From the NCBI RefSeq assembly GCF_008727865.1, contig NZ_VTWU01000001.1, positions 496,001 through 560,000 of the forward strand: a DNA stretch of 64,000 nucleotides. The letters run 5' to 3'. The notes under the pieces were generated by a model. It saw only the letters and a program-made list of their open reading frames with translations. It was not told the origin of the DNA and ran no database searches. Below, one piece after another: positions 1-64,000 of this stretch (position 1 is the stretch's first letter; each line of letters begins with the position of its first letter). Source of the DNA: Hymenobacter busanensis. Lineage in GTDB: Bacteria; Bacteroidota; Bacteroidia; Cytophagales; Hymenobacteraceae. The translations under genes were made by a program, and so were the position numbers.

Positions 1-2
1 TT

Positions 3-662
3 GCCTACCGCGCTTTCGGCGGCGGCCCGGCCGTGGTAATCCACGAAGACTCCAAAGACGAAACCGCCTTCGGACAAGCCTACAAAACCGCCTACGAAGC
101 CCTCGGCGGCAAGGTGCTGGCCCTGCGCCGCGTCGATTCGGAAGTGCCCGACGCCATAGCATCGGCCTTTGGCGGCTACGACGTGAAAAGCGCCGGCCAC
201 GTGGTAGTGGCCTCCGACAGCAAGAAAGCCGGCCCCGCCACCCTCAATGCCCTGAGTGCCCAGGGCCTGCGCGTGCCGTTGCTGACTTTCGCCTCGTGGC
301 TGGAAAACTCCAGCGTCAGCCTCGGCCAGCTCGATCAACGGGAAGTGTTTTTCATTCATCCCAAGTACCTCGACGCGACTTTGCCGGGCGTGCGCCGCTT
401 CCGGCAGCTTTACACCCAGCAGCAGAACATTCCGCCGTCGGTGTTTGCCTTCACCGGCTTCGAGCTGCTGTATTACTTCGGCACGCAGCTGCACCAGAAC
501 GGCCCAGCGTTTCAGCAGGCCTTGGCCAACTCCGGGCCGGTGTCGGGCATGGTGTTCCAGGGCATCGGCTACCCCAACCAGGCCCACGACAACCAGTACG
601 TGCCCATCACCAAGCTGGAGCGCCTTGAAATTGAGGTGCAAAACCCGGTGGGCATGCGGTAG
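3..662 (+). CDS. Periplasmic amino-acid-type ABC substrate-binding protein-like (3' part)
   Basis: The frame is open from the first bases of the window, so this is the C-terminal 219 codons of a longer gene; the true start lies upstream. The residues fit the second lobe of a type I periplasmic binding fold (Peripla_BP_6, LivK-like): alternating beta/alpha segments, VVVASDSKK-type strand ends, and a late GFELLYYFGTQL helix. In Cytophagales this fold is often attached to N-terminal LysM repeats in a cell-wall-associated protein rather than being part of a real ABC transporter; the LysM part, if present, is outside the window. No transporter genes are adjacent. The family fold is fairly clear; ligand and role are unknown. 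Confidence 0.6.
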   Translation, partial: AYRAFGGGPAVVIHEDSKDETAFGQAYKTAYEALGGKVLALRRVDSEVPDAIASAFGGYDVKSAGHVVVASDSKKAGPATLNALSAQGLRVPLLTFASWLENSSVSLGQLDQREVFFIHPKYLDATLPGVRRFRQLYTQQQNIPPSVFAFTGFELLYYFGTQLHQNGPAFQQALANSGPVSGMVFQGIGYPNQAHDNQYVPITKLERLEIEVQNPVGMR

Positions 663-663
663 A

Positions 664-868
664 CCACGGGTTCGAGCGGATTCAACGGATTTCGCGGATT
701 TTGTGGACGATTACCGAGCCGAAGCCCCGAGGCTTCGGATTTTTTCGTAGTAGGCGCCGCAGTGTGGTCAGCAGAAGCATAAAAGCAAACAGCCCGACCG
801 CAAGGCCGGGCTGTTTTGTCAGGGTGACAATCTTCCACAAAATCCACGGAATCCGCTCGAATCCGTGG
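664..868. repeat. Long inverted repeat around a shared terminator
   Basis: The left arm (664-707) and right arm (834-868) are imperfect reverse complements sharing a CGAGCGGATT...GGATTTTGTGGA core. Each arm is built of degenerate ATCCG/CGGATT units. Together they flank the hairpin at 790-813. The right arm resembles a second copy at 7758-7805 in the same orientation and the same position relative to a minus-strand stop codon, so this looks like a dispersed extragenic element. Confidence 0.7.
790..819. terminator. Intrinsic terminator between convergent genes
   Basis: Seven pairs CAGCCCG/CGGGCTG, one mismatch, two further GC pairs and a GCAA loop, followed by TTTTG on the plus strand. A mixed T/G/C run (TTTGCTTTT) follows on the minus strand. 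It sits between the binding-protein gene and guaA, so it could stop both. Confidence 0.7.
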
Positions 869-871
869 TCC

Positions 872-2404
872 TTATTCCCACTCAATCGTTGCGGGCGGCT
901 TCGACGAAATGTCGTACACCACGCGGTTGATGCCGCGCACCTGATTGATGATTTTGTTCGATACGTCAGCCAGAAAGTCGTAGGGCAGGTGGGCCCAGTC
1001 GGCCGTCATGCCGTCCACGCTCGTTACGGCGCGCAGGGCTACCACCCGCTCGTAGGTGCGTTCGTCGCCCATCACGCCCACGCTTTGCACGGGCAGCAGC
1101 ATGGCGCCGGCTTGCCACACCTTGCTGTAGAGGCCGGTTTGGTGCAGCGCATCAATAAACACGGCATCGGCGCGCTGGAGCAGGTCTACTTTCTCGGGCG
1201 TGATGTCGCCCAGAATGCGGATGCCCAGGCCGGGGCCGGGGAAGGGGTGGCGGTGCAGGATGTTGTGCGGCAGACCCAGGGTTTCGCCCACTTCGCGCAC
1301 TTCGTCTTTGAACAACATGCGCAGCGGCTCCACCACCTGCAGCTTCATGTGCTCGGGCAGGCCGCCCACGTTGTGGTGGCTCTTGATGGTGACGGCCGGA
1401 CCCTTCACCGACACCGACTCGATGACGTCGGGGTAGATGGTGCCTTGCGCCAGCCACCGGGCGCCTTCCACCTTGTGGGCTTCGCGGTCGAACACCTCGA
1501 TGAAGGTGCGGCCGATGGCCTTGCGCTTCTGCTCAGGGTCGGTGAGGCCGGCCAGGGCAGTGTAGAATTCCTGGGCGGCATCCACGCCGGTCACGTTCAG
1601 GCCGAGGCCTTGGTAGGAGTGGAGCACGCTCGCAAATTCCTCCTTGCGCAGCAGGCCGTTGTTGACGAAAATGCCGTGCAGCCGCGGCCCAATGGCGCGG
1701 TGCAGCAGCAGCGCCGCCACCGAGGAGTCGACGCCGCCCGACAGACCCAGAATGACCTGGTCCGTCTCGCCAATGGTGCGCTGCAGGCTGGCCACCATTG
1801 AATCGACGAAGTGCTCCGGCGTCCACGACTGGTCGCACTGGCAGATGTCGACCACAAAGTTGCGCAGCAGCTGCTTGCCTTGGGTGGAGTGCGTCACTTC
1901 GGGGTGAAACTGAATGCCGTAGGTGGGTTGCCCGGCAATGTGGTATGCTGCTACCTCGACTTCGGGCGTGCTGGCAATGATGTCGAAGCCTGCGGGCAGC
2001 GCCTTAATCGTGTCGCCGTGCGACATCCACACCTGCGAGTCGAGGCTCAGGCCCTGCATCAGCGGCGACTCGGTGTTGATGTGGTGCAGGCGGGCCCGGC
2101 CGTACTCGCGGATGGTGGCCGGCAGCACCTCGCCGCCGCCTTGCTGGGCCAGCAGCTGCGCCCCGTAGCACACGCCCAGCACCGGCACGCGGCCCAGGTA
2201 CTGCGAGAGGTCGGGGTTGGGCGCTTCCGGGTCGCGCACCGAACAGGGGGAGCCCGAAAGCACGACGCCCCGGATATCCTCAGTGAGGTCCGGGGCGTGG
2301 TTATACGGGTGGATTTCGCAGAAGACGTTCAGCTCGCGGATGCGCCGCGCAATGAGCTGGGTGTACTGCGACCCAAAATCTAGAATGAGAATCTGTTGAG
2401 GCAT
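872..2404 (-). CDS. guaA: GMP synthase (glutamine-hydrolysing)
   Basis: Converts XMP, glutamine and ATP to GMP, the last step of de novo guanine nucleotide synthesis, in the cytoplasm. The 510-residue length is normal. The N-terminal class I glutamine amidotransferase domain has the nucleophile Cys79 (GVCYG) and His167/Glu169 (FHPEV). The ATP-pyrophosphatase domain has the P-loop SGGVDS at 222-227, and the C-terminal dimerisation domain ends in PPATIEWE. The frame extends upstream, but the ATG at 2404 starts the conserved [13 protein letters not shown] and lies just after a consensus -7 element, so it is preferred; the mRNA may be leaderless. The gene is monocistronic and converges on the upstream binding-protein gene. 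Confidence 0.97.
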
Positions 2405-2409
2405 GGCCG

Positions 2410-2436
2410 CAAAGGTAATTGGCGCGAGCGGGTCAA
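2410..2436 (-). promoter_or_regulatory. guaA promoter
   Basis: On the minus strand the sequence reads TTG (2436-2434), 16 bases, then TACCTTTG (2417-2410), which matches the Bacteroidetes -33/-7 consensus. Only five bases separate the -7 element from the guaA ATG at 2404. Confidence 0.65.
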
Positions 2437-2543
2437 CTGCTGCCGACGGGCAATAATTATGTTGCCGGAGCACCGCACGTGGGCCCCGGTGCCGTAGCAA
2501 AAATTACCTGGAAGTGGGTATTTCAGCGGTGAGCAGAAGCGCC

Positions 2544-2551
2544 TAATTTTG
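2544..2551 (+). promoter_or_regulatory. Probable -7 element of the large lipoprotein gene
   Basis: TAATTTTG matches TAnnTTTG. A GTG that would lengthen the downstream frame begins at 2551, inside this element, which argues for the ATG at 2590 as the start. I see no clear TTG at -33. Confidence 0.45.
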
Positions 2552-2589
2552 TGCAGTTTGGCCTGTGCCAAGTTTCACGCTCCACCTGC

Positions 2590-4647
2590 ATGCTTACACC
2601 TCTACCTACTCGCCCGGCCACTTGGTGGCTGATGCTGCCCTTGTTCCTGCTGTTTTTCTTCGCCAGCAGCTGTGAGAAAAAAACCGTGGAGCCCGACGTG
2701 CCCGAAAACACCGGCACCGTGACGCTCAACAAAACCACCGCCGTGCCCGGCGACGTGGTGACGCTGACCTCCACCAACACCTTGGACAACAAGCCCGGCT
2801 GGGAGGTAACCCTGGGAGGGCAAAAGGTGGCGTTGGCCCGGGTTAGCGACACACAAGCTGCCTTTATTGTGCCGGTAGTTTCCAGCGGTGCCAAGAGCCT
2901 CGACCTGGCTGCCCTAGGTTTCAAAAGCACGCTAACGTTAACCATCGGGCAGTACGCCGCTATTCAGGACCCGGCCGCGGTGTTTGCCGATTTTCAGAGC
3001 CGCCTAGCTGTAGCCGTGGCCTACACCGAAGGACTAACGACGGCTAGTACCTATCCGCTGCCGGCCCAAAACCTTGCGGTGCTTAAGAACCTGCAACAAA
3101 GCCTACCGGCTATGTACGCCAACGCGACGGCGGCCCAAAAACTGGAAGTGGCGTACCTGATGCGTCAGATGGCCTTTGCCCAAGTTGATTTCGGGACGCT
3201 TGGCGACAAAGCCACCGCCAACGACGACCCCGCTGACCGGCTCAGCAAAATGGTTTCCCCTTACGCTTTAGCGCGAATAAAGCTGGTTTTTTTCGTTGGG
3301 ACTATGGCCGTGGGCGGCTATGTGGCCAGCCCCTTGGTGATGTTGGTGGGGTCAGTAGGCATGTTGTACCAGCTAAACCAGACGCTGGTGATTCAGCAAG
3401 ACATTCTGAACACGACGGGCATTGCCATGAGCATCAACGACTACAGCAACCGCCCCGCCGAGGGCAACGGCGGCACCTTGAAGCTGTTTAAGGACACTCC
3501 CAAGGGGATTCAAGTAGAGGCCACGTACCGCACTGTGCAAGCCAGCGACGCCCAAGCCGGGCCGGAACTGGCGAAGCAAATACTCAGCGGGGTAGAGGAA
3601 GTCCGCGGTTTTCATACTCGGATAAACGCGGTGCTCTTGCAACTCAAGCAGTGGCTCGCCGGCAGTGCCACCTCCCTGAGCCCGTTCGTGGGAGCCAAAA
3701 CCCAAGGCACTACCAAAACCATGAACATCCCGGCCCGCCGCTTGCAGGTCCGAAACATATTCACCTCGGGCATTACCGTCACAGGAACGGCCCCTGCCAC
3801 CGGAGATGTGCTTACCCTCAAGGCAACCAGCAACACATTCAATGCAGTAACGCCATTCACCTTTGAGCTGGCCTATGATTATCCCACGTTGAGCGTAAGT
3901 GTGAAAAAGACCGTCACGGCGGAGTACAGCCCGGTAATGCCCGGCTATACGGTGGAAGTGTTAAGCTACGACATGATCAACAACGTGGGGCACATTTACG
4001 GGGAAGCTGATCCAGCAACTTTTTCTGTTGAACAAGTGCTGCAGCCCAACGATGCGTTCAAAGCGCCTTCCCAATCGCTCCATTACTACCGTCTGAAATA
4101 CAACGGGCAGTACGTACAGGTCAAGCAACCTACCTTCAATGGGACCACGCCGGGCACGTATAGCACTTTTGCGGTGTCGAGTACAGCCCCGCCCCAAAGC
4201 GCCGATGTGAATGCGGGTAGCTACCTGTTGTCGTTGTATGATGAGACCAACAGCCGGGCTGTGCTATTTCCAGTCAATCTCACCTTCAACAACGAACTCT
4301 ACCGCAAAGTTGTGGGCCGCACTATCCGAACAAGTTTCCCCTCTAATCCCGGCTACTTCACCGAAGTGCGGGTAAAAGCTGACGGCACCCACGATTACTA
4401 TACCAACTCCGCCCTGCGCAACGTGGGAACCTGGAGCATCTCAGCCGGCCGCATGTATTATTCGACCAGATGTGCCAGTGGAGCCAAAGTAAGGCGTAAA
4501 TCATTGGGTTTCATGCGTTTCACCGGGCCTATCGCGGCGCAGGAGTACAGCCCGTTTGAATCTAACGTGATAGAGGTTTATGAGGACGGAACAGTTAACG
4601 GTACGGGAGGCGGCTTCTGTAATTCGGGCCAATCCATTATTCAATAA
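2590..4647 (+). CDS. Large lipoprotein of unknown function
   Basis: 685 residues, not recognised as a named family. The first about 30 residues form a lipoprotein signal: a charged/proline-rich start, a hydrophobic LMLPLFLLFFF core and the lipobox ASSC followed by EKK. Residues about 40-120 look like an Ig/IPT-type beta domain (alternating VTL/TST strands). A hydrophobic stretch around residues 235-270 (FFVGTMAVGGYV, SPLVMLVGSVGML) could be membrane-associated or buried. The C-terminal third is beta-rich and ends with a lipocalin-like GTWSISAGRMYY segment. Start chosen by the lipobox spacing and the promoter position. It stands alone between divergent guaA and ffs. Likely in the outer membrane or periplasm. 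Confidence 0.8.
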   Translation: MLTPLPTRPATWWLMLPLFLLFFFASSCEKKTVEPDVPENTGTVTLNKTTAVPGDVVTLTSTNTLDNKPGWEVTLGGQKVALARVSDTQAAFIVPVVSSGAKSLDLAALGFKSTLTLTIGQYAAIQDPAAVFADFQSRLAVAVAYTEGLTTASTYPLPAQNLAVLKNLQQSLPAMYANATAAQKLEVAYLMRQMAFAQVDFGTLGDKATANDDPADRLSKMVSPYALARIKLVFFVGTMAVGGYVASPLVMLVGSVGMLYQLNQTLVIQQDILNTTGIAMSINDYSNRPAEGNGGTLKLFKDTPKGIQVEATYRTVQASDAQAGPELAKQILSGVEEVRGFHTRINAVLLQLKQWLAGSATSLSPFVGAKTQGTTKTMNIPARRLQVRNIFTSGITVTGTAPATGDVLTLKATSNTFNAVTPFTFELAYDYPTLSVSVKKTVTAEYSPVMPGYTVEVLSYDMINNVGHIYGEADPATFSVEQVLQPNDAFKAPSQSLHYYRLKYNGQYVQVKQPTFNGTTPGTYSTFAVSSTAPPQSADVNAGSYLLSLYDETNSRAVLFPVNLTFNNELYRKVVGRTIRTSFPSNPGYFTEVRVKADGTHDYYTNSALRNVGTWSISAGRMYYSTRCASGAKVRRKSLGFMRFTGPIAAQEYSPFESNVIEVYEDGTVNGTGGGFCNSGQSIIQ

Positions 4648-4731
4648 TAACCGCGGGTTCCGTTTTGGCCCTTGTGCACTGCGCAATAACCCCTTTGTTC
4701 TGGTGTGCAAGGGCCAAAATCAAGAAAAGAC

Positions 4732-4763
4732 TTGCGGCAGTGCGTTTCCCCTGCTTACCTTTG
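4732..4763 (+). promoter_or_regulatory. ffs promoter
   Basis: TTG at 4732-4734, 21 bases, then TACCTTTG at 4756-4763; a full match to the Bacteroidetes consensus. The predicted RNA 5' end (about 4769) is five or six bases further on. Confidence 0.75.
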
Positions 4764-4768
4764 CCCCG

Positions 4769-4862
4769 GCGAATCAGTACGACCAGCTCCCGCTGAACTC
4801 CCCCAGGACCGGAAGGTAGCAAGGGCAGGCGGTAGAGCGGTGCGATACTGGTTCGCTTTTTT
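4769..4862 (+). ncRNA. ffs: Signal recognition particle RNA (4.5S type)
   Basis: A single long hairpin of about 90 nt. The terminal stem GCGAATCAGTA (4769-4779) pairs with TACTGGTTCGC (4846-4856) with one G-U pair. The apex carries the universal SRP signature: CAGGACCGGAAGGTAGCAAGG (about 4804-4824), a GGAA tetraloop with the asymmetric internal loop bound by the Ffh M domain. Eight T residues follow (4857-4864), so the RNA ends at an intrinsic terminator. A consensus promoter lies directly upstream. Its protein partner, ffh, is at 34.7 kb in the same window. Confidence 0.93.
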
Positions 4863-4921
4863 TTGCCCCTGCCCCAAGGCCAATTGCCGCCCGAGGTTCG
4901 TCACCTTCGCCCGCAAACGGT

Positions 4922-4929
4922 TAGCTTTG
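4922..4929 (+). promoter_or_regulatory. Probable -7 element of the transaldolase gene
   Basis: TAGCTTTG, a TAnnTTTG match, 33 bases before the ATG at 4963. The -33 region has only a weak TTC. Confidence 0.45.
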
Positions 4930-4962
4930 GGGCAGTTTTCGTTTCAAGCGTTTCCCATTCGA

Positions 4963-5619
4963 ATGAAGTTTTTCATTGACACCGCCAACCTGAAGGACAT
5001 TCAGGAAGCCGTGGAGCTCGGCGTGCTCGACGGCGTTACCACCAACCCGTCCCTGATGGCCAAAGAAGGCATCAAAGGAACCGATGCGGTGATGGCGCAC
5101 TACCGCCAGATCTGCGAAATCGTGGACGGCGACGTGTCGGCCGAAGTTATTGCCGTGGATTTCGACGGCATGGTGACCGAAGGCGAGGCCCTGGCCGAGC
5201 TGCACCCCAACATTGTGGTGAAAGTGCCCATGACCCGCGACGGCGTGAAGGCCATCAAGTATTTCTCCGAGAAAGGCATCAAAACCAACTGCACGCTGGT
5301 ATTCACCGCCGGGCAGGCCCTGCTGGCCGCCAAAGCCGGCGCTACCTACGTGTCGCCTTTCGTGGGTCGTCTCGACGACATCGGTCACGACGGCGTGCAG
5401 CTCATCGAGCAAATCGTGCAGATTTTCTCCAACTACGGCTACCCCACGCAAGTGCTGGCCGCCTCGGTGCGCCACGTGCCGCACCTCATTCAGTGCGCCG
5501 AAATTGGCGCCGACGTGGTAACGTGCCCGCTGAACGTCATTACCGGCCTGCTCAACCACCCGCTGACCGACAAAGGCCTGGCCCAGTTCCTGGCCGACCA
5601 CAAGAAGGTCAACGCGTAA
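4963..5619 (+). CDS. fsa: Transaldolase / fructose-6-phosphate aldolase-like protein
   Basis: 218 residues, the length of the small TalC/FSA (type 3B) transaldolases. They use a lysine Schiff base to transfer or release a dihydroxyacetone unit in the non-oxidative pentose phosphate branch. The N terminus [13 protein letters not shown] is diagnostic; TNPSL, the Schiff-base lysine at about 87 (VVKVPM) and the phosphate-binding [14 protein letters not shown] are all present. The ATG at 4963 is chosen because upstream residues are not conserved and run back through the ffs RNA. Transaldolase and FSA activities cannot be separated from sequence alone; transaldolase is the usual activity in this clade. 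Confidence 0.92.
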
Positions 5620-5624
5620 CTTGT

Positions 5625-5735
5625 TTAATGTGCTGATGTGAGAATGTGCTGATGTGCCAATGCCCGGGAAAGCCTAAACTTTATCCGCGCGTTGCCATTA
5701 GCACATCAGCACATTCTTCCACATTCGCACATTAA
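5625..5735. repeat. Near-perfect inverted repeat made of AATGTGCTGATGTG units
   Basis: The left arm (5625-5662) and right arm (5696-5735) are close reverse complements of about 38-40 bases. Each arm holds two degenerate direct copies of AATGTGCTGATGTG. The 33-base spacer has no recognisable gene. Transcribed, it would fold into a very long hairpin between the transaldolase gene and the next small gene. Confidence 0.75.
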
Positions 5736-5739
5736 CCAG

Positions 5740-5943
5740 ATGTACATCATAAAAGTCAAAGGCAAGGCCAAGATTCCGGACTACATCCAACTCCGCGACA
5801 ACGACTTTGTGCTCATTGCTTATTTCCGCGCCGACCGCCCGCTGAAGGACCTGCACCGTTACGGCCTCGAAGGGAAAGAAACCGAGCTGGCGGCCGTTAT
5901 CGAGCAGTTGGAATTCGGCAAACTGCAGCCGCTGGCTATTTAG
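5740..5943 (+). CDS. Small hypothetical protein, 67 residues
   Basis: I do not recognise a named family. The sequence is globular-looking (MYIIKVKGKAKIPDYIQLRD start, a mixed beta-alpha pattern and a C-terminal helix ELAAVIEQLEFG), soluble, with no signal peptide. The ATG at 5740 is chosen because an upstream ATG at 5692 would put repeat sequence in the coding frame. It lies 121 bases before ftsE on the same strand and could be cotranscribed with it. Confidence 0.6.
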   Translation: MYIIKVKGKAKIPDYIQLRDNDFVLIAYFRADRPLKDLHRYGLEGKETELAAVIEQLEFGKLQPLAI

Positions 5944-6064
5944 GTAGTAGGGGCTTGGGGCATAGCACACGGCGCAGCCCAACCTACTGCCAAGCTTCGA
6001 CGCGCATCAAGCCCGAAAACCTAGTTGCCAAGCTCACACCTCTAAGCTCCTAAGACCTACTCGC

Positions 6065-6771
<707 letters not shown>

Positions 6772-6772
<1 letters not shown>

Positions 6773-7668
6773 TGATGGCCGCCGAGGGCTTGTCGGTGCT
6801 GATTCCGGTGTACAACCGGGATGTGCGCGAGCTGACTCAGCAGCTGGTGGCGCAGCTGCCGGCCTGGCCCGGTTCTGCCGAAATTTGCCTGCTCGACGAC
6901 GGCTCTACTACATACAAAGAGCAAAACCGCCGGCTGGCGCAACTGCCCGGTGTTCGGTACGAAGAACTGCCCCGCAACGTAGGCCGCGCCGCTGTGCGCA
7001 ACCGCCTCGTGGCGCAGGCACAGCAGCCGTGGCTCCTGCTGCTCGACAACGACAGCTACCTACCCGACGACCAGTTCCTGACCCGCTACGCGGCCGCGCG
7101 CAGCCAAGCCAACGTGCTCATCGGCGGCACGTGCTACGATGCCGCGCCGCCCGCCGACCCCGCGCTGTACCTGCGCTGGTACTACGGCCGCCGGCGCGAA
7201 GCCCGCCCCGCCGCCGTGCGCCAGGCCGAGCCCTACGGCCAGATTACCATCAACAACCTGCTCATTCGGGCCGATGTATTCCGCCGGTTCGGCCTCGACG
7301 AAAGCCTGGCGCGCTACGGGCACGAAGACACGAAATTCGGTTGGCGCCTGCGCGAGGCCGCCGTGCCTATCCTGCACCTCAACAACCCCGTGCGTCACGA
7401 CGGCCTGGAGCCAGCCGCGGTGTTCCTCGAAAAGTCACGCGACGCGGTGCGCAACCTGGCCGCGCTCTACCGCGCCGAAGGGCTGGGTGCCGACACCAAG
7501 CTGGTGCAAACGGCCGTGCGGCTGCAACAGCTGGGCTTGGCCCCTGCCGCCCGCTTGGCCTTGCAAGCCGCTGTACCGCAGTTGCGGCGCAACTTGCTTT
7601 CGACCCAACCCCGGCTGCGCGCCTTCGATGCGCTGAAGCTGTACTGGTTACTTGAAGAGTGGCGTTAA
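6772..7668 (+). CDS. Glycosyltransferase family 2
   Basis: 298 residues with a GT-A fold. The LSVLIPVYNRD start and DDGS (42-45) bind the nucleotide sugar, and LLLLDNDSYLPDD at about 88-100 supplies the DxD-like metal site. A later GHEDTKFGWRL (ED motif) is typical of the acceptor/base region. It transfers a sugar to an unknown acceptor in the cytoplasm, probably at the membrane face. Its ATG overlaps the ftsE stop (TAATG), so expression is tied to ftsE. The second ATG at 6775 is an alternative start. The link between ftsE and a GT2 is a location fact; a functional link is inference. Confidence 0.85.
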
Positions 7669-7703
7669 CGACCAAGTAGGTAGGCAGGGGAGGATTTCGG
7701 CTG

Positions 7704-7750
7704 AAAAAAAGAATGGTGCCGCGGCTCAGAGCTGCGGCACCATTCTTTTT
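7704..7750. terminator. Bidirectional intrinsic terminator
   Basis: The arms AAAAAAAGAATGGTGCCGC and GCGGCACCATTCTTTTT pair almost fully around a GCTCAGAGCT apex, with T runs on both strands. It lies between the GT2 gene (plus) and the lipoprotein gene (minus). Confidence 0.85.
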
Positions 7751-7757
7751 AGTCGTT

Positions 7758-7805
7758 CACAAAATCCGTGAAATCCGAGACGATTCGTAGAAATCCGTGG
7801 TCTTA
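7758..7805. repeat. Dispersed ATCCGTG-type repeat in a 3' region
   Basis: CACAAAATCCGTGAAATCC... resembles the right arm at 834-868. In both places the element sits between a terminator hairpin and the stop codon of a minus-strand gene. Confidence 0.6.
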
Positions 7806-8717
7806 GTCGTTGTCGGTATTCTTGACTTCCGACTTCACTTCCTTGTAGCCTTCTTTGGTTTTTTCGCCAACTTTCTTGGCGGCATTGCCAATTTTCTGAC
7901 CCACCGACTTGCCGGCGTCTTTCACGTCGGCAGCCGTGTTGGAAGCGGCGCTTTTCACTTCGGCGCGCTCGTCGCGGGTGCCGGCTTCGGCGTTGGCGGT
8001 GCCGCGCTCTACGGCATCAGCGCCTTCGGCCACGCGGGCCTCCGACTTATCGAACGACTTAAAGGCGGCGTATTTCAGCTTTTCCTTTTGGATTTCGGCC
8101 AGGTCGTTGGCCGGAATGTCGCCTTTCACGCGGTCGTAGGCCTCATCCAGGGCACGCCACTCGGCATTCACGTTGCGCCAGTCGTCGATGTCGTAGCGGT
8201 CCTCGTTCTGCTTCACCATCTTCACGAAGTCCTCGTAGGTCTGGCGGGCGTTGGCGGCGGTGAGAGCCTGCGAAGGCGTGGTGGCGGCGGGTTTGTAGTA
8301 CTTGCCCAGCTTGGCGGGGGCGCCGCTGGCGTCCATGCCGCCCGAGCTGGCACTGCTGCGGTAGGCGGCTTCACGGGCGTCGTAGGCAGTGGTGTAGCGG
8401 GTTTTCAGCTGTTCGTATTCCGCCTTGCGGGCGTCGTCCCAGCTGCTCATGTTGGCTTCGGCGGCGGCCACTTTGGCGTCGTAATCAGCCTTGAGCTGTG
8501 TGGTTTCCTGGTCCCACTCGGCCTGCGTTTTGTTGCCCACGTTCTGGGCGCTGGCCTCGGTGTTGGCCACGAAGGTCTTGAAGTCGGAGTAGGCCGCGTC
8601 GGTGTCGGCAGCGGCTTCCTGACGGTCGGCGCGGTTGCAGCTGGCGGTGGTGAAGGCCATGCCGCCGCCGAGCAGCAGCAGGGCCAGGGCTTGGGTGGTG
8701 AGTGTTTTCTTGAACAT
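7803..8717 (-). CDS. Alanine/lysine/glutamate-rich lipoprotein
   Basis: 304 residues. The start MFKKTLTTQALALLLLGGG leads to the lipobox TASC, so the protein is lipid-anchored, probably at the outer membrane facing the periplasm. The mature part is highly charged and helical, with aromatic-spaced segments (DFVKMVKQNEDRYDIDDW). The last 90 residues are a low-complexity, LEA/YtxH-like amphipathic region (AADVKDAGKSVGQKI, KKVGEKTKEGYKEVKSE). Such regions are often linked to stress or cell-envelope protection, but no function can be assigned. The ATG at 8717 is chosen for the signal; the open frame runs further upstream without support. Confidence 0.75.
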   Translation of the reverse strand: MFKKTLTTQALALLLLGGGMAFTTASCNRADRQEAAADTDAAYSDFKTFVANTEASAQNVGNKTQAEWDQETTQLKADYDAKVAAAEANMSSWDDARKAEYEQLKTRYTTAYDAREAAYRSSASSGGMDASGAPAKLGKYYKPAATTPSQALTAANARQTYEDFVKMVKQNEDRYDIDDWRNVNAEWRALDEAYDRVKGDIPANDLAEIQKEKLKYAAFKSFDKSEARVAEGADAVERGTANAEAGTRDERAEVKSAASNTAADVKDAGKSVGQKIGNAAKKVGEKTKEGYKEVKSEVKNTDND

Positions 8718-8913
8718 GATTCGAGGTGGTTCAGGGATTGGGAAGGATACCCCGCCGCGGCATGGGCGAGGCGTTTGGCCCGATAAACGGACGGTAGACA
8801 TAGCGGGTTGCGAATGTCTGTCGTTATGGTGGCCCGGCCTGGCCCGCGGCCCGCTACACTTTGGCGGCCGCACCGCTGCCGCTGTATCTTTAAGCCGTCT
8901 TTTCGTCTCCGCT

Positions 8914-10077
8914 TTGCTCGTTCCCACGCCCACCGCGCCCATTCGCCTGCTCGACCTGCCCGCCCAGCACGCCGCCATCCAAGCCGAACTCGATGCTGCC
9001 CTGCAGCGCGTGCTCCGGGAAGGCGCTTTCATCCAAGGCCCCGATGTGCAACAATTCGCCGACGAGTTGGGGCAGTACCTTGGCGGCGCCCACGTAATTC
9101 CCTGTGCCAACGGCACCGACGCCCTGCAATTGGCCTTGATGGCGCTGGACCTGCAGCCCGGCGACGAGGTCATCGTGCCGGCCTTCACCTACGTGGCTAC
9201 TGCCGAAGCCGCCGCCATTCTCGGCCTGAAACCGGTGCTGGCCGACGTCGACCCGCACACTTTCTGCCTCGATGCCGCCGCCGCCGAAGCCGCCCTCACG
9301 CCGCGCACCCGCGCCATCATGGCCGTGCATCTCTACGGGCAGTGCGCCGACCTCACGGCCCTACGCGCCGTGGCCGACAAGCACCACCTGGCCCTCATCG
9401 AAGACAATGCCCAGGCCATTGGGGCTACCTGGCAGCTCCCCGACGGCACGCTACTGCCCGCCGGTACGGTAGGCGAGATGGGTACTACCTCGTTTTTCCC
9501 TTCCAAAAACCTCGGCGCGTTGGGCGACGGCGGCGCCCTGCTCACCCGTTCCGAGACCCGTGCCGCGCAGCTCTATGAGCTGGCGAATCACGGTCAGCAG
9601 CGCGGCAAAAAGTACGTGCACCAGCGCATCGGCCTCAATTCCCGCCTCGATACGCTGCAAGCCGCCCTGCTGCGGGTGAAGCTGCGACACCTCGCGGCCT
9701 GGACCTCTGCCCGTCAGCAGGCCGCCGCCCACTACGATGCCGCGCTGGCTGCTGTGCCGGGCCTACGCACGCCCGCACGCCAGCCCGGCAGCACCCACGT
9801 CTTCCACCAGTATACCATCACGCTGGATTCCGAAGTCCGGCGCGACGGCCTGCAGCAGCACCTGCAGGCGCATGGCATTCCGTCGGTGGTGTACTACCCG
9901 GTGCCGGTGCACACGCAGCCGGCCTACCAGTACCTGGGCTACCGCGCGGGGCAGTTTCCGGTGGCCGAAAGGCTGTGCCGCACCGTGTTGTCGCTGCCCA
10001 TTCACCCGGGCCTCACCGCCGAGCAAATCGACTACGTGGCCGAGGCAGTGCGGGCGTTTGGCGCCCAAGCCTGCTGA
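8914..10077 (+). CDS. DegT/DnrJ/EryC1 family sugar aminotransferase
   Basis: PLP-dependent aminotransferase acting on a keto-sugar nucleotide, 387 residues. It has the N-terminal LLDLPAQHAAI, the PLP phosphate/ring segments NGTDALQLAL and EDNAQAIGA, and the Schiff-base lysine in FFPSKNLGALGDGG. The C-terminal HVFHQYTI and YYPVPVHTQPAY are typical of the WbpE/DesV/FdtB branch. No ATG is available near the conserved start; a TTG at 8914 gives MLVPTPTAPIRLLDLPAQ and follows a weak promoter-like TATCTTTA at 8885. The next gene, a Gfo/Idh/MocA oxidoreductase, starts 19 bases after the stop, so the pair likely makes an amino sugar, for example of the WbpB/WbpE (diacetamido uronate) type. Exact product unknown. 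Confidence 0.88.
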   Translation: MLVPTPTAPIRLLDLPAQHAAIQAELDAALQRVLREGAFIQGPDVQQFADELGQYLGGAHVIPCANGTDALQLALMALDLQPGDEVIVPAFTYVATAEAAAILGLKPVLADVDPHTFCLDAAAAEAALTPRTRAIMAVHLYGQCADLTALRAVADKHHLALIEDNAQAIGATWQLPDGTLLPAGTVGEMGTTSFFPSKNLGALGDGGALLTRSETRAAQLYELANHGQQRGKKYVHQRIGLNSRLDTLQAALLRVKLRHLAAWTSARQQAAAHYDAALAAVPGLRTPARQPGSTHVFHQYTITLDSEVRRDGLQQHLQAHGIPSVVYYPVPVHTQPAYQYLGYRAGQFPVAERLCRTVLSLPIHPGLTAEQIDYVAEAVRAFGAQAC

Positions 10078-10096
10078 TGCGCTACATTCGCCCTTT

Positions 10097-11146
10097 GTGA
10101 GTAACTCTTCCCCCGCCGTCCGTTTTGCCATTTGTGGCGTAGGCCACATCGGCCGCCGCCACGCAGCCCTTGTGGCGCGTCACGCCGGTGCCGGCCTCGC
10201 GGCGCTCATCGATGTGCGCGCCGAGCTGCAGCCCGAGCTGGCCGCCGAATTTCCTGGCGTGCCTTTTTTCGCCTCGCTAGAGGAATACCTCACGGCCGTT
10301 TCACCCGATAGCCCCGCCGCGGCCGACGTGCTGACGGTGGCCACGCCCAACTACCTGCACGCCCCGCAGGCCATTTTGGGGCTGCGCGCCGGGCTGCACG
10401 TGGTGGTCGAAAAGCCCATTGCCCTGCGCAAGCGCGACGCTGAGGACATCATTCACGTGGCGCTGCAAACCGGCCGGCTGGTGTTTGGGGTGATGCAGAA
10501 CCGCTACTCGCCGCCGTCGCAGTGGCTTAAGGAGCTGGTCGATTCCGGCCGCCTGGGGCAGACTTACTTGGTGCAGATCAATTGCTTCTGGAACCGCGAC
10601 GCGCGTTACTACCGGGGCGGCCCTTCTTGGAAGGGCCGCCGCGACCAGGATGGCGGCACCTTGTTCACGCAGTTCAGCCACTTCGTCGATTTGCTCTACT
10701 GGGTGTTTGGCGACATCGAGAACATCCGGGCCCGCTTCTTCGATTTCAACCACGCCACCCTCACCGATTTTGAGGACTCCGGCCTGGTGAGCTTCGACCT
10801 AGTGCGCGGCGGCGCGGGCACGCTGCAGTACAGCACCAGCGTGTGGGACCGGAACCTGGAAAGCTCCCTCACCGTGGTGGCCGAGCGCGGCAGCCTGCGC
10901 ATTGCCGGCCAGTACATGGACAAGGTAGAGTACTGCCACGTCGAAGGCTACCAGCTGCCCGAACTGGCGCCCACTAACCCCGCCAACGACTACGGGCCGT
11001 ACCAGGGCTCGGCCGCCAACCACGTGCAGGTGATAGAAAATGTGGTGGATACGGTGCAGAAACGCGGCTTTGCTACCACCAATGCCTTGGAGGGGATGAA
11101 GGTGGTGGAGATGATTGAGCGGATCTATAACATGAAGCCGGATTAA
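10097..11146 (+). CDS. Gfo/Idh/MocA family sugar-nucleotide dehydrogenase
   Basis: 349 residues. N-terminal Rossmann fold with the NAD(P)-binding FAICGVGHIGRRHAAL, the conserved VEKPIAL lysine/proline motif, and the C-terminal alpha/beta domain with a DGGTLFTQFSHFVDLL active-site helix. It oxidises or reduces a sugar carbon, probably on a UDP-sugar, upstream of the neighbouring aminotransferase (WbpB/WlbA-like, inferred from pairing). The start is GTG at 10097, five bases after a promoter-like TACATTCG; no in-frame ATG lies near. The stop is followed by an AT-rich gene only four bases later. Confidence 0.88.
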   Translation: MSNSSPAVRFAICGVGHIGRRHAALVARHAGAGLAALIDVRAELQPELAAEFPGVPFFASLEEYLTAVSPDSPAAADVLTVATPNYLHAPQAILGLRAGLHVVVEKPIALRKRDAEDIIHVALQTGRLVFGVMQNRYSPPSQWLKELVDSGRLGQTYLVQINCFWNRDARYYRGGPSWKGRRDQDGGTLFTQFSHFVDLLYWVFGDIENIRARFFDFNHATLTDFEDSGLVSFDLVRGGAGTLQYSTSVWDRNLESSLTVVAERGSLRIAGQYMDKVEYCHVEGYQLPELAPTNPANDYGPYQGSAANHVQVIENVVDTVQKRGFATTNALEGMKVVEMIERIYNMKPD

Positions 11147-11150
11147 TTAT

Positions 11151-11738
11151 ATGATACACTTCAAGAGCAGAGTTAAGACGCTATATACACTGCTGATAGC
11201 TTTGGTATTTCTATTCTGTGCGAATTTTCTTTGGTTATTCTCAGATCAGGTAAGGGGAATACTTTTCTTAAATAATTTAGGTGAGAAGGGGTTTCTGATA
11301 CTATTATTTGGAGTATTTGCATTGGCCGGATTGTGGTCGTTTAGCGAACTGTTATTTTTTCGTCAGGTAGCGCTGGAAGACGGATATTTGGTTATCAGGC
11401 GTGGGCTTATGGTTGTGCATATGATTTCGTACGAAGCCATTACGCGCTTGCAGGCTACAACTGAGCAAATGGAGCGAAATCAAACTGGTCTATTGCGCAA
11501 TGCTGTGTGGTACAGAGGAGAGAAGCTAATAATACGGGTAGGCGAAAAGGAGGTGGTTCTTCGTTCTATTTACATAAATGATTATGATAAATTTAAGCAG
11601 AAATTGGTGCGGCTGGCTATTAATGCCAAACTGTTTGGTCCCGCAAAATTTCACGAGCAGACCCAATATGGCTTCTTGATTATTGTCAGCTTGTTTGTTC
11701 TGCTTATGATCTACATAAACCTGTTTGGCCGAACTTGA
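11151..11738 (+). CDS. Membrane protein with a bacterial PH-like domain
   Basis: 195 residues. Two N-terminal membrane segments (about 10-30 and 45-67) are followed by a small beta domain with LEDGYLVIRRGLMVVHMI and EKLIIRVGEKEVVLRSIY, resembling the bacterial PH-2/YdbT type, and by one C-terminal membrane helix (FLIIVSLFVLLMIYI). Coding sequence is markedly AT-rich compared with both neighbours, with many A/T third positions, which suggests acquisition from another source. It sits four bases after the oxidoreductase stop and just before the EcsC gene. Function unknown. Confidence 0.65.
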   Translation: MIHFKSRVKTLYTLLIALVFLFCANFLWLFSDQVRGILFLNNLGEKGFLILLFGVFALAGLWSFSELLFFRQVALEDGYLVIRRGLMVVHMISYEAITRLQATTEQMERNQTGLLRNAVWYRGEKLIIRVGEKEVVLRSIYINDYDKFKQKLVRLAINAKLFGPAKFHEQTQYGFLIIVSLFVLLMIYINLFGRT

Positions 11739-11763
11739 TCCTGAAAGCGGCGATTTCCTGTCC

Positions 11764-12486
11764 ATGCATCTCCTCGACCCTCAAGCCCAAGCCGAACTGA
11801 GCGCCTGGCAGCAGAAGATGCAGCGGCCGCCCTCGACGCTGAACCGCTTTACCCGCCACCTGCAAACGCGCTTCAATGCCTTGCTACCGGAGAAGGTGCA
11901 CCTAGCCATTACCGCCGCCATCAAGCAAATGGTGCGCGGGGTGCTGTTCGGCTCGACCTACACCACCGGCCGGCCCCGGCTGAACCTGCCGCTAGCCGAG
12001 CGCGAAGCGGCCGTGCGCACCCGCATTCGGTACTACCGCGCCACGGCCACCGTGGAAGGCGCCGCTACCGGCGCGGCCGGCTTCCTCGTTGGCCTCACCG
12101 ATTTTCCGCTGCTGCTCGGCCTCAAGCTCAAGCTGCTCTTCGATATTGCGGCCCTTTACGGCTACGACGTGAAGGACTACACCGAGCGGCTGTTTCTGCT
12201 GCACATCTTCCAGCTGGCCTTCAGCAGCCAGCACACCCGCAACGAGGTCTACCGCCGCGTGGCTGACTGGGAAACCTACCGCCACACCCTGCCCACCGAC
12301 GTGCACCAGTTCGACTGGCGCACCTTCCAGCAGGAGTACCGTGACTACATCGACTTGGCCAAAATGGCCCAACTGGTGCCCGTCATCGGTGCGGCCGTGG
12401 GGGCGGTGGCCAACTACAAGCTCATCGAGCAGCTCGGCGACACGGCCATGAACTGCTACCGCCTGCGCCAGCTGGCAGGCAGCTGA
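11764..12486 (+). CDS. EcsC family protein
   Basis: 240 residues. The central hydrophobic, glycine-rich segment GAATGAAGFLVGLTDFPLLLGLKLKLL and the later MAQLVPVIGAAVGAVANYK are typical of the EcsC family, named after a Bacillus protein encoded with an ABC transporter; its biochemical role is unknown. The ATG at 11764 is chosen because it follows the upstream stop at 11738; a frame extension to 11725 would overlap it. It converges on the hydrolase gene with a 39-base gap and no clear terminator. Confidence 0.8.
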   Translation: MHLLDPQAQAELSAWQQKMQRPPSTLNRFTRHLQTRFNALLPEKVHLAITAAIKQMVRGVLFGSTYTTGRPRLNLPLAEREAAVRTRIRYYRATATVEGAATGAAGFLVGLTDFPLLLGLKLKLLFDIAALYGYDVKDYTERLFLLHIFQLAFSSQHTRNEVYRRVADWETYRHTLPTDVHQFDWRTFQQEYRDYIDLAKMAQLVPVIGAAVGAVANYKLIEQLGDTAMNCYRLRQLAGS

Positions 12487-12525
12487 GGCAGGCGGTAGCA
12501 CGGTAAGCAGGGCGTTTCTCAGGCT

Positions 12526-14082
12526 TTATTCGCTGAATTCGCTGCGGATCCAAGCCAGCAGGGACTGTTGCACGCGCGGCGACATGATGGCCCGCACTTC
12601 TCCGCTGATGACGGGCCACTCGGCCATGGGTGCTTGAAACTGGTGGTTGACGCCCTCAAAGCGGCGCGACTCCACGCGGTTGTTGGAGCGCAGCCCTTTT
12701 TCCAGCTGGGCCAAGTTGCCGATGTTCACTTGCGCATCGGTGGTGCCGTGGAGCAGCAGCACCGCGCAATTTACCTTGCCAAGCTCGGCAAGCGGGTTGA
12801 AATCGAGGTAGTAGCGGTACCAGCGCGAGGTCATTTGGGCGGCGCGGGTCTGGGCCCCACCGGCCGGCAATCCGGGGTTGAACTGCCCGATCATATTCGT
12901 GAGAATGGCTTGGGCCTGCGCGTTGTCGGGTGTTTGCCGCACCACTTCCAGCAGGGCGCGTTGGTGTTTCACTACGGCTTCCTGGCGTTTGCGGTCGGCG
13001 GCGCGCTGGCGCATTTGCTGCTGGGCCAGATAGGTGTCGATTTGGGCCGCGTTGGCACCTTTGGCCCGCAGCTCCTCGGTTTTCTGGGCGGCCGCCTGCT
13101 GCGCCAGAAACTGAATGCGGTCTTGCCGGTCTTGCGCCGTGTCGGCTTCGCCGGCGGGCAGAAAGCCGCCGGGGCGCTGCTGCATCAACTCGCGCCCCAC
13201 CGAACCGGAGGCCGCCAGCGTGATGACGAAAGCCGGCGGTAGCGGTTGGGCCGCAGTCAGCAAAGCCACGTTGCCGCCCTCGCCGTGCCCAATCAACCCG
13301 AGTCGGGCAAAATCAATGAGCGGCCGGGTGCGCATGAAGTTGAGGGCTACCTGCGCGTCGTACACCAGTTCGGCCGTGGTTACGGCCGTGAAAGTGCCAG
13401 CCGACTGGCCCACGCCACGGTCGTCGAGGCGCAGCACGGCCACGCCGTGGCGGGTGAGGTAGTCGGCCAGGGAACCGAAGAGCTTGTAGTCGCCGCGGGT
13501 GGCGTCGCGGTCCTGCGGGCCCATGTCGGAGAGCAGTACGGCGGCGGGAAAAGGACCCTTGCCGGCAGGAATGGTGAGCGTGCCGCTGAGCTTGGTGTTG
13601 TCGCGCGAGTTGGTAAAGCTGACTTCTTCGACGCGGTAGGGCGGGGGAAACTTAAAGCTCTTGGGCGGCGCGGCGGGCAAGGCTTCGAAGGTGAGCGTGA
13701 GCGGCGTCTGGTAGCCTTGCTGTTTCCATTGGCCCACCAGTTGTTTGCCGTCGGGCGTGCGGGTGCAGATGTAGCTGCAGCCCAGCTCGCGGGTATCGAA
13801 CTCAATGGTGTCGGCTTTCAAATCGACCGTCATCAGGGCGCGGTTGATGCGCTGGGCGGGCACGTCGAGCACGGCAAAGCGGGTGCCGTTGGCCAATTCG
13901 GTAACGGTGATGGTCAGCGGCAGGCTGCCACCGGGCATGGTCAGGCCACCTTTCCATTGACCTTCGAGGGTGGCTTTGGCAGCCGAAACCGGCGCGGTGG
14001 GCTGGGCCAGGGCCAGCAGCGGTACCAGGGTCGTAAAAAGCCAAAGCCAGCCCCGCAGGAGGCCGGTAAACGTGTAGTTCAT
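12526..14082 (-). CDS. Secreted alpha/beta-hydrolase family protein, nucleophile replaced
   Basis: 518 residues with a signal peptide (LLRGWLWLFTTLVPLLALAQ). Residues about 35-140 form an N-terminal beta domain common in Bacteroidetes hydrolases of this group, followed by an alpha/beta-hydrolase fold. The oxyanion-side LLSDMGPQDRD and the LDDRGVGQS are present. The acid (HGTTDAQVN) and histidine (GVNHQFQ) are kept. The nucleophile elbow reads GHGEGG (265-270), where this family normally has GHSEGG; the codon is GGC on the coding strand, so Ser is replaced by Gly267. The protein is therefore probably not a classical serine hydrolase. An insertion of about 110 charged residues (about 305-410) lies between elbow and acid. 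Acts in the periplasm or outside. Confidence 0.82.
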   Translation of the reverse strand: MNYTFTGLLRGWLWLFTTLVPLLALAQPTAPVSAAKATLEGQWKGGLTMPGGSLPLTITVTELANGTRFAVLDVPAQRINRALMTVDLKADTIEFDTRELGCSYICTRTPDGKQLVGQWKQQGYQTPLTLTFEALPAAPPKSFKFPPPYRVEEVSFTNSRDNTKLSGTLTIPAGKGPFPAAVLLSDMGPQDRDATRGDYKLFGSLADYLTRHGVAVLRLDDRGVGQSAGTFTAVTTAELVYDAQVALNFMRTRPLIDFARLGLIGHGEGGNVALLTAAQPLPPAFVITLAASGSVGRELMQQRPGGFLPAGEADTAQDRQDRIQFLAQQAAAQKTEELRAKGANAAQIDTYLAQQQMRQRAADRKRQEAVVKHQRALLEVVRQTPDNAQAQAILTNMIGQFNPGLPAGGAQTRAAQMTSRWYRYYLDFNPLAELGKVNCAVLLLHGTTDAQVNIGNLAQLEKGLRSNNRVESRRFEGVNHQFQAPMAEWPVISGEVRAIMSPRVQQSLLAWIRSEFSE

Positions 14083-14199
14083 AAAGGTGAGCGGAGTGGA
14101 GCCGGTGCCCGCCCCGTATGGAACAGCGCGAGTGCCGGGAGCAGGAAGGTGTGAAAAGGCAGGTATAAAGGAGCAGAACAGCCCAGAAGAGCCAATGCC

Positions 14200-14221
14200 G
14201 CCCCAACTGGGCTGTTGGGGC
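14200..14221 (-). terminator. Possible terminator hairpin after the fasciclin gene
   Basis: GCCCCAAC/GTTGGGGC, eight perfect pairs with a six-base loop, 36 bases past the stop of the minus-strand fasciclin gene. No T run follows, so it may act only as a 3' stabilising hairpin. Confidence 0.35.
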
Positions 14222-14256
14222 TGACAAGGTAAAGAAGAACGCGGGTAATCAGCTAG

Positions 14257-15249
14257 TTACGGCAGCAATACTTTGTCGATGACGTGGACTACGCCGTTGG
14301 TGCATTGCACGTCGGGAATGACCATGTTGGCCGTAGCGGTGCCGTTGCCGGTGCTGCGTACGGGGAGCGTGCCGTTGGTGAAAGCGCCGAATGTGAGGGT
14401 GCCACCGCCCAGAGAAGTATTGGTGCCGCCTTCCGGCAACTCGGAGGTGAACTTGCCGCCGGCTACCACGTGATTCAGCAGTACCGCCGTAACGGTAGCT
14501 TTGGGCAGCAGGCGAATGTCGGCCGGCGAGGTAGAGGGGCGCCCCAACAGCTGGGCCAGCAGGTTTTTGAACGCCTGGTCGGTGGGGGCATACACTGTGA
14601 GCGGGGCACTGCCGGGCGTGGCCGTCAGCGCCGGGGCCAGGTCGCAATAGAGCACGGCCTCCACCAGATACGTCAGCTCGGGCTGCACAAACACCTGGGC
14701 CGATGCCAAGGCCACGGCCGACTGCACGATGTCGGCATTGGTAGCCAGCAGCACCTTGTCGATGATATGGATGGTGCCGTTGGAGGCCTTCACATCGGTG
14801 AGCAAAATGCGGGACCCATTGACGTAGAGGTAGCCGCCGCGGTTGATGATGCGCCGTGTGACGCCCTTAAATGCCGAAGCCGACGTGCTGTTGGGCAGCA
14901 GGTTGGGCGCGGCCAGGGTGCCGTTGGCCACGTGGTAGAGCAGCGTGCTGGTCAGGAAATCTTTCTGCAGGCTGTTCAGGTCGTCGGCCGTGTTCAGGCC
15001 CAGGCGCGAAAAGGCCGCGTTGTTCGGCGCGAAGACGGTGAAGTTGCCGGCCGGGTCGTCGGGGTTTTTGTTGGTTAGCACCTCCACCACGCCTCCGCGC
15101 ACGGCCGCGTTTTCAAGGGTGCTGAAATCGGGGTTGGCAACGGCAATACCGGCAATGGAAGGGTCGGCTTCGGATTTTTTGTCGCAGCTGGTCAGCAGGA
15201 GGCAGCTGGCAACCAAACCGAGGAAACAATGGCGTAAAACGTGTGGCAT
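14257..15249 (-). CDS. Fasciclin (FAS1) domain lipoprotein
   Basis: 330 residues with a lipoprotein signal (MPHVLRHCFLGLVASCLLL, lipobox LTSC). Two FAS1 domains follow: residues about 40-180, with NFTVFAPNNAAFSRL and the H-box-like LLYHVANGTL, and residues about 185-330, with LTVYAPTDQAFKNLL and VLLNHVVAGGKF. Both end in IHIIDKVLL or VHVIDKVLL. FAS1 proteins mediate adhesion or matrix contact at the cell surface. The ATG at 15249 is used; the frame is open further upstream, but the lipobox would then be misplaced. Monocistronic. Confidence 0.9.
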   Translation of the reverse strand: MPHVLRHCFLGLVASCLLLTSCDKKSEADPSIAGIAVANPDFSTLENAAVRGGVVEVLTNKNPDDPAGNFTVFAPNNAAFSRLGLNTADDLNSLQKDFLTSTLLYHVANGTLAAPNLLPNSTSASAFKGVTRRIINRGGYLYVNGSRILLTDVKASNGTIHIIDKVLLATNADIVQSAVALASAQVFVQPELTYLVEAVLYCDLAPALTATPGSAPLTVYAPTDQAFKNLLAQLLGRPSTSPADIRLLPKATVTAVLLNHVVAGGKFTSELPEGGTNTSLGGGTLTFGAFTNGTLPVRSTGNGTATANMVIPDVQCTNGVVHVIDKVLLP

Positions 15250-15484
15250 GGGCAGTAGCGGGCAAAAAGAACAGGGTCGGCGCCGGTTGTCGCCGGCGAA
15301 GCCGGAGTACAAACGGAGCCCGTAGCGCGAGTGGATTTACCGATTTGGGAATTTTTTTCAATGTGGGAATCCAAGGGGCCAGTTCCCGCCGTAGGTGCCC
15401 GCGCAGCGGTCCACTCCGGTGCGGTGGAAATGCGCTTGCGTAGTTCCGGCCGGTTTCGCTCTTGTTCTTTTCGTTCTGCGTGGT

Positions 15485-16375
15485 ATGCAACACACCTACT
15501 TCAAACGTTTTTCTTTTCTGGCAGCCCTGCTGCTCATCGGTTCCTACTCGCAGGCCCAGAGCCTGGTCAGCGGCTTTATGGTGGGCAAAGGCCACGGCTC
15601 GGTGTCGTTTACGGGTACGGCCGAGAAATACCGCAACGTCTATCTGGTACCCGAAAAAGTGAAGGACGTGCCCATTTTCAACGAAATTCGGGTGTCGTCG
15701 GTGAGCGTGTATGCCAACTATGGCATCAGCAACAAGGTAGAAGCGGTGGTAAGCCTGCCCTACATTCGCTCCGAAGGCAAGGCCACCGACAAAGTTCTGC
15801 AGGATTTGGGCTACACCAACGTGCGCCAGGGTTTGCAGGACTTGTCGGTGCTGTTCAAGTTCAAAACGGCGACCGTGGAAGTGGGCAGCAGCGTGCTCGA
15901 TCTGCTGGGCGTGGTGGGGGCCAGCACGCCGGCCAGCAACTACCAGTCGAACACCGGCCTGGAATACATCATTGCCATCGGCAACCGCGCTACCAAGCTC
16001 AATACCTTAGGCATTGCGCACCTGAAAACGCCCTCCGGCGTGTTTCTGACGGGGCAAGCCGGCTATAGCGTGCGTACCGGGCTCGTGCCCAACGCCTTCA
16101 TTGCCGATGCCAAAGTGGGCTACGCCGGCCTCAAGCTCTACGCCGAAGGGTGGGCCTCGTTCCAGCAGTCGGCCAGCAGCGGCACCGACATTCTGCTGAC
16201 GGGCTTCGACGGCAATTTCACCGCTACCCGCGTCAACTACACCCGCATTGGGGCCAGCGTATTCAAGCCGATAGCCCAAGGGTTTGGCGTGGTGCTGGGC
16301 GGCAGCCAGTACATTTCGGGCCGCAACCTGGGCAAATCGACCGGTGTGTCGTTGGGCGTTTCTTACAACTACTAA
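15485..16375 (+). CDS. Outer-membrane beta-barrel protein of unknown function
   Basis: 296 residues. The signal peptide MQHTYFKRFSFLAALLLIGSYSQAQ is cleaved after AQA/AQ. The mature part alternates short amphipathic strands (SVSVYANYGISNKVEAVVSLPYI, TGQAGYSVRTGLVPNAFIADAKVGY) and ends in an aromatic residue (GVSLGVSYNY), as expected of an outer-membrane barrel. No transporter class can be assigned. The ATG at 15485 is chosen for the signal. Two hairpins follow the stop. Confidence 0.75.
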   Translation: MQHTYFKRFSFLAALLLIGSYSQAQSLVSGFMVGKGHGSVSFTGTAEKYRNVYLVPEKVKDVPIFNEIRVSSVSVYANYGISNKVEAVVSLPYIRSEGKATDKVLQDLGYTNVRQGLQDLSVLFKFKTATVEVGSSVLDLLGVVGASTPASNYQSNTGLEYIIAIGNRATKLNTLGIAHLKTPSGVFLTGQAGYSVRTGLVPNAFIADAKVGYAGLKLYAEGWASFQQSASSGTDILLTGFDGNFTATRVNYTRIGASVFKPIAQGFGVVLGGSQYISGRNLGKSTGVSLGVSYNY

Positions 16376-16379
16376 GGCC

Positions 16380-16407
16380 CTTGTACCGGCATTTTGGCCG
16401 GTACAAG
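16380..16407 (+). terminator. Hairpin after the barrel gene
   Basis: Perfect 11-pair stem CTTGTACCGGC/GCCGGTACAAG with a six-base loop (ATTTTG), five bases past the stop. No T run; probably works with the next hairpin. Confidence 0.5.
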
Positions 16408-16417
16408 AGCTTCGAAC

Positions 16418-16454
16418 GGCCGGACTGGGCACTTGCCCGGTTCGGCCTTTTTTT
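16418..16454 (+). terminator. Intrinsic terminator
   Basis: A 13-pair GC-rich stem (two G-U pairs) with an ACTT loop, followed directly by seven T residues (16448-16454). Confidence 0.85.
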
Positions 16455-16507
16455 ACGCCCCGACACTCAGCAGCGGCCGGCCACATGAGCCAAACCCAGG
16501 ACCCGGC

Positions 16508-16539
16508 TTGCAGATGCGGCGAGGCAGGGGCTACCTTTG
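16508..16539 (+). promoter_or_regulatory. Promoter of the SAM riboswitch leader
   Basis: TTG at 16508-16510, 21 bases, TACCTTTG at 16532-16539; the same layout as the ffs promoter. Transcription would start about 16545, some 20 bases before the riboswitch P1 stem. Confidence 0.65.
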
Positions 16540-16567
16540 CCCCGTCAATTCTTTACCTGCTGAAGGA

Positions 16568-16666
16568 TTGTTTTTATACAGAGGCGTGGAGAGACTGGCT
16601 CCGTGAAGCGCCGGCAACCCCCCGGAACATCCGGAACGGTGCCAAGTCCAGACCATATAAAAACAA
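16568..16666 (+). ncRNA. SAM-I (S-box) riboswitch
   Basis: P1 is an 11-pair perfect stem, TTGTTTTTATA (16568-16578) with TATAAAAACAA (16656-16666). Inside are the S-box signatures in order: AGAGGCGTGGAGAGACTGGC (about 16580-16599), GAAGCGCCGGCAACC (16605-16619) and GGTGCCAAGTCC (16638-16649). These match the SAM-I core that binds S-adenosylmethionine. The first gene downstream on this strand is the APC permease, whose ATG is 341 bases away. A short GC hairpin with TTTTGTT follows at 16708-16730 and may be part of the expression platform. Confidence 0.9.
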
Positions 16667-16707
16667 GTTGCTGTGGGCGCTTTCTCTCCCTCGTGTGCTG
16701 CTCTCTA

Positions 16708-16730
16708 CCGCCTGCGGGCGGCGTTTTGTT
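16708..16730 (+). terminator. Candidate attenuator hairpin after the riboswitch
   Basis: CCGCC/GGCGG with a TGCG loop, then CGTTTTGTT. It is 41 bases past P1 and could end transcription when SAM is bound, but I see no clear antiterminator that overlaps the P1 strand. The remaining 16731-17007 holds no gene that I can support. Confidence 0.4.
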
Positions 16731-17007
16731 CGTCTGCTGGCCTGGCGCCGGCGGGCTGCTCTATGGGCGGGCGCTGCTGTTGTTGCTGAGTAAGCGCGGC
16801 TGCTAAAAGCCAGCGCCGAGCGGGCCGCGTGTGGCTTGGTTTCGGTTAGCCATTCCCTTCGTTTTCTTTTCTGCTCACCGCCAGCCCGGCGTGCACATCC
16901 TGTGCTGCACGGGCTTGGGCGGCGGTTTTTGCCGCTGCGCGTGCGGCCGGTCGGGTGAGCTTCACTTGCGGTGCGTGGCCATTGGGCGGCGCGCCACCCT
17001 TTGTTAT

Positions 17008-18489
17008 ATGCTTAAAAAATCATTGGAACTGCTGCGGCTGGAAGCCGCGGAGACAGGCACGCACACGCTTAAGCGGAGCTTGGGGCCCATCAACCTCATT
17101 GCCATCGGCGTGGGCGTCATCATTGGGGCGGGGCTGTTCTCGCTCACCGGCATTGCGGCGGCCAACCACACCGGGCCGGCCGTTACGCTCTCGTTTGTGG
17201 TGGCGGCCATCGGCTGCGCGTTTTCGGCCCTGTGCTACGCCGAGTTTGCCTCGATGGTGCCGGTGGCCGGCTCGGCCTACACCTACTCGTATGCCACGAT
17301 GGGGGAGCTGTTTGCCTGGATTATCGGCTGGGACTTGGTGCTGGAATACTCGGTGGGGGCGGCTACGGTGGCCATCAGCTGGTCGCAGTACCTGGTGAAA
17401 TTTCTGGGCAAGTACGGGCTGCACCTGCCGCCGCAGCTGGTGATGTCGCCGTGGGAAACGAGCCAACTGGCCGACGGCAGCACGGTGCACGGGCTCATCA
17501 ATTTGCCGGCTATTCTGGTGGTGCTGGCTATTACGGCCATTATTATTCGGGGCACGCAGGGCTCGGCGTGGTTCAACGCCACGGTGGTAGCCCTGAAAGT
17601 GTCGGTGGTGCTGGTGTTCATTGCTTTGGGGTGGAAATACATCGACCCAGCCAACTACCAGCCCTACATCCCGGCCAACACGGGGCACTTCGGCGAGTTT
17701 GGCTGGAGCGGCATTCTGCGCGGGGCGGGCGTGGTGTTTTTCGTCTTCATTGGCTTCGATATCGTGGCCACCATGGCCCAGGAGGCCAAAAATCCACAGC
17801 GCAACATGCCCATCGGCATCATCGGTTCGTTGCTGGTGTGCACGGTGCTCTTCATTGCCTTCGGGCACGTGATGACCGGGCTGGCGCACTACACCGAGTT
17901 CAAGAACAGCGCGGCGCCGGTGGCCATTGCCATCGAAAAAACGCCCTACGGCTGGCTGAGCTCGGCCGTCATTCTGGCCATTCTCATCGGCTACACCTCG
18001 GTTATTCTGGTCGATTTGCTGGGCCAGAGCCGGGTATTTTTCTCCATGAGCCGCGACGGGCTGCTGCCGCGGGTATTCTCGCAGATTCACCCGCGCTTTC
18101 AAACGCCCCACCGCTCAAACCTGCTGCTGGGCGTGTTTATCAGCTTGTTTGCCGGGCTGGTGCCCATCCGGGTGGTGGGCGAAATGTGCAGCATTGGTAC
18201 GCTGCTGGCCTTTGTGATGGTGTGCGTGGGTGTGCTCATCATGCGCAAGCGGGAGCCGAACGCCCCACGCTCTTTCCGCACGCCGTGGGTGCCGGTGGTA
18301 CCCATTCTGGGTATCGTCACGTGCCTGGTAATGATGTTCTCGCTGCCCGGCGACACGTGGCTGCGCCTGTTTGTGTGGCTGGCCATTGGGCTGGTTATCT
18401 ACTTCAGCTACGGCAAAAAGCACAGCAAGCTGCGGCAGGGCGTGGTGGTCGACGATACGGTGGAGGCCGTGGGCAGCCGGGTGGGGTAG
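17008..18489 (+). CDS. APC superfamily amino acid permease
   Basis: 493 residues, about 12-13 hydrophobic helices. The N-terminal SLGPINLIAIGVGVIIGAGLF contains the GxGxIIGxGIF substrate-binding helix of the amino acid-polyamine-organocation family; GFDIVATMAQEAKNPQRNMP is the typical TM6-7 region. It resembles the CAT/YfnA-type cationic or neutral amino acid transporters. The ATG at 17008 begins MLKKSLELLRLE; upstream frame extension is unsupported. A SAM-I riboswitch lies upstream with no other gene between, so methionine or another sulphur amino acid is a reasonable but untested substrate. Confidence 0.85.
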   Translation: MLKKSLELLRLEAAETGTHTLKRSLGPINLIAIGVGVIIGAGLFSLTGIAAANHTGPAVTLSFVVAAIGCAFSALCYAEFASMVPVAGSAYTYSYATMGELFAWIIGWDLVLEYSVGAATVAISWSQYLVKFLGKYGLHLPPQLVMSPWETSQLADGSTVHGLINLPAILVVLAITAIIIRGTQGSAWFNATVVALKVSVVLVFIALGWKYIDPANYQPYIPANTGHFGEFGWSGILRGAGVVFFVFIGFDIVATMAQEAKNPQRNMPIGIIGSLLVCTVLFIAFGHVMTGLAHYTEFKNSAAPVAIAIEKTPYGWLSSAVILAILIGYTSVILVDLLGQSRVFFSMSRDGLLPRVFSQIHPRFQTPHRSNLLLGVFISLFAGLVPIRVVGEMCSIGTLLAFVMVCVGVLIMRKREPNAPRSFRTPWVPVVPILGIVTCLVMMFSLPGDTWLRLFVWLAIGLVIYFSYGKKHSKLRQGVVVDDTVEAVGSRVG

Positions 18490-18538
18490 TTGTTGCCAGC
18501 TGCGGGCGGTTTTCGTCGGCCAGCTGAATAAAGCATGG

Positions 18539-18584
18539 CAAATAACAACCGGGCTCCGATCAATCGGAGCCCGGTTGTTATTTG
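18539..18584. terminator. 22-pair perfect hairpin
   Basis: CAAATAACAACCGGGCTCCGAT (18539-18560) is the exact reverse complement of 18563-18584, with only two bases between. It lies 50 bases after the permease stop and about 150 bases before the flippase stop on the other strand. The long GC-rich stem with an AT-rich base suggests a bidirectional terminator. The remaining sequence to 18737 holds nothing I recognise. Confidence 0.6.
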
Positions 18585-18737
18585 CCCCTGGGCTAGGAAT
18601 AGATGGAACCGAGCTTTGAAAGACTGCGCCCGAGCGTTTAGTGGTTGGGGCGAGGCATTGGAGATTTGGGCAAAAAACCGCGCAAATCGGGCTCGACTCT
18701 CAGTAAAAAACACGCTATGCAACCCCTGGTGCTGGCA

Positions 18738-20219
18738 TTACCGGCGCAGGCGCTTGGTGGCTTGCTGCCAGAGGGCCGTGGCTTCGGGCAAGGCGCCGGT
18801 GAGCAGAATGAGCAGGCCGTAGAGGACCGTCAGAAGCGCGGAGCGGAGCAGCATAGTCACCAACACTGACTCAACCGCCGGTACCAACCAAGCCGCCAGC
18901 CCGGCCACTGCCGCAATGCCCAGCAGCAGCGGCACGCGCCGGTCGAAGGGCTGCAGGCCGAAGCTGCGCCACACAAACCAGGTGCGGGCCACGTTGATTA
19001 CGAACAGGGCCGTAGCGGCTGCTACGGCTGCCCCCGTCAGGCCCAGGCGCGGGATGAAAAACAGGTTCATCAAAATGGTGGCCACGGCCAGCGACACGTT
19101 GAAGAGCAGGTCGTAGCGGTAGCGCGGGGAGGTTACCACAATCAGCCCGTTGACGCCCGTGATGCCGTCGAACAAGCGGCCGGCGAGCAGGATGAGCACG
19201 GCCGTGGCGCCGGCGGCGTAGGCGGGCTTCATCTGGGCGTAGATAAAGTCGAGATTCAGGCCGATGCCCAGGGCCAGATAGCAGCCCAGGGCGGTATTGA
19301 GGCGGGTGGTGCGCTGGTAGAAATCGGCCATGCGCGGCAAATCCTGGTCTTTCCAGTACTGCGCCAGCAGCGGAAACGCCACCTTGTAGAGGGCCCGAAA
19401 GGGCAGCACCAGCGCCGTGCTGATGTAAAACGCCGTGCCGTAGATGCCGGCCCCGTCGAAATTGACCTTAGCCCCCACCATAATGGCGTCAATTTGCTGA
19501 ATGATAACGCCCGACACGTTACCCAGCAATGCAAAGCCCGCGAAGCTGAGCATTTCGCCCAAGGGCCGCACCTGTAAGGCCGCCCGCGTAGGCCGCAGGT
19601 GCAACTCGCCAATAGCGGCCGTGTACACCGTGAGCAGCAGCGCAATGCCGCTGTTGACGCCCACGTACCAGAGCACGTAGCCTTGGAAACTGAGGTAGCC
19701 GCTGCCGAACAACACGGCCCCGCCCGTGATGAGCAGCCGGAGTACAATTTCCTGCGTGAACGACGAAAACGCGGTGTGAAACAAGCCTTTCAGGTAGGCA
19801 TCCTGCAAGTTGAGCAGCAGCGTGAACAGCGCCAGCACCAGCCCCCACACGTAATACTCGCTCAGCAGTTGGGCATCGTCGGGCTTGTAGAAGCCCAGCA
19901 CCAGCGGCTTCCCTACCAAGTAAACCAGTGCCACCAGCGCAAAACCCAGCAGCGGCACGCCCAGCAGAAAAGGCAGAAAGCCATGGTGCCCGGCTTCGCG
20001 CTGCCGGAAATACGGGAAGACGCGCACCCCCATGTTGGCAAACCCGAAAGCCGACACCTGGGCAAACACGGTTGCCAACGCCACCAGCACGCTGGTGAGG
20101 CCAATTTGAGCCGGCTCCAGCAGCTTGGGCAGCACCAGCACGGTGTTTACGAAGCCCAGGCCCAGCCCGAAGTAGGAAATAATGGTGTTGCGCAGCCCCT
20201 GCCGCTGAACGATACCCAA
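18738..20219 (-). CDS. Wzx-type polysaccharide flippase
   Basis: 493 residues, about 14 hydrophobic helices spread along the whole length, with the N-terminal GLRNTIISYFGLGLGFVNTVLVLP found in MATE/MOP-type lipopolysaccharide exporters. It would flip undecaprenyl-linked glycan repeat units across the inner membrane. It is the last gene of the minus-strand glycan locus, 16 bases after the deacetylase-like gene. The start ATG at 20219 matches the family N terminus. Confidence 0.85.
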   Translation of the reverse strand: MGIVQRQGLRNTIISYFGLGLGFVNTVLVLPKLLEPAQIGLTSVLVALATVFAQVSAFGFANMGVRVFPYFRQREAGHHGFLPFLLGVPLLGFALVALVYLVGKPLVLGFYKPDDAQLLSEYYVWGLVLALFTLLLNLQDAYLKGLFHTAFSSFTQEIVLRLLITGGAVLFGSGYLSFQGYVLWYVGVNSGIALLLTVYTAAIGELHLRPTRAALQVRPLGEMLSFAGFALLGNVSGVIIQQIDAIMVGAKVNFDGAGIYGTAFYISTALVLPFRALYKVAFPLLAQYWKDQDLPRMADFYQRTTRLNTALGCYLALGIGLNLDFIYAQMKPAYAAGATAVLILLAGRLFDGITGVNGLIVVTSPRYRYDLLFNVSLAVATILMNLFFIPRLGLTGAAVAAATALFVINVARTWFVWRSFGLQPFDRRVPLLLGIAAVAGLAAWLVPAVESVLVTMLLRSALLTVLYGLLILLTGALPEATALWQQATKRLRR

Positions 20220-20235
20220 AATCAGTTGTCTGTGG

Positions 20236-21630
20236 TCAGTTGCCCGTGTTCGGTGCGGGCTGCTTCATGGCAGCGACAATAGCGTGGCCCGTTACGAAGG
20301 CCGCGCCGCGGCTGCGAAGGTACTCCATGATGCCGTGGAACTGCACCGGGCCGGTCACGGTGTTGGCCGGGTCGAAGTGGTCGTTGTGCCAGAGTAGGGT
20401 GCACACGCCCCCGAACCGCTCGATTTCGCGGAGCATGGGTTGGAGCGCGGGCAGAATGTCGTCGGGGCCGAGCTGAAGGTAGAGAGGGTGGTGGAGCGTG
20501 GCGTCCATCACGTTGAGTGGAATTTCGAGGAAACGGCTGGAGCGGTTTTGGTCGAAATTGAAGGGGTAGAACGGCAGACAGTAGCTGTGGCGGAAGCCAA
20601 AATGCTCAGCGAAGCCCAGAGTCGAATCGTAGTCGTACCCCAACGAGTCGAGGATAGTGGGCGTAATGCGAGGCTCCCATTGGAGGTAATGAAATCGGAT
20701 GCCGTAGGCCTTCTGGCCCTTACGCAAACTCTGCAGCCGGTGCTCTTCTTCTTTTAATTGACCGCCGTGTCGAGCCGTACCCAGACTGGCGTGCAACCCT
20801 ACTTCCGCAGAGCCGATTGCCCGCGCTAGTTTGGGCCATTCTCGTCGAATATTGTAATCCGCATTGGGCGTTCCGCCGGGACCGGGGCGGTGGTTAGGCA
20901 GCAAAAAAAACGTACTGACTGCTCCGTATTTCGCCGCCGCCTGCCTCACCAATTCGAGGTTGTCCCAGGCGTCGCGGTGCAAAAAGCGGCGAGTGGCCAG
21001 GGCCAGAAACCGGTCGATGCGGCCGCTTTTCAACGCTGCTTTGGCCGGGGCTTTCCAGCCGCTGCGCAGCTCGTCGATGTCGTGGGTAACGAAGACGGCA
21101 AACGGCGACCCGGACGCCCAGCGGCGCGGGCGTAGCGGCTGGCCCGTTACGTGCTCGACGGCCGCGCGCAGGATATCGAAGTAATAATTGACCACGGGCA
21201 CGGTCACGAACCCGTAGCGCTGCTGCACGCTGGCCGCATAAGGAAAGCGGCCATGTCGGTCGCGCTCCACGGAAAAATACTCCTGCCAGCCACTGAGCAG
21301 GTAAAACGCGGCGGAAATGAGGTCGGGCCCGATGATGGCCCGACCGGGCAGTAACTGCAGCAGTTCGGCCTCCGGCGTGGGGTCAAAGAAAAAAGGCAGC
21401 TTAGCGCCTCTCCAGTCACGGTAAGTCGGCGGGCCGGGGTAGGGAGATGCAGCCTCAAAAAAGCCGCCCGTGCCATCGGCCATTTCTATATCGGCCGCAC
21501 TGCCGAGGTGTCCGATGCGCAGCTCGGACACAGGTCCGTATGCCAGCCAGAAATGCTGCAGCACGTAAGTCAGCCGGGTTTCAGCAGAAACTGACGTGAC
21601 GGCAGCTACAGGCATCGAAGGCAACGACAT
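20236..21630 (-). CDS. Polysaccharide deacetylase-like protein
   Basis: 464 residues. The C-terminal half (about 190-460) has a carbohydrate-esterase-4/NodB-like fold: VFVTHDIDEL carries the metal-binding THD-D motif, and TLLWHNDHFDP a later histidine motif. The N-terminal half is an extra domain seen in Bacteroidetes proteins from surface-glycan loci. It may deacetylate or otherwise edit the glycan; activity is not shown. Start chosen at ATG 21630, because a GTG at 21645 overlaps a promoter-like TACCTTCG; the mRNA could then be nearly leaderless. Confidence 0.8.
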   Translation of the reverse strand: MSLPSMPVAAVTSVSAETRLTYVLQHFWLAYGPVSELRIGHLGSAADIEMADGTGGFFEAASPYPGPPTYRDWRGAKLPFFFDPTPEAELLQLLPGRAIIGPDLISAAFYLLSGWQEYFSVERDRHGRFPYAASVQQRYGFVTVPVVNYYFDILRAAVEHVTGQPLRPRRWASGSPFAVFVTHDIDELRSGWKAPAKAALKSGRIDRFLALATRRFLHRDAWDNLELVRQAAAKYGAVSTFFLLPNHRPGPGGTPNADYNIRREWPKLARAIGSAEVGLHASLGTARHGGQLKEEEHRLQSLRKGQKAYGIRFHYLQWEPRITPTILDSLGYDYDSTLGFAEHFGFRHSYCLPFYPFNFDQNRSSRFLEIPLNVMDATLHHPLYLQLGPDDILPALQPMLREIERFGGVCTLLWHNDHFDPANTVTGPVQFHGIMEYLRSRGAAFVTGHAIVAAMKQPAPNTGN

Positions 21631-21692
21631 GGAACGAAGGTACACGCTTGGCGCAATTCAGGTGGGTAATTCGTCGATGTTGCCAGAGCCGC

Positions 21693-21751
21693 AAAAATGA
21701 AGCGGGCCGCGGCGCCGCGGAGTATTACACTCCTTGGACGCCGCGGCCCGC
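21693..21751 (-). terminator. Terminator after the LamG/T9SS gene
   Basis: On the minus strand, a 13-pair perfect stem of very GC-rich sequence (21739-21751 with 21702-21714) is followed by TTCATTTTTG. It separates the LamG gene from the deacetylase and flippase genes, which therefore may have their own promoter. Confidence 0.7.
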
Positions 21752-21777
21752 TCGTGGGGCATTTCCGCTGCGGTTAT

Positions 21778-23211
21778 CTATTCTATAACCAGTCGCTTGG
21801 TTACCGTGCCTTCGGCCAGCGCGATGCGCACGGTGTATACGCCCTTGGCCAAAGCCGGTAACGGGAGCTGTTGAGCGGCGCGGGAGTCGATGAGCTTTTG
21901 GGTGAGCAACTGCTGACCTAGAGTATTGTAGATAGTCACTACGCTTTGCTGGCTGGCCGAAGCGGGCAGCTGCACCCACACGGTGCGGTGGGCCGGGTTG
22001 GGGTACACGCTTACCTGGGCACTCAACTGGGCCGAAGCCGTAGCCAACGTGCGGCCGGTCATAATGTATTCGTTCCGGTACGTTTGGTTGTCAAGCACTA
22101 AAGTACTAGCCGTGACGGTTGGTGAGGTGGTATTCCAAGCCAGTGCGTCGTTGGCCGTACGGGTGTAGAGGCCGCTGGCCGGGACCGTGCCCGATTCTGG
22201 ACTTAGGCGCACCGTATAGCTCGACGTTGCGGGCACGCTGAACACGCCAAAGTAACTAGGCGCTGTGCCAGTGCCCGGTGAAACCTGCGGCGTGCTGTTT
22301 ACGGCGTAGAGGTGAATTCCTTTGTTTTGGGCATTGACATTGGTTACCACGGCTGAGTCACGGTTGGCTGCAAATAACCACATGCGGGCAACATTGATAC
22401 CTGCGCTGGGGTAACCTGCCACGCTGGCGTCGCCGATGGCCGCGCCGGAGGTGACCCAAGGGTTTCCGGAGAAACCTACCAAGCTTCCGTTGGCGGGTAC
22501 ACTGCCTTCATCGTTGGCTACCTGGCCACTAGACTGATCGAAACGGTAATAGGCGACCAGGTTGCCTGGAATCGTGGCGAATCGGCGGCACATATCAGTT
22601 CTGATATGTGCCTCTGTTCTGGCAGAGTTCCACACCCTTACTTCATCCATTTGCCCGTTAAAGAATTGGTCGTTGGCAAGGTAATACATGCCAATAGCCA
22701 TAGGCACAGAAGAAGCCAAATTGCCGTTGGTGTAGTTGTAAGTGGTGCTGCCTTCTAGGATTCCATCAACGTACACTTGCCATGTGCTTCCCGTGCATAC
22801 GCCCGCCAAGTGGTGCCAGCGGCCATCATCTACTCGCGTGACGGACAAGCCAGAGGTAAAATATTGCCCTACGCCGGCGCGCCCATGGAAACCGGCCCTG
22901 CCCCCATTGGTAACAAGGTGGTAGCCCTTATCTTGTCCTGAACCGTCGGAGTATTTGCCGAGCACAAATTGATAATTGCTGGTCGACGTTTTGATCCATG
23001 CCTCCACAGTGACTTGCTGCGTGATATTTCGGTTGCCGGCTCCTGCATTTATGTAATTGCCAAAACCACTAAAAGTAAGTGCCTTACCCGAGCCCGGTAA
23101 TGTTTGAGCATCGGCATTGGAAAGACTGCCGGCTATTGCGGCGAGCAGTAAAATACCTCTTGAAACCCAGGTTAAGATGTTGGCAAGTGATGAAGTAAAC
23201 ATTTTAGTCAT
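21778..23211 (-). CDS. LamG-domain protein with T9SS sorting signal
   Basis: 477 residues. Signal peptide (LLLAAIAGSLSNADAQ), then a concanavalin-like LamG domain at about 40-230 (FSGFGNYINAGAGN, VTVEAWIKTSTSN, RWHHLAGV, MDEVRVWNSART). A middle region of about 170 residues of unknown fold follows. The C-terminal 80 residues are a T9SS type A sorting domain: VYPNPAH start, LGQQLLTQ and a final GVYTVRIALAEGTVTKRLVIE-like motif. The product should be secreted through type IX and bound to the surface. It sits in the middle of the pseudaminic acid locus, 36 bases after the upstream transferase gene. Confidence 0.9.
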   Translation of the reverse strand: MTKMFTSSLANILTWVSRGILLLAAIAGSLSNADAQTLPGSGKALTFSGFGNYINAGAGNRNITQQVTVEAWIKTSTSNYQFVLGKYSDGSGQDKGYHLVTNGGRAGFHGRAGVGQYFTSGLSVTRVDDGRWHHLAGVCTGSTWQVYVDGILEGSTTYNYTNGNLASSVPMAIGMYYLANDQFFNGQMDEVRVWNSARTEAHIRTDMCRRFATIPGNLVAYYRFDQSSGQVANDEGSVPANGSLVGFSGNPWVTSGAAIGDASVAGYPSAGINVARMWLFAANRDSAVVTNVNAQNKGIHLYAVNSTPQVSPGTGTAPSYFGVFSVPATSSYTVRLSPESGTVPASGLYTRTANDALAWNTTSPTVTASTLVLDNQTYRNEYIMTGRTLATASAQLSAQVSVYPNPAHRTVWVQLPASASQQSVVTIYNTLGQQLLTQKLIDSRAAQQLPLPALAKGVYTVRIALAEGTVTKRLVIE

Positions 23212-23247
23212 GCATGTGGGGAAAGATCTTCTTCAAAGAACGTCAAC

Positions 23248-24537
23248 TTATTGTGAAGCCAACCAGGCGCCTACGGCGTGAGCAACAAGGGCCTGGCTCT
23301 TGCCTTCGTAGGGTGTGCCAAGGGTAGCGCAGTAATAAGCGGCCCGCTGGTAATGATACAACGGTTTTGCAAGCTGATAACCCCGTAATACATTGCCGAG
23401 CTCATTCAGTGACGTTGCTCGGTCAACTAGGCCGTGGGCCACATAACCGTAATAGTCATCGGCAGCGGCGTGGGTGCCGAAGCGGTAATATATACCGACT
23501 AGATTCAGGAGTGTGGCCTCCAGATGGGTAGAGGTATCGGCGGCCACCAGCGCGTCGTGACGGAGCAGAAACTCGAATACGCTTTCCTGCCGGGCGCTTG
23601 AAAACTGTAGTTGCGGGAATTGCTGGCGTAAGGCCGCAAAGTCGCGTTGGTCGCCGGGGTGCGGGCGCAGGGTAAACGTCAGTTCAGGGAAGATTTCGCA
23701 CAGGTAACTGATGGCGGCAGTCAGGCCATCGGTGGGGTCGAGCAAGTTGGCGGCAATGGCTACGCATTGCACGTGCGGCTGGGTGTTGCGCTGTGCCAGA
23801 AATACATCGGCTTTGGGCATGCCCACGAGTTGCACGCGGCCTGGTATCGGCCCGCATTGCCGGTATTTGTCAAGGGCATCTTGGCCTTCGAGAAGGTTTA
23901 AATTGAAGGCTAGTGGGGGAAAAATAGTACTGACGCTGGCATGCTGGATGTAAGCCGTTGGCACGCCTTCGGCTTGGCAGGCCAGTAGCAATGCGCGAGC
24001 GTCGTCGTTGTGGTCGTTGGCAAACACCACCGCCCGCGGCCGGTAATGGCGTAGGGCTCGGCAGTAGACTTCATAATACCCAATGGCGTTGAATATCAAA
24101 TCAAAAAACCGCCATGCCGGCCGGCCTTCACTGTGCATCAAACCCGCCAACACGATTGGAAACTGCCAATAGTAGAGCAGCTTGCGGCGTAATGAAAGCC
24201 GATTGACATGCAGGTTATAGCGTCCGATTTGCTTGTGTTGGCCCGCCACAAGTACGGCATCGGGCCGCTGGCTTTTCAGGAAGGCCAGCGCGTCGTAGTT
24301 GTTCTGGCTCACCACGTACAGCCAGAGGCCCCCGTGCAGGTTTTCGGGATTTCGAATTGGCTGAAAAACATTGCCCACCAGGCGCGCTCCAGCGTAGCCC
24401 AATACTTTCAGCAGCCGCCGGAAAGGGTTGGCCGGCGAAACCGGGTCGAGCACCGCAGCGGGCAACGAAACATACAACGGGCTGAAACGCAGTTGCAACA
24501 AGTCGCGAATGCGCGCAACCAAAGGCAGGGCCGGCAT
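23248..24537 (-). CDS. Putative GT-B transferase (CDP-glycerol/capsule type)
   Basis: 429 residues. The sequence has a GT-B-like pattern: an N-terminal alpha/beta half (ALAFLKSQRPDAVLVAG) and a C-terminal half with VVFANDHNDDARAL, PTAYIQHASVST and TFTLRPHPGDQRDF, the HP(G)D motif found in CDP-glycerol glycerophosphotransferases, polysialyltransferases and related capsule enzymes. It starts four bases after the pseI stop. A role in transferring the nonulosonic acid or another capsule unit is likely from position, but the specificity is not shown. Confidence 0.65.
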   Translation of the reverse strand: MPALPLVARIRDLLQLRFSPLYVSLPAAVLDPVSPANPFRRLLKVLGYAGARLVGNVFQPIRNPENLHGGLWLYVVSQNNYDALAFLKSQRPDAVLVAGQHKQIGRYNLHVNRLSLRRKLLYYWQFPIVLAGLMHSEGRPAWRFFDLIFNAIGYYEVYCRALRHYRPRAVVFANDHNDDARALLLACQAEGVPTAYIQHASVSTIFPPLAFNLNLLEGQDALDKYRQCGPIPGRVQLVGMPKADVFLAQRNTQPHVQCVAIAANLLDPTDGLTAAISYLCEIFPELTFTLRPHPGDQRDFAALRQQFPQLQFSSARQESVFEFLLRHDALVAADTSTHLEATLLNLVGIYYRFGTHAAADDYYGYVAHGLVDRATSLNELGNVLRGYQLAKPLYHYQRAAYYCATLGTPYEGKSQALVAHAVGAWLASQ

Positions 24538-24541
24538 GCGT

Positions 24542-25585
24542 TTACAGTACCTCCCAGCTAAGGGGAGTGCCGGCAGCCAGCGCCCCCCGAGCAGGCTTGC
24601 CCAGCACTTGTTCGAAATAGCGCGGGGGTAATCCGTCGCCGGGACGGACTACGCGCAGGTTGTCGCGGGAAAACAACTCGCCGGGCGCAATGTCTTGAGC
24701 TACGTACACCGAACGTTTGTAGAGGCGACTTTTCTCCTCAGCCCGCTGCACGCCGTACTGAATTTGCCCCAAAGCCTGCCAGGCGCGTTCGGTTTCGGTC
24801 ACCAACAGAGCTACTTCTTCGGGCTCCAGCGAAAACGCCGAGTCCACGCCGCCATCGGCGCGGCGCAGCGTTACGTGTTTTTCCACCACGCTGGCGCCCA
24901 GAGCCACCGCCGCTACGGAAGCACCCACGCCCATGGTGTGGTCGGAGAGGCCCACCAAGCATTCGGGGTAGAGTTGTTGCAGGTGCGGAATGGTGCGCAG
25001 GTTGGTGTTTTGAGGAGTAGCTGGGTAGGTGCTGGTGCACTTGAGCAGCACCAACTCGCGGCAGCCGCCGGCCCGCAGCACGTCCACTGCTTCGGCCATT
25101 TCGGCCAGCGTACTGGCGCCCGTGCTCATGATGACGGGCTTGCCGGTGGCGGCCACCCGGCGCAACAACGGCCAGTCGGTGTTTTCGAAGGACGCAATTT
25201 TGTAGGCCGGCACGCCGAGCGACTCCAGAAAATCCACCGCCGTTTCGTCGAAGGGGGAGCTGAAGGCTTCCATGCCGTGCTGGCGGGCACGGTCAAACAG
25301 CGGCTTGTGCCATTCCCAGGGCGTGTGGGCCTCTTCGTAGAGCTCGTACAGCTCGCGGCCGTACCACAGCGACGACGGGTCGTCGATGCGATGGGCGCCA
25401 CGCAGCGTCATGGTGTTGGCCGTGTAGGTTTGCAGCTTGATGGCGTGCGCGCCCGCCGCTGCCATTGCATCCACAATGGCCAAGCCCCGCTTGAGCGACT
25501 GGTTGTGGTTGCCGCTGAGTTCGGCAATAATGAAAGGAGTCTGGTTAGGACCGATTGTGCGGTTGCCTAGCTGAAATTCGGCCAT
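24542..25585 (-). CDS. pseI: Pseudaminic acid synthase
   Basis: Condenses phosphoenolpyruvate with 2,4-diacetamido-2,4,6-trideoxy-L-altrose to give pseudaminic acid. 347 residues: NeuB TIM barrel followed by a SAF (antifreeze-like) domain at about 290-345. The AELSGNHNQSL segment (21-31) separates PseI from sialic acid synthases (which read AEIG.NH.G); IKLQTY, SSPFDE and KIASFE are barrel active-site segments. Metal-binding histidine and glutamate positions are kept. It is in order with pseB-C-F-G-H. Confidence 0.93.
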   Translation of the reverse strand: MAEFQLGNRTIGPNQTPFIIAELSGNHNQSLKRGLAIVDAMAAAGAHAIKLQTYTANTMTLRGAHRIDDPSSLWYGRELYELYEEAHTPWEWHKPLFDRARQHGMEAFSSPFDETAVDFLESLGVPAYKIASFENTDWPLLRRVAATGKPVIMSTGASTLAEMAEAVDVLRAGGCRELVLLKCTSTYPATPQNTNLRTIPHLQQLYPECLVGLSDHTMGVGASVAAVALGASVVEKHVTLRRADGGVDSAFSLEPEEVALLVTETERAWQALGQIQYGVQRAEEKSRLYKRSVYVAQDIAPGELFSRDNLRVVRPGDGLPPRYFEQVLGKPARGALAAGTPLSWEVL

Positions 25586-25626
25586 ATGCGGGAAACCCGA
25601 AAAGTCTGATCAAAAAAAGCCCGCAG

Positions 25627-26172
25627 CTAGCGGCGGAACACGCGGGCTTGCAGCGCTTCGCGCACCTGCAACCACTCGCGCTGCAGCATAGCCAGCCCGA
25701 CGACATCCTTAAACACGCCGTCTTTGCGAATGTGTTCACGAAAGTAAGATTCGCGCCGAAAGCCGAATTTCTCGTGCATGCCAATGACTTTGTCGTTATC
25801 GACAAATACCTCGCAAAGCAACTTGTTGAGCTTGAGCTCCGAGAAAACGTATTCGAGGACCGTAAATTCTACTTTTGCCCCAATGCCGGTACCCCGCAGA
25901 TTCTGGTCGCCAAGGTAAAACGCCCAATAGCAGGATTGGAAAGCCTGGTTGATGGCATATAGATTGGCCACACCCACGTCGCGCCCTTGGTAGGTGATAA
26001 TCCAGTACTGCTTGGATGCATCGGCGCTTATGCTGGCAAACCAAGCTTTCTGCTGCTCGGCCGTAATCGGCTCGGAGCTGTACATGTACTGCGCCACAGC
26101 TTCAGAATTGCGCCAGTTGCGCACCATTTCCAGATCCTGATGCTGCAGAGGACGAAGAATATCAGTGGTCAT
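25627..26172 (-). CDS. pseH: Pseudaminic acid pathway N-acetyltransferase
   Basis: Acetylates the 4-amino group of UDP-4-amino-4,6-dideoxy-N-acetyl-L-altrosamine from acetyl-CoA. 181 residues of GNAT fold: N-terminal LRPLQHQDLEMVRNWRNSE is typical of PseH, and the acetyl-CoA loop is LRGTGIGAKVEF (about 91-102). The C-terminal half has the FGFRRESYFREHI motif. Start ATG 26172; the upstream frame extension has no family support. Lies 41 bases before pseI and 81 after pseG. Confidence 0.9.
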   Translation of the reverse strand: MTTDILRPLQHQDLEMVRNWRNSEAVAQYMYSSEPITAEQQKAWFASISADASKQYWIITYQGRDVGVANLYAINQAFQSCYWAFYLGDQNLRGTGIGAKVEFTVLEYVFSELKLNKLLCEVFVDNDKVIGMHEKFGFRRESYFREHIRKDGVFKDVVGLAMLQREWLQVREALQARVFRR

Positions 26173-26253
26173 GAGCAAAACATGCGGGCGAAAACACGGC
26201 AACAAAGGTAGAGCAAATGCGCCGGTGCCGGTGCGCCGAAAACGCCTTGAGCG

Positions 26254-27279
26254 TTAGCGGCTGGCCAAGCGTTGAAATTCGCGCCGAAGCTCCTCAGTTG
26301 CCAAAACCGGAGCATAAGGCTCCCGAAGGATTGTTTCGTGGAACCGGAGGCCACTGGCCATAGCCTCTTTCAATTGCTCCGGTGGCAACTGCGCGAAATC
26401 ACCTACCGAATAGGCTTGGCGGTGCTCGTGCACATAAGCAGCCAAATAGCGCTGGTTGTCGACGTAGTACCCCGTAACGGCGGCGCAGCCCAATACCAAG
26501 GCTTCCAGCAGCACCGTGCTAGCCGGGCACACCACCACGTCGTGGGCCTGAAACAGCGCCGCCATTTCCGCCGAGCCCAGATTACGCCGAACCGAAATCT
26601 GGACGGTGGGATGATCGGCAATCAGCGGTTGCAAAGCCGCCTCGTGCGCGAAGGCACTGCCTATGACCACGCTAATCCGCCGGAGTTGGGGCAGTTGCAG
26701 CAGAGCCGTCAGGCAGCGGACCGTGAGTTGCTGCGGGTCGGCGCCGCCAAAGCACAATGCAACCGCAGTGACATGTGGGACCACCTGCGGCCAACGAGCA
26801 CGCTGCCGGAACTCAGAACGCAACAAGGAAAAGGCCGGGCCCAGGCAAAAGCGGGTGGTGCTTAAGGCCTGGTAATCGTGGGGCGTAACGCCGGGCGCGT
26901 GATTGATTACCAGATCCGCTGCCATAGCCCAGGCCCGCAAATCGTCCACCACCGCCACGCGGCAACCGCTCTGCCGCACGGTTGCCTGATAAGCGGTAGC
27001 AAAGCGGTAGCCATCGAGTACTACCACGTCGGTCGGTTGGAGTTGGCCCATCAGCACGGGAGCTTCGGCTTCATACTCCTGAGCAGGCAATTCCCACAGG
27101 TGCATGCCGGCACTCGTAATCATGTCGCGAATGGCGGAGGTGGGTTGCTGGATGGCAAACCAGCAGACGGCAAACTCGGCCCTCACCATATCGGCAAGGG
27201 CCAGCAACCGCACCACGTGGCCGAGGCCGATTTGCGCGTTGCCATCGGCGCGCAGCACCAGTCGGGAGCCAGATGGCAT
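26254..27279 (-). CDS. pseG: UDP-2,4-diacetamido-2,4,6-trideoxy-L-altropyranose hydrolase
   Basis: Inverting hydrolase that removes UDP to yield 2,4-diacetamido-2,4,6-trideoxy-L-altrose. 341 residues, GT-B/MurG-like fold. The N-terminal RADGNAQIGLGHVVR carries the catalytic-loop histidine (His21), and CFGGADPQ and the ASTVLLEAL segment match the UDP-binding half. The ATG at 27279 overlaps the TGA of the cytidylyltransferase gene (TGATG), so the two are coupled. Confidence 0.92.
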   Translation of the reverse strand: MPSGSRLVLRADGNAQIGLGHVVRLLALADMVRAEFAVCWFAIQQPTSAIRDMITSAGMHLWELPAQEYEAEAPVLMGQLQPTDVVVLDGYRFATAYQATVRQSGCRVAVVDDLRAWAMAADLVINHAPGVTPHDYQALSTTRFCLGPAFSLLRSEFRQRARWPQVVPHVTAVALCFGGADPQQLTVRCLTALLQLPQLRRISVVIGSAFAHEAALQPLIADHPTVQISVRRNLGSAEMAALFQAHDVVVCPASTVLLEALVLGCAAVTGYYVDNQRYLAAYVHEHRQAYSVGDFAQLPPEQLKEAMASGLRFHETILREPYAPVLATEELRREFQRLASR

Positions 27280-28025
27280 CACGGGCGAATTTGTTCGTTG
27301 TGGCGGTTGACGTCGAGCACCCACGGGTATTTTGTTACGAAGGCTTGCACCTGCTCCAAATCAAACCGGGGCGGCAAGTTGGTGTACAGCAAATGCAGCA
27401 AGGCATAGTCGCTCGGAAAATCCACCGTCAGGCGCAACTGGCTGATAGCGGGAGCCGCTTTTAGCTCCATTGTCAGCAACCGAAACGCCTCGGGATGCCG
27501 ACGTAGGTACAGAGTAACGTGTTCCCGTTCGGCCGGCTGGCTCGCTTGCGCAAAAGCAGCGGCCAAGGCCGAGGCACTGATGACCTCGGTATTGGTGCCC
27601 AGCGGCAAGCCCGAAGTCAGGGTATAATCGGCGTGATGCGCGTGGTGCTTGGCAACTGCCGCACTTATGTAGTGCGGATCAATGGCTGGATTGTCGGCGG
27701 TAAGGCGCACAACGGCACTGAGCCCAAATGCCTCGGCGGCATGATGAAAACGGGCCAGTACATCGTCTTCGGCACCCCGAAACACCGCAGCGCCCAGTGC
27801 TGCAGCCGCTGCCGCAATGGCATCGTCCTGGGGCAGGGTAGTGGTAGCCACTACCACTATATCGATGCCCTGGCAGGCACGGGCCCTTCCCACCACATGA
27901 GCCAGCAAGGACAGGCCATTGCCCAGCGGCAACGGCAGTAGTGACTTACCCGGCAGGCGCGTGGACCCCAAGCGGGCCTGAACGACTGCGCCAACGCGGC
28001 GCGGAGAAGTTAGCGAATCGTCCAT
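27279..28025 (-). CDS. pseF: SpsF-type CMP-sugar cytidylyltransferase (pseF role)
   Basis: 248 residues. VVQARLGSTRLPGKSLL (14-30) is the CTP-binding signature of cytidylyltransferases in the SpsF/COG1861 branch; the LTADNPAIDP supplies the metal-binding Asp. It would activate pseudaminic acid with CTP. The sequence belongs to the SpsF group rather than the classical Campylobacter/Helicobacter PseF, so the symbol reflects role by context. A frame open to 28604 is antisense-like sequence over the SDR; ATG 28025 is the conserved start. Its start overlaps the SDR end by 16 bases. Confidence 0.85.
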   Translation of the reverse strand: MDDSLTSPRRVGAVVQARLGSTRLPGKSLLPLPLGNGLSLLAHVVGRARACQGIDIVVVATTTLPQDDAIAAAAAALGAAVFRGAEDDVLARFHHAAEAFGLSAVVRLTADNPAIDPHYISAAVAKHHAHHADYTLTSGLPLGTNTEVISASALAAAFAQASQPAEREHVTLYLRRHPEAFRLLTMELKAAPAISQLRLTVDFPSDYALLHLLYTNLPPRFDLEQVQAFVTKYPWVLDVNRHNEQIRP

Positions 28026-28816
28026 CCTCCGTCCACCACCAAGTTGTGTCCCGTTACAAAATCGGCCGCGCGTGAGCTGAGGTACACGAAAGCGCCTACC
28101 AAATCCTCGGGCTGGCCAATTCGGCCGAGCGGAATGCGCTGCTCCAACTCGTGTACGAAAGCTGGGTGCTGCTGCACTGCCGCGCTGGGAAATGCTCCGG
28201 GAGTCACGCAATTGACCTGGATGTTTTCCCGGCCCAAGTACGATGCGAAGTACCGTGTGAGCTGAATAACGCCTGCTTTGGCCGCGCCGTAGTGTGGCGG
28301 ATTGATAAACTGGGGAGTGGCTTCGTAAGCTGTAAAATCGGGCGCCACTACCCCGTACATCGAGGCCACGTTGATGATTTTGCCGCTGCCTTGCCGGCGA
28401 AAATAGGGCAGAATCTCTCGGATGCACCGGTAGGTGGTGCCCAAGGCTCCATCCAAGCCGAATGCAAATTCCTCGTCTGTCAGCTGGTCCGGCTGATTGC
28501 CGCGGCTGTAGAGGGCGTTGTTGATGAGAACCGCCGGCGGGCCATAAGCTGCGGCTGCAGTAGCAAAGGCCTGCTGCACCGAAGCAGTATCGGCCACATC
28601 GCACGGTATAAAGTGAATGTTGCCGTCTTCAGCACCGAAAACCGCCTCAAATTCTTCGGCACGGCGCCCGAGTACCACTACCGTTGCACCGTAGGCCGAA
28701 ATGCCTCGAACGGTAGCGCGCCCCAAGTGACCGTAGCCGCCGGTTATCAGCACTACTTTGCCGGCAAGCGAAAACAGGTTGCGGAGCGAAGGGTCGTTTA
28801 GCGCGTCGGCGGCCAT
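28010..28816 (-). CDS. Short-chain dehydrogenase/reductase in the Pse operon
   Basis: 268 residues, classical SDR. Rossmann motif TGGYGHLG (25-32), NNA (99-101), and catalytic Ser152, Tyr176 and Lys180 (YGAAK). The C-terminal PGAFPS and FVTGHNLVVDGGWTIR are typical of the 3-oxoacyl reductase-like class. The canonical pseudaminic acid pathway has no SDR beyond PseB, so its substrate is unknown; PtmA of flagellin glycan loci is a similar orphan case. It overlaps both neighbours (18 or so bases with the aldo/keto reductase, 16 with pseF), so the three are tightly coupled. Confidence 0.87.
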   Translation of the reverse strand: MAADALNDPSLRNLFSLAGKVVLITGGYGHLGRATVRGISAYGATVVVLGRRAEEFEAVFGAEDGNIHFIPCDVADTASVQQAFATAAAAYGPPAVLINNALYSRGNQPDQLTDEEFAFGLDGALGTTYRCIREILPYFRRQGSGKIINVASMYGVVAPDFTAYEATPQFINPPHYGAAKAGVIQLTRYFASYLGRENIQVNCVTPGAFPSAAVQQHPAFVHELEQRIPLGRIGQPEDLVGAFVYLSSRAADFVTGHNLVVDGGWTIR

Positions 28817-29679
28817 GTATAAGGCAAGATAAACTGGTCGGTCGGCTCGGCCAACGCCAGCAGATGAGGACGTAATTGACGAGCCGTGTCTGCGTATGCG
28901 CCGGCCGCTACGTTGGCTCGCAAGTTATCCACCGAATCGACGCCAATTACCACCCGGGCTACGTCGGGCGTTTGCGTTGCAAAGAGCAAAAGCATAGCTT
29001 CCAACGGTATGTTCGCCTCATTGGCTAGGGAATGAAGCTGTTGCAGCTTAGGCCGGAGCGGCTCGAAAAACGCAGGTAGGGTGGTGAGGTCACGCAGGAG
29101 CAGGCCCTGCAGAAATGCCGAGCGCACATGCACCTCTACTCCCCGGGTGGCTAGCTCCGGTAGAAGCGGGGCAAAACGCTGATCAAAAACGTTGAATGGC
29201 ACTTGTACTAAGTCTACTCCCAGGTCACTACTCAACAGCCACCGTGCCTGTGCCGGGTGGTAGAGCGACACCCCGATCCGCTGTGTTAATCCGTCTTTCT
29301 GGGCAGCAATCAAGGCCTGCCAGGACTCAGGGTATTGTTGCAGGTTTTCGAAACGGTGAAGCAACACCCCGTACACGCTGCGGCGACGCAGGCGGGTCAG
29401 TGAGGTGTGCAACTGCTGAGTTACTTCAGCTGGCGGAGCACCGGCCAGCTTCGTGACTACTTCCAGGGTGGAAGTTTGTTCGCCGAAAACGCCTAATCGG
29501 ACCTCGCTGTCGCCGTAAGCACTGGCGGTATCAAGCATAGACACCCCTGCTTCAGCCGCTGCCGCCAAAATTGCCTGCACAGTAGCATCGTCAGGCCGTC
29601 CGTGCAAGTTGTTTAGGCCATAATCAAGCCCAAACTGCGCGGTGCCCAGGGCCAGACGTTCTGCGAAGGAGACCGGCAT
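28798..29679 (-). CDS. Aldo/keto reductase in the Pse operon
   Basis: 293 residues, AKR TIM barrel. LALGTAQFGLDYGL at the N terminus, and the tetrad Asp50, Tyr55 (MLDTASAYGDSE), Lys77 (VVTKLAG) and His108 (YGVLLHRF) are all present, so it should be active with NADPH. Its ATG overlaps the pseC stop (TAATG). No reductase of this type is needed for ordinary pseudaminic acid; it may act on a keto or aldehyde intermediate of a variant sugar. Confidence 0.88.
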   Translation of the reverse strand: MPVSFAERLALGTAQFGLDYGLNNLHGRPDDATVQAILAAAAEAGVSMLDTASAYGDSEVRLGVFGEQTSTLEVVTKLAGAPPAEVTQQLHTSLTRLRRRSVYGVLLHRFENLQQYPESWQALIAAQKDGLTQRIGVSLYHPAQARWLLSSDLGVDLVQVPFNVFDQRFAPLLPELATRGVEVHVRSAFLQGLLLRDLTTLPAFFEPLRPKLQQLHSLANEANIPLEAMLLLFATQTPDVARVVIGVDSVDNLRANVAAGAYADTARQLRPHLLALAEPTDQFILPYTWPPTR

Positions 29680-30854
29680 TATCCGCGACTTACAAATTCG
29701 CGCACGCACTCAATGACATAAACCTGCTCCGCATCCGTCAGCGTTGGGAACATGGGCAGGCTCAGGCAATGCTCGTAATAAGCTTCGGCGTGCGGAAAGT
29801 CGCCCGCTTTCCAGCCCAACTCTTGGTAGTAAGGCATGAGGTGCACCGGAATGTAATGGACCTGCGCAAAAATCTGCTTGGTGCGCAGGAAATCATAAAG
29901 CCCGCGGCGGTCGGCCACCTGAACGATATAGAGGTGGTACGCGTGGCCCACGCTGGTCTGTAGCAACTGCACACCGGGCATCGCGGCAAATTCTTCGTCG
30001 TAGCGGCGGGCTAGCTCCCGGCGGCGGGCCAAGCCGTCGTCGGCGCGCTGCAGCTGGCTGATGCCGAGGGCGCACAGCATATCGGGCAAGCGGTAGTTGT
30101 AGCCCAGTTCCTGCATTTCCATGTACCAGCCGCCTTGGTCGGGGCGGTGCATGTGGGCTGGGTCCTTGGTAATACCGTGCGTGCGCAACAGCAACAGGCG
30201 CTCATACAGGTCGCGGCGGTTGGTGGTTACCATGCCGCCCTCGCCGGTGGCAATATGTTTGACGGGATGAAACGAGAAAATGGCCAGATCGGCCAGCTGC
30301 CCGTTGCCGCAACGCTGCTCCTGGCCGTGGCTGTCGACAAACGAGCCGCCGGGCGCATGGCAGGCGTCTTCGATGATCCAGAGTCCAAACTCGTCGGCCA
30401 ACTGGCGGGCTTCCTCCAAGTTCACCGGCAGGCCGGCAAAATCCACTGGAATTAGGCCGTGAAAATGCCCGCGCGGGTGGCTTTCGAGCAGCCGGCGCAC
30501 AGCTTTTAGGTCGATCAGGGCCGTGGAAGGGTCGATATCGGCGAAATGCACCTCGCCACCGCAGTAACGTACGCAGTTTGCCGAGGCCGCAAACGTGATG
30601 GGCGTGGTGATGACGCGCTGCCCCGCCTGCACATTCAGCGCCAACGTGCACAGGTGCAACGCGGCCGTGCCATTGCTTGCGGCTACCGCATACCGCACTC
30701 CGATGTACTCGGCAAACTGCCGCTCAAACTCGGCAACTTGCGGCCCTTGCGTCAGGAAGTCGGAGCGAAGCGTGGCGAGAACGGCCTGCTCGTCGGCTTC
30801 GGTGATGTGCTGGCGGCCGTAGGGAATGGGGGGAGACAGAAACATTTTGCTCAA
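29679..30854 (-). CDS. pseC: UDP-4-amino-4,6-dideoxy-N-acetyl-L-altrosamine transaminase
   Basis: PLP enzyme that aminates C4 of the PseB product using glutamate. 391 residues, DegT fold. IPYGRQHITEADE at the N terminus, NGTAALHL, EDACHAPGG and the Schiff-base Lys199 in FSFHPVKHIATGEGG (HPVK.ITTGEGG is typical of PseC). The C-terminal VHYIPVHLMPYY is also conserved. Starts 24 bases from the end of the decayed acyltransferase gene. Confidence 0.95.
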   Translation of the reverse strand: MSKMFLSPPIPYGRQHITEADEQAVLATLRSDFLTQGPQVAEFERQFAEYIGVRYAVAASNGTAALHLCTLALNVQAGQRVITTPITFAASANCVRYCGGEVHFADIDPSTALIDLKAVRRLLESHPRGHFHGLIPVDFAGLPVNLEEARQLADEFGLWIIEDACHAPGGSFVDSHGQEQRCGNGQLADLAIFSFHPVKHIATGEGGMVTTNRRDLYERLLLLRTHGITKDPAHMHRPDQGGWYMEMQELGYNYRLPDMLCALGISQLQRADDGLARRRELARRYDEEFAAMPGVQLLQTSVGHAYHLYIVQVADRRGLYDFLRTKQIFAQVHYIPVHLMPYYQELGWKAGDFPHAEAYYEHCLSLPMFPTLTDAEQVYVIECVREFVSRG

Positions 30855-30878
30855 TTGTTAAAAACGGTTCTTCGTATC

Positions 30879-32027
30879 CTAAGCACCACCACTGTTAACA
30901 ACAGTGAATTTCTTTTTAAGGTGTAAAAACGGCTGCTCAATATATATGTAAGAGAAATGGGCAATAAGTATAGTTAAGGGTAAGCCACAAGTGTACAATG
31001 CTATGTTTACTATTGTTTCATTGTTTATTCTGAAATATTTTAAAAATGAAAAAATAAAACCAAGAACGATAAAGTGCCACATGTAAATGCCAAATGATAA
31101 ATTGCCCAAATATGACCATAGCTTCTTTTCAAATCTTAGCAGTGGGTTTTTTTTCCATTGAAGTGGATAAAATAATGTAGCAAAATAAAATAGAGTATAC
31201 TTCAAATTCAAATCCTTTGATTCGTATTTTAAATATTATCAGTGTTAAAATTGCGAAATAGCATGATATTTCAATGATTTTATTTTTTGCAATTTTTTCA
31301 ATAATTTTTTTATGATAAAAGCAAAAATAGGCGCCTATGCCGCCTATTGCCATGCATCCGAGTTTAGTTATTGTAAGAATTGCAGCTGTGTAGTAAAAGA
31401 AAGAATTGAAATATTTAGCATGCGTATATAAGTGGGCTGATATTGAATTGAGTGCTACTAATAATATAGGCATTATTATTATTGTGATAATAAATGTCTT
31501 GCGCTTAAGGTAGTTTACTAGCAATGGCCAAAATAAATAGAATTGCTCTTCTACTCCTATTGACCATAACGGATTAGCGTAAGATACTGTCATGGTAAAA
31601 GCCATTGCAAAATTAGGTAGCATAAATATATAAAATAATAAATTGCCTGGAAAGTTTAGGTTATCTACATTTGTTACTCTAGGTATGTCGAAAAAATCTA
31701 TGCGGAGTAAAATAAAAAAACAATTGATGCTACAAGGTAATATAGCGGCCAGATTCTTAAAATTCTTCTTAAATAGAAATCTTAAATAGAAATACTTTTA
31801 TTTTGAGTTTTTTCTGCGAAAAGGAGATACGAAATTAAAAAGCCACTTAAGACAAAGAAAAAAATTACAGCTAAACGTCCTATTAGCTCTGTGGGGTAAT
31901 TTTTGTAAACATTATGGAAAGCATGAAGGCCTTTGATTTCCTCCGTGTGAACCAAGACGACTAATGACGCAGCAACAAATCTAAAAAAATTAAGGCCTGG
32001 GAAATATATCTTTTTAGATGTTGTCAT
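30879..32027 (-). pseudogene. Decayed acyltransferase-3 (OafA/YrhL-like) gene
   Basis: Three pieces of one integral-membrane O-acyltransferase lie in order on the minus strand. The N part starts at 32027 (FPGLNFFRFVAASLVVLVH) and ends at an in-frame TAA (31782-31784), after which the same frame goes on with FYLRRILRIWPLYYL. A shift near an A7/T7 tract (31714-31720) is needed to reach the middle part (PLWSIGVEEQFYLFWPLL). A second shift of opposite sign at an 8-base tract (31147-31154) is needed to reach the C part (WSYLGNLSFGIYMWHF). The nonsense codon falls in a perfect 13-base tandem duplication. The region is far more AT-rich than its neighbours. In a live gene it would O-acetylate the surface glycan. 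Confidence 0.83.
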
Positions 32028-32034
32028 ATCATCA

Positions 32035-33054
32035 TTATGCTTCAAACCCGGCATCCACGTGCTGGCGGATTTCATCACGCAGCTGCTCGGCATCTAGCCA
32101 TTCTTCGTTGTTCGACGAGTTGTAGTGGAAGCCCAACGGCACGCGTTTACCGTTGAAATGCTTGATGAATTCGTCGGTGTCCCAGCGCGGCGTGGCAGGC
32201 AGAATCACGTAGTAGCGGTCCAATTCCACCGTGCTCAGGGCGTCGGTTTCGGTAATCATTTCCTCGTGCAGCTTTTCGCCTGGCCGAATGCCCACAATTT
32301 CCTGTTGGCAATTGGGGCCGATGGCTTCGGCCAGCTCCGTAATGCGGTAGCTAGGAATTTTCGGTACGAAAATTTCCCCGCCCCAGGAGTGTTCCAGCGC
32401 GTAGAGCACCAAATCCACGCCTTCCTCCAGGGAGATGTTGAAGCGCGTCATATCGGGGTGGGTGATGGGCAGTACGCCCGTAGCGCGGCGTTGCAGGAAA
32501 AACGGCACCACCGAGCCGCGCGAGCCGATAACGTTGCCGTAGCGCACCACCGAAAAGCGCAGGTCGCGGGAGCCTTTCATGTTATTAGCCGCCACAAAGA
32601 GCTTGTCGGAACAGAGCTTGGTGGCGCCGTAGAGGTTGATGGGCGCGGCGGCTTTGTCGGTGCTCAGGGCCACCACGTCTTTCACGCCGCAGTCGAGGGC
32701 GGCGTTAATCACGTTTTCGGCCCCAAAGATGTTGGTCTTGATGCACTCCATCGGGTTGTACTCGGCGGCGGGCACTTGCTTGAGAGCGGCGGCGTGCACA
32801 ATCACGTCGATGCCCTCGCAGGCGCGCTTCATTCGCTCGGCGTCGCGCACGTCGCCGATGAAGTAGCGCATGGCTGGGTACTTCTCGGTGGGAAAGTGCT
32901 GTGCCATTTCGTACTGCTTCAGTTCGTCGCGCGAGTACACCACCAGGCGCTTCACCTGCGGAAATTTGTCGAAAACCGACTGCACGAACTGCTTGCCAAA
33001 CGAACCGGTACCGCCGGTTACCAGAATAGACTTGTGATTGAGGTCGAGGGCCAT
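32035..33054 (-). CDS. pseB: UDP-N-acetylglucosamine 4,6-dehydratase (inverting)
   Basis: First step of pseudaminic acid synthesis: dehydration with C5 inversion of UDP-GlcNAc. 339 residues, extended SDR. NAD(P) motif GGTGSFG (14-20); catalytic Asp133/Lys134 (STDKAAAPIN) and Tyr142/Lys146 (YGATK). SRDELKQYEM and PGEKLHEEMI are family landmarks. It is the first gene of the operon, with a consensus promoter about 40 bases upstream. Confidence 0.96.
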   Translation of the reverse strand: MALDLNHKSILVTGGTGSFGKQFVQSVFDKFPQVKRLVVYSRDELKQYEMAQHFPTEKYPAMRYFIGDVRDAERMKRACEGIDVIVHAAALKQVPAAEYNPMECIKTNIFGAENVINAALDCGVKDVVALSTDKAAAPINLYGATKLCSDKLFVAANNMKGSRDLRFSVVRYGNVIGSRGSVVPFFLQRRATGVLPITHPDMTRFNISLEEGVDLVLYALEHSWGGEIFVPKIPSYRITELAEAIGPNCQQEIVGIRPGEKLHEEMITETDALSTVELDRYYVILPATPRWDTDEFIKHFNGKRVPLGFHYNSSNNEEWLDAEQLRDEIRQHVDAGFEA

Positions 33055-33094
33055 GCCAGGGAAATAGGAGCCGGCGTTGGGGCCGGAGAAGCCG

Positions 33095-33102
33095 CAAAAT
33101 TA
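33095..33102 (-). promoter_or_regulatory. -7 element of the pse operon
   Basis: On the minus strand TAATTTTG, a perfect TAnnTTTG match, about 40 bases before the pseB ATG. I see no good TTG at -33. Confidence 0.55.
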
Positions 33103-33159
33103 GGCAATAGCCGCGGGCTTTGCCTCGCCGTCGTGGTTTTGGCCCTTCCAGGCTGAGCC

Positions 33160-34467
33160 TCAGCCCCGGATCAAAGCCACGAGGCGCTCGGTGAGGGCGC
33201 GGCGCGAGTAGCGGGCGTGACTGACGGCAGGCAAATCCAGGTTAGGGTTCTGCTGCCACGCGCCCACCAACTGGTCGAGGTGCTCGGCCATGGCCGCCGT
33301 GGCGTCGTAGGGGAGGGTGCGGCCGGCCTGGTTTTCTTCCAGAATGTGGTCGGCGTCGGAGCCCACCGGGCCGATGCAAATGATGGGCTTGTTGGTGGCC
33401 AAGTACTCGAAAATCTTGCCGGGCAGGATGCCAAAATTGTGTGGTACATCGGGAATGGCCAGTAGCAGCGCCGTGGTGCTCAGCAGGTAGCCGATGGATT
33501 CGTCGTGGGGCACGAAGGGCACGATGTCGGTGTGCGGCAGCAAGCCCGCAGCGGCCAGCTGCTGCTCGATTTCGCGGGCTACGCGGCCCACAAAGCGCAG
33601 CCGCAGCGGCACGGCGGGGTGGCGCCGGATGCAGGCCGCCACCTCGCGCAGAAAGGGCTCAATGTGGTATTGACCCGTGATGGTGCCCACATAGGTAATC
33701 AGCAGCTGCTCGGCCGGTGGGGCAGAAGGGGCGCCAAAATCGGCTTCGTCGTAGCCGTTGGGCAGCACCACAAACTTGCCCGAGGGCAGTTCGGCCGCCT
33801 TGCCCAGCAGCAGCCGGCGCGTGTCGGAACTGGTAGTGATGACGGCATCGGCGGCGGCCAGCACCTGCCGCTCGTAGCGGGCATCGAGCCAACGGGCCGC
33901 GGCGGTGCGCAGCAGCGCCTGGGTGTAGTAAATATCGGTCCACGGGTCACGCAAATCGGCCAGCCAGCGCAGGCCGTAGCGGCGCTTGAGCTGCAGGCCG
34001 ATGAGCTGGGTGGAGTGCGGCGGCGACGAGGTCAGCACGGCGTCGAACTGCTCGCCAGCGGCCAGCAACTGCTCCACGGCGCGCAGCACGTGGCGGTTCC
34101 AGCCGCGGCGCGGGTCGGGCAGAAACAGGTTGCCGCGCACAAAGCGGGCCGCACGCTGGGCCAGGGAAGGTCGGCCCTCGTTGGCAAAGCCGCCGTGTGG
34201 AATGGGCCGGTTGGTGAGCTTTTGATAAGCGCCGAATGGCTCGGTGGTGCCGGTGCGAATTACGCGCACGCCCGGTGGCACGTCGGCCGCCAAGGAGTTG
34301 TCCAGTACCGGGTAAGCCGCCTGCGCCGGGTCGACGGTAATCACCGTGGGCTCGACGCCGAGGGCGGGCAGGTGTTTCACCCACTTCAGGCAGCGCTGCA
34401 CGCCGGCCCCGCCCGAAGGCGGCCAGTAGTAGGTAATGACGAGCAGACGCAGCGGGGCAGCGGACAC
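33160..34467 (-). CDS. Glycosyltransferase family 4
   Basis: 435 residues, GT-B. The N-terminal LLVITYYWPPSGGAGVQRCLKW is typical of WbuB/PelF-like GT4 proteins. The donor-binding half has LLITYVGTITGQYH and the EFLATNKPIICIG-like segment with a conserved acidic residue. It faces the same way as the pse operon and lies 105 bases upstream of pseB, possibly with its own promoter. Probably adds a sugar to the same surface glycan; donor and acceptor are unknown. Confidence 0.88.
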   Translation of the reverse strand: MSAAPLRLLVITYYWPPSGGAGVQRCLKWVKHLPALGVEPTVITVDPAQAAYPVLDNSLAADVPPGVRVIRTGTTEPFGAYQKLTNRPIPHGGFANEGRPSLAQRAARFVRGNLFLPDPRRGWNRHVLRAVEQLLAAGEQFDAVLTSSPPHSTQLIGLQLKRRYGLRWLADLRDPWTDIYYTQALLRTAAARWLDARYERQVLAAADAVITTSSDTRRLLLGKAAELPSGKFVVLPNGYDEADFGAPSAPPAEQLLITYVGTITGQYHIEPFLREVAACIRRHPAVPLRLRFVGRVAREIEQQLAAAGLLPHTDIVPFVPHDESIGYLLSTTALLLAIPDVPHNFGILPGKIFEYLATNKPIICIGPVGSDADHILEENQAGRTLPYDATAAMAEHLDQLVGAWQQNPNLDLPAVSHARYSRRALTERLVALIRG

Positions 34468-34674
34468 GGCGGGGCAGAAAATGCGGCGGAAACACGAAAG
34501 TAAAGCACGGAGCCGGCTTTCGGGGTTTTGTGGCTATTTTTGTGCTTCGTGCGTAGCGCCGCGGGCCGGGCCGGCTTGGCTGGCAGAGGTTTTCGGCCAA
34601 CACAAAGCGTTTCGGCGCTTTTGCGGCCTTGAGTCAGCGGTTGCGCACCGAAAGTACCAGCATCCAGCACCGCC

Positions 34675-36018
34675 ATGTTTGATAATTTAAGCACCAAGCT
34701 CGACCGCGCCTTCAAAACCTTGAAGGGCCAGGGCAGCATCACCGAAATCAACGTCGCCTCGACGGTAAAGGAAATCCGCCGCGCGCTGGTGGACGCCGAC
34801 GTGAACTACAAGGTGGCCAAAGAAGTCACCGACAAGATCAAGGACGAGGCCATGGGCCGCGACGTGCTGACGGCCGTTTCGCCGGGCCAGCTGATGGTCA
34901 AGATCGTGTACGACGAGCTGACCGAGCTGATGGGCGGTGAGAAAAAGGACATTCTCATCAAGGGCGACCCGGCCGTGGTGCTGCTCTCGGGCCTGCAGGG
35001 CTCGGGCAAAACCACCTTCGCCGGCAAGCTCGCCTCCTATATTAAGAAGCAGAACCGCACCGTGCTGCTGGTGGCCTGCGACGTGTACCGCCCCGCCGCT
35101 ATCGACCAGCTAAAGGTGTTGGGCGAGCAGATTGGCGTGGAAGTGTACGCCGAGACGGAGAACAAGAACCCCGTCGAGATTTCGCAGAACGCCATCGAGT
35201 ACGCGCGCAAAAACAACAAGAAGGTGGTCATCATCGACACCGCCGGCCGCCTGGCCGTCGACGAGCAGATGATGCGCGAGATTGAGGCCGTTAAAAAAGC
35301 CATCAACCCGTCGGAAACCCTGTTCGTGGTCGATTCCATGACCGGGCAGGACGCGGTGAACACCGCCAAAACCTTCAACGACCGGCTGAACTTCGACGGC
35401 GTGGTACTCACCAAGCTCGACGGCGACGCCCGCGGCGGTGCGGCCCTCTCGATTCGGGCGGTGGTCGAAAAGCCCATCAAGTTCATCTCAACGGGTGAGA
35501 AGATGGAGGCCCTCGACCTGTTCTACCCCGACCGCATGGCCCAGCGCATCCTGGGCATGGGCGACGTGATTTCGCTCGTGGAGCGCGCCCAGCAGCAGTT
35601 CGACGAGGACGAGGCCAAGCGCATCAACGCCAAAATCCGCAAGAACCAGTTCAACTTCGACGACTTTCTCTCGCAGCTGGAGCAGATCAAGAAGATGGGC
35701 AACCTGAAGGACCTGGTGGGCATGATTCCGGGCATGGGCAAGGCCATGAAGGACGTGGAAATCGACGACGACGCGTTCAAGCCCATCGAGGCCATCATCA
35801 AGAGCATGACCCCGCAGGAGCGCGCCAACCCCGACCTTATCAACGGGTCGCGCCGCAAGCGCCTCGCAGCGGGTTCGGGCCAGGGCATTCAGCAAGTGAA
35901 CAACCTGATGAAGCAGTTCGACGAGATGCGCAAAATGATGCGCACCATGAACAAGATGAGCCAGACCAAAGGCGGCATGGCCCAAATGGCCAAGATGATG
36001 GGCGGTCTGCGCCGCTAG
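34675..36018 (+). CDS. ffh: Signal recognition particle GTPase Ffh
   Basis: Binds 4.5S RNA and signal sequences and delivers ribosomes to FtsY at the inner membrane. 447 residues: N domain (1-90), G domain with P-loop GLQGSGKTT (106-114), DTAGR, TKLDGDARGGAAL, and a methionine-rich M domain from about 300, ending in MAQMAKMMGGLRR. Length and order are standard. The matching RNA gene, ffs, is in this window at 4.77 kb. Followed by a strong terminator. Confidence 0.98.
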   Translation: MFDNLSTKLDRAFKTLKGQGSITEINVASTVKEIRRALVDADVNYKVAKEVTDKIKDEAMGRDVLTAVSPGQLMVKIVYDELTELMGGEKKDILIKGDPAVVLLSGLQGSGKTTFAGKLASYIKKQNRTVLLVACDVYRPAAIDQLKVLGEQIGVEVYAETENKNPVEISQNAIEYARKNNKKVVIIDTAGRLAVDEQMMREIEAVKKAINPSETLFVVDSMTGQDAVNTAKTFNDRLNFDGVVLTKLDGDARGGAALSIRAVVEKPIKFISTGEKMEALDLFYPDRMAQRILGMGDVISLVERAQQQFDEDEAKRINAKIRKNQFNFDDFLSQLEQIKKMGNLKDLVGMIPGMGKAMKDVEIDDDAFKPIEAIIKSMTPQERANPDLINGSRRKRLAAGSGQGIQQVNNLMKQFDEMRKMMRTMNKMSQTKGGMAQMAKMMGGLRR

Positions 36019-36037
36019 GCACTGGGTTTGAGAAACG

Positions 36038-36072
36038 AAAAAGCCCGGCCGCTGCGTAGTGGCCGGGCTTTT
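36038..36072. terminator. Bidirectional intrinsic terminator after ffh
   Basis: AAAAGCCCGGCC and GGCCGGGCTTTT are perfect arms (12 pairs) with an 11-base loop, and T runs on both strands. It serves ffh and the convergent deaminase gene. Confidence 0.88.
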
Positions 36073-36086
36073 ACGTGCTCGATGGG

Positions 36087-36563
36087 CTAGTACTCCGTCT
36101 TGCCTTCTTTGCTTTCCCAGGCGCGGAAACCGGCCAGGGCTTCGTCGCGCAACAACTGCGTCATCGGGATGCTACGGTCGGAGAGGGGCTGCTCGATTTC
36201 GTCGTAAATGAACTGGTCGTCGAAGCCGATGGCGGCCGCGTCGGCTTTGGTGTTGCCATAGAACACGCGGCGCGGGCGGGCCCAGTAGATGGCGCCCAGG
36301 CACATGGGGCACGGTTCGCAGGAGGTGTACAGGTCGCAGTCGGTGAGCTGGAAAGTGCCCAGCTCCTTGCAGGCCTTGCGAATCACGTCGACTTCGGCGT
36401 GGCAGGTAGGGTCGTTGGTGCTGGTAACCTGGTTGAAGCCGCGGGCAATGATCTGGCCGTCTTTCACCACAACGGCCCCAAACGGACCGCCGGAGCCGGC
36501 TTGCATCTGCTCGATGGAGAGGCGAATGGCCTCGCGCATGAATTCGGGGTTGGGAGTATCCAT
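36087..36563 (-). CDS. guaD: Guanine deaminase (CDA-like fold)
   Basis: Zinc hydrolase converting guanine to xanthine, of the small Bacillus-type family. 158 residues: zinc-binding His55 and catalytic Glu57 (CHAEVD), and Cys85/Cys88 (EPCPMC). GGPFGAVVVKDG, WARPRRVFYGN and the C-terminal FRAWESKEGKTEY fit guanine deaminase better than tRNA deaminase TadA. ATG 36563 is used; a longer frame upstream is unsupported. Confidence 0.88.
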   Translation of the reverse strand: MDTPNPEFMREAIRLSIEQMQAGSGGPFGAVVVKDGQIIARGFNQVTSTNDPTCHAEVDVIRKACKELGTFQLTDCDLYTSCEPCPMCLGAIYWARPRRVFYGNTKADAAAIGFDDQFIYDEIEQPLSDRSIPMTQLLRDEALAGFRAWESKEGKTEY

Positions 36564-36594
36564 AGGAAGGGGAATCAACGGGAAAGTGGGGCGG

Positions 36595-36602
36595 CAAAAA
36601 TA
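36595..36602 (-). promoter_or_regulatory. Probable -7 element of guaD
   Basis: TATTTTTG on the minus strand, a TAnnTTTG match, 31 bases before the ATG. Confidence 0.45.
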
Positions 36603-36799
36603 GCGGGGTTTCGGGCAACCATTCGCCGGAAGCGTCCGAGGTATTTCTACCGGGCTACGGGTACCGGGAAAATAGCTGATAGTCAGCAGGCAACTGTTGC
36701 GGATTGTGTGGCCGGCGTTTCGGCGCTGGCTGAACATACCATCGACTTTCTGCCTCACCTCCATTTGCTTCACTTCTACCAACCAAACCCCTTTCTACC

Positions 36800-38677
36800 A
36801 TGACGCTATTTCGTACTCTTCTCCGAGCAGCCTTGCTGCCAGCGCTGTGGCTGCTGGCCTTTTCCAGCCGCGCCGACCACCTGCACGCCCATTTGCTGCT
36901 GGGCGCACAACTAACCGGCGCGCAGGAAGCCCCGGCCGTAAACACGGCCGCCCGTGGTGTGGCCAGCTTCACCTTCAACGAAAACCGCGACACGCTCTTC
37001 GTCACGGCCGCCTTCAACGGCCTGAGCGGGCCCATTACCAATGCCCACGTGCACGAGGGTGCGCGCGGGGTATCGGGCCCGGTCATCACTCCCTTGTTTC
37101 AGTTTGTGAACGGCAACCGCCTGCAGGGTTTTCTGACCGGAGCCGACATCGACAAGGCGAAAATCAGCAAGTACCTGCGCGGCGAGTACTACATCAACGT
37201 GCACACGGCTGCCAACCCGGCGGGCGAAATCCGCGGGCAGATTGAAGTAGAAACCGACGTGGAATATTCTGCCAACATCAACGGCGCGCAAGAAGTACCA
37301 GCCGTGAACACCCAGGCCAGCGGCTACGGCACGTTCAACCTCAGCCAGGACCAAGGCACCATGAAGTTTCGGGTGGTGATGAGCGGCCTGAGTGGCCCCG
37401 CTACCAATGCCCATTTCCACACGGGCGCCGTGGGCGTGTCGGGTCCGGTTATCATCGGGGTGTTTCAGTTTGCCAGCGGCAACCTGATAGAAGGAGAGGT
37501 AGCCACCACACCGGCTTTTCTGACAGCCTTGGCGTCCGGCCAGATCTATTTCAACGTGCATACGGCGGCCAACCCCGGGGGCGAAATTCGCGGGCAAGTG
37601 TTGCCGACTATCCGCGCCGTGGCCCACGATGCCCGTCTGGATGGCAGTCAGATGGTACCGGCCGTGACGACTCCTGCCAAAGGCGTATCGGTACTTCGCC
37701 TGAACACGACCCTGGATACCCTGCGCCTGACGGTGGCGCATACCGGCCTGAGCGGCGCCCCAACCTCGCTGGTGCTGTATGCCGCCGATGCCGGTGTGGC
37801 CAACTCCAGCGCCAATCAGATTGCTTCCGTAACCATTCCGGCCGGTACGCCCAATCCCTTCGGCGTTACTTTCTCAAATGCCACCCCAGCGCTGGTCAAC
37901 CTGTTTTTGCGCGGTGGCGTGAATATGGTGCTGACTACAGCGGCCAACCCCAACGGCGAGTTGCGCGGCCAAGTGTACCGCCTGGCTCGGGAAGGCTACA
38001 CCTTTGCCCTGAACGGTGCCCAGGAAGCGCCCAATCCCACGCCCAGCACCGGCTACGGCGCGGGCTACGTATCCATCGACCGCGACCAAACCAACGCGCA
38101 CTTTGCCATGACCTGGGGCGGCCTGACGGCTACGCCTACCGCCGGCCACTTCCACACCGGCCGCCGCGGGCAGGCTGGCCCAGTCATTTTCAACTTGCTG
38201 CCCTACTTCGCGCCTGCCGGCAGTGGCATTTCGGCCGAAGGTTACTGGCGCAGCACCGATGCCGCGGCGCCTTTCACCCTGCGCCGGTCCCTGCAATTTC
38301 GACAGGACAGCATGTACGTTAATCTGCACACGCCTACGTACCCCGGAGGGGAAGTTCGGGGGCAGGTGTTTCGTGGGGCCCGCAACCTCAGAAGTGTGCT
38401 GGCGGCCCAGCCGGCGGCTGTGCTAGCCGAAACCTTTGCTGCCTATCCCAACCCCGCCACCAACCACGTGCAACTGGAATTCACGAGCCGGGTAACCGCC
38501 TCTGGCACGGTTCAGGTGTTTGATCCGTTGGGAAGAAAAGTGCTGAACGAATCAACTCAGGTGCAACCCGGCAGCAATAAAATAACTCTTGATGTTAGTC
38601 GCCTGAAAAGCGGAATTTATTTTACGGTGGTCAGTGTTTCTGGCACGGACATTGTTGGTAAATTTGCGAAAGAATAG
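36800..38677 (+). CDS. Four-repeat CHRD protein with T9SS sorting signal
   Basis: 625 residues. Signal peptide (LLPALWLLAFSSRA), then four consecutive CHRD domains (about 33-150, 155-272, 275-395, 400-520). Each starts with an L.G.QE.P or L.GSQ.VP motif and ends with YINVHT or FNVHT..NP.GEIRGQ. The third repeat has lost the NVHT histidine (VLTTAANPNGELRGQ). The C-terminal domain (about 545-625) begins YPNPATN and ends GIYFTVVSVSGTDIVGKFAKE-like, a type A T9SS signal. Secreted and surface-bound or released; CHRD function is not known in bacteria. Own transcription unit with a terminator. Confidence 0.9.
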   Translation: MTLFRTLLRAALLPALWLLAFSSRADHLHAHLLLGAQLTGAQEAPAVNTAARGVASFTFNENRDTLFVTAAFNGLSGPITNAHVHEGARGVSGPVITPLFQFVNGNRLQGFLTGADIDKAKISKYLRGEYYINVHTAANPAGEIRGQIEVETDVEYSANINGAQEVPAVNTQASGYGTFNLSQDQGTMKFRVVMSGLSGPATNAHFHTGAVGVSGPVIIGVFQFASGNLIEGEVATTPAFLTALASGQIYFNVHTAANPGGEIRGQVLPTIRAVAHDARLDGSQMVPAVTTPAKGVSVLRLNTTLDTLRLTVAHTGLSGAPTSLVLYAADAGVANSSANQIASVTIPAGTPNPFGVTFSNATPALVNLFLRGGVNMVLTTAANPNGELRGQVYRLAREGYTFALNGAQEAPNPTPSTGYGAGYVSIDRDQTNAHFAMTWGGLTATPTAGHFHTGRRGQAGPVIFNLLPYFAPAGSGISAEGYWRSTDAAAPFTLRRSLQFRQDSMYVNLHTPTYPGGEVRGQVFRGARNLRSVLAAQPAAVLAETFAAYPNPATNHVQLEFTSRVTASGTVQVFDPLGRKVLNESTQVQPGSNKITLDVSRLKSGIYFTVVSVSGTDIVGKFAKE

Positions 38678-38706
38678 TTTTTTAGGTGTTTTGGTTGTGG
38701 AAAAGA

Positions 38707-38732
38707 GGGATGGCGCTGCCGTCCCTTTTTTT
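38707..38732 (+). terminator. Intrinsic terminator after the CHRD gene
   Basis: GGGATGGC/GCCGTCCC around GCT, followed by seven T (38726-38732). Confidence 0.85.
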
Positions 38733-39165
38733 ATGCCCGTTTATGAGCAGTATGGCCACTTTTTGACCGATAAAACGCACTGTAACTATTAGTCTGTACT
38801 AACGACCCCAAATCAGTACAGACTTTTTGAGGGTAGAAGCGGGGGCCTTGGTTGAAGCTGTGTGGAAAGCTTCTGGTAGTAGGGTTTGTACCAGCATCAC
38901 ACCACGACTGCATTCCAAATACATTGGTTGCTACCAGCCTTGGCTTTTCACACCCCGAGCAAAGAGCGGGAAAAGTGGCTGAATTGCACCGGAATCGGGG
39001 TTTGTGGAAAACTTGCTTCGTGAAGGTTTGCTAATGGTCTTGGCCATCGGGTACCTTCATTCTGTTCTTGGGAAGTGGCTGATTGTCTTGTACATCAACA
39101 TCGTCGACCAAGTGCTTGATGCGCTCAAGAACCTCCCAGTATTATTTTCACCAAAACATACCCCA
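38733..39165 (+). other. Gap of about 430 bases with one more terminator-like hairpin
   Basis: Lower GC than the flanks. At 38791-38824 a perfect 10-pair stem (AGTCTGTACT/AGTACAGACT) with a 14-base loop is followed by TTTTT, so an intrinsic terminator is likely, though no gene ends before it. An open frame from a GTG at 39004 runs into the small gene at 39166 and encodes a plausible hydrophobic segment; I could not decide whether it is translated. Confidence 0.5.
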
Positions 39166-39366
39166 ATGCCCAAAAGCCGTACCCGCAAACCCCGCAAAGC
39201 GAACCACGTCCCCCACGTCTTCAACAAGACAACCATTAACCAGAACATCACCCAGAACATTCACTACAACCAGAATCCACCAGCTGAGAAGAAGTCGTGG
39301 CTGAAAGCCATCGGTGGATTCTTTGGGGCCCTGTTAGCTGGACTGTTAGGAAGCGGCGACCAATAA
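39166..39366 (+). CDS. Small orphan protein with a C-terminal hydrophobic helix
   Basis: 66 residues (or 120 if a GTG at 39004 is used). The N-terminal part is basic (MPKSRTRKPRKANH), the middle is rich in Asn and Gln (NKTTINQNITQNIHYNQN), and the C-terminal part WLKAIGGFFGALLAGLLG could span or insert into a membrane. The longer version would add a second hydrophobic segment (LLMVLAIGYLHSVLG, WLIVLYINIVDQVL). No family recognised. It lies in a lower-GC stretch just before the exonuclease gene. Confidence 0.5.
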   Translation: MPKSRTRKPRKANHVPHVFNKTTINQNITQNIHYNQNPPAEKKSWLKAIGGFFGALLAGLLGSGDQ

Positions 39367-39389
39367 CTTCGTCTTAATTCTTTGTTGCC

Positions 39390-40112
39390 TTGACGCCCGA
39401 GTACCTGCTCTTCATCGATACCGAAACGACCGGGCTGCCCAGCCGCTGGGACTTGCCCTACGCCAGCGACGCGGCTCAGTGGCCGTACGTGGCCCAGGTA
39501 GCGTGGCAGGTGTACTCGCCCGAAGGAACACTCATCAAGCAGGAAAACCATTACCTGCACGTGCCCGACGGGGCGATGCGGCCGGCCGCGCTGGCCGTAC
39601 ACGGCTTGACACCCGATTTCCTGCGCCAGTTTGGTCAGGAGCCCAGCATCGTGCTTCGGCAATTGCATCAGGATTTGCTCACGTACCGGCCGCGCGTGGT
39701 GGGTTACTTTCTGCAACTCGATTTTCACGTGCTGGGCGCCGGTTTTCACCGGGCCGGTCTGCCCAACCTGCTGCCAGAGTTGCCGCAATTCTGCGTGATG
39801 CGCGTAACCGAGCGCCCGGTTGATGGCTCCCACCGGCGGTTTCGGCGGCTGGCCGAGCTGTACGAGCAACTCTTTGAGCTGGCCATGCCACAGCTGCACG
39901 ATGCCTGCGAGGATGCCGCCGCCACAGCCCGCTGTTTTTTTGAGCTGCAGCGGCGCGGAAAAATCACGCACTCCGTCCTTACCGGGCAGCCGCCGCTACA
40001 GTTGCCCGGACTGGCTGGGGGTGGCTGGTCGCCGTGGCGGCCGCTGCTGCTGGCGGCCGCGGCGGGGGCATTGGTCTTGCTTCTACTTGCCTTCCTATGG
40101 AAAATCGTTTAG
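39390..40112 (+). CDS. DnaQ-like 3'-5' exonuclease with a C-terminal membrane anchor
   Basis: 240 residues. DEDDh exonuclease core: Exo I FIDTETTG (Asp10, Glu12), Exo II region YFLQLDFHVLG, Exo III HDACEDAAATA. The last 25 residues (LLLAAAAGALVLLLLAFLW) form a transmembrane helix, which is not usual in DnaQ proteins. The start is a TTG at 39390, five bases after a TTTG promoter-like end; no nearby ATG precedes the Exo I motif. Its 3' end overlaps the next gene by 16 bases. DUF294 proteins and DnaQ-like exonucleases are also paired in acetate-uptake loci of Proteobacteria (family knowledge), but the nuclease substrate is unknown. Confidence 0.83.
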   Translation: MTPEYLLFIDTETTGLPSRWDLPYASDAAQWPYVAQVAWQVYSPEGTLIKQENHYLHVPDGAMRPAALAVHGLTPDFLRQFGQEPSIVLRQLHQDLLTYRPRVVGYFLQLDFHVLGAGFHRAGLPNLLPELPQFCVMRVTERPVDGSHRRFRRLAELYEQLFELAMPQLHDACEDAAATARCFFELQRRGKITHSVLTGQPPLQLPGLAGGGWSPWRPLLLAAAAGALVLLLLAFLWKIV

Positions 40113-42004
40113 CCTTTCTGCGTACCGTGGCACCCTTCACGGTGCTGCCCGATGAGGTGCTGGCCGGGGTGGTGGACCTGTTGCAGGAAGTCACCTACCC
40201 GAAAGAAACCTTGCTCTACCAGCAGGATATCAGCAAGCTGCGTTACCTGGACATTATTGTCGAGGGGGCCTATGATACCTTTTTCTACGACAGCGAGCAG
40301 CGCAAGCGCCTGCCCGAAGAATACGGCGCGGGCCTCTGCTACGGCGGCATGTCCATCTTGCTGAACAAGAAACGCTCGTTGCGCACGGTGGTGGCGCGCA
40401 AAGGCACCCGCGTACTCCAGCTGCCCCGCCGCGACTTTCGGGCCTTGTGCCTCTCCTCGGAAGCTTTTTTCCAGTACTTCACCCACAAATACGGCCAGCG
40501 CATGCTCGACGACGAGTATGCGCATTTTGTGAAGCCCGCCAACCCGCCCGAGGCCAATTTCCTGGTGGCCGACCAGCTGTATTCGCGCCGCGTCGAGTCG
40601 CTGGAGGAGCGTGCCATTGTGGCCTGCCCGGCTGATACGCCCATTTTTGAGGCCGCCCGGCGCATGGCCGAGGCGAAAGTCAGCTGCTTGTTTGTGACGG
40701 CACCGCAGGCCGATTCCATCATCGGCTACTGCACCGACATTACCCTGCGCGACTCCGTTGTTGCCCAGTGCCTCGACGCAACCCGGCCCGTGGGCGACGT
40801 GGTGGCTACGCCCGTGCTCAGCATTCAGAGCGAGGCCTTTGTGTACGAGGCCATTCTGCTCATGTTCCAGACCAAAACGCGCTACCTGCTGGTGGAGCGC
40901 AACGGCCGCTACGTGGGCTTTTTGAGCCGCAATAAGCTGCTGAGCGACCTGGCGCAGTCGCCGTTCATGTTCATTCAGGCCGTGAAGCTGGCCCAGAGCA
41001 CCCGCGAGTTGAAGCGCCGCTGGGACATGGTGCCCGACATCGTGAACCAGTTGCTCACCCGCGGCGTGCGGCCCGAAATCGTCAATCAGGTCATTACCAC
41101 CGTGGCCGACACCATTGCCCAAAAGGTAATCGAGCGGGCTTTGGAAGCGCACGGGCCGGCACCGGCGCGCTTCGTATTTGTGGTGCTGGGCAGCGAAGGC
41201 CGTAAGGAGCAGACCCTAGTGACGGACCAAGACAACGCCATCATTTACGAGGACAAGGCCAACGAGCAGCGCGAACTGGTGCGGGCGTACTTTCTGCGCT
41301 TCGCCGAAGCTGTGTCGGATGAGTTGAACCACATTGGGCTGCATTTCTGCACGGGCGGGTTCATGGCCAAAAATCCCAAGTGGACGCACTCCCTCTCGTA
41401 CTGGAAACGCCAGTACCGCGAGTGGATGAGCAACTCCAACGCCGAAACGGTGATGCAGATGTCGACCTTTTTCGACTGCCGCGCCCTATACGGCGACTTT
41501 GGTCTGATGGACGAGTTGCGCGCTTTTCTGCACGAAGAGCTGAGCCAGCCGCTGGACCGCTTTCTGTTTTACATGGCCAAGAATGCGCTGCAGTACGAGC
41601 CGCCGCTCACCACGTTTTTCCGCAGCTTTCGCACTTTCAGCCAGGAAGGTCAGCAGGTGTTCGACCTCAAGAAAACCATGACGCCCATCGTGGACCTGGT
41701 GCGTGTGTACGCCCTGCAACACCAGATTTTCAGCACCAACACCGGCGAGCGGCTGGCGTTGCTGCGCGAGCGGGGCGTGTTTCGCGACCAGGAATACCAC
41801 GAACTGTTGCAGGCCTACTACTACCTCATGGGCATGCGCCTCAAGAAGCAAGCCCGCCAGCTCATCGACGACCGCCGCACCGCCACCAACTACCTCGACC
41901 CCAAGAGCCTAACCCAGGTTGAGCAAGTCACGCTCAAGGAAATTTTCAAGGTTATTACCGATTTTCAGTTGAAAATAAAGGTGAATTTCACGAAAACGCT
42001 ATAA
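40097..42004 (+). CDS. cNMP-binding / CBS / DUF294 nucleotidyltransferase-like protein
   Basis: 635 residues with, in order, a cyclic-nucleotide-binding-like domain (about 10-140), two CBS repeats (about 175-295), a GlnD-like nucleotidyltransferase domain (about 340-480) with VVLGSEGRKEQTLVTDQDNAIIY, and the DUF294 C-terminal helical domain. The GS..R.EQ...TDQDNA motif keeps the metal-binding acids. Such proteins are thought to be signalling nucleotidyltransferases that sense nucleotides through CBS or cNMP domains. ATG 40097 lies inside the exonuclease gene, so the two are translationally coupled. Confidence 0.9.
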   Translation: MENRLAFLRTVAPFTVLPDEVLAGVVDLLQEVTYPKETLLYQQDISKLRYLDIIVEGAYDTFFYDSEQRKRLPEEYGAGLCYGGMSILLNKKRSLRTVVARKGTRVLQLPRRDFRALCLSSEAFFQYFTHKYGQRMLDDEYAHFVKPANPPEANFLVADQLYSRRVESLEERAIVACPADTPIFEAARRMAEAKVSCLFVTAPQADSIIGYCTDITLRDSVVAQCLDATRPVGDVVATPVLSIQSEAFVYEAILLMFQTKTRYLLVERNGRYVGFLSRNKLLSDLAQSPFMFIQAVKLAQSTRELKRRWDMVPDIVNQLLTRGVRPEIVNQVITTVADTIAQKVIERALEAHGPAPARFVFVVLGSEGRKEQTLVTDQDNAIIYEDKANEQRELVRAYFLRFAEAVSDELNHIGLHFCTGGFMAKNPKWTHSLSYWKRQYREWMSNSNAETVMQMSTFFDCRALYGDFGLMDELRAFLHEELSQPLDRFLFYMAKNALQYEPPLTTFFRSFRTFSQEGQQVFDLKKTMTPIVDLVRVYALQHQIFSTNTGERLALLRERGVFRDQEYHELLQAYYYLMGMRLKKQARQLIDDRRTATNYLDPKSLTQVEQVTLKEIFKVITDFQLKIKVNFTKTL

Positions 42005-42407
42005 TGAATGATACGTGATAGTTGCTGGATATAAAATGGGAATAATATTCCAGATAAAAGTCCATTAATATGTTGTGTTTTTGATTTAATCATTAAAATA
42101 AGATTAATAATTAGACGCTCGTTTTTTACTTTTTGTGTGCGTCTAGCAACGGCCAATTGTGTGGAGATTAACCAGCTTTTCAGAAGAACCTTGACGTTGT
42201 AGGGGCATTTTGTCAAGAAATTCCTCTTGTTTGAAGCAACTCGGTGGTACGATGTTATCCTGGCTGATGCGCATATTGGCCAGCCTGTATGCTAACTTTC
42301 TATAACAGCTGGAGAAGATGATATATGCGGGGCGTGCCGACAGGAATTAATTTTGATTGCGTTGGTTTGACTAGCTCTAGCCGGGCGCATTCAAAAATAA
42401 AGTACCC
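42005..42407 (+). other. AT-rich gap before the polysaccharide-utilisation locus
   Basis: 403 bases, strongly AT-rich at 42005-42125. A seven-pair inverted repeat TAGACGC/GCGTCTA around a T-rich loop lies at about 42111-42145. No gene of any support. The end holds the promoter of the locus. Confidence 0.6.
42348..42355 (+). promoter_or_regulatory. -7 element of the polysaccharide-utilisation locus
   Basis: TAATTTTG matches TAnnTTTG, about 52 bases before the first ATG; no TTG at the right distance. Confidence 0.5.
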
Positions 42408-45197
42408 ATGACCTTGCTTCGCGGAATAAACGTAGCGGCCAGTTTTCTAATTGCCATCTGTCTGGTTCTGTTGGGCGTCGCGGACGCTAGTGGGGCAACT
42501 CAGCCCGCCCCGAGCGTACAGGCACGCACCATCGTACTGCCGAAAGGCGCCCACGCCCGCCTGAGATACGGCGCCGAGCGGCTGCGCGAGGCCCTGCAAC
42601 GCGCCGGCAGCCCGGCCACCATCACCGAGCAGGACCAGCTCAGCGGCAAGAAAGACCTGATTGTCGTGGGCCGCGCCGCCGATGCGCTGCTGCAGCAAGC
42701 CGCCACCGCCTTCCACGCCCAGGCCGATAAGATGCCCGGCAAGGAAGGCTTTGCCGTTACCAGCGGCGACAACAACACCATCGTCATCAGCGGCACCGAC
42801 AACTCCGGCGCCCTCTACGGCTGCCTGGAACTGGCCGAACGGGTGCAGGGGGCTAAGGAGGGTTACGTCCGCAACCTCCGGCTCACCGACCAGCCCGAAA
42901 TGGTGATGCGCGGGGCCTGCATCGGGGTGCAGAAACCCACCTACCTGCCGGGGCGCCAGGTGTACGAGTACCCCTACACGCCCGAAACGTTTCCGTGGTT
43001 TTACGACAAGCAGCTCTGGGTGCGCTACCTCGACATGCTCGTCGACAACCGCATGAACTCGCTCTACCTCTGGAACGGCCACCCCTTCGCCTCGCTGGTG
43101 CGGCTGAAGGAGTATCCGTACGCGGTGGAAGTCGATGAGGCCACGTTTAAGAAGAACGAGGAAATGTTCCGCTTCCTCACCGAGGAGGCCGACAAGCGCG
43201 GCATCTGGGTGATTCAGATGTTCTACAACATCATCGTCTCCAAGCCCTTTGCCGAGCACCACGGCATCAAAACCCAGGACCGCAACCGGCCCATCACCCC
43301 GCTCATTGCCGACTACACCCGCAAGTCCATTGCCGCCTTCGTGGAGAAGTACCCCCACGTGGGGCTGATGGTGGCCCTGGGCGAAGCCATGGAAGGCGTG
43401 GGTCAGGACGACGTGGACTGGTTTACGAAGACCATCATTCCCGGCGTGCAGGACGGCCTGAAAGCCCTCGGCCAGACCGAGCTGCCGCCCATCGTGCTGC
43501 GCGCCCACGACACCGACGCGCCGCGCGTTATCAGCGCGGCCTTGCCCCTGTACCAGAACCTCTACACCGAGGCCAAATTCAACGGCGAGGCGCTGACGAC
43601 CTACACCCCGCGCGGCTCCTGGGCCGAGCTGCACCGCAAGCTGAGCAGCATGAACTCGGTGCACATCCAGAACGTGCACATCCTGGCCAACCTGGAGCCC
43701 TTCCGTTACGGCTCGGCCGATTTCATCCAGAAATCGGTGCAGGCCATGCACCACATCTACGGCTCGAACGGGCTGCACCTCTACCCGGAGTCCTCGTACT
43801 GGGACTGGCCCTACACGGCCGACAAGGTGGAGCCGCGGCAGCTGCAAATCGACCGGGACTGGCTCTGGTACAAGGAGTGGGCCCGCTACGCCTGGAAAGC
43901 CGACCGCCCGCGCCAAGGCGAAATCGACTACTGGGGCCAGCAGCTGGGCCAGCAGTTTGGCGGCACGGCCGAAACCGGCAAGCACGTGCTCGAAGCCTAC
44001 GAAGCGGCCGGCGAAATCGAGCCCAAGCTGCTGCGCCGCTACGGCATCACCGACGGCAACCGGCAGACGCTCACGCTGGGCATGCTGATGACCCAGCTCA
44101 TCAACCCGCGCCGCTACGGGCTGTTCACGCTCCTGTATGAGTCGGAAGCCCCGGAGGGCGAAATGATTATCGACTACGCCGAGAAGGAAGCCAAAGGCCA
44201 GCCGCACATCGGGGAAACCCCGCCGCAGGTGGCCGACGAAGTGGTGGCCCACGGCAAAGCGGCGGTGGCGGCCATTGAGCGGGCCGCAGCGGGCGTGACG
44301 CAGAACCAGGCCGAGTTTGCCCGGGTGAAAAACGACATGTACTGCCAGGACGCGCTGGCCAACTTCTACGCCGACAAGGTGCGCGCCGCTTTGCAGGTGC
44401 TGCGCTACAAGTACAGCCATAACGTGGCCGACCTGGAAGCTGCCATGCCCCTGCTGGCCCGCAGCGTGCAGCACTGGGAGCGGATGGTGGCCCTGACCAA
44501 GGACTCGTACCTCTACGCCAACAGCATGCAGACCGCCCAGCGCAAAATTCCGATGCGCGGCGTCGACGGCACCTACAAAACCTGGGTGGAGATGCTGCCG
44601 GTGTACCAGCGCGAGCTGGCCAACCTGCGCCACAACCTCGACTCGCTCAAGCAGGTGCGCCTGCTGCCCGCCAGCCAGAAAACGGCCCGCCTGACCCCGG
44701 CCGCCGTGACACTGCTGAGCAAGGCGCAGACCTACACGGTGGGTGTGGGCCAGACGGTTTTCGCCGATACCACCGCCCAGCTCACGGCCGTGGCGCCGGA
44801 GCTGCAGGGGCTGAAGGGCATCCGCCTCGGCAAGGCGCAGATGCAGAACCAGCGGACGGAATTGCGCTTCAGCACGAAGCAGCCGGTGAAGCTGCTAGTG
44901 GGCTATTTTAACGCCAAGAACCCGCGCTACCTGCCCGTGCCGACCCTGGAAATCGACGCCACGGCCAACGACTACGGCCAGGCCGATATCAAAATCAGCA
45001 ACGCCGCCACGGTGACCGGCCTGCCCACGGTAAACGTGCACACCTACAGCTTCAAGCCCGGCACCCACACCCTGAACCTGGGCAAGGGCACGGCGCTGCT
45101 GCTGGGCTTCGTGCCGGCCGAGGAGCCCATCCGCATCTACAACGCCGGCCTGGGCGTGACCAACAAGGACGGGGAGCTGGACTGGCTGTTTGAGTAA
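42408..45197 (+). CDS. Large secreted glycoside hydrolase-like protein (GH67 N-domain type)
   Basis: 929 residues with a signal peptide (ASFLIAICLVLLGVADASG). Residues about 35-150 look like the alpha-glucuronidase/hexosaminidase N-terminal domain (LPKGAHARLRYGAERLREAL, GTDNSGALYGCLELAE). It is followed by a TIM-barrel-like part with MLVDNRMNSLYLWNGHPFASL, VGLMVALGEAMEG and LHLYPESSYWDWPY, and a long helical plus beta-sandwich C terminus. Acidic residues in GEAMEG and YPESSYWDW are candidate catalytic sites. A precise GH family and substrate cannot be given; it is the first gene of the locus. Confidence 0.7.
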   Translation: MTLLRGINVAASFLIAICLVLLGVADASGATQPAPSVQARTIVLPKGAHARLRYGAERLREALQRAGSPATITEQDQLSGKKDLIVVGRAADALLQQAATAFHAQADKMPGKEGFAVTSGDNNTIVISGTDNSGALYGCLELAERVQGAKEGYVRNLRLTDQPEMVMRGACIGVQKPTYLPGRQVYEYPYTPETFPWFYDKQLWVRYLDMLVDNRMNSLYLWNGHPFASLVRLKEYPYAVEVDEATFKKNEEMFRFLTEEADKRGIWVIQMFYNIIVSKPFAEHHGIKTQDRNRPITPLIADYTRKSIAAFVEKYPHVGLMVALGEAMEGVGQDDVDWFTKTIIPGVQDGLKALGQTELPPIVLRAHDTDAPRVISAALPLYQNLYTEAKFNGEALTTYTPRGSWAELHRKLSSMNSVHIQNVHILANLEPFRYGSADFIQKSVQAMHHIYGSNGLHLYPESSYWDWPYTADKVEPRQLQIDRDWLWYKEWARYAWKADRPRQGEIDYWGQQLGQQFGGTAETGKHVLEAYEAAGEIEPKLLRRYGITDGNRQTLTLGMLMTQLINPRRYGLFTLLYESEAPEGEMIIDYAEKEAKGQPHIGETPPQVADEVVAHGKAAVAAIERAAAGVTQNQAEFARVKNDMYCQDALANFYADKVRAALQVLRYKYSHNVADLEAAMPLLARSVQHWERMVALTKDSYLYANSMQTAQRKIPMRGVDGTYKTWVEMLPVYQRELANLRHNLDSLKQVRLLPASQKTARLTPAAVTLLSKAQTYTVGVGQTVFADTTAQLTAVAPELQGLKGIRLGKAQMQNQRTELRFSTKQPVKLLVGYFNAKNPRYLPVPTLEIDATANDYGQADIKISNAATVTGLPTVNVHTYSFKPGTHTLNLGKGTALLLGFVPAEEPIRIYNAGLGVTNKDGELDWLFE

Positions 45198-45200
45198 TTG

Positions 45201-45283
45201 AGTGACAGGTGACAAGTAACACGTGACAGGTTGTTGCCTCTGCGTCTTCTGCGGTTCTTCCGCGTCCTCTGCGGGCTAAAGTC
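45201..45283 (+). repeat. Intergenic simple-repeat element (copy 1)
   Basis: Degenerate GTGACAAGTAACA-type units, then CCTCTGCGTCTTCTGCGG...CCTCTGCGGGCTAAAGTCG. The second half is shared with 48701-48738; both lie just upstream of a gene of the same locus. Confidence 0.6.
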
Positions 45284-45324
45284 GTCCGCGCCGCCTTCCC
45301 GCTTCTGAATCCGAATCCACCCGC

Positions 45325-46884
45325 ATGACCATAACCATTCGCCCCACCGCGCTTCTGCTTTCCCTCGGTTTGCTGACCAGCACCGCCGTCAGCGCCCAAA
45401 CCGGCTTCGTGCTCAGCGACGCTACGCTGCGCGCCGACGTGGCCCGCTTCAACGCGCTGGATAAGGAGGACGTGATAAACCTGGTGCCCAACGCCCAAGC
45501 CGCCGACTGGCTCAGCCAGCAGGTGCCCCGCTTCGAGTGCCCCGATTCGGCCCTGCAGCACACCTACTACTACCGCTGGTGGTGCATGCGCAAGCACCTC
45601 AAGCAGACGCCCGACGGCTACGTGTTCACCGAGTTCATCACCCCGATGAAGCACGCGGGCACCCACAACACCATCAGCAGCGCCCTCGGCCACCACCTGT
45701 ACGAAGGCCGCTGGCTGCGCGACCCGCAGTACATCGAGCAGTACACCAAGTTCTGGCTGTACGTGGACGCCAAGCGCACGGCTCCGAAGCTGCACGGCTT
45801 CAGCAGCTGGCTGCAGGACGCGGTGTGGAGCCTGTACCTGGTCAACCAGAACCAGCCGCTGGTGCAAGAGCTGCTGCCGGCGCTGAATACCGACTACCGG
45901 CTCTGGGAAAAGGAGCGGATGCTGCCCAACAAGCTGTTCTGGCAGTACGACGTGAAGGACGCCATGGAGGAATCCATCAGCGGGGGGCGCAAGGTGAAAA
46001 ACGTGCGCCCGACCATCAACAGCTACATGTACGGCAACGCCAAGGCCCTGACGGCAATGGCGAAGCTGACCAAAAATGATACCCTGGCGAGCAAGTACGC
46101 CGCCAAGGCCAAGCAGCTGCGCGCCGACGTGCAGCGGGTGCTCTGGGACGACCAGGACGCGTTTTTCAAGGTGCAGTACGAGAAGGGCGGCCTTTGCGAG
46201 TGGCGCGAGGAGCTGGGCTACATCCCCTGGTACTTCTCGCTGCCCGCCGACAAGGCCAAGTACGCCAAGCAGTGGGAGCAGCTCACCGACGAGGGTGGTT
46301 TCAAAGCCCCCTGGGGCCTGACCACGGCCGAGCGCCGCGCCCCCGGCTTCCGCACCCACGGCTCGGGCCACGGCTGCGAGTGGGACGGGGCGGTGTGGCC
46401 CTACGCCACCACCCAGACGCTGAAAGGCCTGGCCAACCTGCTCACCGAATACAAGCACCAGGACGGGATGAGCAGGCAGGTGTACTACGACGAGCTGCGC
46501 AAATACGCCCTCTCGCACCGCAAAAACGGCCAGCCCTACCTCGGCGAGTACCAGGACGAAAAGACCGGCGAGTGGCTCAAGGGCGACAACCCGCGCAGTA
46601 GCTACTACAATCACTCCGGCTTCGCCGACCTCATCATCACCGGCCTCGTGGGCCTCAAGCCCCGCACCGACAACGTGGTGGAGCTTCAGCCGCTGGTGCC
46701 CGAAGGCCAGTGGGACTACTTCTGCCTCGACGAGTTGCGCTACCACGGCCGCACGCTCACCGTCATCTGGGACAAAACCGGCCAGAAATACGGCAAAGGC
46801 CCGGGCCTGCGCATCTTCGCCGACGGCAAGGAAATCGGGCGGACGGGTAAGCTGACGCGCCTGACGGCCAAGCTGCCGGGGTAG
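45325..46884 (+). CDS. Secreted MGH1-like six-hairpin glycosidase
   Basis: 519 residues with a signal peptide (LLLSLGLLTSTAVSAQ). The body is an (alpha/alpha)6 barrel of the MGH1/GH63-GH37-like clan: YYYRWWCMRKHL, HGFSSWLQDAVWSLY, RPTINSYMYGNAKAL, GYIPWYFSLP, GHGCEWDGAVWPYAT and SYYNHSGFADLIITGL. Asp and Glu residues in these segments are the likely catalytic pair. Usual members cleave alpha-linked sugars. A short beta C-terminal region (FADGKEIGRTG) closes the chain. The second enzyme of the locus, 127 bases after the first. Confidence 0.8.
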   Translation: MTITIRPTALLLSLGLLTSTAVSAQTGFVLSDATLRADVARFNALDKEDVINLVPNAQAADWLSQQVPRFECPDSALQHTYYYRWWCMRKHLKQTPDGYVFTEFITPMKHAGTHNTISSALGHHLYEGRWLRDPQYIEQYTKFWLYVDAKRTAPKLHGFSSWLQDAVWSLYLVNQNQPLVQELLPALNTDYRLWEKERMLPNKLFWQYDVKDAMEESISGGRKVKNVRPTINSYMYGNAKALTAMAKLTKNDTLASKYAAKAKQLRADVQRVLWDDQDAFFKVQYEKGGLCEWREELGYIPWYFSLPADKAKYAKQWEQLTDEGGFKAPWGLTTAERRAPGFRTHGSGHGCEWDGAVWPYATTQTLKGLANLLTEYKHQDGMSRQVYYDELRKYALSHRKNGQPYLGEYQDEKTGEWLKGDNPRSSYYNHSGFADLIITGLVGLKPRTDNVVELQPLVPEGQWDYFCLDELRYHGRTLTVIWDKTGQKYGKGPGLRIFADGKEIGRTGKLTRLTAKLPG

Positions 46885-46904
46885 TACAGGACGGAAACCC
46901 AGAA

Positions 46905-47013
46905 CGTCATGTCGAGCTTGTCGAGACATCTCGCGTGCTGACTTCAAGTAGTAATCAACCTGACGAGTGGTTTTACTTACCCAGCGAGATGTCTCGACAA
47001 GCTCGACATGACG
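46905..47013. repeat. 30-base perfect inverted repeat
   Basis: The left arm (46905-46934, core ATGTCGAGCTTGTCGAGACA) is the exact reverse complement of the right arm (46984-47013), with a 49-base spacer. Each arm also holds inner symmetry (TCGAGCTTGTCGA). It lies between the MGH1-like and GH28 genes; transcribed, it forms a long hairpin just before the GH28 start. Confidence 0.85.
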
Positions 47014-47036
47014 GCCATTTTGCATTGACTCTCACC

Positions 47037-48695
47037 ATGAATCATACTTCTCTCGCCACCCTCCGCCGCCTCAGCTGCGCCTTGCTGCTGTTGCTGCTTG
47101 GCGCCTCGGCCGCCCAGGCCCAGCAGTCCTACAACGTGCTCAAGTACGGCGCCCGCAACGACAGCACCAGGCTCAGCACCGAGGCCATCCGGAAGGCTAT
47201 TGCGGCGGCCAGCAAGGCGGGCGGGGGCACGGTGTACTTCCCCGCCGGCAAGTACCGCACCGGGGCTATTCACCTGAAAAGCAACATTACCATCGACCTT
47301 GACGCCGGGGCCATCCTCTACTTCAGCGACAATTTCGACGACTACCTGCCCATGGTGCCGACGCGCTACGAGGGCATCGACATTACCAGCTTCTCACCGC
47401 TGTTTTACGCCTACAAGGCCGAGAATATCACGATTAAGGGCCGGGGCATCATCGATGGGCAGGGCAAGAAATGGTGGGATTTTGCGGAGGGCAAGTCCAG
47501 GGCCAGCCAGGACTCGAAGTGGCAGCAGGAGTTTTTCCGGCTCAACAAGGACATTCTGAAGCCCGATCTGCCGGGCGTGATTGAGCGCGGCTTCATGCGC
47601 CCGCCTTTCATCCAGCCGATGTACTGCCGGAACGTCCGCATCGAGGGCATTACCATCCGCAACTCCCCGTTCTGGACCGTCAACCCCGAGTTCTGCGACA
47701 ACGTGACGGTGACGAGCGTGACCATCCTGAACCCCAAGTCGCCGAACACCGACGGGATTAACCCCGAGTCCTGCCGCAACGTGCACATTTCCGACTGCCA
47801 CATCAGCGTCGGCGACGACTGCATCACCATCAAATCGGGCAAGGACCGGGCGGGGCGGCAAATGAACGTGCCGGCTGAGAATTACACCATCACCAACTGC
47901 ACCATGCTCAGCGGGCACGGCGGGGTGGTTATCGGGAGCGAAATGTCGGGCGGGGTGAAGAAGATTACCATCTCCAACTGCGTCTTCGATGGCACCGACC
48001 GGGGCATCCGCATCAAGACGGCCCGGGGGCGCGGGGGCGTGGTGGAGGATATTCGCGTCGATAACGTGGTGATGAAGAACATCCGGGAGCAGATGATTGT
48101 GCTGGACATGCAGTACGCCAACACGCCCGCCGAGCCGGTGACGGAGCGCACCCCGCGCTTCCGCAACATTCACTTCAGCAACATCACGGCCGAGGGCAAC
48201 CAGGCCGGCTTGCTCAACGGGCTGAGCGAAATGCCCATCGAAAACGTCACGTTCTCGAATCTGAACCTCGACGCCAAGCAGGGCTTCACCGTACGCGAAG
48301 CCCGCAACGTGGCCTTCCACAACGTGCAGGTAAACACCCAGATCGGCCCCGCGGTGCGCGCCGAAAACGCCCAGCAGCTGCGCCTCGACGGCCTGCGCGG
48401 CACGGTGCCCGCCGGTGCCCCGCTCGTGGAGCTAGGCAACGTGACGGATGCTTTCGTGACCAACTGCTTCCCCGCCGCCGGCCTCGACACTTTCCTCAAG
48501 CTGAAAGGTGCCGACACCCGTGGCATCGTGCTGCAGAACAACTACCTGAAAGCGGTGAAAACGCCGATTGCCAAGGGCGAGGAAGTAAAGCAGCCAATAG
48601 AAATTACCGCCGCCGAAGTGCCCGCCATGGTGCCCGAACGCAGTGGTACTACGACTCCCAGTCGTAATACCATTATCGTCGAACGACGCCGCTAG
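47037..48695 (+). CDS. Secreted GH28 family polygalacturonase-like enzyme
   Basis: 552 residues with a signal peptide (SCALLLLLLGASAAQAQ). Right-handed parallel beta-helix. Catalytic motifs: NTDGI (about 239-243), VGDDCITIKSG (about 259-269) and SGHGGVVIGSE, plus RIKTARGRGG. The typical YNVLKYGARNDS and ILYFSDNFDDYLPMVPTR segments are found in exo-acting Bacteroidetes GH28 proteins acting on pectic galacturonan or rhamnogalacturonan. ATG 47037 begins the signal; the frame upstream runs through the repeat. Third enzyme of the locus. Confidence 0.92.
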   Translation: MNHTSLATLRRLSCALLLLLLGASAAQAQQSYNVLKYGARNDSTRLSTEAIRKAIAAASKAGGGTVYFPAGKYRTGAIHLKSNITIDLDAGAILYFSDNFDDYLPMVPTRYEGIDITSFSPLFYAYKAENITIKGRGIIDGQGKKWWDFAEGKSRASQDSKWQQEFFRLNKDILKPDLPGVIERGFMRPPFIQPMYCRNVRIEGITIRNSPFWTVNPEFCDNVTVTSVTILNPKSPNTDGINPESCRNVHISDCHISVGDDCITIKSGKDRAGRQMNVPAENYTITNCTMLSGHGGVVIGSEMSGGVKKITISNCVFDGTDRGIRIKTARGRGGVVEDIRVDNVVMKNIREQMIVLDMQYANTPAEPVTERTPRFRNIHFSNITAEGNQAGLLNGLSEMPIENVTFSNLNLDAKQGFTVREARNVAFHNVQVNTQIGPAVRAENAQQLRLDGLRGTVPAGAPLVELGNVTDAFVTNCFPAAGLDTFLKLKGADTRGIVLQNNYLKAVKTPIAKGEEVKQPIEITAAEVPAMVPERSGTTTPSRNTIIVERRR

Positions 48696-48700
48696 CACGT

Positions 48701-48738
48701 CCTCTGCGTCCTCCGCGCCCTCTGCGGGCTATAACTCG
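48701..48738 (+). repeat. Intergenic simple-repeat element (copy 2)
   Basis: CCTCTGCGTCCTCCGCGCCCTCTGCGGGCTATAACTCG; near-identical to the second half of 45201-45283. It ends 11 bases before the GH95 ATG. Confidence 0.6.
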
Positions 48739-48748
48739 TCTGCCCCGA

Positions 48749-51559
48749 ATGCGTCAAACTGCTCTACTATTCCTCGCGCTACTCATAAGCCTCGCCGCCG
48801 CCGCCCAGCAGCCGCTGACGCTGTGGTACAGCAAGCCCGCCGAGAAGTGGACCGATGCCCTGCCGCTGGGCAACGGCCGCCTGGGCGCCATGGTGTTCGG
48901 CGGGGTGGGGCAGGAGCGGCTGCAGTTCAACGAAACCACCCTCTGGACCGGCCGCCCGCGCCCCTACGCCCGCCCCGGCGCCGCCCAGTACCTCCCCCAA
49001 ATCCGGCAGCTGCTGGCCCAGGGTAAGCAGGCCGAGGCCGAAGCCCTGGCCGCCGCGCACTTCATGGGCCTGCGGGACCACGAAGACGGCTACGAGCCGC
49101 TGAAAGCCGCCTGGCTGCAAAAAATCAAGGCCGTCAGTGCTCCGCAGGCCCTGGCCGCCAATGGTTGGCAGCCCATCAGCATCCCCACGCCCAACGGCTG
49201 GGAAGTGGCCGGCCTCGATGGCCTCGACGGGGCGGTGTGGTTTCGCGCCAGCTTCGAGCTGCCCGCCGCCTGGGCCGGCAAAGACCTCACCCTGAGCCTG
49301 GGCCGCATCCGCGACCAGGACCGGACCTACGTCAACGGCCAGCTCATCGGCTCCGACGAGGGCATCAGCAAAAAGCGGCGCTACCAGCTGCCCGCCGCCG
49401 CGCTCAAGGCCGGCCGCAACGAGGTGCTGATTCAGGTCATCAACTACTACGACAAGGGCGGGCTGATCGGGGTAAAAGAGCTGCAGCCGGTATTCGTGGC
49501 CTACCCCGAGGGCGCCGACCCCGCTACCGGCGTGGCCCTCAGCCCCGCCTGGCAGTACTGGGTGCAGGACCGGGAGCCGCCGCTGACGCCCACCTACCAG
49601 GCCGCCTACCAGCCCTTCGGTGACCTGCTGCTGGATTTCGCGCCCGTCGAACAGCCGGCCAGTTACCGCCGCGAGCTGGACCTGCGGCAGGCGCTGAGCC
49701 GCACCCAGTACCAGCAAAACGGCGTGGCCTTTACCCGTGCAAGTTTTGCCAGCTACCCGCGCAACGCGCTGGTTTACCGGCTTCAGGCCAATGAGAAAGG
49801 TCGCATCAGCTTTAAAGCCCGCTTCGACAGCCCGCACCAGCAGCGGCGCACGTACCGCGTGGACGACCACACGCTGGCTTTGGCCGTGCAGGTGCGAGAC
49901 GGGGTGCTGCGCGGCGTGAGCTACCTACGCGTGGAGGCGAAAAAGGGCAAAGTCACGGTGACTGACCAGCAGATTCAGGTGGACGGCGCCGATGAAGCAA
50001 CGCTGTACCTGACGGCCGCCACCAATTTTGAGGACTACCAGCACGTCGGCGCCGACCCCGAAAAGCGCGCCGCCGCCTTCATGCGCAGCGTGAGCGGCCA
50101 GAGCTTCGACAAGTTGCTGAAAGAGCACCTGCGCGACTACCAGCCGCTGTTCAACACCTACAGCATCGACCTCGGCCAAGGCCCGCACGACAAACTGCCC
50201 ACCGACGAGCGGATTCGGGCCTTCGACCCGCTTGCCGACGCCAGCCTGCCGGCCCTGTACCAGCAGTACGGCCGTTATCTGCTGATTGCCTCTTCGCGGC
50301 AGGGCGGGCAGCCGGCCAACCTGCAGGGCCTGTGGAACGAGTCGCTGACGCCTTCCTGGGGCAGCAAATACACCACCAACATCAACCTGCAGATGAACTA
50401 CTGGCCGGCAGAGGTGCTCGGCTTGTCGGCCTGCACGGCACCGCTGTTCGGGCTGATCAACGAGGCCGCGGAGGCCGGCAAAATCACTGCCAAGGAACAT
50501 TACAACGCCGGCGGCTGGGTGCTGCACCACAACACCGACTTGTGGCGCGGCACGGCCCCCATCAACGCCTCCAACCACGGCATCTGGGTAACGGGCGCGG
50601 CCTGGCTCACCCAGCCCGTCTGGGAGCATTACCAGTTTACCCGGGACAAGGAATTTCTGCGTCGCGAGTACCCCATTATGAAGCAGGCCAGCCAGTTTTT
50701 CCTCGACTTCCTAATCAAGGACGAGCGCACCGGCTGGCTGATCAGCACACCATCCAACTCGCCCGAGCACGGCGGTTTGGTGGCCGGCCCCACCATGGAC
50801 CATCAGATTATTCGGGAGCTGTTCCGGACCACCAGCGCCGCTGCTCAGGTGCTGGGCGTGGATGCGGATTTGCGCCAGCAGCTCACCGATAAGGCCCGGC
50901 AGTTGGCCCCGAACCAGGTGGGCCAGTACGGGCAGCTGCAGGAGTGGCTGGAAGACAAGGACGACCCCCGCGACAACCACCGCCACGTCTCGCACCTCTG
51001 GGGCGTGTTTCCGGGCACTGATATCAATTGGCAAACGCCTGACTTGATGCAGGCCGCCATCCGGTCGCTGGACCAGCGTGGCGACGAAGGCACTGGCTGG
51101 AGCTTGGCCTGGAAGCTTAACCTATGGGCCCGCTTCGGCAACGGCGACCGGGCTTTGGGCATTCTGAAGAAGCTGCTGTCGCCGGCCGAAACCGGCACCG
51201 GCAGCGAGCGGGGCGGGGTGTACCGCAACCTGTTCGACGCGCACCCGCCCTTCCAGATCGACGGCAACTTCGGCGGGGCGGCCGGCATGGCCGAAATGAT
51301 GCTGCAAAGCCACGCCGGCTACCTGCACCTGCTGCCGGCTCTGCCCGGGACCTGGAGCCTCTTCGGCGAAGTGCGCGGCCTGCGCGCCCGCGGCGGCTTC
51401 GTGGTAAACATGCGCTGGCAGGCGGGCAAGCTGACCGGGGTGGAAATCAAATCGGAAGCCGGCCGGCCCTGCGAAGTGCGCTACGGGGACAAAAAGCTAA
51501 CCCTGAACACCAAACCCGGCAAAACCTACAAGCTCAACGGTGAGCTACAACCGCTGTAG
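48749..51559 (+). CDS. GH95 family alpha-L-fucosidase/galactosidase with an inserted jelly-roll domain
   Basis: 936 residues with a signal peptide (ALLFLALLISLAAAAQ). N-terminal beta domain starting LWYSKPAEKWTDALPLGNGRLG, then the (alpha/alpha)6 barrel with TTNINLQMNYWPAE, STPSNSPEHGG and DNHRHVSHLWGVFPG that hold the catalytic Asn, Glu and Asp/His positions. An extra about 175 residues (107-285) are inserted between HFMG and YQPFGDL; they look like a galactose-binding jelly-roll (VWFRASFELPAAW, YVNGQLIGSDEG, NEVLIQVINYYDKGG). Without the insert the length is normal for GH95. Hydrolyses terminal alpha-L-fucose or alpha-L-galactose, in the periplasm. Confidence 0.93.
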   Translation: MRQTALLFLALLISLAAAAQQPLTLWYSKPAEKWTDALPLGNGRLGAMVFGGVGQERLQFNETTLWTGRPRPYARPGAAQYLPQIRQLLAQGKQAEAEALAAAHFMGLRDHEDGYEPLKAAWLQKIKAVSAPQALAANGWQPISIPTPNGWEVAGLDGLDGAVWFRASFELPAAWAGKDLTLSLGRIRDQDRTYVNGQLIGSDEGISKKRRYQLPAAALKAGRNEVLIQVINYYDKGGLIGVKELQPVFVAYPEGADPATGVALSPAWQYWVQDREPPLTPTYQAAYQPFGDLLLDFAPVEQPASYRRELDLRQALSRTQYQQNGVAFTRASFASYPRNALVYRLQANEKGRISFKARFDSPHQQRRTYRVDDHTLALAVQVRDGVLRGVSYLRVEAKKGKVTVTDQQIQVDGADEATLYLTAATNFEDYQHVGADPEKRAAAFMRSVSGQSFDKLLKEHLRDYQPLFNTYSIDLGQGPHDKLPTDERIRAFDPLADASLPALYQQYGRYLLIASSRQGGQPANLQGLWNESLTPSWGSKYTTNINLQMNYWPAEVLGLSACTAPLFGLINEAAEAGKITAKEHYNAGGWVLHHNTDLWRGTAPINASNHGIWVTGAAWLTQPVWEHYQFTRDKEFLRREYPIMKQASQFFLDFLIKDERTGWLISTPSNSPEHGGLVAGPTMDHQIIRELFRTTSAAAQVLGVDADLRQQLTDKARQLAPNQVGQYGQLQEWLEDKDDPRDNHRHVSHLWGVFPGTDINWQTPDLMQAAIRSLDQRGDEGTGWSLAWKLNLWARFGNGDRALGILKKLLSPAETGTGSERGGVYRNLFDAHPPFQIDGNFGGAAGMAEMMLQSHAGYLHLLPALPGTWSLFGEVRGLRARGGFVVNMRWQAGKLTGVEIKSEAGRPCEVRYGDKKLTLNTKPGKTYKLNGELQPL

Positions 51560-51640
51560 CGACGGGCGTCCGCGCCGTAAGCGTCGTGGCGCTCAGCAGC
51601 CAGCTCGGCCCGCACCGTGCTACATTCCTTTCCTCCACCA

Positions 51641-54600
51641 ATGCCAAGTCCCGTTCTTGCCCGTCTGCTCCCGCTATTGCTCCTGCTGCTGACCGCCACC
51701 GGAGTTTGTGCCCAAACCGCGCTGCGCACCGAACTGCCGCTGCTGGCCGGCTGGCGCAGCGTGGCCGACGACAAGAACCAGCAGGCGCACAGGGGTTTCG
51801 AGCGGCCTGAGTTCGACGACAAAGCCTGGCAGCCCGTAGCCCTGCCCCACAACTGGGACGCCTACGAGGGCTACCGCCGGCAGCGCCACGGCAATCGGCA
51901 CGGCTATGCCTGGTACCGCAAAACCTTCACGGCCCCTGCGCCCGGCCGGGAACAGCGCAGCTTCCTGTACTTTGAGGGCGTGGGCTCCTACGCCACCGTC
52001 TGGCTGAACGGCCGACCGGTAGGCAGCCACGCCGGGGGGCGCACCACCTTCACCCTGGACGTGACCGAGGCGCTGCGCACGGACGGCAAACCGAACCTGC
52101 TGGCCGTGCGTGCCGACCACCCCGCTGGCATCCAGGATCTGCCCTGGGTGTGCGGGGGCTGCTCCGAGGAGCGGGGCTTTTCCGAAGGCTCCCAGCCCCT
52201 GGGCATCTTCCGCCCCGTCACGCTCGTCACCACCAGCGCCACCCGCATCCAGCCCTTCGGCGTGCACATCTGGGCCGATTCGACGCTGACGGCCCAGGCG
52301 GCCCGGCTCAGCGTGACCACCGAGCTGAAAAACTACGGCCCGAAACCCCGGACGCTCACGGTACGCCAGCAGCTGCTGGACCGGCAGGGCAGGGTAGTGG
52401 CCGAAGTCAGCGCGAAGCAGAAGCTGGCGTCCGGAGCGGCGGCGGAGCTGCGCCAGCAACTGCCGCAACTGAATCAGCCGCAGCTGTGGTCCCTGGCCGA
52501 TCCGTACCTGTACCGCCTCGTCACCCGCGTCAGCGCCGGCAAGCAGGCCGTGGACGAGCTGACCACGCCCTACGGCATCCGCTGGATCAGCTGGCCGATT
52601 GGTAAGGCCGCGGCGGCGGGGCAGAAGCAGTTTCTGCTCAACGGCAAGCCGGTATTTATCAACGGTATTGCCGAGTACGAGCATCTGCTGGGCCAGAGCC
52701 ACGCTTTCACGCCGGAACAGATTCGCACCCGCGTGGGGCAGATGAAGGCGGCCGGCTTCAACGCCTTCCGCGACGCTCACCAGCCCCACAACCTGCGCTA
52801 CCAGGCCAACTGGGACTCTTTGGGCTGGCTGTGGTGGCCGCAGATGGCCGCCCACGTCTGGTACGACACCCCCGCGTTTCGCCAGAATTTCAAGACCCTG
52901 CTGGTCGAGTGGGTGAAGGAGCGGCGCAACTCGCCCTCCGTGGTGCTCTGGGGCCTGGAAAACGAAAGCACCCTGCCGGCCGATTTCGCCCGGGAGTGCT
53001 CGGCCCTCATCCGGCAGCTCGACCCGACGGCCTCCCGGGAGCGGAAAATCACCACCTGCAACGGCGGGCAGGGCACCGACTGGGACGTGCCCCAGAACTG
53101 GACCGGCACCTACGGCGGCGACCCGAACCTCTACGGGGCCGACGTGGAGCGGCAGGTGCTCATCGGCGAGTACGGCGCCTGGCGCACCCTCGATCTGCAC
53201 CGCACCGGCCCCCCGGCCATCAACAGCGGGCCCTACAGCGAAGACCGGTTTGCCCAGCTCATGCAGCTGAAAGTGCGCCTCGCCGAATCGGCCAAGGACC
53301 GCACCGCCGGCCACTTCTTCTGGCTGCTGACCTCGCACGACAACCCCGGCCGCGTGCAGGGCGGCGAAGGCCAGCGGGAGCTGGACCGCATCGGCCCGGT
53401 GAACTACAAAGGCCTGCTCACCCCCTGGGAGGAGCCCACCGACGCCTTTTACATGTTCCGCTCGCACTACGCCCCCAAGGCGACGGAGCCGATGGTGTAC
53501 CTGGCCTCGCACACCTGGCCCGACCGGTTTCTGACGCCTGGCCGCCAGGACAGCCTCATCGTGTACTCCAACTGCGACGAAGTGGAGCTGTTCAACGACG
53601 TGGACGCGGCCTCCCTGGGCCGCAAAAAGCGCGGCGCTTTCGGCACGCACTTCCAGTGGGACGCGGTGGACGTGCGCTACAACGTGCTGCAGGCCGTGGG
53701 CTACGTGGCCGGCAAACCGGTGGCCCGCGACCTTATCGTGCTGCACCATCTGCCCAAATCCCCGAAGTTCGACCAACTGCTGGCCGAGGCCAAGCCGCTG
53801 ACGGCCCCGCAGCCCGGCCTGAACTACCTCTACCGCGTCAACTGCGGCGGGCCGGAGTACGTGGACCAGCACGGCAGTCGGTGGGCCGCCGACCAGCCCC
53901 GGACCAGCCCCGGTACGGCCGGCTCTGCGTCCTGGACCGAGGACTTTCCCGGCCTGGCGCCCTTCTTTGCCAGCCAGCGCCGCACTTTCGACCCGATTCG
54001 GGGCACCCGCGACTGGCCGCTGTTCCAGACTTTCCGCTACGGCCGCGACAAGCTGCGCTACCACTTCCCGGTGCCCGACGGCGAGTACCAGGTGGAGCTG
54101 TACTTCGTGGAGCCCTGGCTGGGCACCGGCGGTGGCATGGACTGCCGGGGCTGGCGCCTGTTCGATGTGGCCATCAACGGGCAGACCGTGCTCAAAGACT
54201 TGGACCTCTGGCGCGAAGCCGGCCACGACGGCGCCCTGAAAAAGACCGTGAAGGCCCGCGTAACGGGCGGGGAGCTGGTCGTTTCCTTCCCGAGCGTAGC
54301 TTCCGGTCAGGCCCTGATTTCGGCCATTGCCGTGGCTACCGCCGATGCCAACGCGGAACCAGCCCCGACCACGCCGGCCGTTATCGGTGGCGTGCTCCTC
54401 AACGAGCCAGAGGAAGGCGAGTGGTCGGCCGAAAGCTGGCTGGATACCGGCGTGCGGCCTTACAACGACGCTGCCACGCTCAGCAACCTCCCCTCGGCCC
54501 TGTACGGCGCCGAGTGGCTGCAACGGCCCCGGAGGCCGCTGAAGAGCCAGGCCGTGGTTTCTTTGCCGCTGACCTCGGCCGCCGACGTGTACGTGGCCGT

Positions 54601-55210
54601 CGATGCCCGGCAGAGCAGCCGGCCGGCCTGGCTGCAAGACTACGAGGACACCAAGACCACGCTCGACATCAACGCGCCGGGCGTCCGGCAGATGCGCGTG
54701 TACCGCCGCCGCTTTGCGGCCGGCGCCACCGTCACGCCCGGCCCCGATGCGCCCGGCCTGCTGCCCAGTTTCGTGGCCGTGGCCCGCACCAGCAGCATCG
54801 AGCCCGCCTACGACCTAAAAGCCACCACCGGCTACAAGCCCGCCACGGCCCGGCTCAGCGGCCCCGGCCTGACGCGCGAAACCGTCAACGGCAAGGAAAG
54901 CGTGACCTACAAGGAAGCCGGCGCCGCCGCCGTGGAGTGGACCATCCAGACCGGTGTGGCCGACGTGTACTCGCTCACCGTGCGCTACGCCAACCCGCTC
55001 AGCCGCCCGCTCGCCGGCAAGCTCACGGTGTCGGCCGCCGACGGCACGCTTCTGCGCGAGGAAACGGTGGAATTCGTGCCCTCCAAGCCCGGCAAGTGGA
55101 ATTACCTGGCTTCCTCCACCGGCACCATGATCAATGCCGGTAGCTACCGCATCAAGCTCACGGCTACCGACGCGGCCGGGCTGAGCGTGTCGGGCCTGGA
55201 CGTGCAGTAA
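51641..55210 (+). CDS. GH2 family beta-glycosidase with malectin domain
   Basis: 1189 residues. Signal peptide (LLPLLLLLLTATGVCAQ). GH2 sugar-binding domain (about 60-200), Ig-like domain (about 205-310), TIM barrel (about 330-620) with acid/base Glu in VVLWGLENES and nucleophile Glu in VLIGEYGAW. A later malectin-like domain (about 725-900; VNCGGPEYVDQHG, WRLFDVAINGQTVL) and a C-terminal beta-sandwich (about 1080-1189) follow. It is likely a beta-galactosidase or beta-glucuronidase of the locus; the specificity is not clear from sequence. The ATG at 51641 sets a proper signal; a GTG at 51617 is less likely. Confidence 0.9.
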   Translation: MPSPVLARLLPLLLLLLTATGVCAQTALRTELPLLAGWRSVADDKNQQAHRGFERPEFDDKAWQPVALPHNWDAYEGYRRQRHGNRHGYAWYRKTFTAPAPGREQRSFLYFEGVGSYATVWLNGRPVGSHAGGRTTFTLDVTEALRTDGKPNLLAVRADHPAGIQDLPWVCGGCSEERGFSEGSQPLGIFRPVTLVTTSATRIQPFGVHIWADSTLTAQAARLSVTTELKNYGPKPRTLTVRQQLLDRQGRVVAEVSAKQKLASGAAAELRQQLPQLNQPQLWSLADPYLYRLVTRVSAGKQAVDELTTPYGIRWISWPIGKAAAAGQKQFLLNGKPVFINGIAEYEHLLGQSHAFTPEQIRTRVGQMKAAGFNAFRDAHQPHNLRYQANWDSLGWLWWPQMAAHVWYDTPAFRQNFKTLLVEWVKERRNSPSVVLWGLENESTLPADFARECSALIRQLDPTASRERKITTCNGGQGTDWDVPQNWTGTYGGDPNLYGADVERQVLIGEYGAWRTLDLHRTGPPAINSGPYSEDRFAQLMQLKVRLAESAKDRTAGHFFWLLTSHDNPGRVQGGEGQRELDRIGPVNYKGLLTPWEEPTDAFYMFRSHYAPKATEPMVYLASHTWPDRFLTPGRQDSLIVYSNCDEVELFNDVDAASLGRKKRGAFGTHFQWDAVDVRYNVLQAVGYVAGKPVARDLIVLHHLPKSPKFDQLLAEAKPLTAPQPGLNYLYRVNCGGPEYVDQHGSRWAADQPRTSPGTAGSASWTEDFPGLAPFFASQRRTFDPIRGTRDWPLFQTFRYGRDKLRYHFPVPDGEYQVELYFVEPWLGTGGGMDCRGWRLFDVAINGQTVLKDLDLWREAGHDGALKKTVKARVTGGELVVSFPSVASGQALISAIAVATADANAEPAPTTPAVIGGVLLNEPEEGEWSAESWLDTGVRPYNDAATLSNLPSALYGAEWLQRPRRPLKSQAVVSLPLTSAADVYVAVDARQSSRPAWLQDYEDTKTTLDINAPGVRQMRVYRRRFAAGATVTPGPDAPGLLPSFVAVARTSSIEPAYDLKATTGYKPATARLSGPGLTRETVNGKESVTYKEAGAAAVEWTIQTGVADVYSLTVRYANPLSRPLAGKLTVSAADGTLLREETVEFVPSKPGKWNYLASSTGTMINAGSYRIKLTATDAAGLSVSGLDVQ

Positions 55211-55286
55211 GGCCGGGCAGTCAAGGCAAGCCAAGATTCTACAATAGGAGGGGAAAATCATACACGGACGCGGGGGCGGGCGGGGG

Positions 55287-55294
55287 TAGATTTG
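55287..55294 (+). promoter_or_regulatory. -7 element of the symporter gene
   Basis: TAGATTTG, a TAnnTTTG match, 63 bases before the ATG at 55358. It suggests that the uptake and catabolism genes form a separate unit. Confidence 0.45.
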
Positions 55295-55357
55295 TAATCG
55301 TTACCCACAACCCCAGTTCGAGGCGAAGATTCGCAGCATTTTGGCCAGTATTGCACC

Positions 55358-56956
55358 ATGAGCAATTTGCGAGTTCTTGACCTGGTCATTATTGCCCTCT
55401 ACCTCGTGGGGATGGTGGCCGTGGGAGTGTACTTCTCCCGCCGAAACGTGAACCCCGAGCAGTATTCCAGCGCGTCGGGGCAGATTCCGGGCTGGGCTAT
55501 CGGGCTGTCCATCTACGCCACGTTCCTAAGCAGCAATACCTTTCTGGGCGTGCCGGGCAAGGCATTCGGCACCAACTGGAACGCCTTCGTCTTCAGTCTT
55601 TCCATGCCGCTGGCGGCTTGGGTAGGAGCCCGATACTTTGTGCCATTTTACCGTAGCACCGGCGAAATTTCCGCTTACACCCACCTGGAGCACCGCTTCG
55701 GCAGCTGGGCGCGCACCTACGCCGTGGTGTGCTTTCTGCTCACGCAGCTGGCCCGCATTGGCTCCATCTTTTTCGGCATTGCCCTCACCTTGCAGGCCCT
55801 CACGGGCTTGTCGATGGAAATGATCATGCTCGTCACCGGCGTGTGCATCATCGTCTACACCGTGCTGGGCGGCATCGAGGCCGTTATCTGGACGGAAGTG
55901 GTGCAAGGCGTCATCAAAACCTTCGGCGCGCTGCTGATTCTCTACCTCATCGTCGACAACATGCCCGGCGGTTTGGCCAAGGTGATGGAAGTAGGGCAGC
56001 AGCACGACAAGTTCAGCCTCGGCGGTTTTGCACCCGATTTCACCCAGTCGACCTTTTGGGTGGTGCTGCTCTACGGCTTCTTTATTAACCTCAACAACTT
56101 CGGCGTCGACCAGAACTACGTGCAGCGCTACCACACGGCGGCTTCGGCCAAGCAGGCGGCCAAGTCCATTTGGCTGTGCGTGTGGCTGTACGTGCCAGCG
56201 TCGCTGCTCTTTTTCGTCATCGGCTCGGCCTTGTTTGCCTACTACCAGGTGCACCCCGAACTGATAGAGGCCGTGAAGCTGAAAGTGGCCGCCGAAAAGC
56301 TGCCGCTCACCGCTACTGCCGCCCAAATCAGCCAGACGGCTGCCCAGCTCGTGCCGGCCGACTACGGCGACAAGGTGATGCCGCATTTCATGGTTACCAA
56401 GATTCCCTCGGGCTTTGTGGGGCTCATTGTCTCGGCCATTTTGTCGGCGGCCATGAGCACCATTAGCTCGGGCATGAACGCCTCGGCCACCGTTTTCACG
56501 GCCGATATCTACGAGCGGTACTTCCACAAAGCCAAGCTCAGCGGCCGCCAGATGCTGCGGGCCCTGCACCTGGGCACCGTGGTGGTGGGGCTGTTGGGCA
56601 TGGGCACCGGCATTGCCATGATTGGCGTGAAAAGCGTGCTGGACGTATGGTGGGAACTGTCGGGCATTTTCGCGGCCGGCATGCTGGGCTTGTTCCTGCT
56701 CGGCGTCATCAGCCGGCAGACCGGCAACGCCGAAGCATTAACCGCTACCGCCATCGGCGTGCTGGTGATTCTGTGGATGACGTTTTCGAGCAAGCTGCCG
56801 GAGGGCCTCGCCGCCTTCCGCAACCCGCTTCACAAAAGCATGATCATCGTCGTGGGTACGCTCACGATTTTCCTGGTTGGGCTGCTGCTGGCCCGGCTGC
56901 GCCGCAACGGGGCCTTGCAAGAGGCTCTGGAGCCGGCCAAACATTCCGTGTACTAG
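55358..56956 (+). CDS. Sodium/solute symporter (SSS family)
   Basis: 532 residues, about 13-14 helices. SSS landmarks: SLSMPLAAWVGARYFVPFYR, GGIEAVIWTEVVQGVIK (TM5-6 region), and ILSAAMSTISSGMNASATVFTADIYERYF (the sodium-binding TM8 Ser/Thr region). Imports a sugar or sugar acid with sodium across the inner membrane. Followed by a DapA-family gene, so its substrate may be a sugar acid released by the locus enzymes. Confidence 0.92.
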   Translation: MSNLRVLDLVIIALYLVGMVAVGVYFSRRNVNPEQYSSASGQIPGWAIGLSIYATFLSSNTFLGVPGKAFGTNWNAFVFSLSMPLAAWVGARYFVPFYRSTGEISAYTHLEHRFGSWARTYAVVCFLLTQLARIGSIFFGIALTLQALTGLSMEMIMLVTGVCIIVYTVLGGIEAVIWTEVVQGVIKTFGALLILYLIVDNMPGGLAKVMEVGQQHDKFSLGGFAPDFTQSTFWVVLLYGFFINLNNFGVDQNYVQRYHTAASAKQAAKSIWLCVWLYVPASLLFFVIGSALFAYYQVHPELIEAVKLKVAAEKLPLTATAAQISQTAAQLVPADYGDKVMPHFMVTKIPSGFVGLIVSAILSAAMSTISSGMNASATVFTADIYERYFHKAKLSGRQMLRALHLGTVVVGLLGMGTGIAMIGVKSVLDVWWELSGIFAAGMLGLFLLGVISRQTGNAEALTATAIGVLVILWMTFSSKLPEGLAAFRNPLHKSMIIVVGTLTIFLVGLLLARLRRNGALQEALEPAKHSVY

Positions 56957-57024
56957 ACGCAATAAACGCATACTGAACAGCCCAAGGCGGCTGCTGCACT
57001 CAACTCAAGACTGGTTTTAAGGAG

Positions 57025-57951
57025 ATGGAAAAATCGCGCAAGGGATTTGTCCCGGTTATGCTCATGCCCTTCCAAAACGACGGGCTGATCGATTACCCGG
57101 CGCTGACGCGCCTGACGGAGTTGTATTTAAAGGCGGGCGCCACCGGCTTGTTCGCCAATTGCCTGTCGAGCGAGATGTTTGAGCTCAGCGCCGAGGAACG
57201 CCTGCAAAGCATCCGCCACGTGGTAGACGTGGTGGGCGGCGAGGTGCCGGTAGTGGCTACGGGCACCTTTGCCGGCAGCCTCCCCGAGCAGGCCGATTTT
57301 GTGAAGCAGGTGTACGACGCCGGTACCGAAGCCGTCATTGTCATTACCGGACTGCTGGCTGCCGAGACGGAGCCCGACGCGGTGTTCAACGAGCGGGTGT
57401 TTGAACTGCTCGACCGCACGCCGGGTATTCCGCTGGGGTTCTACGAGTGCCCCGAGCCTTACAAACGCCTGCTTTCGGCCGAGCAGCTGCACCAGTTCGT
57501 GGGCACCGGCCGCGTCATTTACCACAAAGACACCTGCCTCGACATCAACCAGATCCGGCAGAAGCTGGCCGCCGTGCAGGGTGCCAGTTTCGGCCTCTAC
57601 GATGCCTACATGGGCCACGCCGTAGAGTCGCTGAAAGCCGGTGCGGCCGGGCTGTCGTGCATTCAGGGCAACTTCTTCCCCGAGCTGATTGTGTGGCTGT
57701 GCAACAACTACGACAATGCCTACCTGACCGAGGAAGTGGCCGCCGTGCAGCAGTTCTTCGTCAAGAACATGCACGTGATGCACAACGTGTACCCCGTGGT
57801 GGCCAAATACTCGCTCAAGCAGCGTGGCATCGATATTTCCACCTTCACCCGCCGGAAAGTGGGCACCTTCTCCAGCAGCGTGCGCAAGGGCGTCGAGAAC
57901 CTGTGCTACGACTACAGCAACCTGCGCAAAGACCTGGAGTGGGCCGCGTAG
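57025..57951 (+). CDS. DapA/NanA family aldolase or lyase
   Basis: 308 residues, class I aldolase TIM barrel of the dihydrodipicolinate synthase family. GLFANCLSSEMFELSAEE holds the substrate-binding region where DapA has GTTGE; FYECPEPYKR has the catalytic Tyr; the Schiff-base Lys is in VIYHKDTCLD (about residue 172). The replaced GTTGE motif shows it is not DapA. Likely cleaves a 2-keto-3-deoxy sugar acid or a related compound made from the imported sugar. It lies 68 bases after the symporter. Confidence 0.87.
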   Translation: MEKSRKGFVPVMLMPFQNDGLIDYPALTRLTELYLKAGATGLFANCLSSEMFELSAEERLQSIRHVVDVVGGEVPVVATGTFAGSLPEQADFVKQVYDAGTEAVIVITGLLAAETEPDAVFNERVFELLDRTPGIPLGFYECPEPYKRLLSAEQLHQFVGTGRVIYHKDTCLDINQIRQKLAAVQGASFGLYDAYMGHAVESLKAGAAGLSCIQGNFFPELIVWLCNNYDNAYLTEEVAAVQQFFVKNMHVMHNVYPVVAKYSLKQRGIDISTFTRRKVGTFSSSVRKGVENLCYDYSNLRKDLEWAA

Positions 57952-58011
57952 GAGCGGAGTCGAAAGGTAGAAAGTGAAGCACGAGGCAAGCATCTGCACT
58001 GCCCGTAACCG

Positions 58012-58048
58012 ACGAAGCGCCGCCCCGATTACCGGGGCGGCGCTTCGT
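58012..58048. terminator. Strong hairpin between convergent genes
   Basis: ACGAAGCGCCGCCCCG and CGGGGCGGCGCTTCGT form a 16-pair perfect stem with a five-base loop. It separates the DapA-family gene from the AraC gene, and can stop both. Confidence 0.8.
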
Positions 58049-58078
58049 TATGTATGCGAAAGGGAAAAGGCCCCTTAA

Positions 58079-58975
58079 CTAGGCAGCGGCAGCCAGTTCT
58101 TTGTAGTTGCGCAGGTACTTGCGCTTGTATTCCAGCGGCGTCATCTTCGTGATTTTCTTGAAGTGCCGGTAGAAATTTGAGACGTTGTTGAAGCCGCAGT
58201 CGAAGCAAATAACTTCCGTCGGTAGCTTGTCTTCGATGAGCAAGCGGCAAGCTTGGCTGATGCGGATTTCGATGAGGAAATCGTAGTAGGTTTTCTTGGT
58301 AATCAGCTTGAAATACCGGCAGAACGAGGTTACACTCAGGTTGCTGATGCTGGCGACTTCCTCCAGGGTAATTTCGTTTTTGTAGTTCGACAGCGTGTAG
58401 TTGCACACCTTGTTGATGCGCAGCGCATCCGACTCGTTGGACTGCGTGAAGGCGTGGTGCTTGGACGCAATGCTCTCGATTTCGTCGGTCTCCGACAGAA
58501 TTTTCAAGATGGAGAGGAAGATGATGATGCGGTCGAGGTCGGTGGCTTCCACGGCGCGGCGCATCAGCGGCCCTAGTTGCTCCCGGGCGTCGCCGTTGAT
58601 GAGCAGGCCGCTCTTGGCCTTCTCAAATAGCTTCGGAATCAGGTAGGCCTCGGGCAAACCCAGCAGGTAGCGGCCTAAGCACTCGGGCATGAACTGGATG
58701 ACGATGGCCTCCACCTCCAGGTCGGCGTCGTACTGAAAATACTCCTCGCGGCAGCGCCAGGTGTGGGGCAGGTTCTGGCCCAGCAACACGATTTCGCCGG
58801 CCGAGAAATTGCTGATGTTGTCGCCGATGAGCCGCACGCCCTCGCCCTTAATCACATAATGCAGCTCCAGTTCGGGATGATAGTGCCAGGTAGTGCCGAA
58901 GTTCGGCTTCACATCGTGGCGGATGCTGAACGAGCTTTGCGAGCTGACCGGGATTTTGTGGAAGTGGGCTTTCAT
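58079..58975 (-). CDS. AraC family transcriptional regulator
   Basis: 298 residues. N-terminal cupin-like sensing domain (HYHPELELHYVIKGEGVRLIGD, about 30-60), and a C-terminal double helix-turn-helix (about 195-298: ITLEEVASISNLSVTSFCRYFK, and VICFDCGFNNVSNFYRHFKKIT). Typical for regulators of sugar catabolism; it probably senses a sugar released from the locus substrate. ATG 58975 is chosen over the upstream start at 59002. It converges on the catabolic genes and diverges from the isomerase-like gene. Confidence 0.92.
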   Translation of the reverse strand: MKAHFHKIPVSSQSSFSIRHDVKPNFGTTWHYHPELELHYVIKGEGVRLIGDNISNFSAGEIVLLGQNLPHTWRCREEYFQYDADLEVEAIVIQFMPECLGRYLLGLPEAYLIPKLFEKAKSGLLINGDAREQLGPLMRRAVEATDLDRIIIFLSILKILSETDEIESIASKHHAFTQSNESDALRINKVCNYTLSNYKNEITLEEVASISNLSVTSFCRYFKLITKKTYYDFLIEIRISQACRLLIEDKLPTEVICFDCGFNNVSNFYRHFKKITKMTPLEYKRKYLRNYKELAAAA

Positions 58976-59934
58976 GGGGGCGGGGCGAGTGAGTGAGGAC
59001 AACTGCGCGGTCCGGGTCAGGCACAGCGCTGGGCACTAGCGGATTAAGAGGGGCAACCGGCGGTGGAAAGATTCCCGCAAAGGATTGCAGTGCGAAATCA
59101 GAAAAAGGCTAGCCGGGCAGGTGGCTAGCGCCGGGAAAGATCAAAGAGGCGAAAGGGGCATGGGACCGGAGCAAGGGCAATACCCAGCGGGCTACTCTAG
59201 GATCTTATCTTTTGGAGAAACCAGCCGATTCGACCCGCAACTCGCCCGGGTATATGTGGTGAGTGGTCACTAATGTAGAGGCCGCATTTACCCGAACTCT
59301 CCTGTAGACTACTGCTCGGGGGCTTTTTGCCGACTGCGGAAAGCCAAGCCCAGTGGAGGTTCTAAAACACCCTGTTTCCAAGCAAAATCCGGCGCCAGCG
59401 CCTGCAAGTGCGCTTTCCGGCTGGGGCTACTCGTGCGACAGAGTGCCACAGGTCGGCAAGCCAGAGCGGCGCGTGTTACCGGTGGTGAGTAGAGTTATAA
59501 TCGAAATAACAAATGGTAAAAAATGTATTTAAATGTCTGTAAAACAGATTATTGTATAACTAATAATTTGGCCAGTTAGTCGCTTTGGAGGACACGTAGG
59601 AAGTGGAAAGCAGGTAGGTGAAGCAGAGTTAAACCAAGCGCAGCAGGCCCAAGCAGCAGAGGACCGTCGGTTGTGCTTCGTTGCCCTGGCTGGACGGCCT
59701 GGATCATGCGAAAAAGTGCATGATAACATCCTATACTAAGTTGCTAAGAACTGGTAGGGCCTCCCCAACCGCACCGCGCATATTTGCTAACGAGGCCTGT
59801 GGCAGGTTTCGTCGGCCGGCTGGTGCTGTCTACTCGCAGCCGCCCGCCCGGCGGTTGCCTTGCCACCTGAGCGTTCAGAACCGCGCTGAGGTCCTCCGTC
59901 ATCAACTCGCAAATCACCCTAACCACCGCATTCC
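58976..59934. other. Long gap of about 960 bases with no gene
   Basis: Holds the divergent promoter region of the AraC gene and the isomerase-like gene. An AT-rich patch lies at about 59485-59575. There is a short perfect hairpin ATCATGC/GCATGAT at about 59703-59724. Small frames here (for example 59529-59729 on the minus strand) show no recognisable protein; a decayed mobile element is possible but I cannot show it. Confidence 0.6.
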
Positions 59935-61602
59935 GTGGCTGCTACCACCCCGAAAGAAGTGTTGCTATTTGCCAGCGGCGACCTGCGCCTGGCTGCTAAC
60001 CAAGACTGCTGGGCCGCGCAGCAGGCCATGGAAGAACTACTCACGGCGGCCCTGGCCCGACAGGGCTGGACGGTGCGCCGCGCCCACGCCTACGACCCCG
60101 CGAAACGCCACGGCTTTCTTGACTCGCAGAAGATGGGCATGGACGTATTCCGCGGCATCGACCCCGAGCAGCCGCTCATCGTGGCCGAAAGCGTGTGGCA
60201 GTACTCGCACCACGTGCTGGCCGGCCTGACCACCCACCGCGGCCCCATTCTGACGGTGGCCAACTGGAGTGGGCAGTGGCCCGGCTTGGTGGGCATGCTC
60301 AACCTGAACGGCTGCCTGACCAAAGCCGGCGTGACCTACAGCTCGCTTTGGAGCGAAGATTTTACGGATACCTTCTTTGAAGACGGTTTGCGTCAGTGGC
60401 TGGCCACTGGCACCATCGACCACGACCACAGCCACGTGACCAGCCTGCGCGACGTGCAGCTGCCCGCCGCTGAGGAACAGCAGGGCCGCGCCTTTGGCCG
60501 CCGGCTGCGCGAGAACAAAGCCATTATGGGCGTGTTCGACGAAGGCTGCATGGGCATGTACAACGCCATTGTACCCGACGAGCTGCTGCATGCCACCGGC
60601 CTGTTCAAGGAGCGCCTCAGCCAGTCGACCCTGTATGCCGCCATGCGCACCGTCGCCGATGCGGAAGCCCGGCAGGTGCTCGATTGGCTGCTGGCCAAGG
60701 GCATGCGCTTCAACTGGGGCCACGACGAAGCCACCGAGCTAACCGAAGCCCAGACCCTGGAGCAGTGCAAGATGTACATTGCCGCCGTGCGCCTCGCCGA
60801 CGAGTTTGGTTGCGCCACCATCGGCATTCAGTACCAGCAGGGCCTGAAAGACCTGACCGTGGCCAGCGACCTGGTGGAGGGCCTGCTTAACAACCAGGAC
60901 CGCCCGCCCGTGTACGCCGCCGACGGCCGCGAGCTGTACGCCGGCCAGGCCTTGCCGCATTTCAACGAAGTAGACGAGTGCGCCGGCCTTGATGCCTTGG
61001 TGACCTACGGCCTGTGGAACGAGCTGGGCCTGTCGGGTGAAACCACGCTCCACGACTTGCGCTGGGGCCAAGACGTTGATACCGGTGCCGGCGAGGAGTT
61101 TGTGTGGGTGTTCCTGATTTCGGGCGCGGCCCCGCCGGCGCACTTTGTGGGCGGCTACCAGGGCGCCAGCTCCGAGCGGCAGCCGCCCATGTATTTCCGC
61201 CTTGGCGGGGGCAGCCTGAAGGGCGTGAGCCGACCCGGCCACATTGTATGGAGCCGCGTGTACGTGCAGGACAACGCCCTGCACTGCGACCTGGGCGTGG
61301 GCGAGGCCGTGGCGCTGCCCGAAGCCGAAACCCAGCGCCGCTGGCAGGAAACCACGCCGCAGTGGCCCATCATGCACGCCACGCTCAAGGGCGTGAGCCG
61401 CGACCAGATGATGGCCCGGCACAAGGCCAACCACATTCAGGTGGTGTATGCCGCCGACGAAGCCCAAGCCCACCAGGCCTGCCGCATAAAGGCTGCTGCT
61501 TTAGCGGAAATGGGCCTGACGGTGCATTTTTGCGGAGCCGTTGATGGCCTCGCGGTCCGCGCCGAAGCCCGCACTGCCGAATTGGCCGCGCTGCCCAACT
61601 AA
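59935..61602 (+). CDS. L-fucose/L-arabinose isomerase-like protein
   Basis: 555 residues, GTG start at 59935 (no ATG upstream of the conserved part). The fold is that of the FucI/AraA family: an N-terminal alpha/beta part ([20 protein letters not shown]), [15 protein letters not shown] with an active-site Glu, [15 protein letters not shown] and a C-terminal beta domain ([27 protein letters not shown]). Classical FucI is about 590 residues; this is a shorter, divergent branch common in Bacteroidetes loci. It probably interconverts an L-aldose (L-fucose, L-galactose or L-arabinose) and its ketose. Confidence 0.82.
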
Positions 61603-61643
61603 CCACTGACTCTCCCGGAAACCTTCCCTAACCCTCACGCTTC

Positions 61644-64000
61644 ATGAAACCTCTTTTTCCCTTACTGGCGGTTTCCACGATGCTCATCGGCACCGCCGCC
61701 CAGGCCCAAACGCGGACCGTTACCGGCCAGGTGGTCGGCGACGACAAAGCGGAGCCTTTGCCGGGCGTGACGGTGCTGGTGAAAGGCACCACCAACGGCA
61801 ATACCACCGACAACGAAGGCCGCTTCACGCTGCAGGTGCCCGATAAGCAGGACGTAACGCTGATCTTGTCGTACCTGGGCTACCGCAGCCAGGAGGTGGT
61901 GGTGAAGCCCGACCAAGCCCGCGTGGAAGTGCGCCTCGCAGCCGAAACAGCCTCGCTCGACGACGTGGTGGTTATCGGCTACGGCACGGTGAAAAAGCGC
62001 GACCTGACCGGCGCCGTGGTATCGGTGAAAGGGGAGGAGGTAACCAAGCTGCCCGTTACGACGATAACGGAGGCGCTGCAGGGCAAGATTCCGGGTGCCG
62101 ACATCAGCCGCGCCAACGGCTACGCGGGGCAAGGGGCTTCCATTCGCATCCGCGGCAACCGCTCCATTGCCAATCCCGGCTCGTCGAACAACGTGCTCTA
62201 CATCGTGGACGGCGTGCAGAACGTGAATGCCTCCGACATCGACCCGAACGACGTGCAGAGCATCGAGGTGCTGAAAGATGCTTCGTCGACGGCCATTTAC
62301 GGGTCGCGCGGCGCCAACGGCGTGGTTATCATCACCACCAAGCGCGGCAGCACCGGCAAGCCCAAAATCAACTTCAACGCCTATACCGGCATTACCAAGG
62401 TGGCTGGCTACGGCGAATTCATGAGCGGGCCCGAGTGGGTAGCGTTCCGCCGTGAGGCCTTCCGCGCCGCCGGCACCTGGAGCAGCCCCGCCAACGACCC
62501 CGTGGCCTTCAACGCGGCCCAGCTGGATGCCATCCAGAACGAGCAGTACATCAATTGGCCCGACCAGCTGCTGCACACCGGCATGCAGCAAAACTACCAA
62601 GTCGGCCTCTCGGGCGGCTCGGAGAATACCAAGGTGTACTTCTCGCTGGGCTACTACGACGAGAAGGGCCTCATGAAGCTGGACCGCTTCAAGCGCTACA
62701 CCACCCGCGCCAACATCGACCAGACGGTGAACAAGTGGCTGAAGGTGGGCGTGCAGACGCAGCTGGCCTACATCAACAACGACATCCGCCGGGACCCGTT
62801 CAACGCGGCCTCGCAGATTGTGCCGCTGGGCCGCCCCTACGACGACAACGGCAAGCTCATCTTTTTCCCGCTGGGCGGCTCGCGCCCCAACCCGCTGGCC
62901 GACGAGCAGCCCGGCGCCTATGAGCGCAACACCAAGACCAACCGCCTGACTGCCGCCGCCTACGTGGAGCTGACCCCGCTCGACGGCTTGAGCTTCCGCT
63001 CGACCTTTGCAGCCAACTACGCCACCTCGGAGGCGGGTAGCTTCTTCGGTATCAACACCATCGACGGGCAAGGCAACCGCTCGCAGGCGTCCATCACCAG
63101 CAACCAGGACCGCAACCTGAGCTGGGAAAACGTGCTGACCTACCGAAAGGAATTCGGTGACCATTCGCTGACGCTGACCGGGGTGGGCAGTAACCTCTCG
63201 TTCGTGAATACCAACAGCTTTGCCGGCGGCCAGAACCAGGTGCTGCCGTCGCAATCGTTCTACAACCTGGCGGCGGCCAGCCAAAACCCATTCTTCGGCT
63301 CGGGGTTCCGGCGCAACGACCTGATTTCCTTTGCCGGGCGCGTCAACTATAGTTGGAAGGGCCGCTACCTGCTCACCGTTACCAACCGCGCCGACGCCTC
63401 CAGCAAGCTGGGCCCGGGGCATAAGTGGGACTACTTCCCCTCGGCCGCCATCGGCTGGCGCATCGTCGACGAGTCGTTCATGCAGAACCTGAAGTTCCTG
63501 ACCGAGCTGAAGCTGCGCGGCTCCTACGGCGTGTCGGGCAACGACGGCATCAACGCCTACGGCACGCAAAGCTCGTTGACCAATACGCCGTTTTCCTGGA
63601 ACGAAACCGCTGCTTCGCCCACCTATACCATTTCCGGCCTGGTGGGCAACCGGGAGCTGGGCTGGGAAAAAACCTACACCACCGACGTGGGCGTGGACTT
63701 CGGGGTGTTCGACAACCGCATTACCGGCACCGTCGACTACTACGACGCGAAAACCAAGGACCTGATTTTTCCCTTCACGCAGGCCGGCTTCACGGGCGTA
63801 ACGACGGTGAACCGCAACATCGGCAGCACCCGCAACCGCGGCTGGGAGGTGTCGCTGACGTCGCAGAACCTGCGCGGCAAAGGCCTGACGTGGTCGACTA
63901 CCCTGACCTACGCCCGCAACCGCGAAACCATCGACAAACTGCCCAACGGCAACGTCATTGCCGATGACTACCGCAACTCCCTGATCGAAGGCGCGCCGGC
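61644..64000 (+). CDS. susC: SusC/RagA-type TonB-dependent outer-membrane receptor (5' part)
   Basis: 785 codons to the window end; the gene continues beyond. Signal peptide (PLLAVSTMLIGTAAQAQ), then a carboxypeptidase-regulatory-like beta domain (about 22-100: VTGQVVGDDKAEPLPGVTVLVKG), the TonB plug with the SusC signature SLDDVVVIGYGTVKKRDLTGAV, and VLKDASSTAIYGSRGANGVVII. The barrel begins at about 240. It should import oligosaccharides with a SusD partner, expected just downstream. It starts 41 bases after the isomerase gene and is probably cotranscribed with it. Long antisense frames over it are shadows. Confidence 0.96.
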   Translation, partial: MKPLFPLLAVSTMLIGTAAQAQTRTVTGQVVGDDKAEPLPGVTVLVKGTTNGNTTDNEGRFTLQVPDKQDVTLILSYLGYRSQEVVVKPDQARVEVRLAAETASLDDVVVIGYGTVKKRDLTGAVVSVKGEEVTKLPVTTITEALQGKIPGADISRANGYAGQGASIRIRGNRSIANPGSSNNVLYIVDGVQNVNASDIDPNDVQSIEVLKDASSTAIYGSRGANGVVIITTKRGSTGKPKINFNAYTGITKVAGYGEFMSGPEWVAFRREAFRAAGTWSSPANDPVAFNAAQLDAIQNEQYINWPDQLLHTGMQQNYQVGLSGGSENTKVYFSLGYYDEKGLMKLDRFKRYTTRANIDQTVNKWLKVGVQTQLAYINNDIRRDPFNAASQIVPLGRPYDDNGKLIFFPLGGSRPNPLADEQPGAYERNTKTNRLTAAAYVELTPLDGLSFRSTFAANYATSEAGSFFGINTIDGQGNRSQASITSNQDRNLSWENVLTYRKEFGDHSLTLTGVGSNLSFVNTNSFAGGQNQVLPSQSFYNLAAASQNPFFGSGFRRNDLISFAGRVNYSWKGRYLLTVTNRADASSKLGPGHKWDYFPSAAIGWRIVDESFMQNLKFLTELKLRGSYGVSGNDGINAYGTQSSLTNTPFSWNETAASPTYTISGLVGNRELGWEKTYTTDVGVDFGVFDNRITGTVDYYDAKTKDLIFPFTQAGFTGVTTVNRNIGSTRNRGWEVSLTSQNLRGKGLTWSTTLTYARNRETIDKLPNGNVIADDYRNSLIEGAP

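What the first reader, a model, noticed from the sequence alone, without database searches (positions are those of the whole stretch)
39390..42004. Membrane-tethered DnaQ nuclease overlapping a cNMP/CBS/nucleotidyltransferase gene
Seen: a 16-base overlap, full DEDDh motifs, and a C-terminal membrane helix on the exonuclease; the partner has a ligand-binding cNMP fold, CBS pair and an intact TDQDN motif. Established: exonuclease and DUF294 proteins pair in acetate-uptake loci, without a clear mechanism. Inference: a two-part sensor in which one makes and the other trims a nucleotide or nucleic-acid signal at the membrane.
Basis: partly seen in the sequence, partly recalled or inferred. Interest (0 to 1): 0.52.

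Follow-up and report, generated by a model that had tools for sequence, protein, structure and literature searches.

The report
Membrane-anchored exonuclease paired with sensor nucleotidyltransferase
Two overlapping bacterial genes, a membrane-anchored nuclease and a sensor-controlled enzyme shaped like protein-tagging enzymes, form a stable partnership that often sits beside sugar uptake genes, and they may be the off-and-on switch of a nutrient transporter.

Summary
A 240-aa DEDDh exonuclease with a C-terminal membrane helix overlaps by 16 bases a 635-aa cNMP-CBS-DUF294-DUF294_C protein, in a Hymenobacter genome. The pair is a genuine unit: 40 of 44 full-length named relatives have the exonuclease next door, and in 395 Bacteroidota genomes both occur in the same 6. 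The helix is usual (32 of 42) but was lost several times. First, this exonuclease is a different lineage from the partner in acetate loci, and its recurrent neighbours are L-arabinose genes (araB-araD-araA-sodium symporter-exonuclease-DUF294, a shared LacI regulator and operator); in the window itself neither ara genes nor the operator were found. Second, the DUF294 half folds like the protein adenylyltransferases GlnE and SidM, with their G-X11-D-X-D motif. In classical loci a sodium symporter also stands directly upstream (5 of 8 examined), and published P. putida genetics shows that loss of the exonuclease, not of the DUF294 protein, mimics loss of the symporter on pyruvate. I propose that DUF294 tags and silences a symporter or sugar enzyme and the membrane exonuclease removes the tag. 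Pairing is shown; the chemistry is inferred.

The parts
39390..40112 (+). DEDDh (DnaQ/RNase T-fold) 3'-5' exonuclease, 240 aa, TTG start, predicted tail-anchored
39417..39425 (+). Exo I motif D10-x-E12
   Evidence: invariant 22/22, 42/42
39720..39722 (+). Exo II aspartate D111
39897..39914 (+). Exo III motif H170...D175
40035..40106 (+). C-terminal transmembrane helix, residues 216-239, one residue before the end
   Evidence: AlphaFold helix, pLDDT 95-97; hydropathy
40097..40112 (+). 16-base overlap of the two genes; overlaps of 4, 7, 8, 16, 17 or 25 bases in 25 of the 40 full-length named relatives that have the adjacent exonuclease
40097..42004 (+). cNMP-CBS-DUF294-DUF294_C protein, 635 aa, GlnE/SidM-type nucleotidyltransferase fold
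40097..40522 (+). cyclic-nucleotide-binding-type fold, residues 1-142
   Evidence: Z 18.4, 140 residues aligned
40586..40954 (+). CBS pair, about residues 164-286
41030..41440 (+). DUF294 nucleotidyltransferase domain, residues 312-448
41189..41233 (+). G365-S-X10-D377-Q-D379, the G-X11-D-X-D motif of nucleotidyltransferase-fold AMPylators
41558..41983 (+). DUF294_C helical domain, residues 488-629
55358..56956 (+). context only: sodium:solute symporter (SSF/SSS family) in the glycoside-hydrolase cluster downstream of the pair; link to the pair unproven

Best explanation
The pair is a membrane-sited regulatory unit for carbon-source uptake. The cNMP and CBS domains of the DUF294 protein read metabolic state and control a GlnE/SidM-type nucleotidyltransferase that attaches a nucleotide monophosphate to a target protein, most likely a sodium:solute symporter or an enzyme of the sugar pathway fed by it, and lowers its activity. 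The tail-anchored DEDDh exonuclease, held at the inner membrane where that target is, removes the nucleotide and restores activity. In this Bacteroidota branch the unit most often serves L-arabinose and related plant sugars. Shown here: pairing, intact catalytic residues, predicted helix, GlnE-like predicted fold, neighbourhoods. Inferred: that the modification is on a protein, which protein it is, and that the exonuclease is the eraser.
For: Pairing: 22 of 24 family loci have the exonuclease directly upstream, a 23rd has it 10 kb away; 40 of 44 full-length named relatives; in 36 family genomes 23 have both, 1 DUF294 only, 0 exonuclease only, 12 neither; in a 395-genome phylum sample the same 6 genomes have both. 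Fold: best structural matches over the catalytic half are GlnE N-terminal domain (Z 26.6, 319 residues), GlnE C-terminal domain (Z 24.6) and SidM/DrrA (Z 23.3) (Foldseek); motif G-X11-D-X-D. Membrane: helix in 32 of 42; in the classical lineage 5 of 17 partner exonucleases examined carry two N-terminal helices instead. Symporter link: SSS symporter directly upstream of the pair in Chryseobacterium/Epilithonimonas, Rufibacter hautae, Adhaeribacter, H. gummosus (SSF confirmed by Pfam in C. lathyri) and in 5 of 8 classical loci examined. Arabinose link: ara genes near the pair in 11 of 42 named loci with the exonuclease (AraA confirmed by Pfam); shared LacI regulator and operator; AraR-type regulator beside DUF294 in C. 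lathyri. Genetics (PMC9927547, sections 7 and 8 read): in P. putida loss of the exonuclease pp_0353 slows growth on pyruvate, as does loss of the symporter actP-I, while loss of the DUF294 protein pp_0354 does not: what an off-writer and on-eraser would give. Precedent: RNase Z, a nuclease, removes AMP from proteins (PMC12663964, abstract and sections 4, 7).
Against: No activity was measured; a DEDDh enzyme acting on nucleotidylated protein is not known to me. A GlnE-type fold does not show the substrate. The P. putida authors speculate on mRNA degradation. In the window the pair is neither beside ara genes nor preceded by the operator. Mucilaginibacter, Pedobacter and Pararcticibacter pairs show no ara or symporter neighbours. 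araA co-occurrence in the family is not specific: xylose isomerase has the same 25 of 36 distribution. Cyclobacteriaceae keep the DUF294 protein without this exonuclease (20 of 20 loci in the tree), so an eraser is not always needed. The P. putida exonuclease was not in my trees; the P. aeruginosa partner, from the other lineage, was.
Confidence: 0.38

Rival explanations
1. RNA control at the membrane: the exonuclease trims or degrades transcripts of transporters and sugar enzymes near the inner membrane, and the nucleotidyltransferase protects or marks RNA 3' ends by adding nucleotides.
For: Closest solved folds of the exonuclease are DnaQ, RNase T, TREX and ExoI, nucleic-acid enzymes; the P. 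putida authors speculate on mRNA degradation; the polymerase-beta-type fold includes RNA tailing enzymes (recalled).
Against: The DUF294 half matches protein adenylyltransferases GlnE and SidM best; no RNA-binding domain was seen by Pfam in either protein.
Confidence: 0.22
2. Second-messenger unit: DUF294 makes a small nucleotide or oligonucleotide signal and the exonuclease degrades it.
For: Synthase-and-hydrolase pairs are common; DEDDh enzymes include dinucleotide hydrolases (recalled).
Against: No structural match to a messenger synthase among the 50 rows shown in each (absence there excludes nothing); no receptor gene recurs in the conserved neighbourhoods.
Confidence: 0.12
3. Same system as the acetate pair of Proteobacteria, merely with genes swapped.
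For: Same domain set in the DUF294 protein; DUF294-exonuclease pairs beside acetate symporters.
Against: Exonuclease partners fall in two groups parted by SH-aLRT 100, this one with Bacteroidota DnaE-fused proofreading domains; gene order reversed; arabinose genes are the recurring neighbours.
Confidence: 0.1
4. Toxin-antitoxin or defence module of HEPN/MNT kind (nucleotidyltransferase plus nuclease, overlapping genes).
For: MntA uses the same motif to AMPylate a nuclease (PMC7641770, abstract start and passage); DUF294_C is grouped with HEPN-like domains (PMC3710099, passage).
Against: Mostly one copy per genome and steady inheritance in a clade; sugar-locus context; only a generic DEDDh model and PDC-S48 (26 bits) match the exonuclease in PADLOC and nothing matches the DUF294 protein.
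Confidence: 0.05
5. Co-transcribed neighbours without a joint function.
For: DUF294 persists alone in Cyclobacteriaceae.
Against: Exclusive co-occurrence in 395 genomes and pairing of DUF294 with two separate exonuclease lineages.
Confidence: 0.06

Closest known systems
pp_0354/pp_0353 operon of Pseudomonas putida (MxtR/ErdR = CrbS/R regulon) and its kin beside actP-yjcH
   Same: cNMP/CBS/DUF294 protein plus RNase_T-type exonuclease in one operon, linked to an SSS symporter and to carbon-source use (PMC9927547, PMC5715377 passages)
   Different: order DUF294 then exonuclease; another exonuclease lineage, without a predicted helix in P. aeruginosa, Methylocella, Microvirga and Vibrio; acetate/pyruvate instead of arabinose
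GlnE, glutamine synthetase adenylyltransferase
   Same: fold of catalytic plus helical domain (Z 26.6 and 24.6), G-X11-D-X-D motif
   Different: one catalytic unit instead of two, cNMP and CBS sensors instead of a nitrogen-responsive regulatory domain, a separate nuclease partner; GlnE reverses itself
RNase Z as deAMPylase of SelO substrates (PMC12663964)
   Same: a nuclease that removes AMP from proteins: precedent for the proposed eraser
   Different: metallo-beta-lactamase fold, not DEDDh; writer is a pseudokinase
HEPN/MNT two-gene modules
   Same: nucleotidyltransferase and nuclease in a two-gene module
   Different: nuclease is a DEDDh exonuclease; metabolic neighbourhood
Bacteroides L-arabinose regulon (AraR, NrtR family; PMC4666351)
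   Same: an AraR_C/NrtR regulator stands beside the pair in Chryseobacterium lathyri
   Different: the paper's main text does not contain 'CBS'; Hymenobacter has a LacI-type regulator at its ara operon

Membership tests
DEDDh exonucleases | D-x-E, D, H-x4-D catalytic residues | tested here: met
   22/22 and 42/42
DEDDh exonucleases | DnaQ/RNase T fold | tested here: met
   Foldseek E 5e-10 to 2e-8, DnaQ, RNase T, TREX
DEDDh exonucleases | 3'-5' exonuclease activity | not testable with these tools
   no assay
Tail-anchored membrane proteins | single C-terminal helix with only a few residues after it | tested here: met
   helix 216-239 of 240; 0-6 residues after the 17-residue core in 32 of 32 helix-bearing named homologues
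Tail-anchored membrane proteins | insertion into the inner membrane, catalytic side in the cytoplasm | not testable with these tools
   prediction only
GlnE/SidM-type protein adenylyltransferases | fold of nucleotidyltransferase plus helical domain | tested here: met
   Z 26.6 / 24.6 / 23.3, on a model of mean pLDDT 76
GlnE/SidM-type protein adenylyltransferases | G-X11-D-X-D motif | tested here: met
   G365, D377, D379 in 64 of 64; motif as quoted
GlnE/SidM-type protein adenylyltransferases | detectable sequence relation to GlnE | tested here: inconclusive
   profile search of PDB sequences gave CBS and CNB chains among the 60 rows shown of 85; a cNMP-less relative (L035) matches Pfam GlnE at 21.3 bits, under the cut-off of 24
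GlnE/SidM-type protein adenylyltransferases | transfer of NMP to protein | not testable with these tools
   no assay
cAMP/cGMP receptors | phosphate-binding cassette glutamate (recalled) | tested here: not met
   Gly 43, Ala 1 of 44 full-length proteins; register from the alignment to PKA regulatory subunit
Acetate-locus DUF294/exonuclease pairs | exonuclease of the same lineage | tested here: not met
   classical 16 rows versus 29 others, SH-aLRT 100; 10 versus 29, 100/100
Acetate-locus DUF294/exonuclease pairs | acs, actP, DUF485 neighbours | tested here: inconclusive
   recurring neighbours are ara genes, an SSS symporter and LacI; acs and DUF485 were not searched for by family
L-arabinose regulon | physical linkage to ara genes or shared operator | tested here: inconclusive
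   met in many relatives, not met in the window genome: ara operon on another contig, no operator in the window
HEPN/MNT toxin-antitoxin | separate HEPN RNase as partner | tested here: not met
   the partner is RNase_T/DEDDh

The most novel reading that the evidence does not exclude
A DEDDh exonuclease has become a dedicated, membrane-anchored eraser of protein nucleotidylation: with a sensor-gated GlnE-like writer it forms a reversible switch on SSS/SLC5-family sodium symporters and their pathways, and this writer-eraser partnership arose with two separate exonuclease lineages, both of which gained membrane anchors, at opposite ends.
Probability: 0.22. Interest if true: 0.85.

Novelty: new variant of a known kind. 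Interest (0 to 1): 0.6.

Why it matters
DUF294/exonuclease pairs are widespread and unexplained. This branch gives a different substrate setting (arabinose rather than acetate), so what the branches share, an SSS symporter beside the pair, stands out as the likely target. It turns a vague association into one cheap genetic test (a double deletion in P. putida) and one biochemical test (does the exonuclease remove NMP from a protein?). A DEDDh enzyme acting on proteins would be new to my knowledge, and reversible nucleotidylation of a nutrient transporter would add a layer to bacterial carbon control.

Tried and rejected
Co-occurrence with araA as proof of an arabinose role: in 36 family genomes araA is in 24 of 24 pair-bearing (DUF294-bearing) and 1 of 12 other genomes, but xylose isomerase has exactly the same distribution and UxaC nearly so, 24 of 24 and 3 of 12. 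I count this as a saccharolytic-lifestyle signal only. Outside the family: araA 18 of 18 and xylA 17 of 18 in genomes with the exonuclease, again unspecific; genomes without it have araA in 9 of 18 and xylA in 18 of 18 (L147, cut by its contig end, not counted).

LacI 'either at ara or at the pair': first thought complementary. The genome-wide search showed that G011 and G032 have the ara-type LacI 20-23 kb from araA and a different LacI near the pair; I kept only the tree result (quick tree), one supported clade mixing 9 pair-adjacent and 6 ara-adjacent regulators; 6 other LacI near pairs and a second LacI near the window genome's ara operon fall outside it.

Operator in the window: none; best score just upstream of the exonuclease is -3.0 against 20-28 for the sites used to make the matrix. 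The closest relatives L099, L100, L101, L138 lack it too. Ten of the 38 scanned Hymenobacter-type loci were ara loci picked by me, so the count of sites shows that the motif is not chance, not how common it is genome-wide.

Rows left out: from the named set of 80 loci, 16 more distant DUF294 proteins (L159, L160, L164-L177) were not counted in the 44 full-length or 20 short groups; L131, L147, L165, L168 were left out of the DUF294 tree as cut or partial; L131 and L147 were scored as without exonuclease although for L147 the contig begins inside the gene; L048 was dropped from the second exonuclease tree for its long branch. Named and unnamed sets overlap (contig lengths show L100=G003, L101=G006, L115=G027, L138=G001), so they are not added together.

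The two exonuclease trees disagree on details inside the Bacteroidota group (DnaE-fused domains basal, sister); only the split from classical partners is steady. Long branches remain.

No match of the DUF294 half to solved sequences beyond CBS and CNB among the 60 rows shown. NCBIfam gave only weak matches far under cut-off. PADLOC gave a generic DEDDh model with a CRISPR-associated label and a weak candidate; not taken as defence. Paper searches: DUF294+exonuclease 0 papers; DUF294 15 papers; acetate-locus terms 2 papers; arabinose/CBS/nucleotidyltransferase terms nothing relevant; so 'no paper on this pair in sugar loci' rests on those searches of one library. Papers: PMC9927547 sections 7, 8 and passages; PMC5715377, PMC3710099, PMC12409994, PMC7641770, PMC7698356, PMC4666351 passages (and listings) only; PMC12663964 outline with abstract, and sections 4, 7. 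No preprints or subscription journals were searchable.
Full report
WHAT IS THERE. In the window the exonuclease frame runs 39390-40112 (TTG start) and the DUF294 frame 40097-42004; they share 16 bases. Pfam finds RNase_T in the first and cNMP_binding, two CBS, DUF294 and DUF294_C in the second. The window belongs to a Hymenobacter: the closest named relative is H. gummosus (85% identity over 633 columns). The genome has one DUF294 match.

CATALYTIC RESIDUES AND HELIX. D10, E12, D111, H170, D175 of the exonuclease are invariant in 22 of 22 family sequences and 42 of 42 named ones. The AlphaFold model (mean pLDDT 87.7) has a DnaQ/RNase T core and a helix at 216-239 of 240 residues. Tails with a 17-residue mean hydropathy of 1.6 or more occur in 32 of 42 named homologues and in 48 of 840 shuffles; in the family set 20 of 22 adjacent exonucleases have a hydrophobic tail. 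The tail sequences vary widely while staying hydrophobic. Ten of 42 lack it: five Weeksellaceae, four Sphingobacterium, H. polaris. One further family genome (G020) has the helix cut by a single in-frame stop codon. On the DUF294 tree the helix is present in the earliest-branching pair (L130) and needs about three losses (quick tree).

THE PAIR IS A UNIT. Of 36 genomes of the own family, 24 carry a DUF294 protein of 62% identity or more; 22 of these have the exonuclease directly upstream, one has it about 10 kb away and without helix, and one (G030) lacks it but has a second, classical DUF294-exonuclease pair elsewhere. No genome of the 36 has this exonuclease type (over 300 bits) without the DUF294 gene. 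Among 80 named loci, 40 of 44 full-length DUF294 genes have it; of 20 that lack the cNMP domain, 2 do. In 395 Bacteroidota genomes the full-length DUF294 type (above 1000 bits) and this exonuclease type are found in the same 6 genomes and nowhere else.

TWO EXONUCLEASE LINEAGES. DUF294 proteins of other bacteria have the exonuclease downstream (for example L026, L028, L044, L046, L048, L052). A tree parts 10 such partners from the 29 rows holding this type and the exonuclease domains fused to Bacteroidota DnaE (the DnaE naming rests on frame lengths near 1400 aa and is recalled) with support 100/100; adding P. aeruginosa, Methylocella, Microvirga, Vibrio, Cytobacillus and Rhizobium partners keeps the split (SH-aLRT 100). 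So DUF294 has partnered with two separate exonuclease lines; separate recruitment is the simplest reading, subject to wider sampling. Of 17 classical partners examined, 5 (four delta-proteobacterial-type genomes and Rhizobium) carry two N-terminal membrane helices: anchoring at the other end of the protein.

NEIGHBOURHOOD. In seven of 21 family loci examined the pair closes an operon araB-araD-araA-(SSS sugar symporter, six of seven)-exonuclease-DUF294. AraA is confirmed by Pfam; AraB and AraD are named by me from their sequences (Pfam: FGGY kinase, Aldolase_II), the symporter is Pfam SSF. Among 42 named loci with the exonuclease, 11 have ara genes within the 10 kb fetched: Rufibacter, Adhaeribacter, H. 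perfusus, Chryseobacterium, Epilithonimonas, and two Sphingobacterium on the other strand. In C. lathyri the locus reads alpha-L-arabinofuranosidase, araB, araD, araA, aldose epimerase, symporter, exonuclease, DUF294, then a divergent AraR_C/NrtR regulator and a GH127 beta-L-arabinofuranosidase. One araA per about 5 Mb genome would put ara genes within 10 kb by chance in well under one of 42 loci (my estimate; the loci are not independent). In 8 of 42 named loci, all Hymenobacter, and in G020, a LacI-type gene lies just upstream, and these nine regulators fall in one clade (SH-aLRT 100) with six that sit at the ara operons of other Hymenobacter-like genomes. A palindrome ACACAANNNNTTGTGT occurs 14 times exactly and 12 times with one change in 742 kb of Hymenobacter-type loci (0.5 expected from a first-order Markov resampling) and once in 1.12 Mb of other loci; it stands upstream of 6 of 10 ara loci scanned and upstream of seven LacI-exonuclease-DUF294 or exonuclease-DUF294 units (assignment to genes by position, mine). 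These are candidate operators, not tested ones.

LIMITS OF THE ARABINOSE LINK. In the window genome araA lies on another contig, in an operon aldose epimerase-araB-araD-araA-SSS-LacI that carries the palindrome, while no site is found in the 64 kb window. Mucilaginibacter, Pedobacter and Pararcticibacter pairs stand alone. The pair's presence tracks araA in the family but equally tracks xylose isomerase. I therefore claim a recurrent tie to plant-sugar use, arabinose most often, not an exclusive one. In the window the pair is followed by a GH28, GH95, GH2, MGH1-like cluster that contains an SSF symporter 13 kb on.

COMMON DENOMINATOR. In classical loci on plasmids I looked at 8 of 52 matching records: an SSS symporter stands directly upstream of DUF294 in Paracoccus, P. 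aeruginosa, Methylocella, Microvirga (all DUF485-acetate symporter) and Rhizobium (DUF4212-symporter); two Vibrio have kduD-kdgR instead, Cytobacillus neither. Acetate and arabinose pathways share little chemistry; a sodium:solute symporter next to the pair is what they share.

FOLD AND MECHANISM. The DUF294 model (mean pLDDT 76.2) aligns best with GlnE N-terminal (Z 26.6, 3.1 A over 319 residues) and C-terminal (Z 24.6) domains and SidM/DrrA (Z 23.3), all acting on proteins as writers or, for the GlnE N-terminal domain, as eraser of AMP. The motif GSEGRKEQTLVTDQDN has G-X11-D-X-D spacing, the signature quoted for AMPylators. The cNMP domain lacks the usual glutamate (Gly 43, Ala 1 of 44), so cAMP itself is doubtful as ligand. 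Published genetics: in P. putida removal of the exonuclease, or of ActP-I, slows growth on pyruvate; removal of the DUF294 protein does not (PMC9927547). The authors speculate on mRNA degradation and call the role unclear. If DUF294 silences the symporter and the exonuclease reverses this, loss of the eraser copies loss of the symporter and loss of the writer is silent, as seen. A DEDDh enzyme cleaves the phosphodiester on the 5' side of a terminal nucleotide with free 3'-OH, which is also the bond in protein-O-NMP (established chemistry, recalled; its application to protein is my inference). RNase Z shows that a nuclease can be a deAMPylase (PMC12663964).

VERDICT. The membrane-tethered pair is a conserved, distinct variant of a known but unexplained kind. 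The acetate frame does not fit this branch; a sugar-uptake frame does. The writer-eraser mechanism is my best guess (0.38), with one simple genetic test.

Noticed in passing
L008 (G020) about 1461-1500; G020:C1:3756296-3756994: A single in-frame TAA interrupts the C-terminal helix of an otherwise intact exonuclease; a hydrophobic stretch follows in frame. Recent loss of the anchor or an assembly error.
   Followed up: partly
L038-L041, L043 (unnamed family f35, Bacteroidota): DUF294 domains in proteins of about 970 aa; L038 (the only one run through Pfam) is sCache_2-PAS-CBS-DUF294: a periplasmic small-molecule sensor joined to the GlnE-like nucleotidyltransferase.
   Followed up: no
L209 and L213 (Vibrio plasmids): DUF294-exonuclease pair directly after kduD-kdgR, in L213 near oligogalacturonate porin and alginate lyase genes: a sugar-acid setting for the classical pair.
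   Followed up: no
L164, L171, L172, L176, L210: Classical partner exonucleases of 560-780 aa with two N-terminal membrane helices (a weak PAS match in L172): convergent membrane anchoring.
   Followed up: partly
L035-L037, L142-L158 (Cyclobacteriaceae): DUF294 proteins that lost both the cNMP domain and the exonuclease gene; Algoriphagus also lacks araA (0 of 9) while Cyclobacterium, Belliella and Mongoliibacter keep it (6 of 6).
   Followed up: partly
window 39004-39366: Small frame of 120 aa just upstream of the exonuclease, with no Pfam match and no tblastn relative in the loci held; gene or not is open.
   Followed up: partly
window 42408-56956: Plant-polysaccharide cluster: GH-like protein, MGH1-like GH, GH28, GH95, GH2-malectin, SSF symporter, all on the + strand after the pair.
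   Followed up: partly
window 36800-38677: Protein with four CHRD domains and a Por secretion-type C-terminal sorting domain.
   Followed up: no
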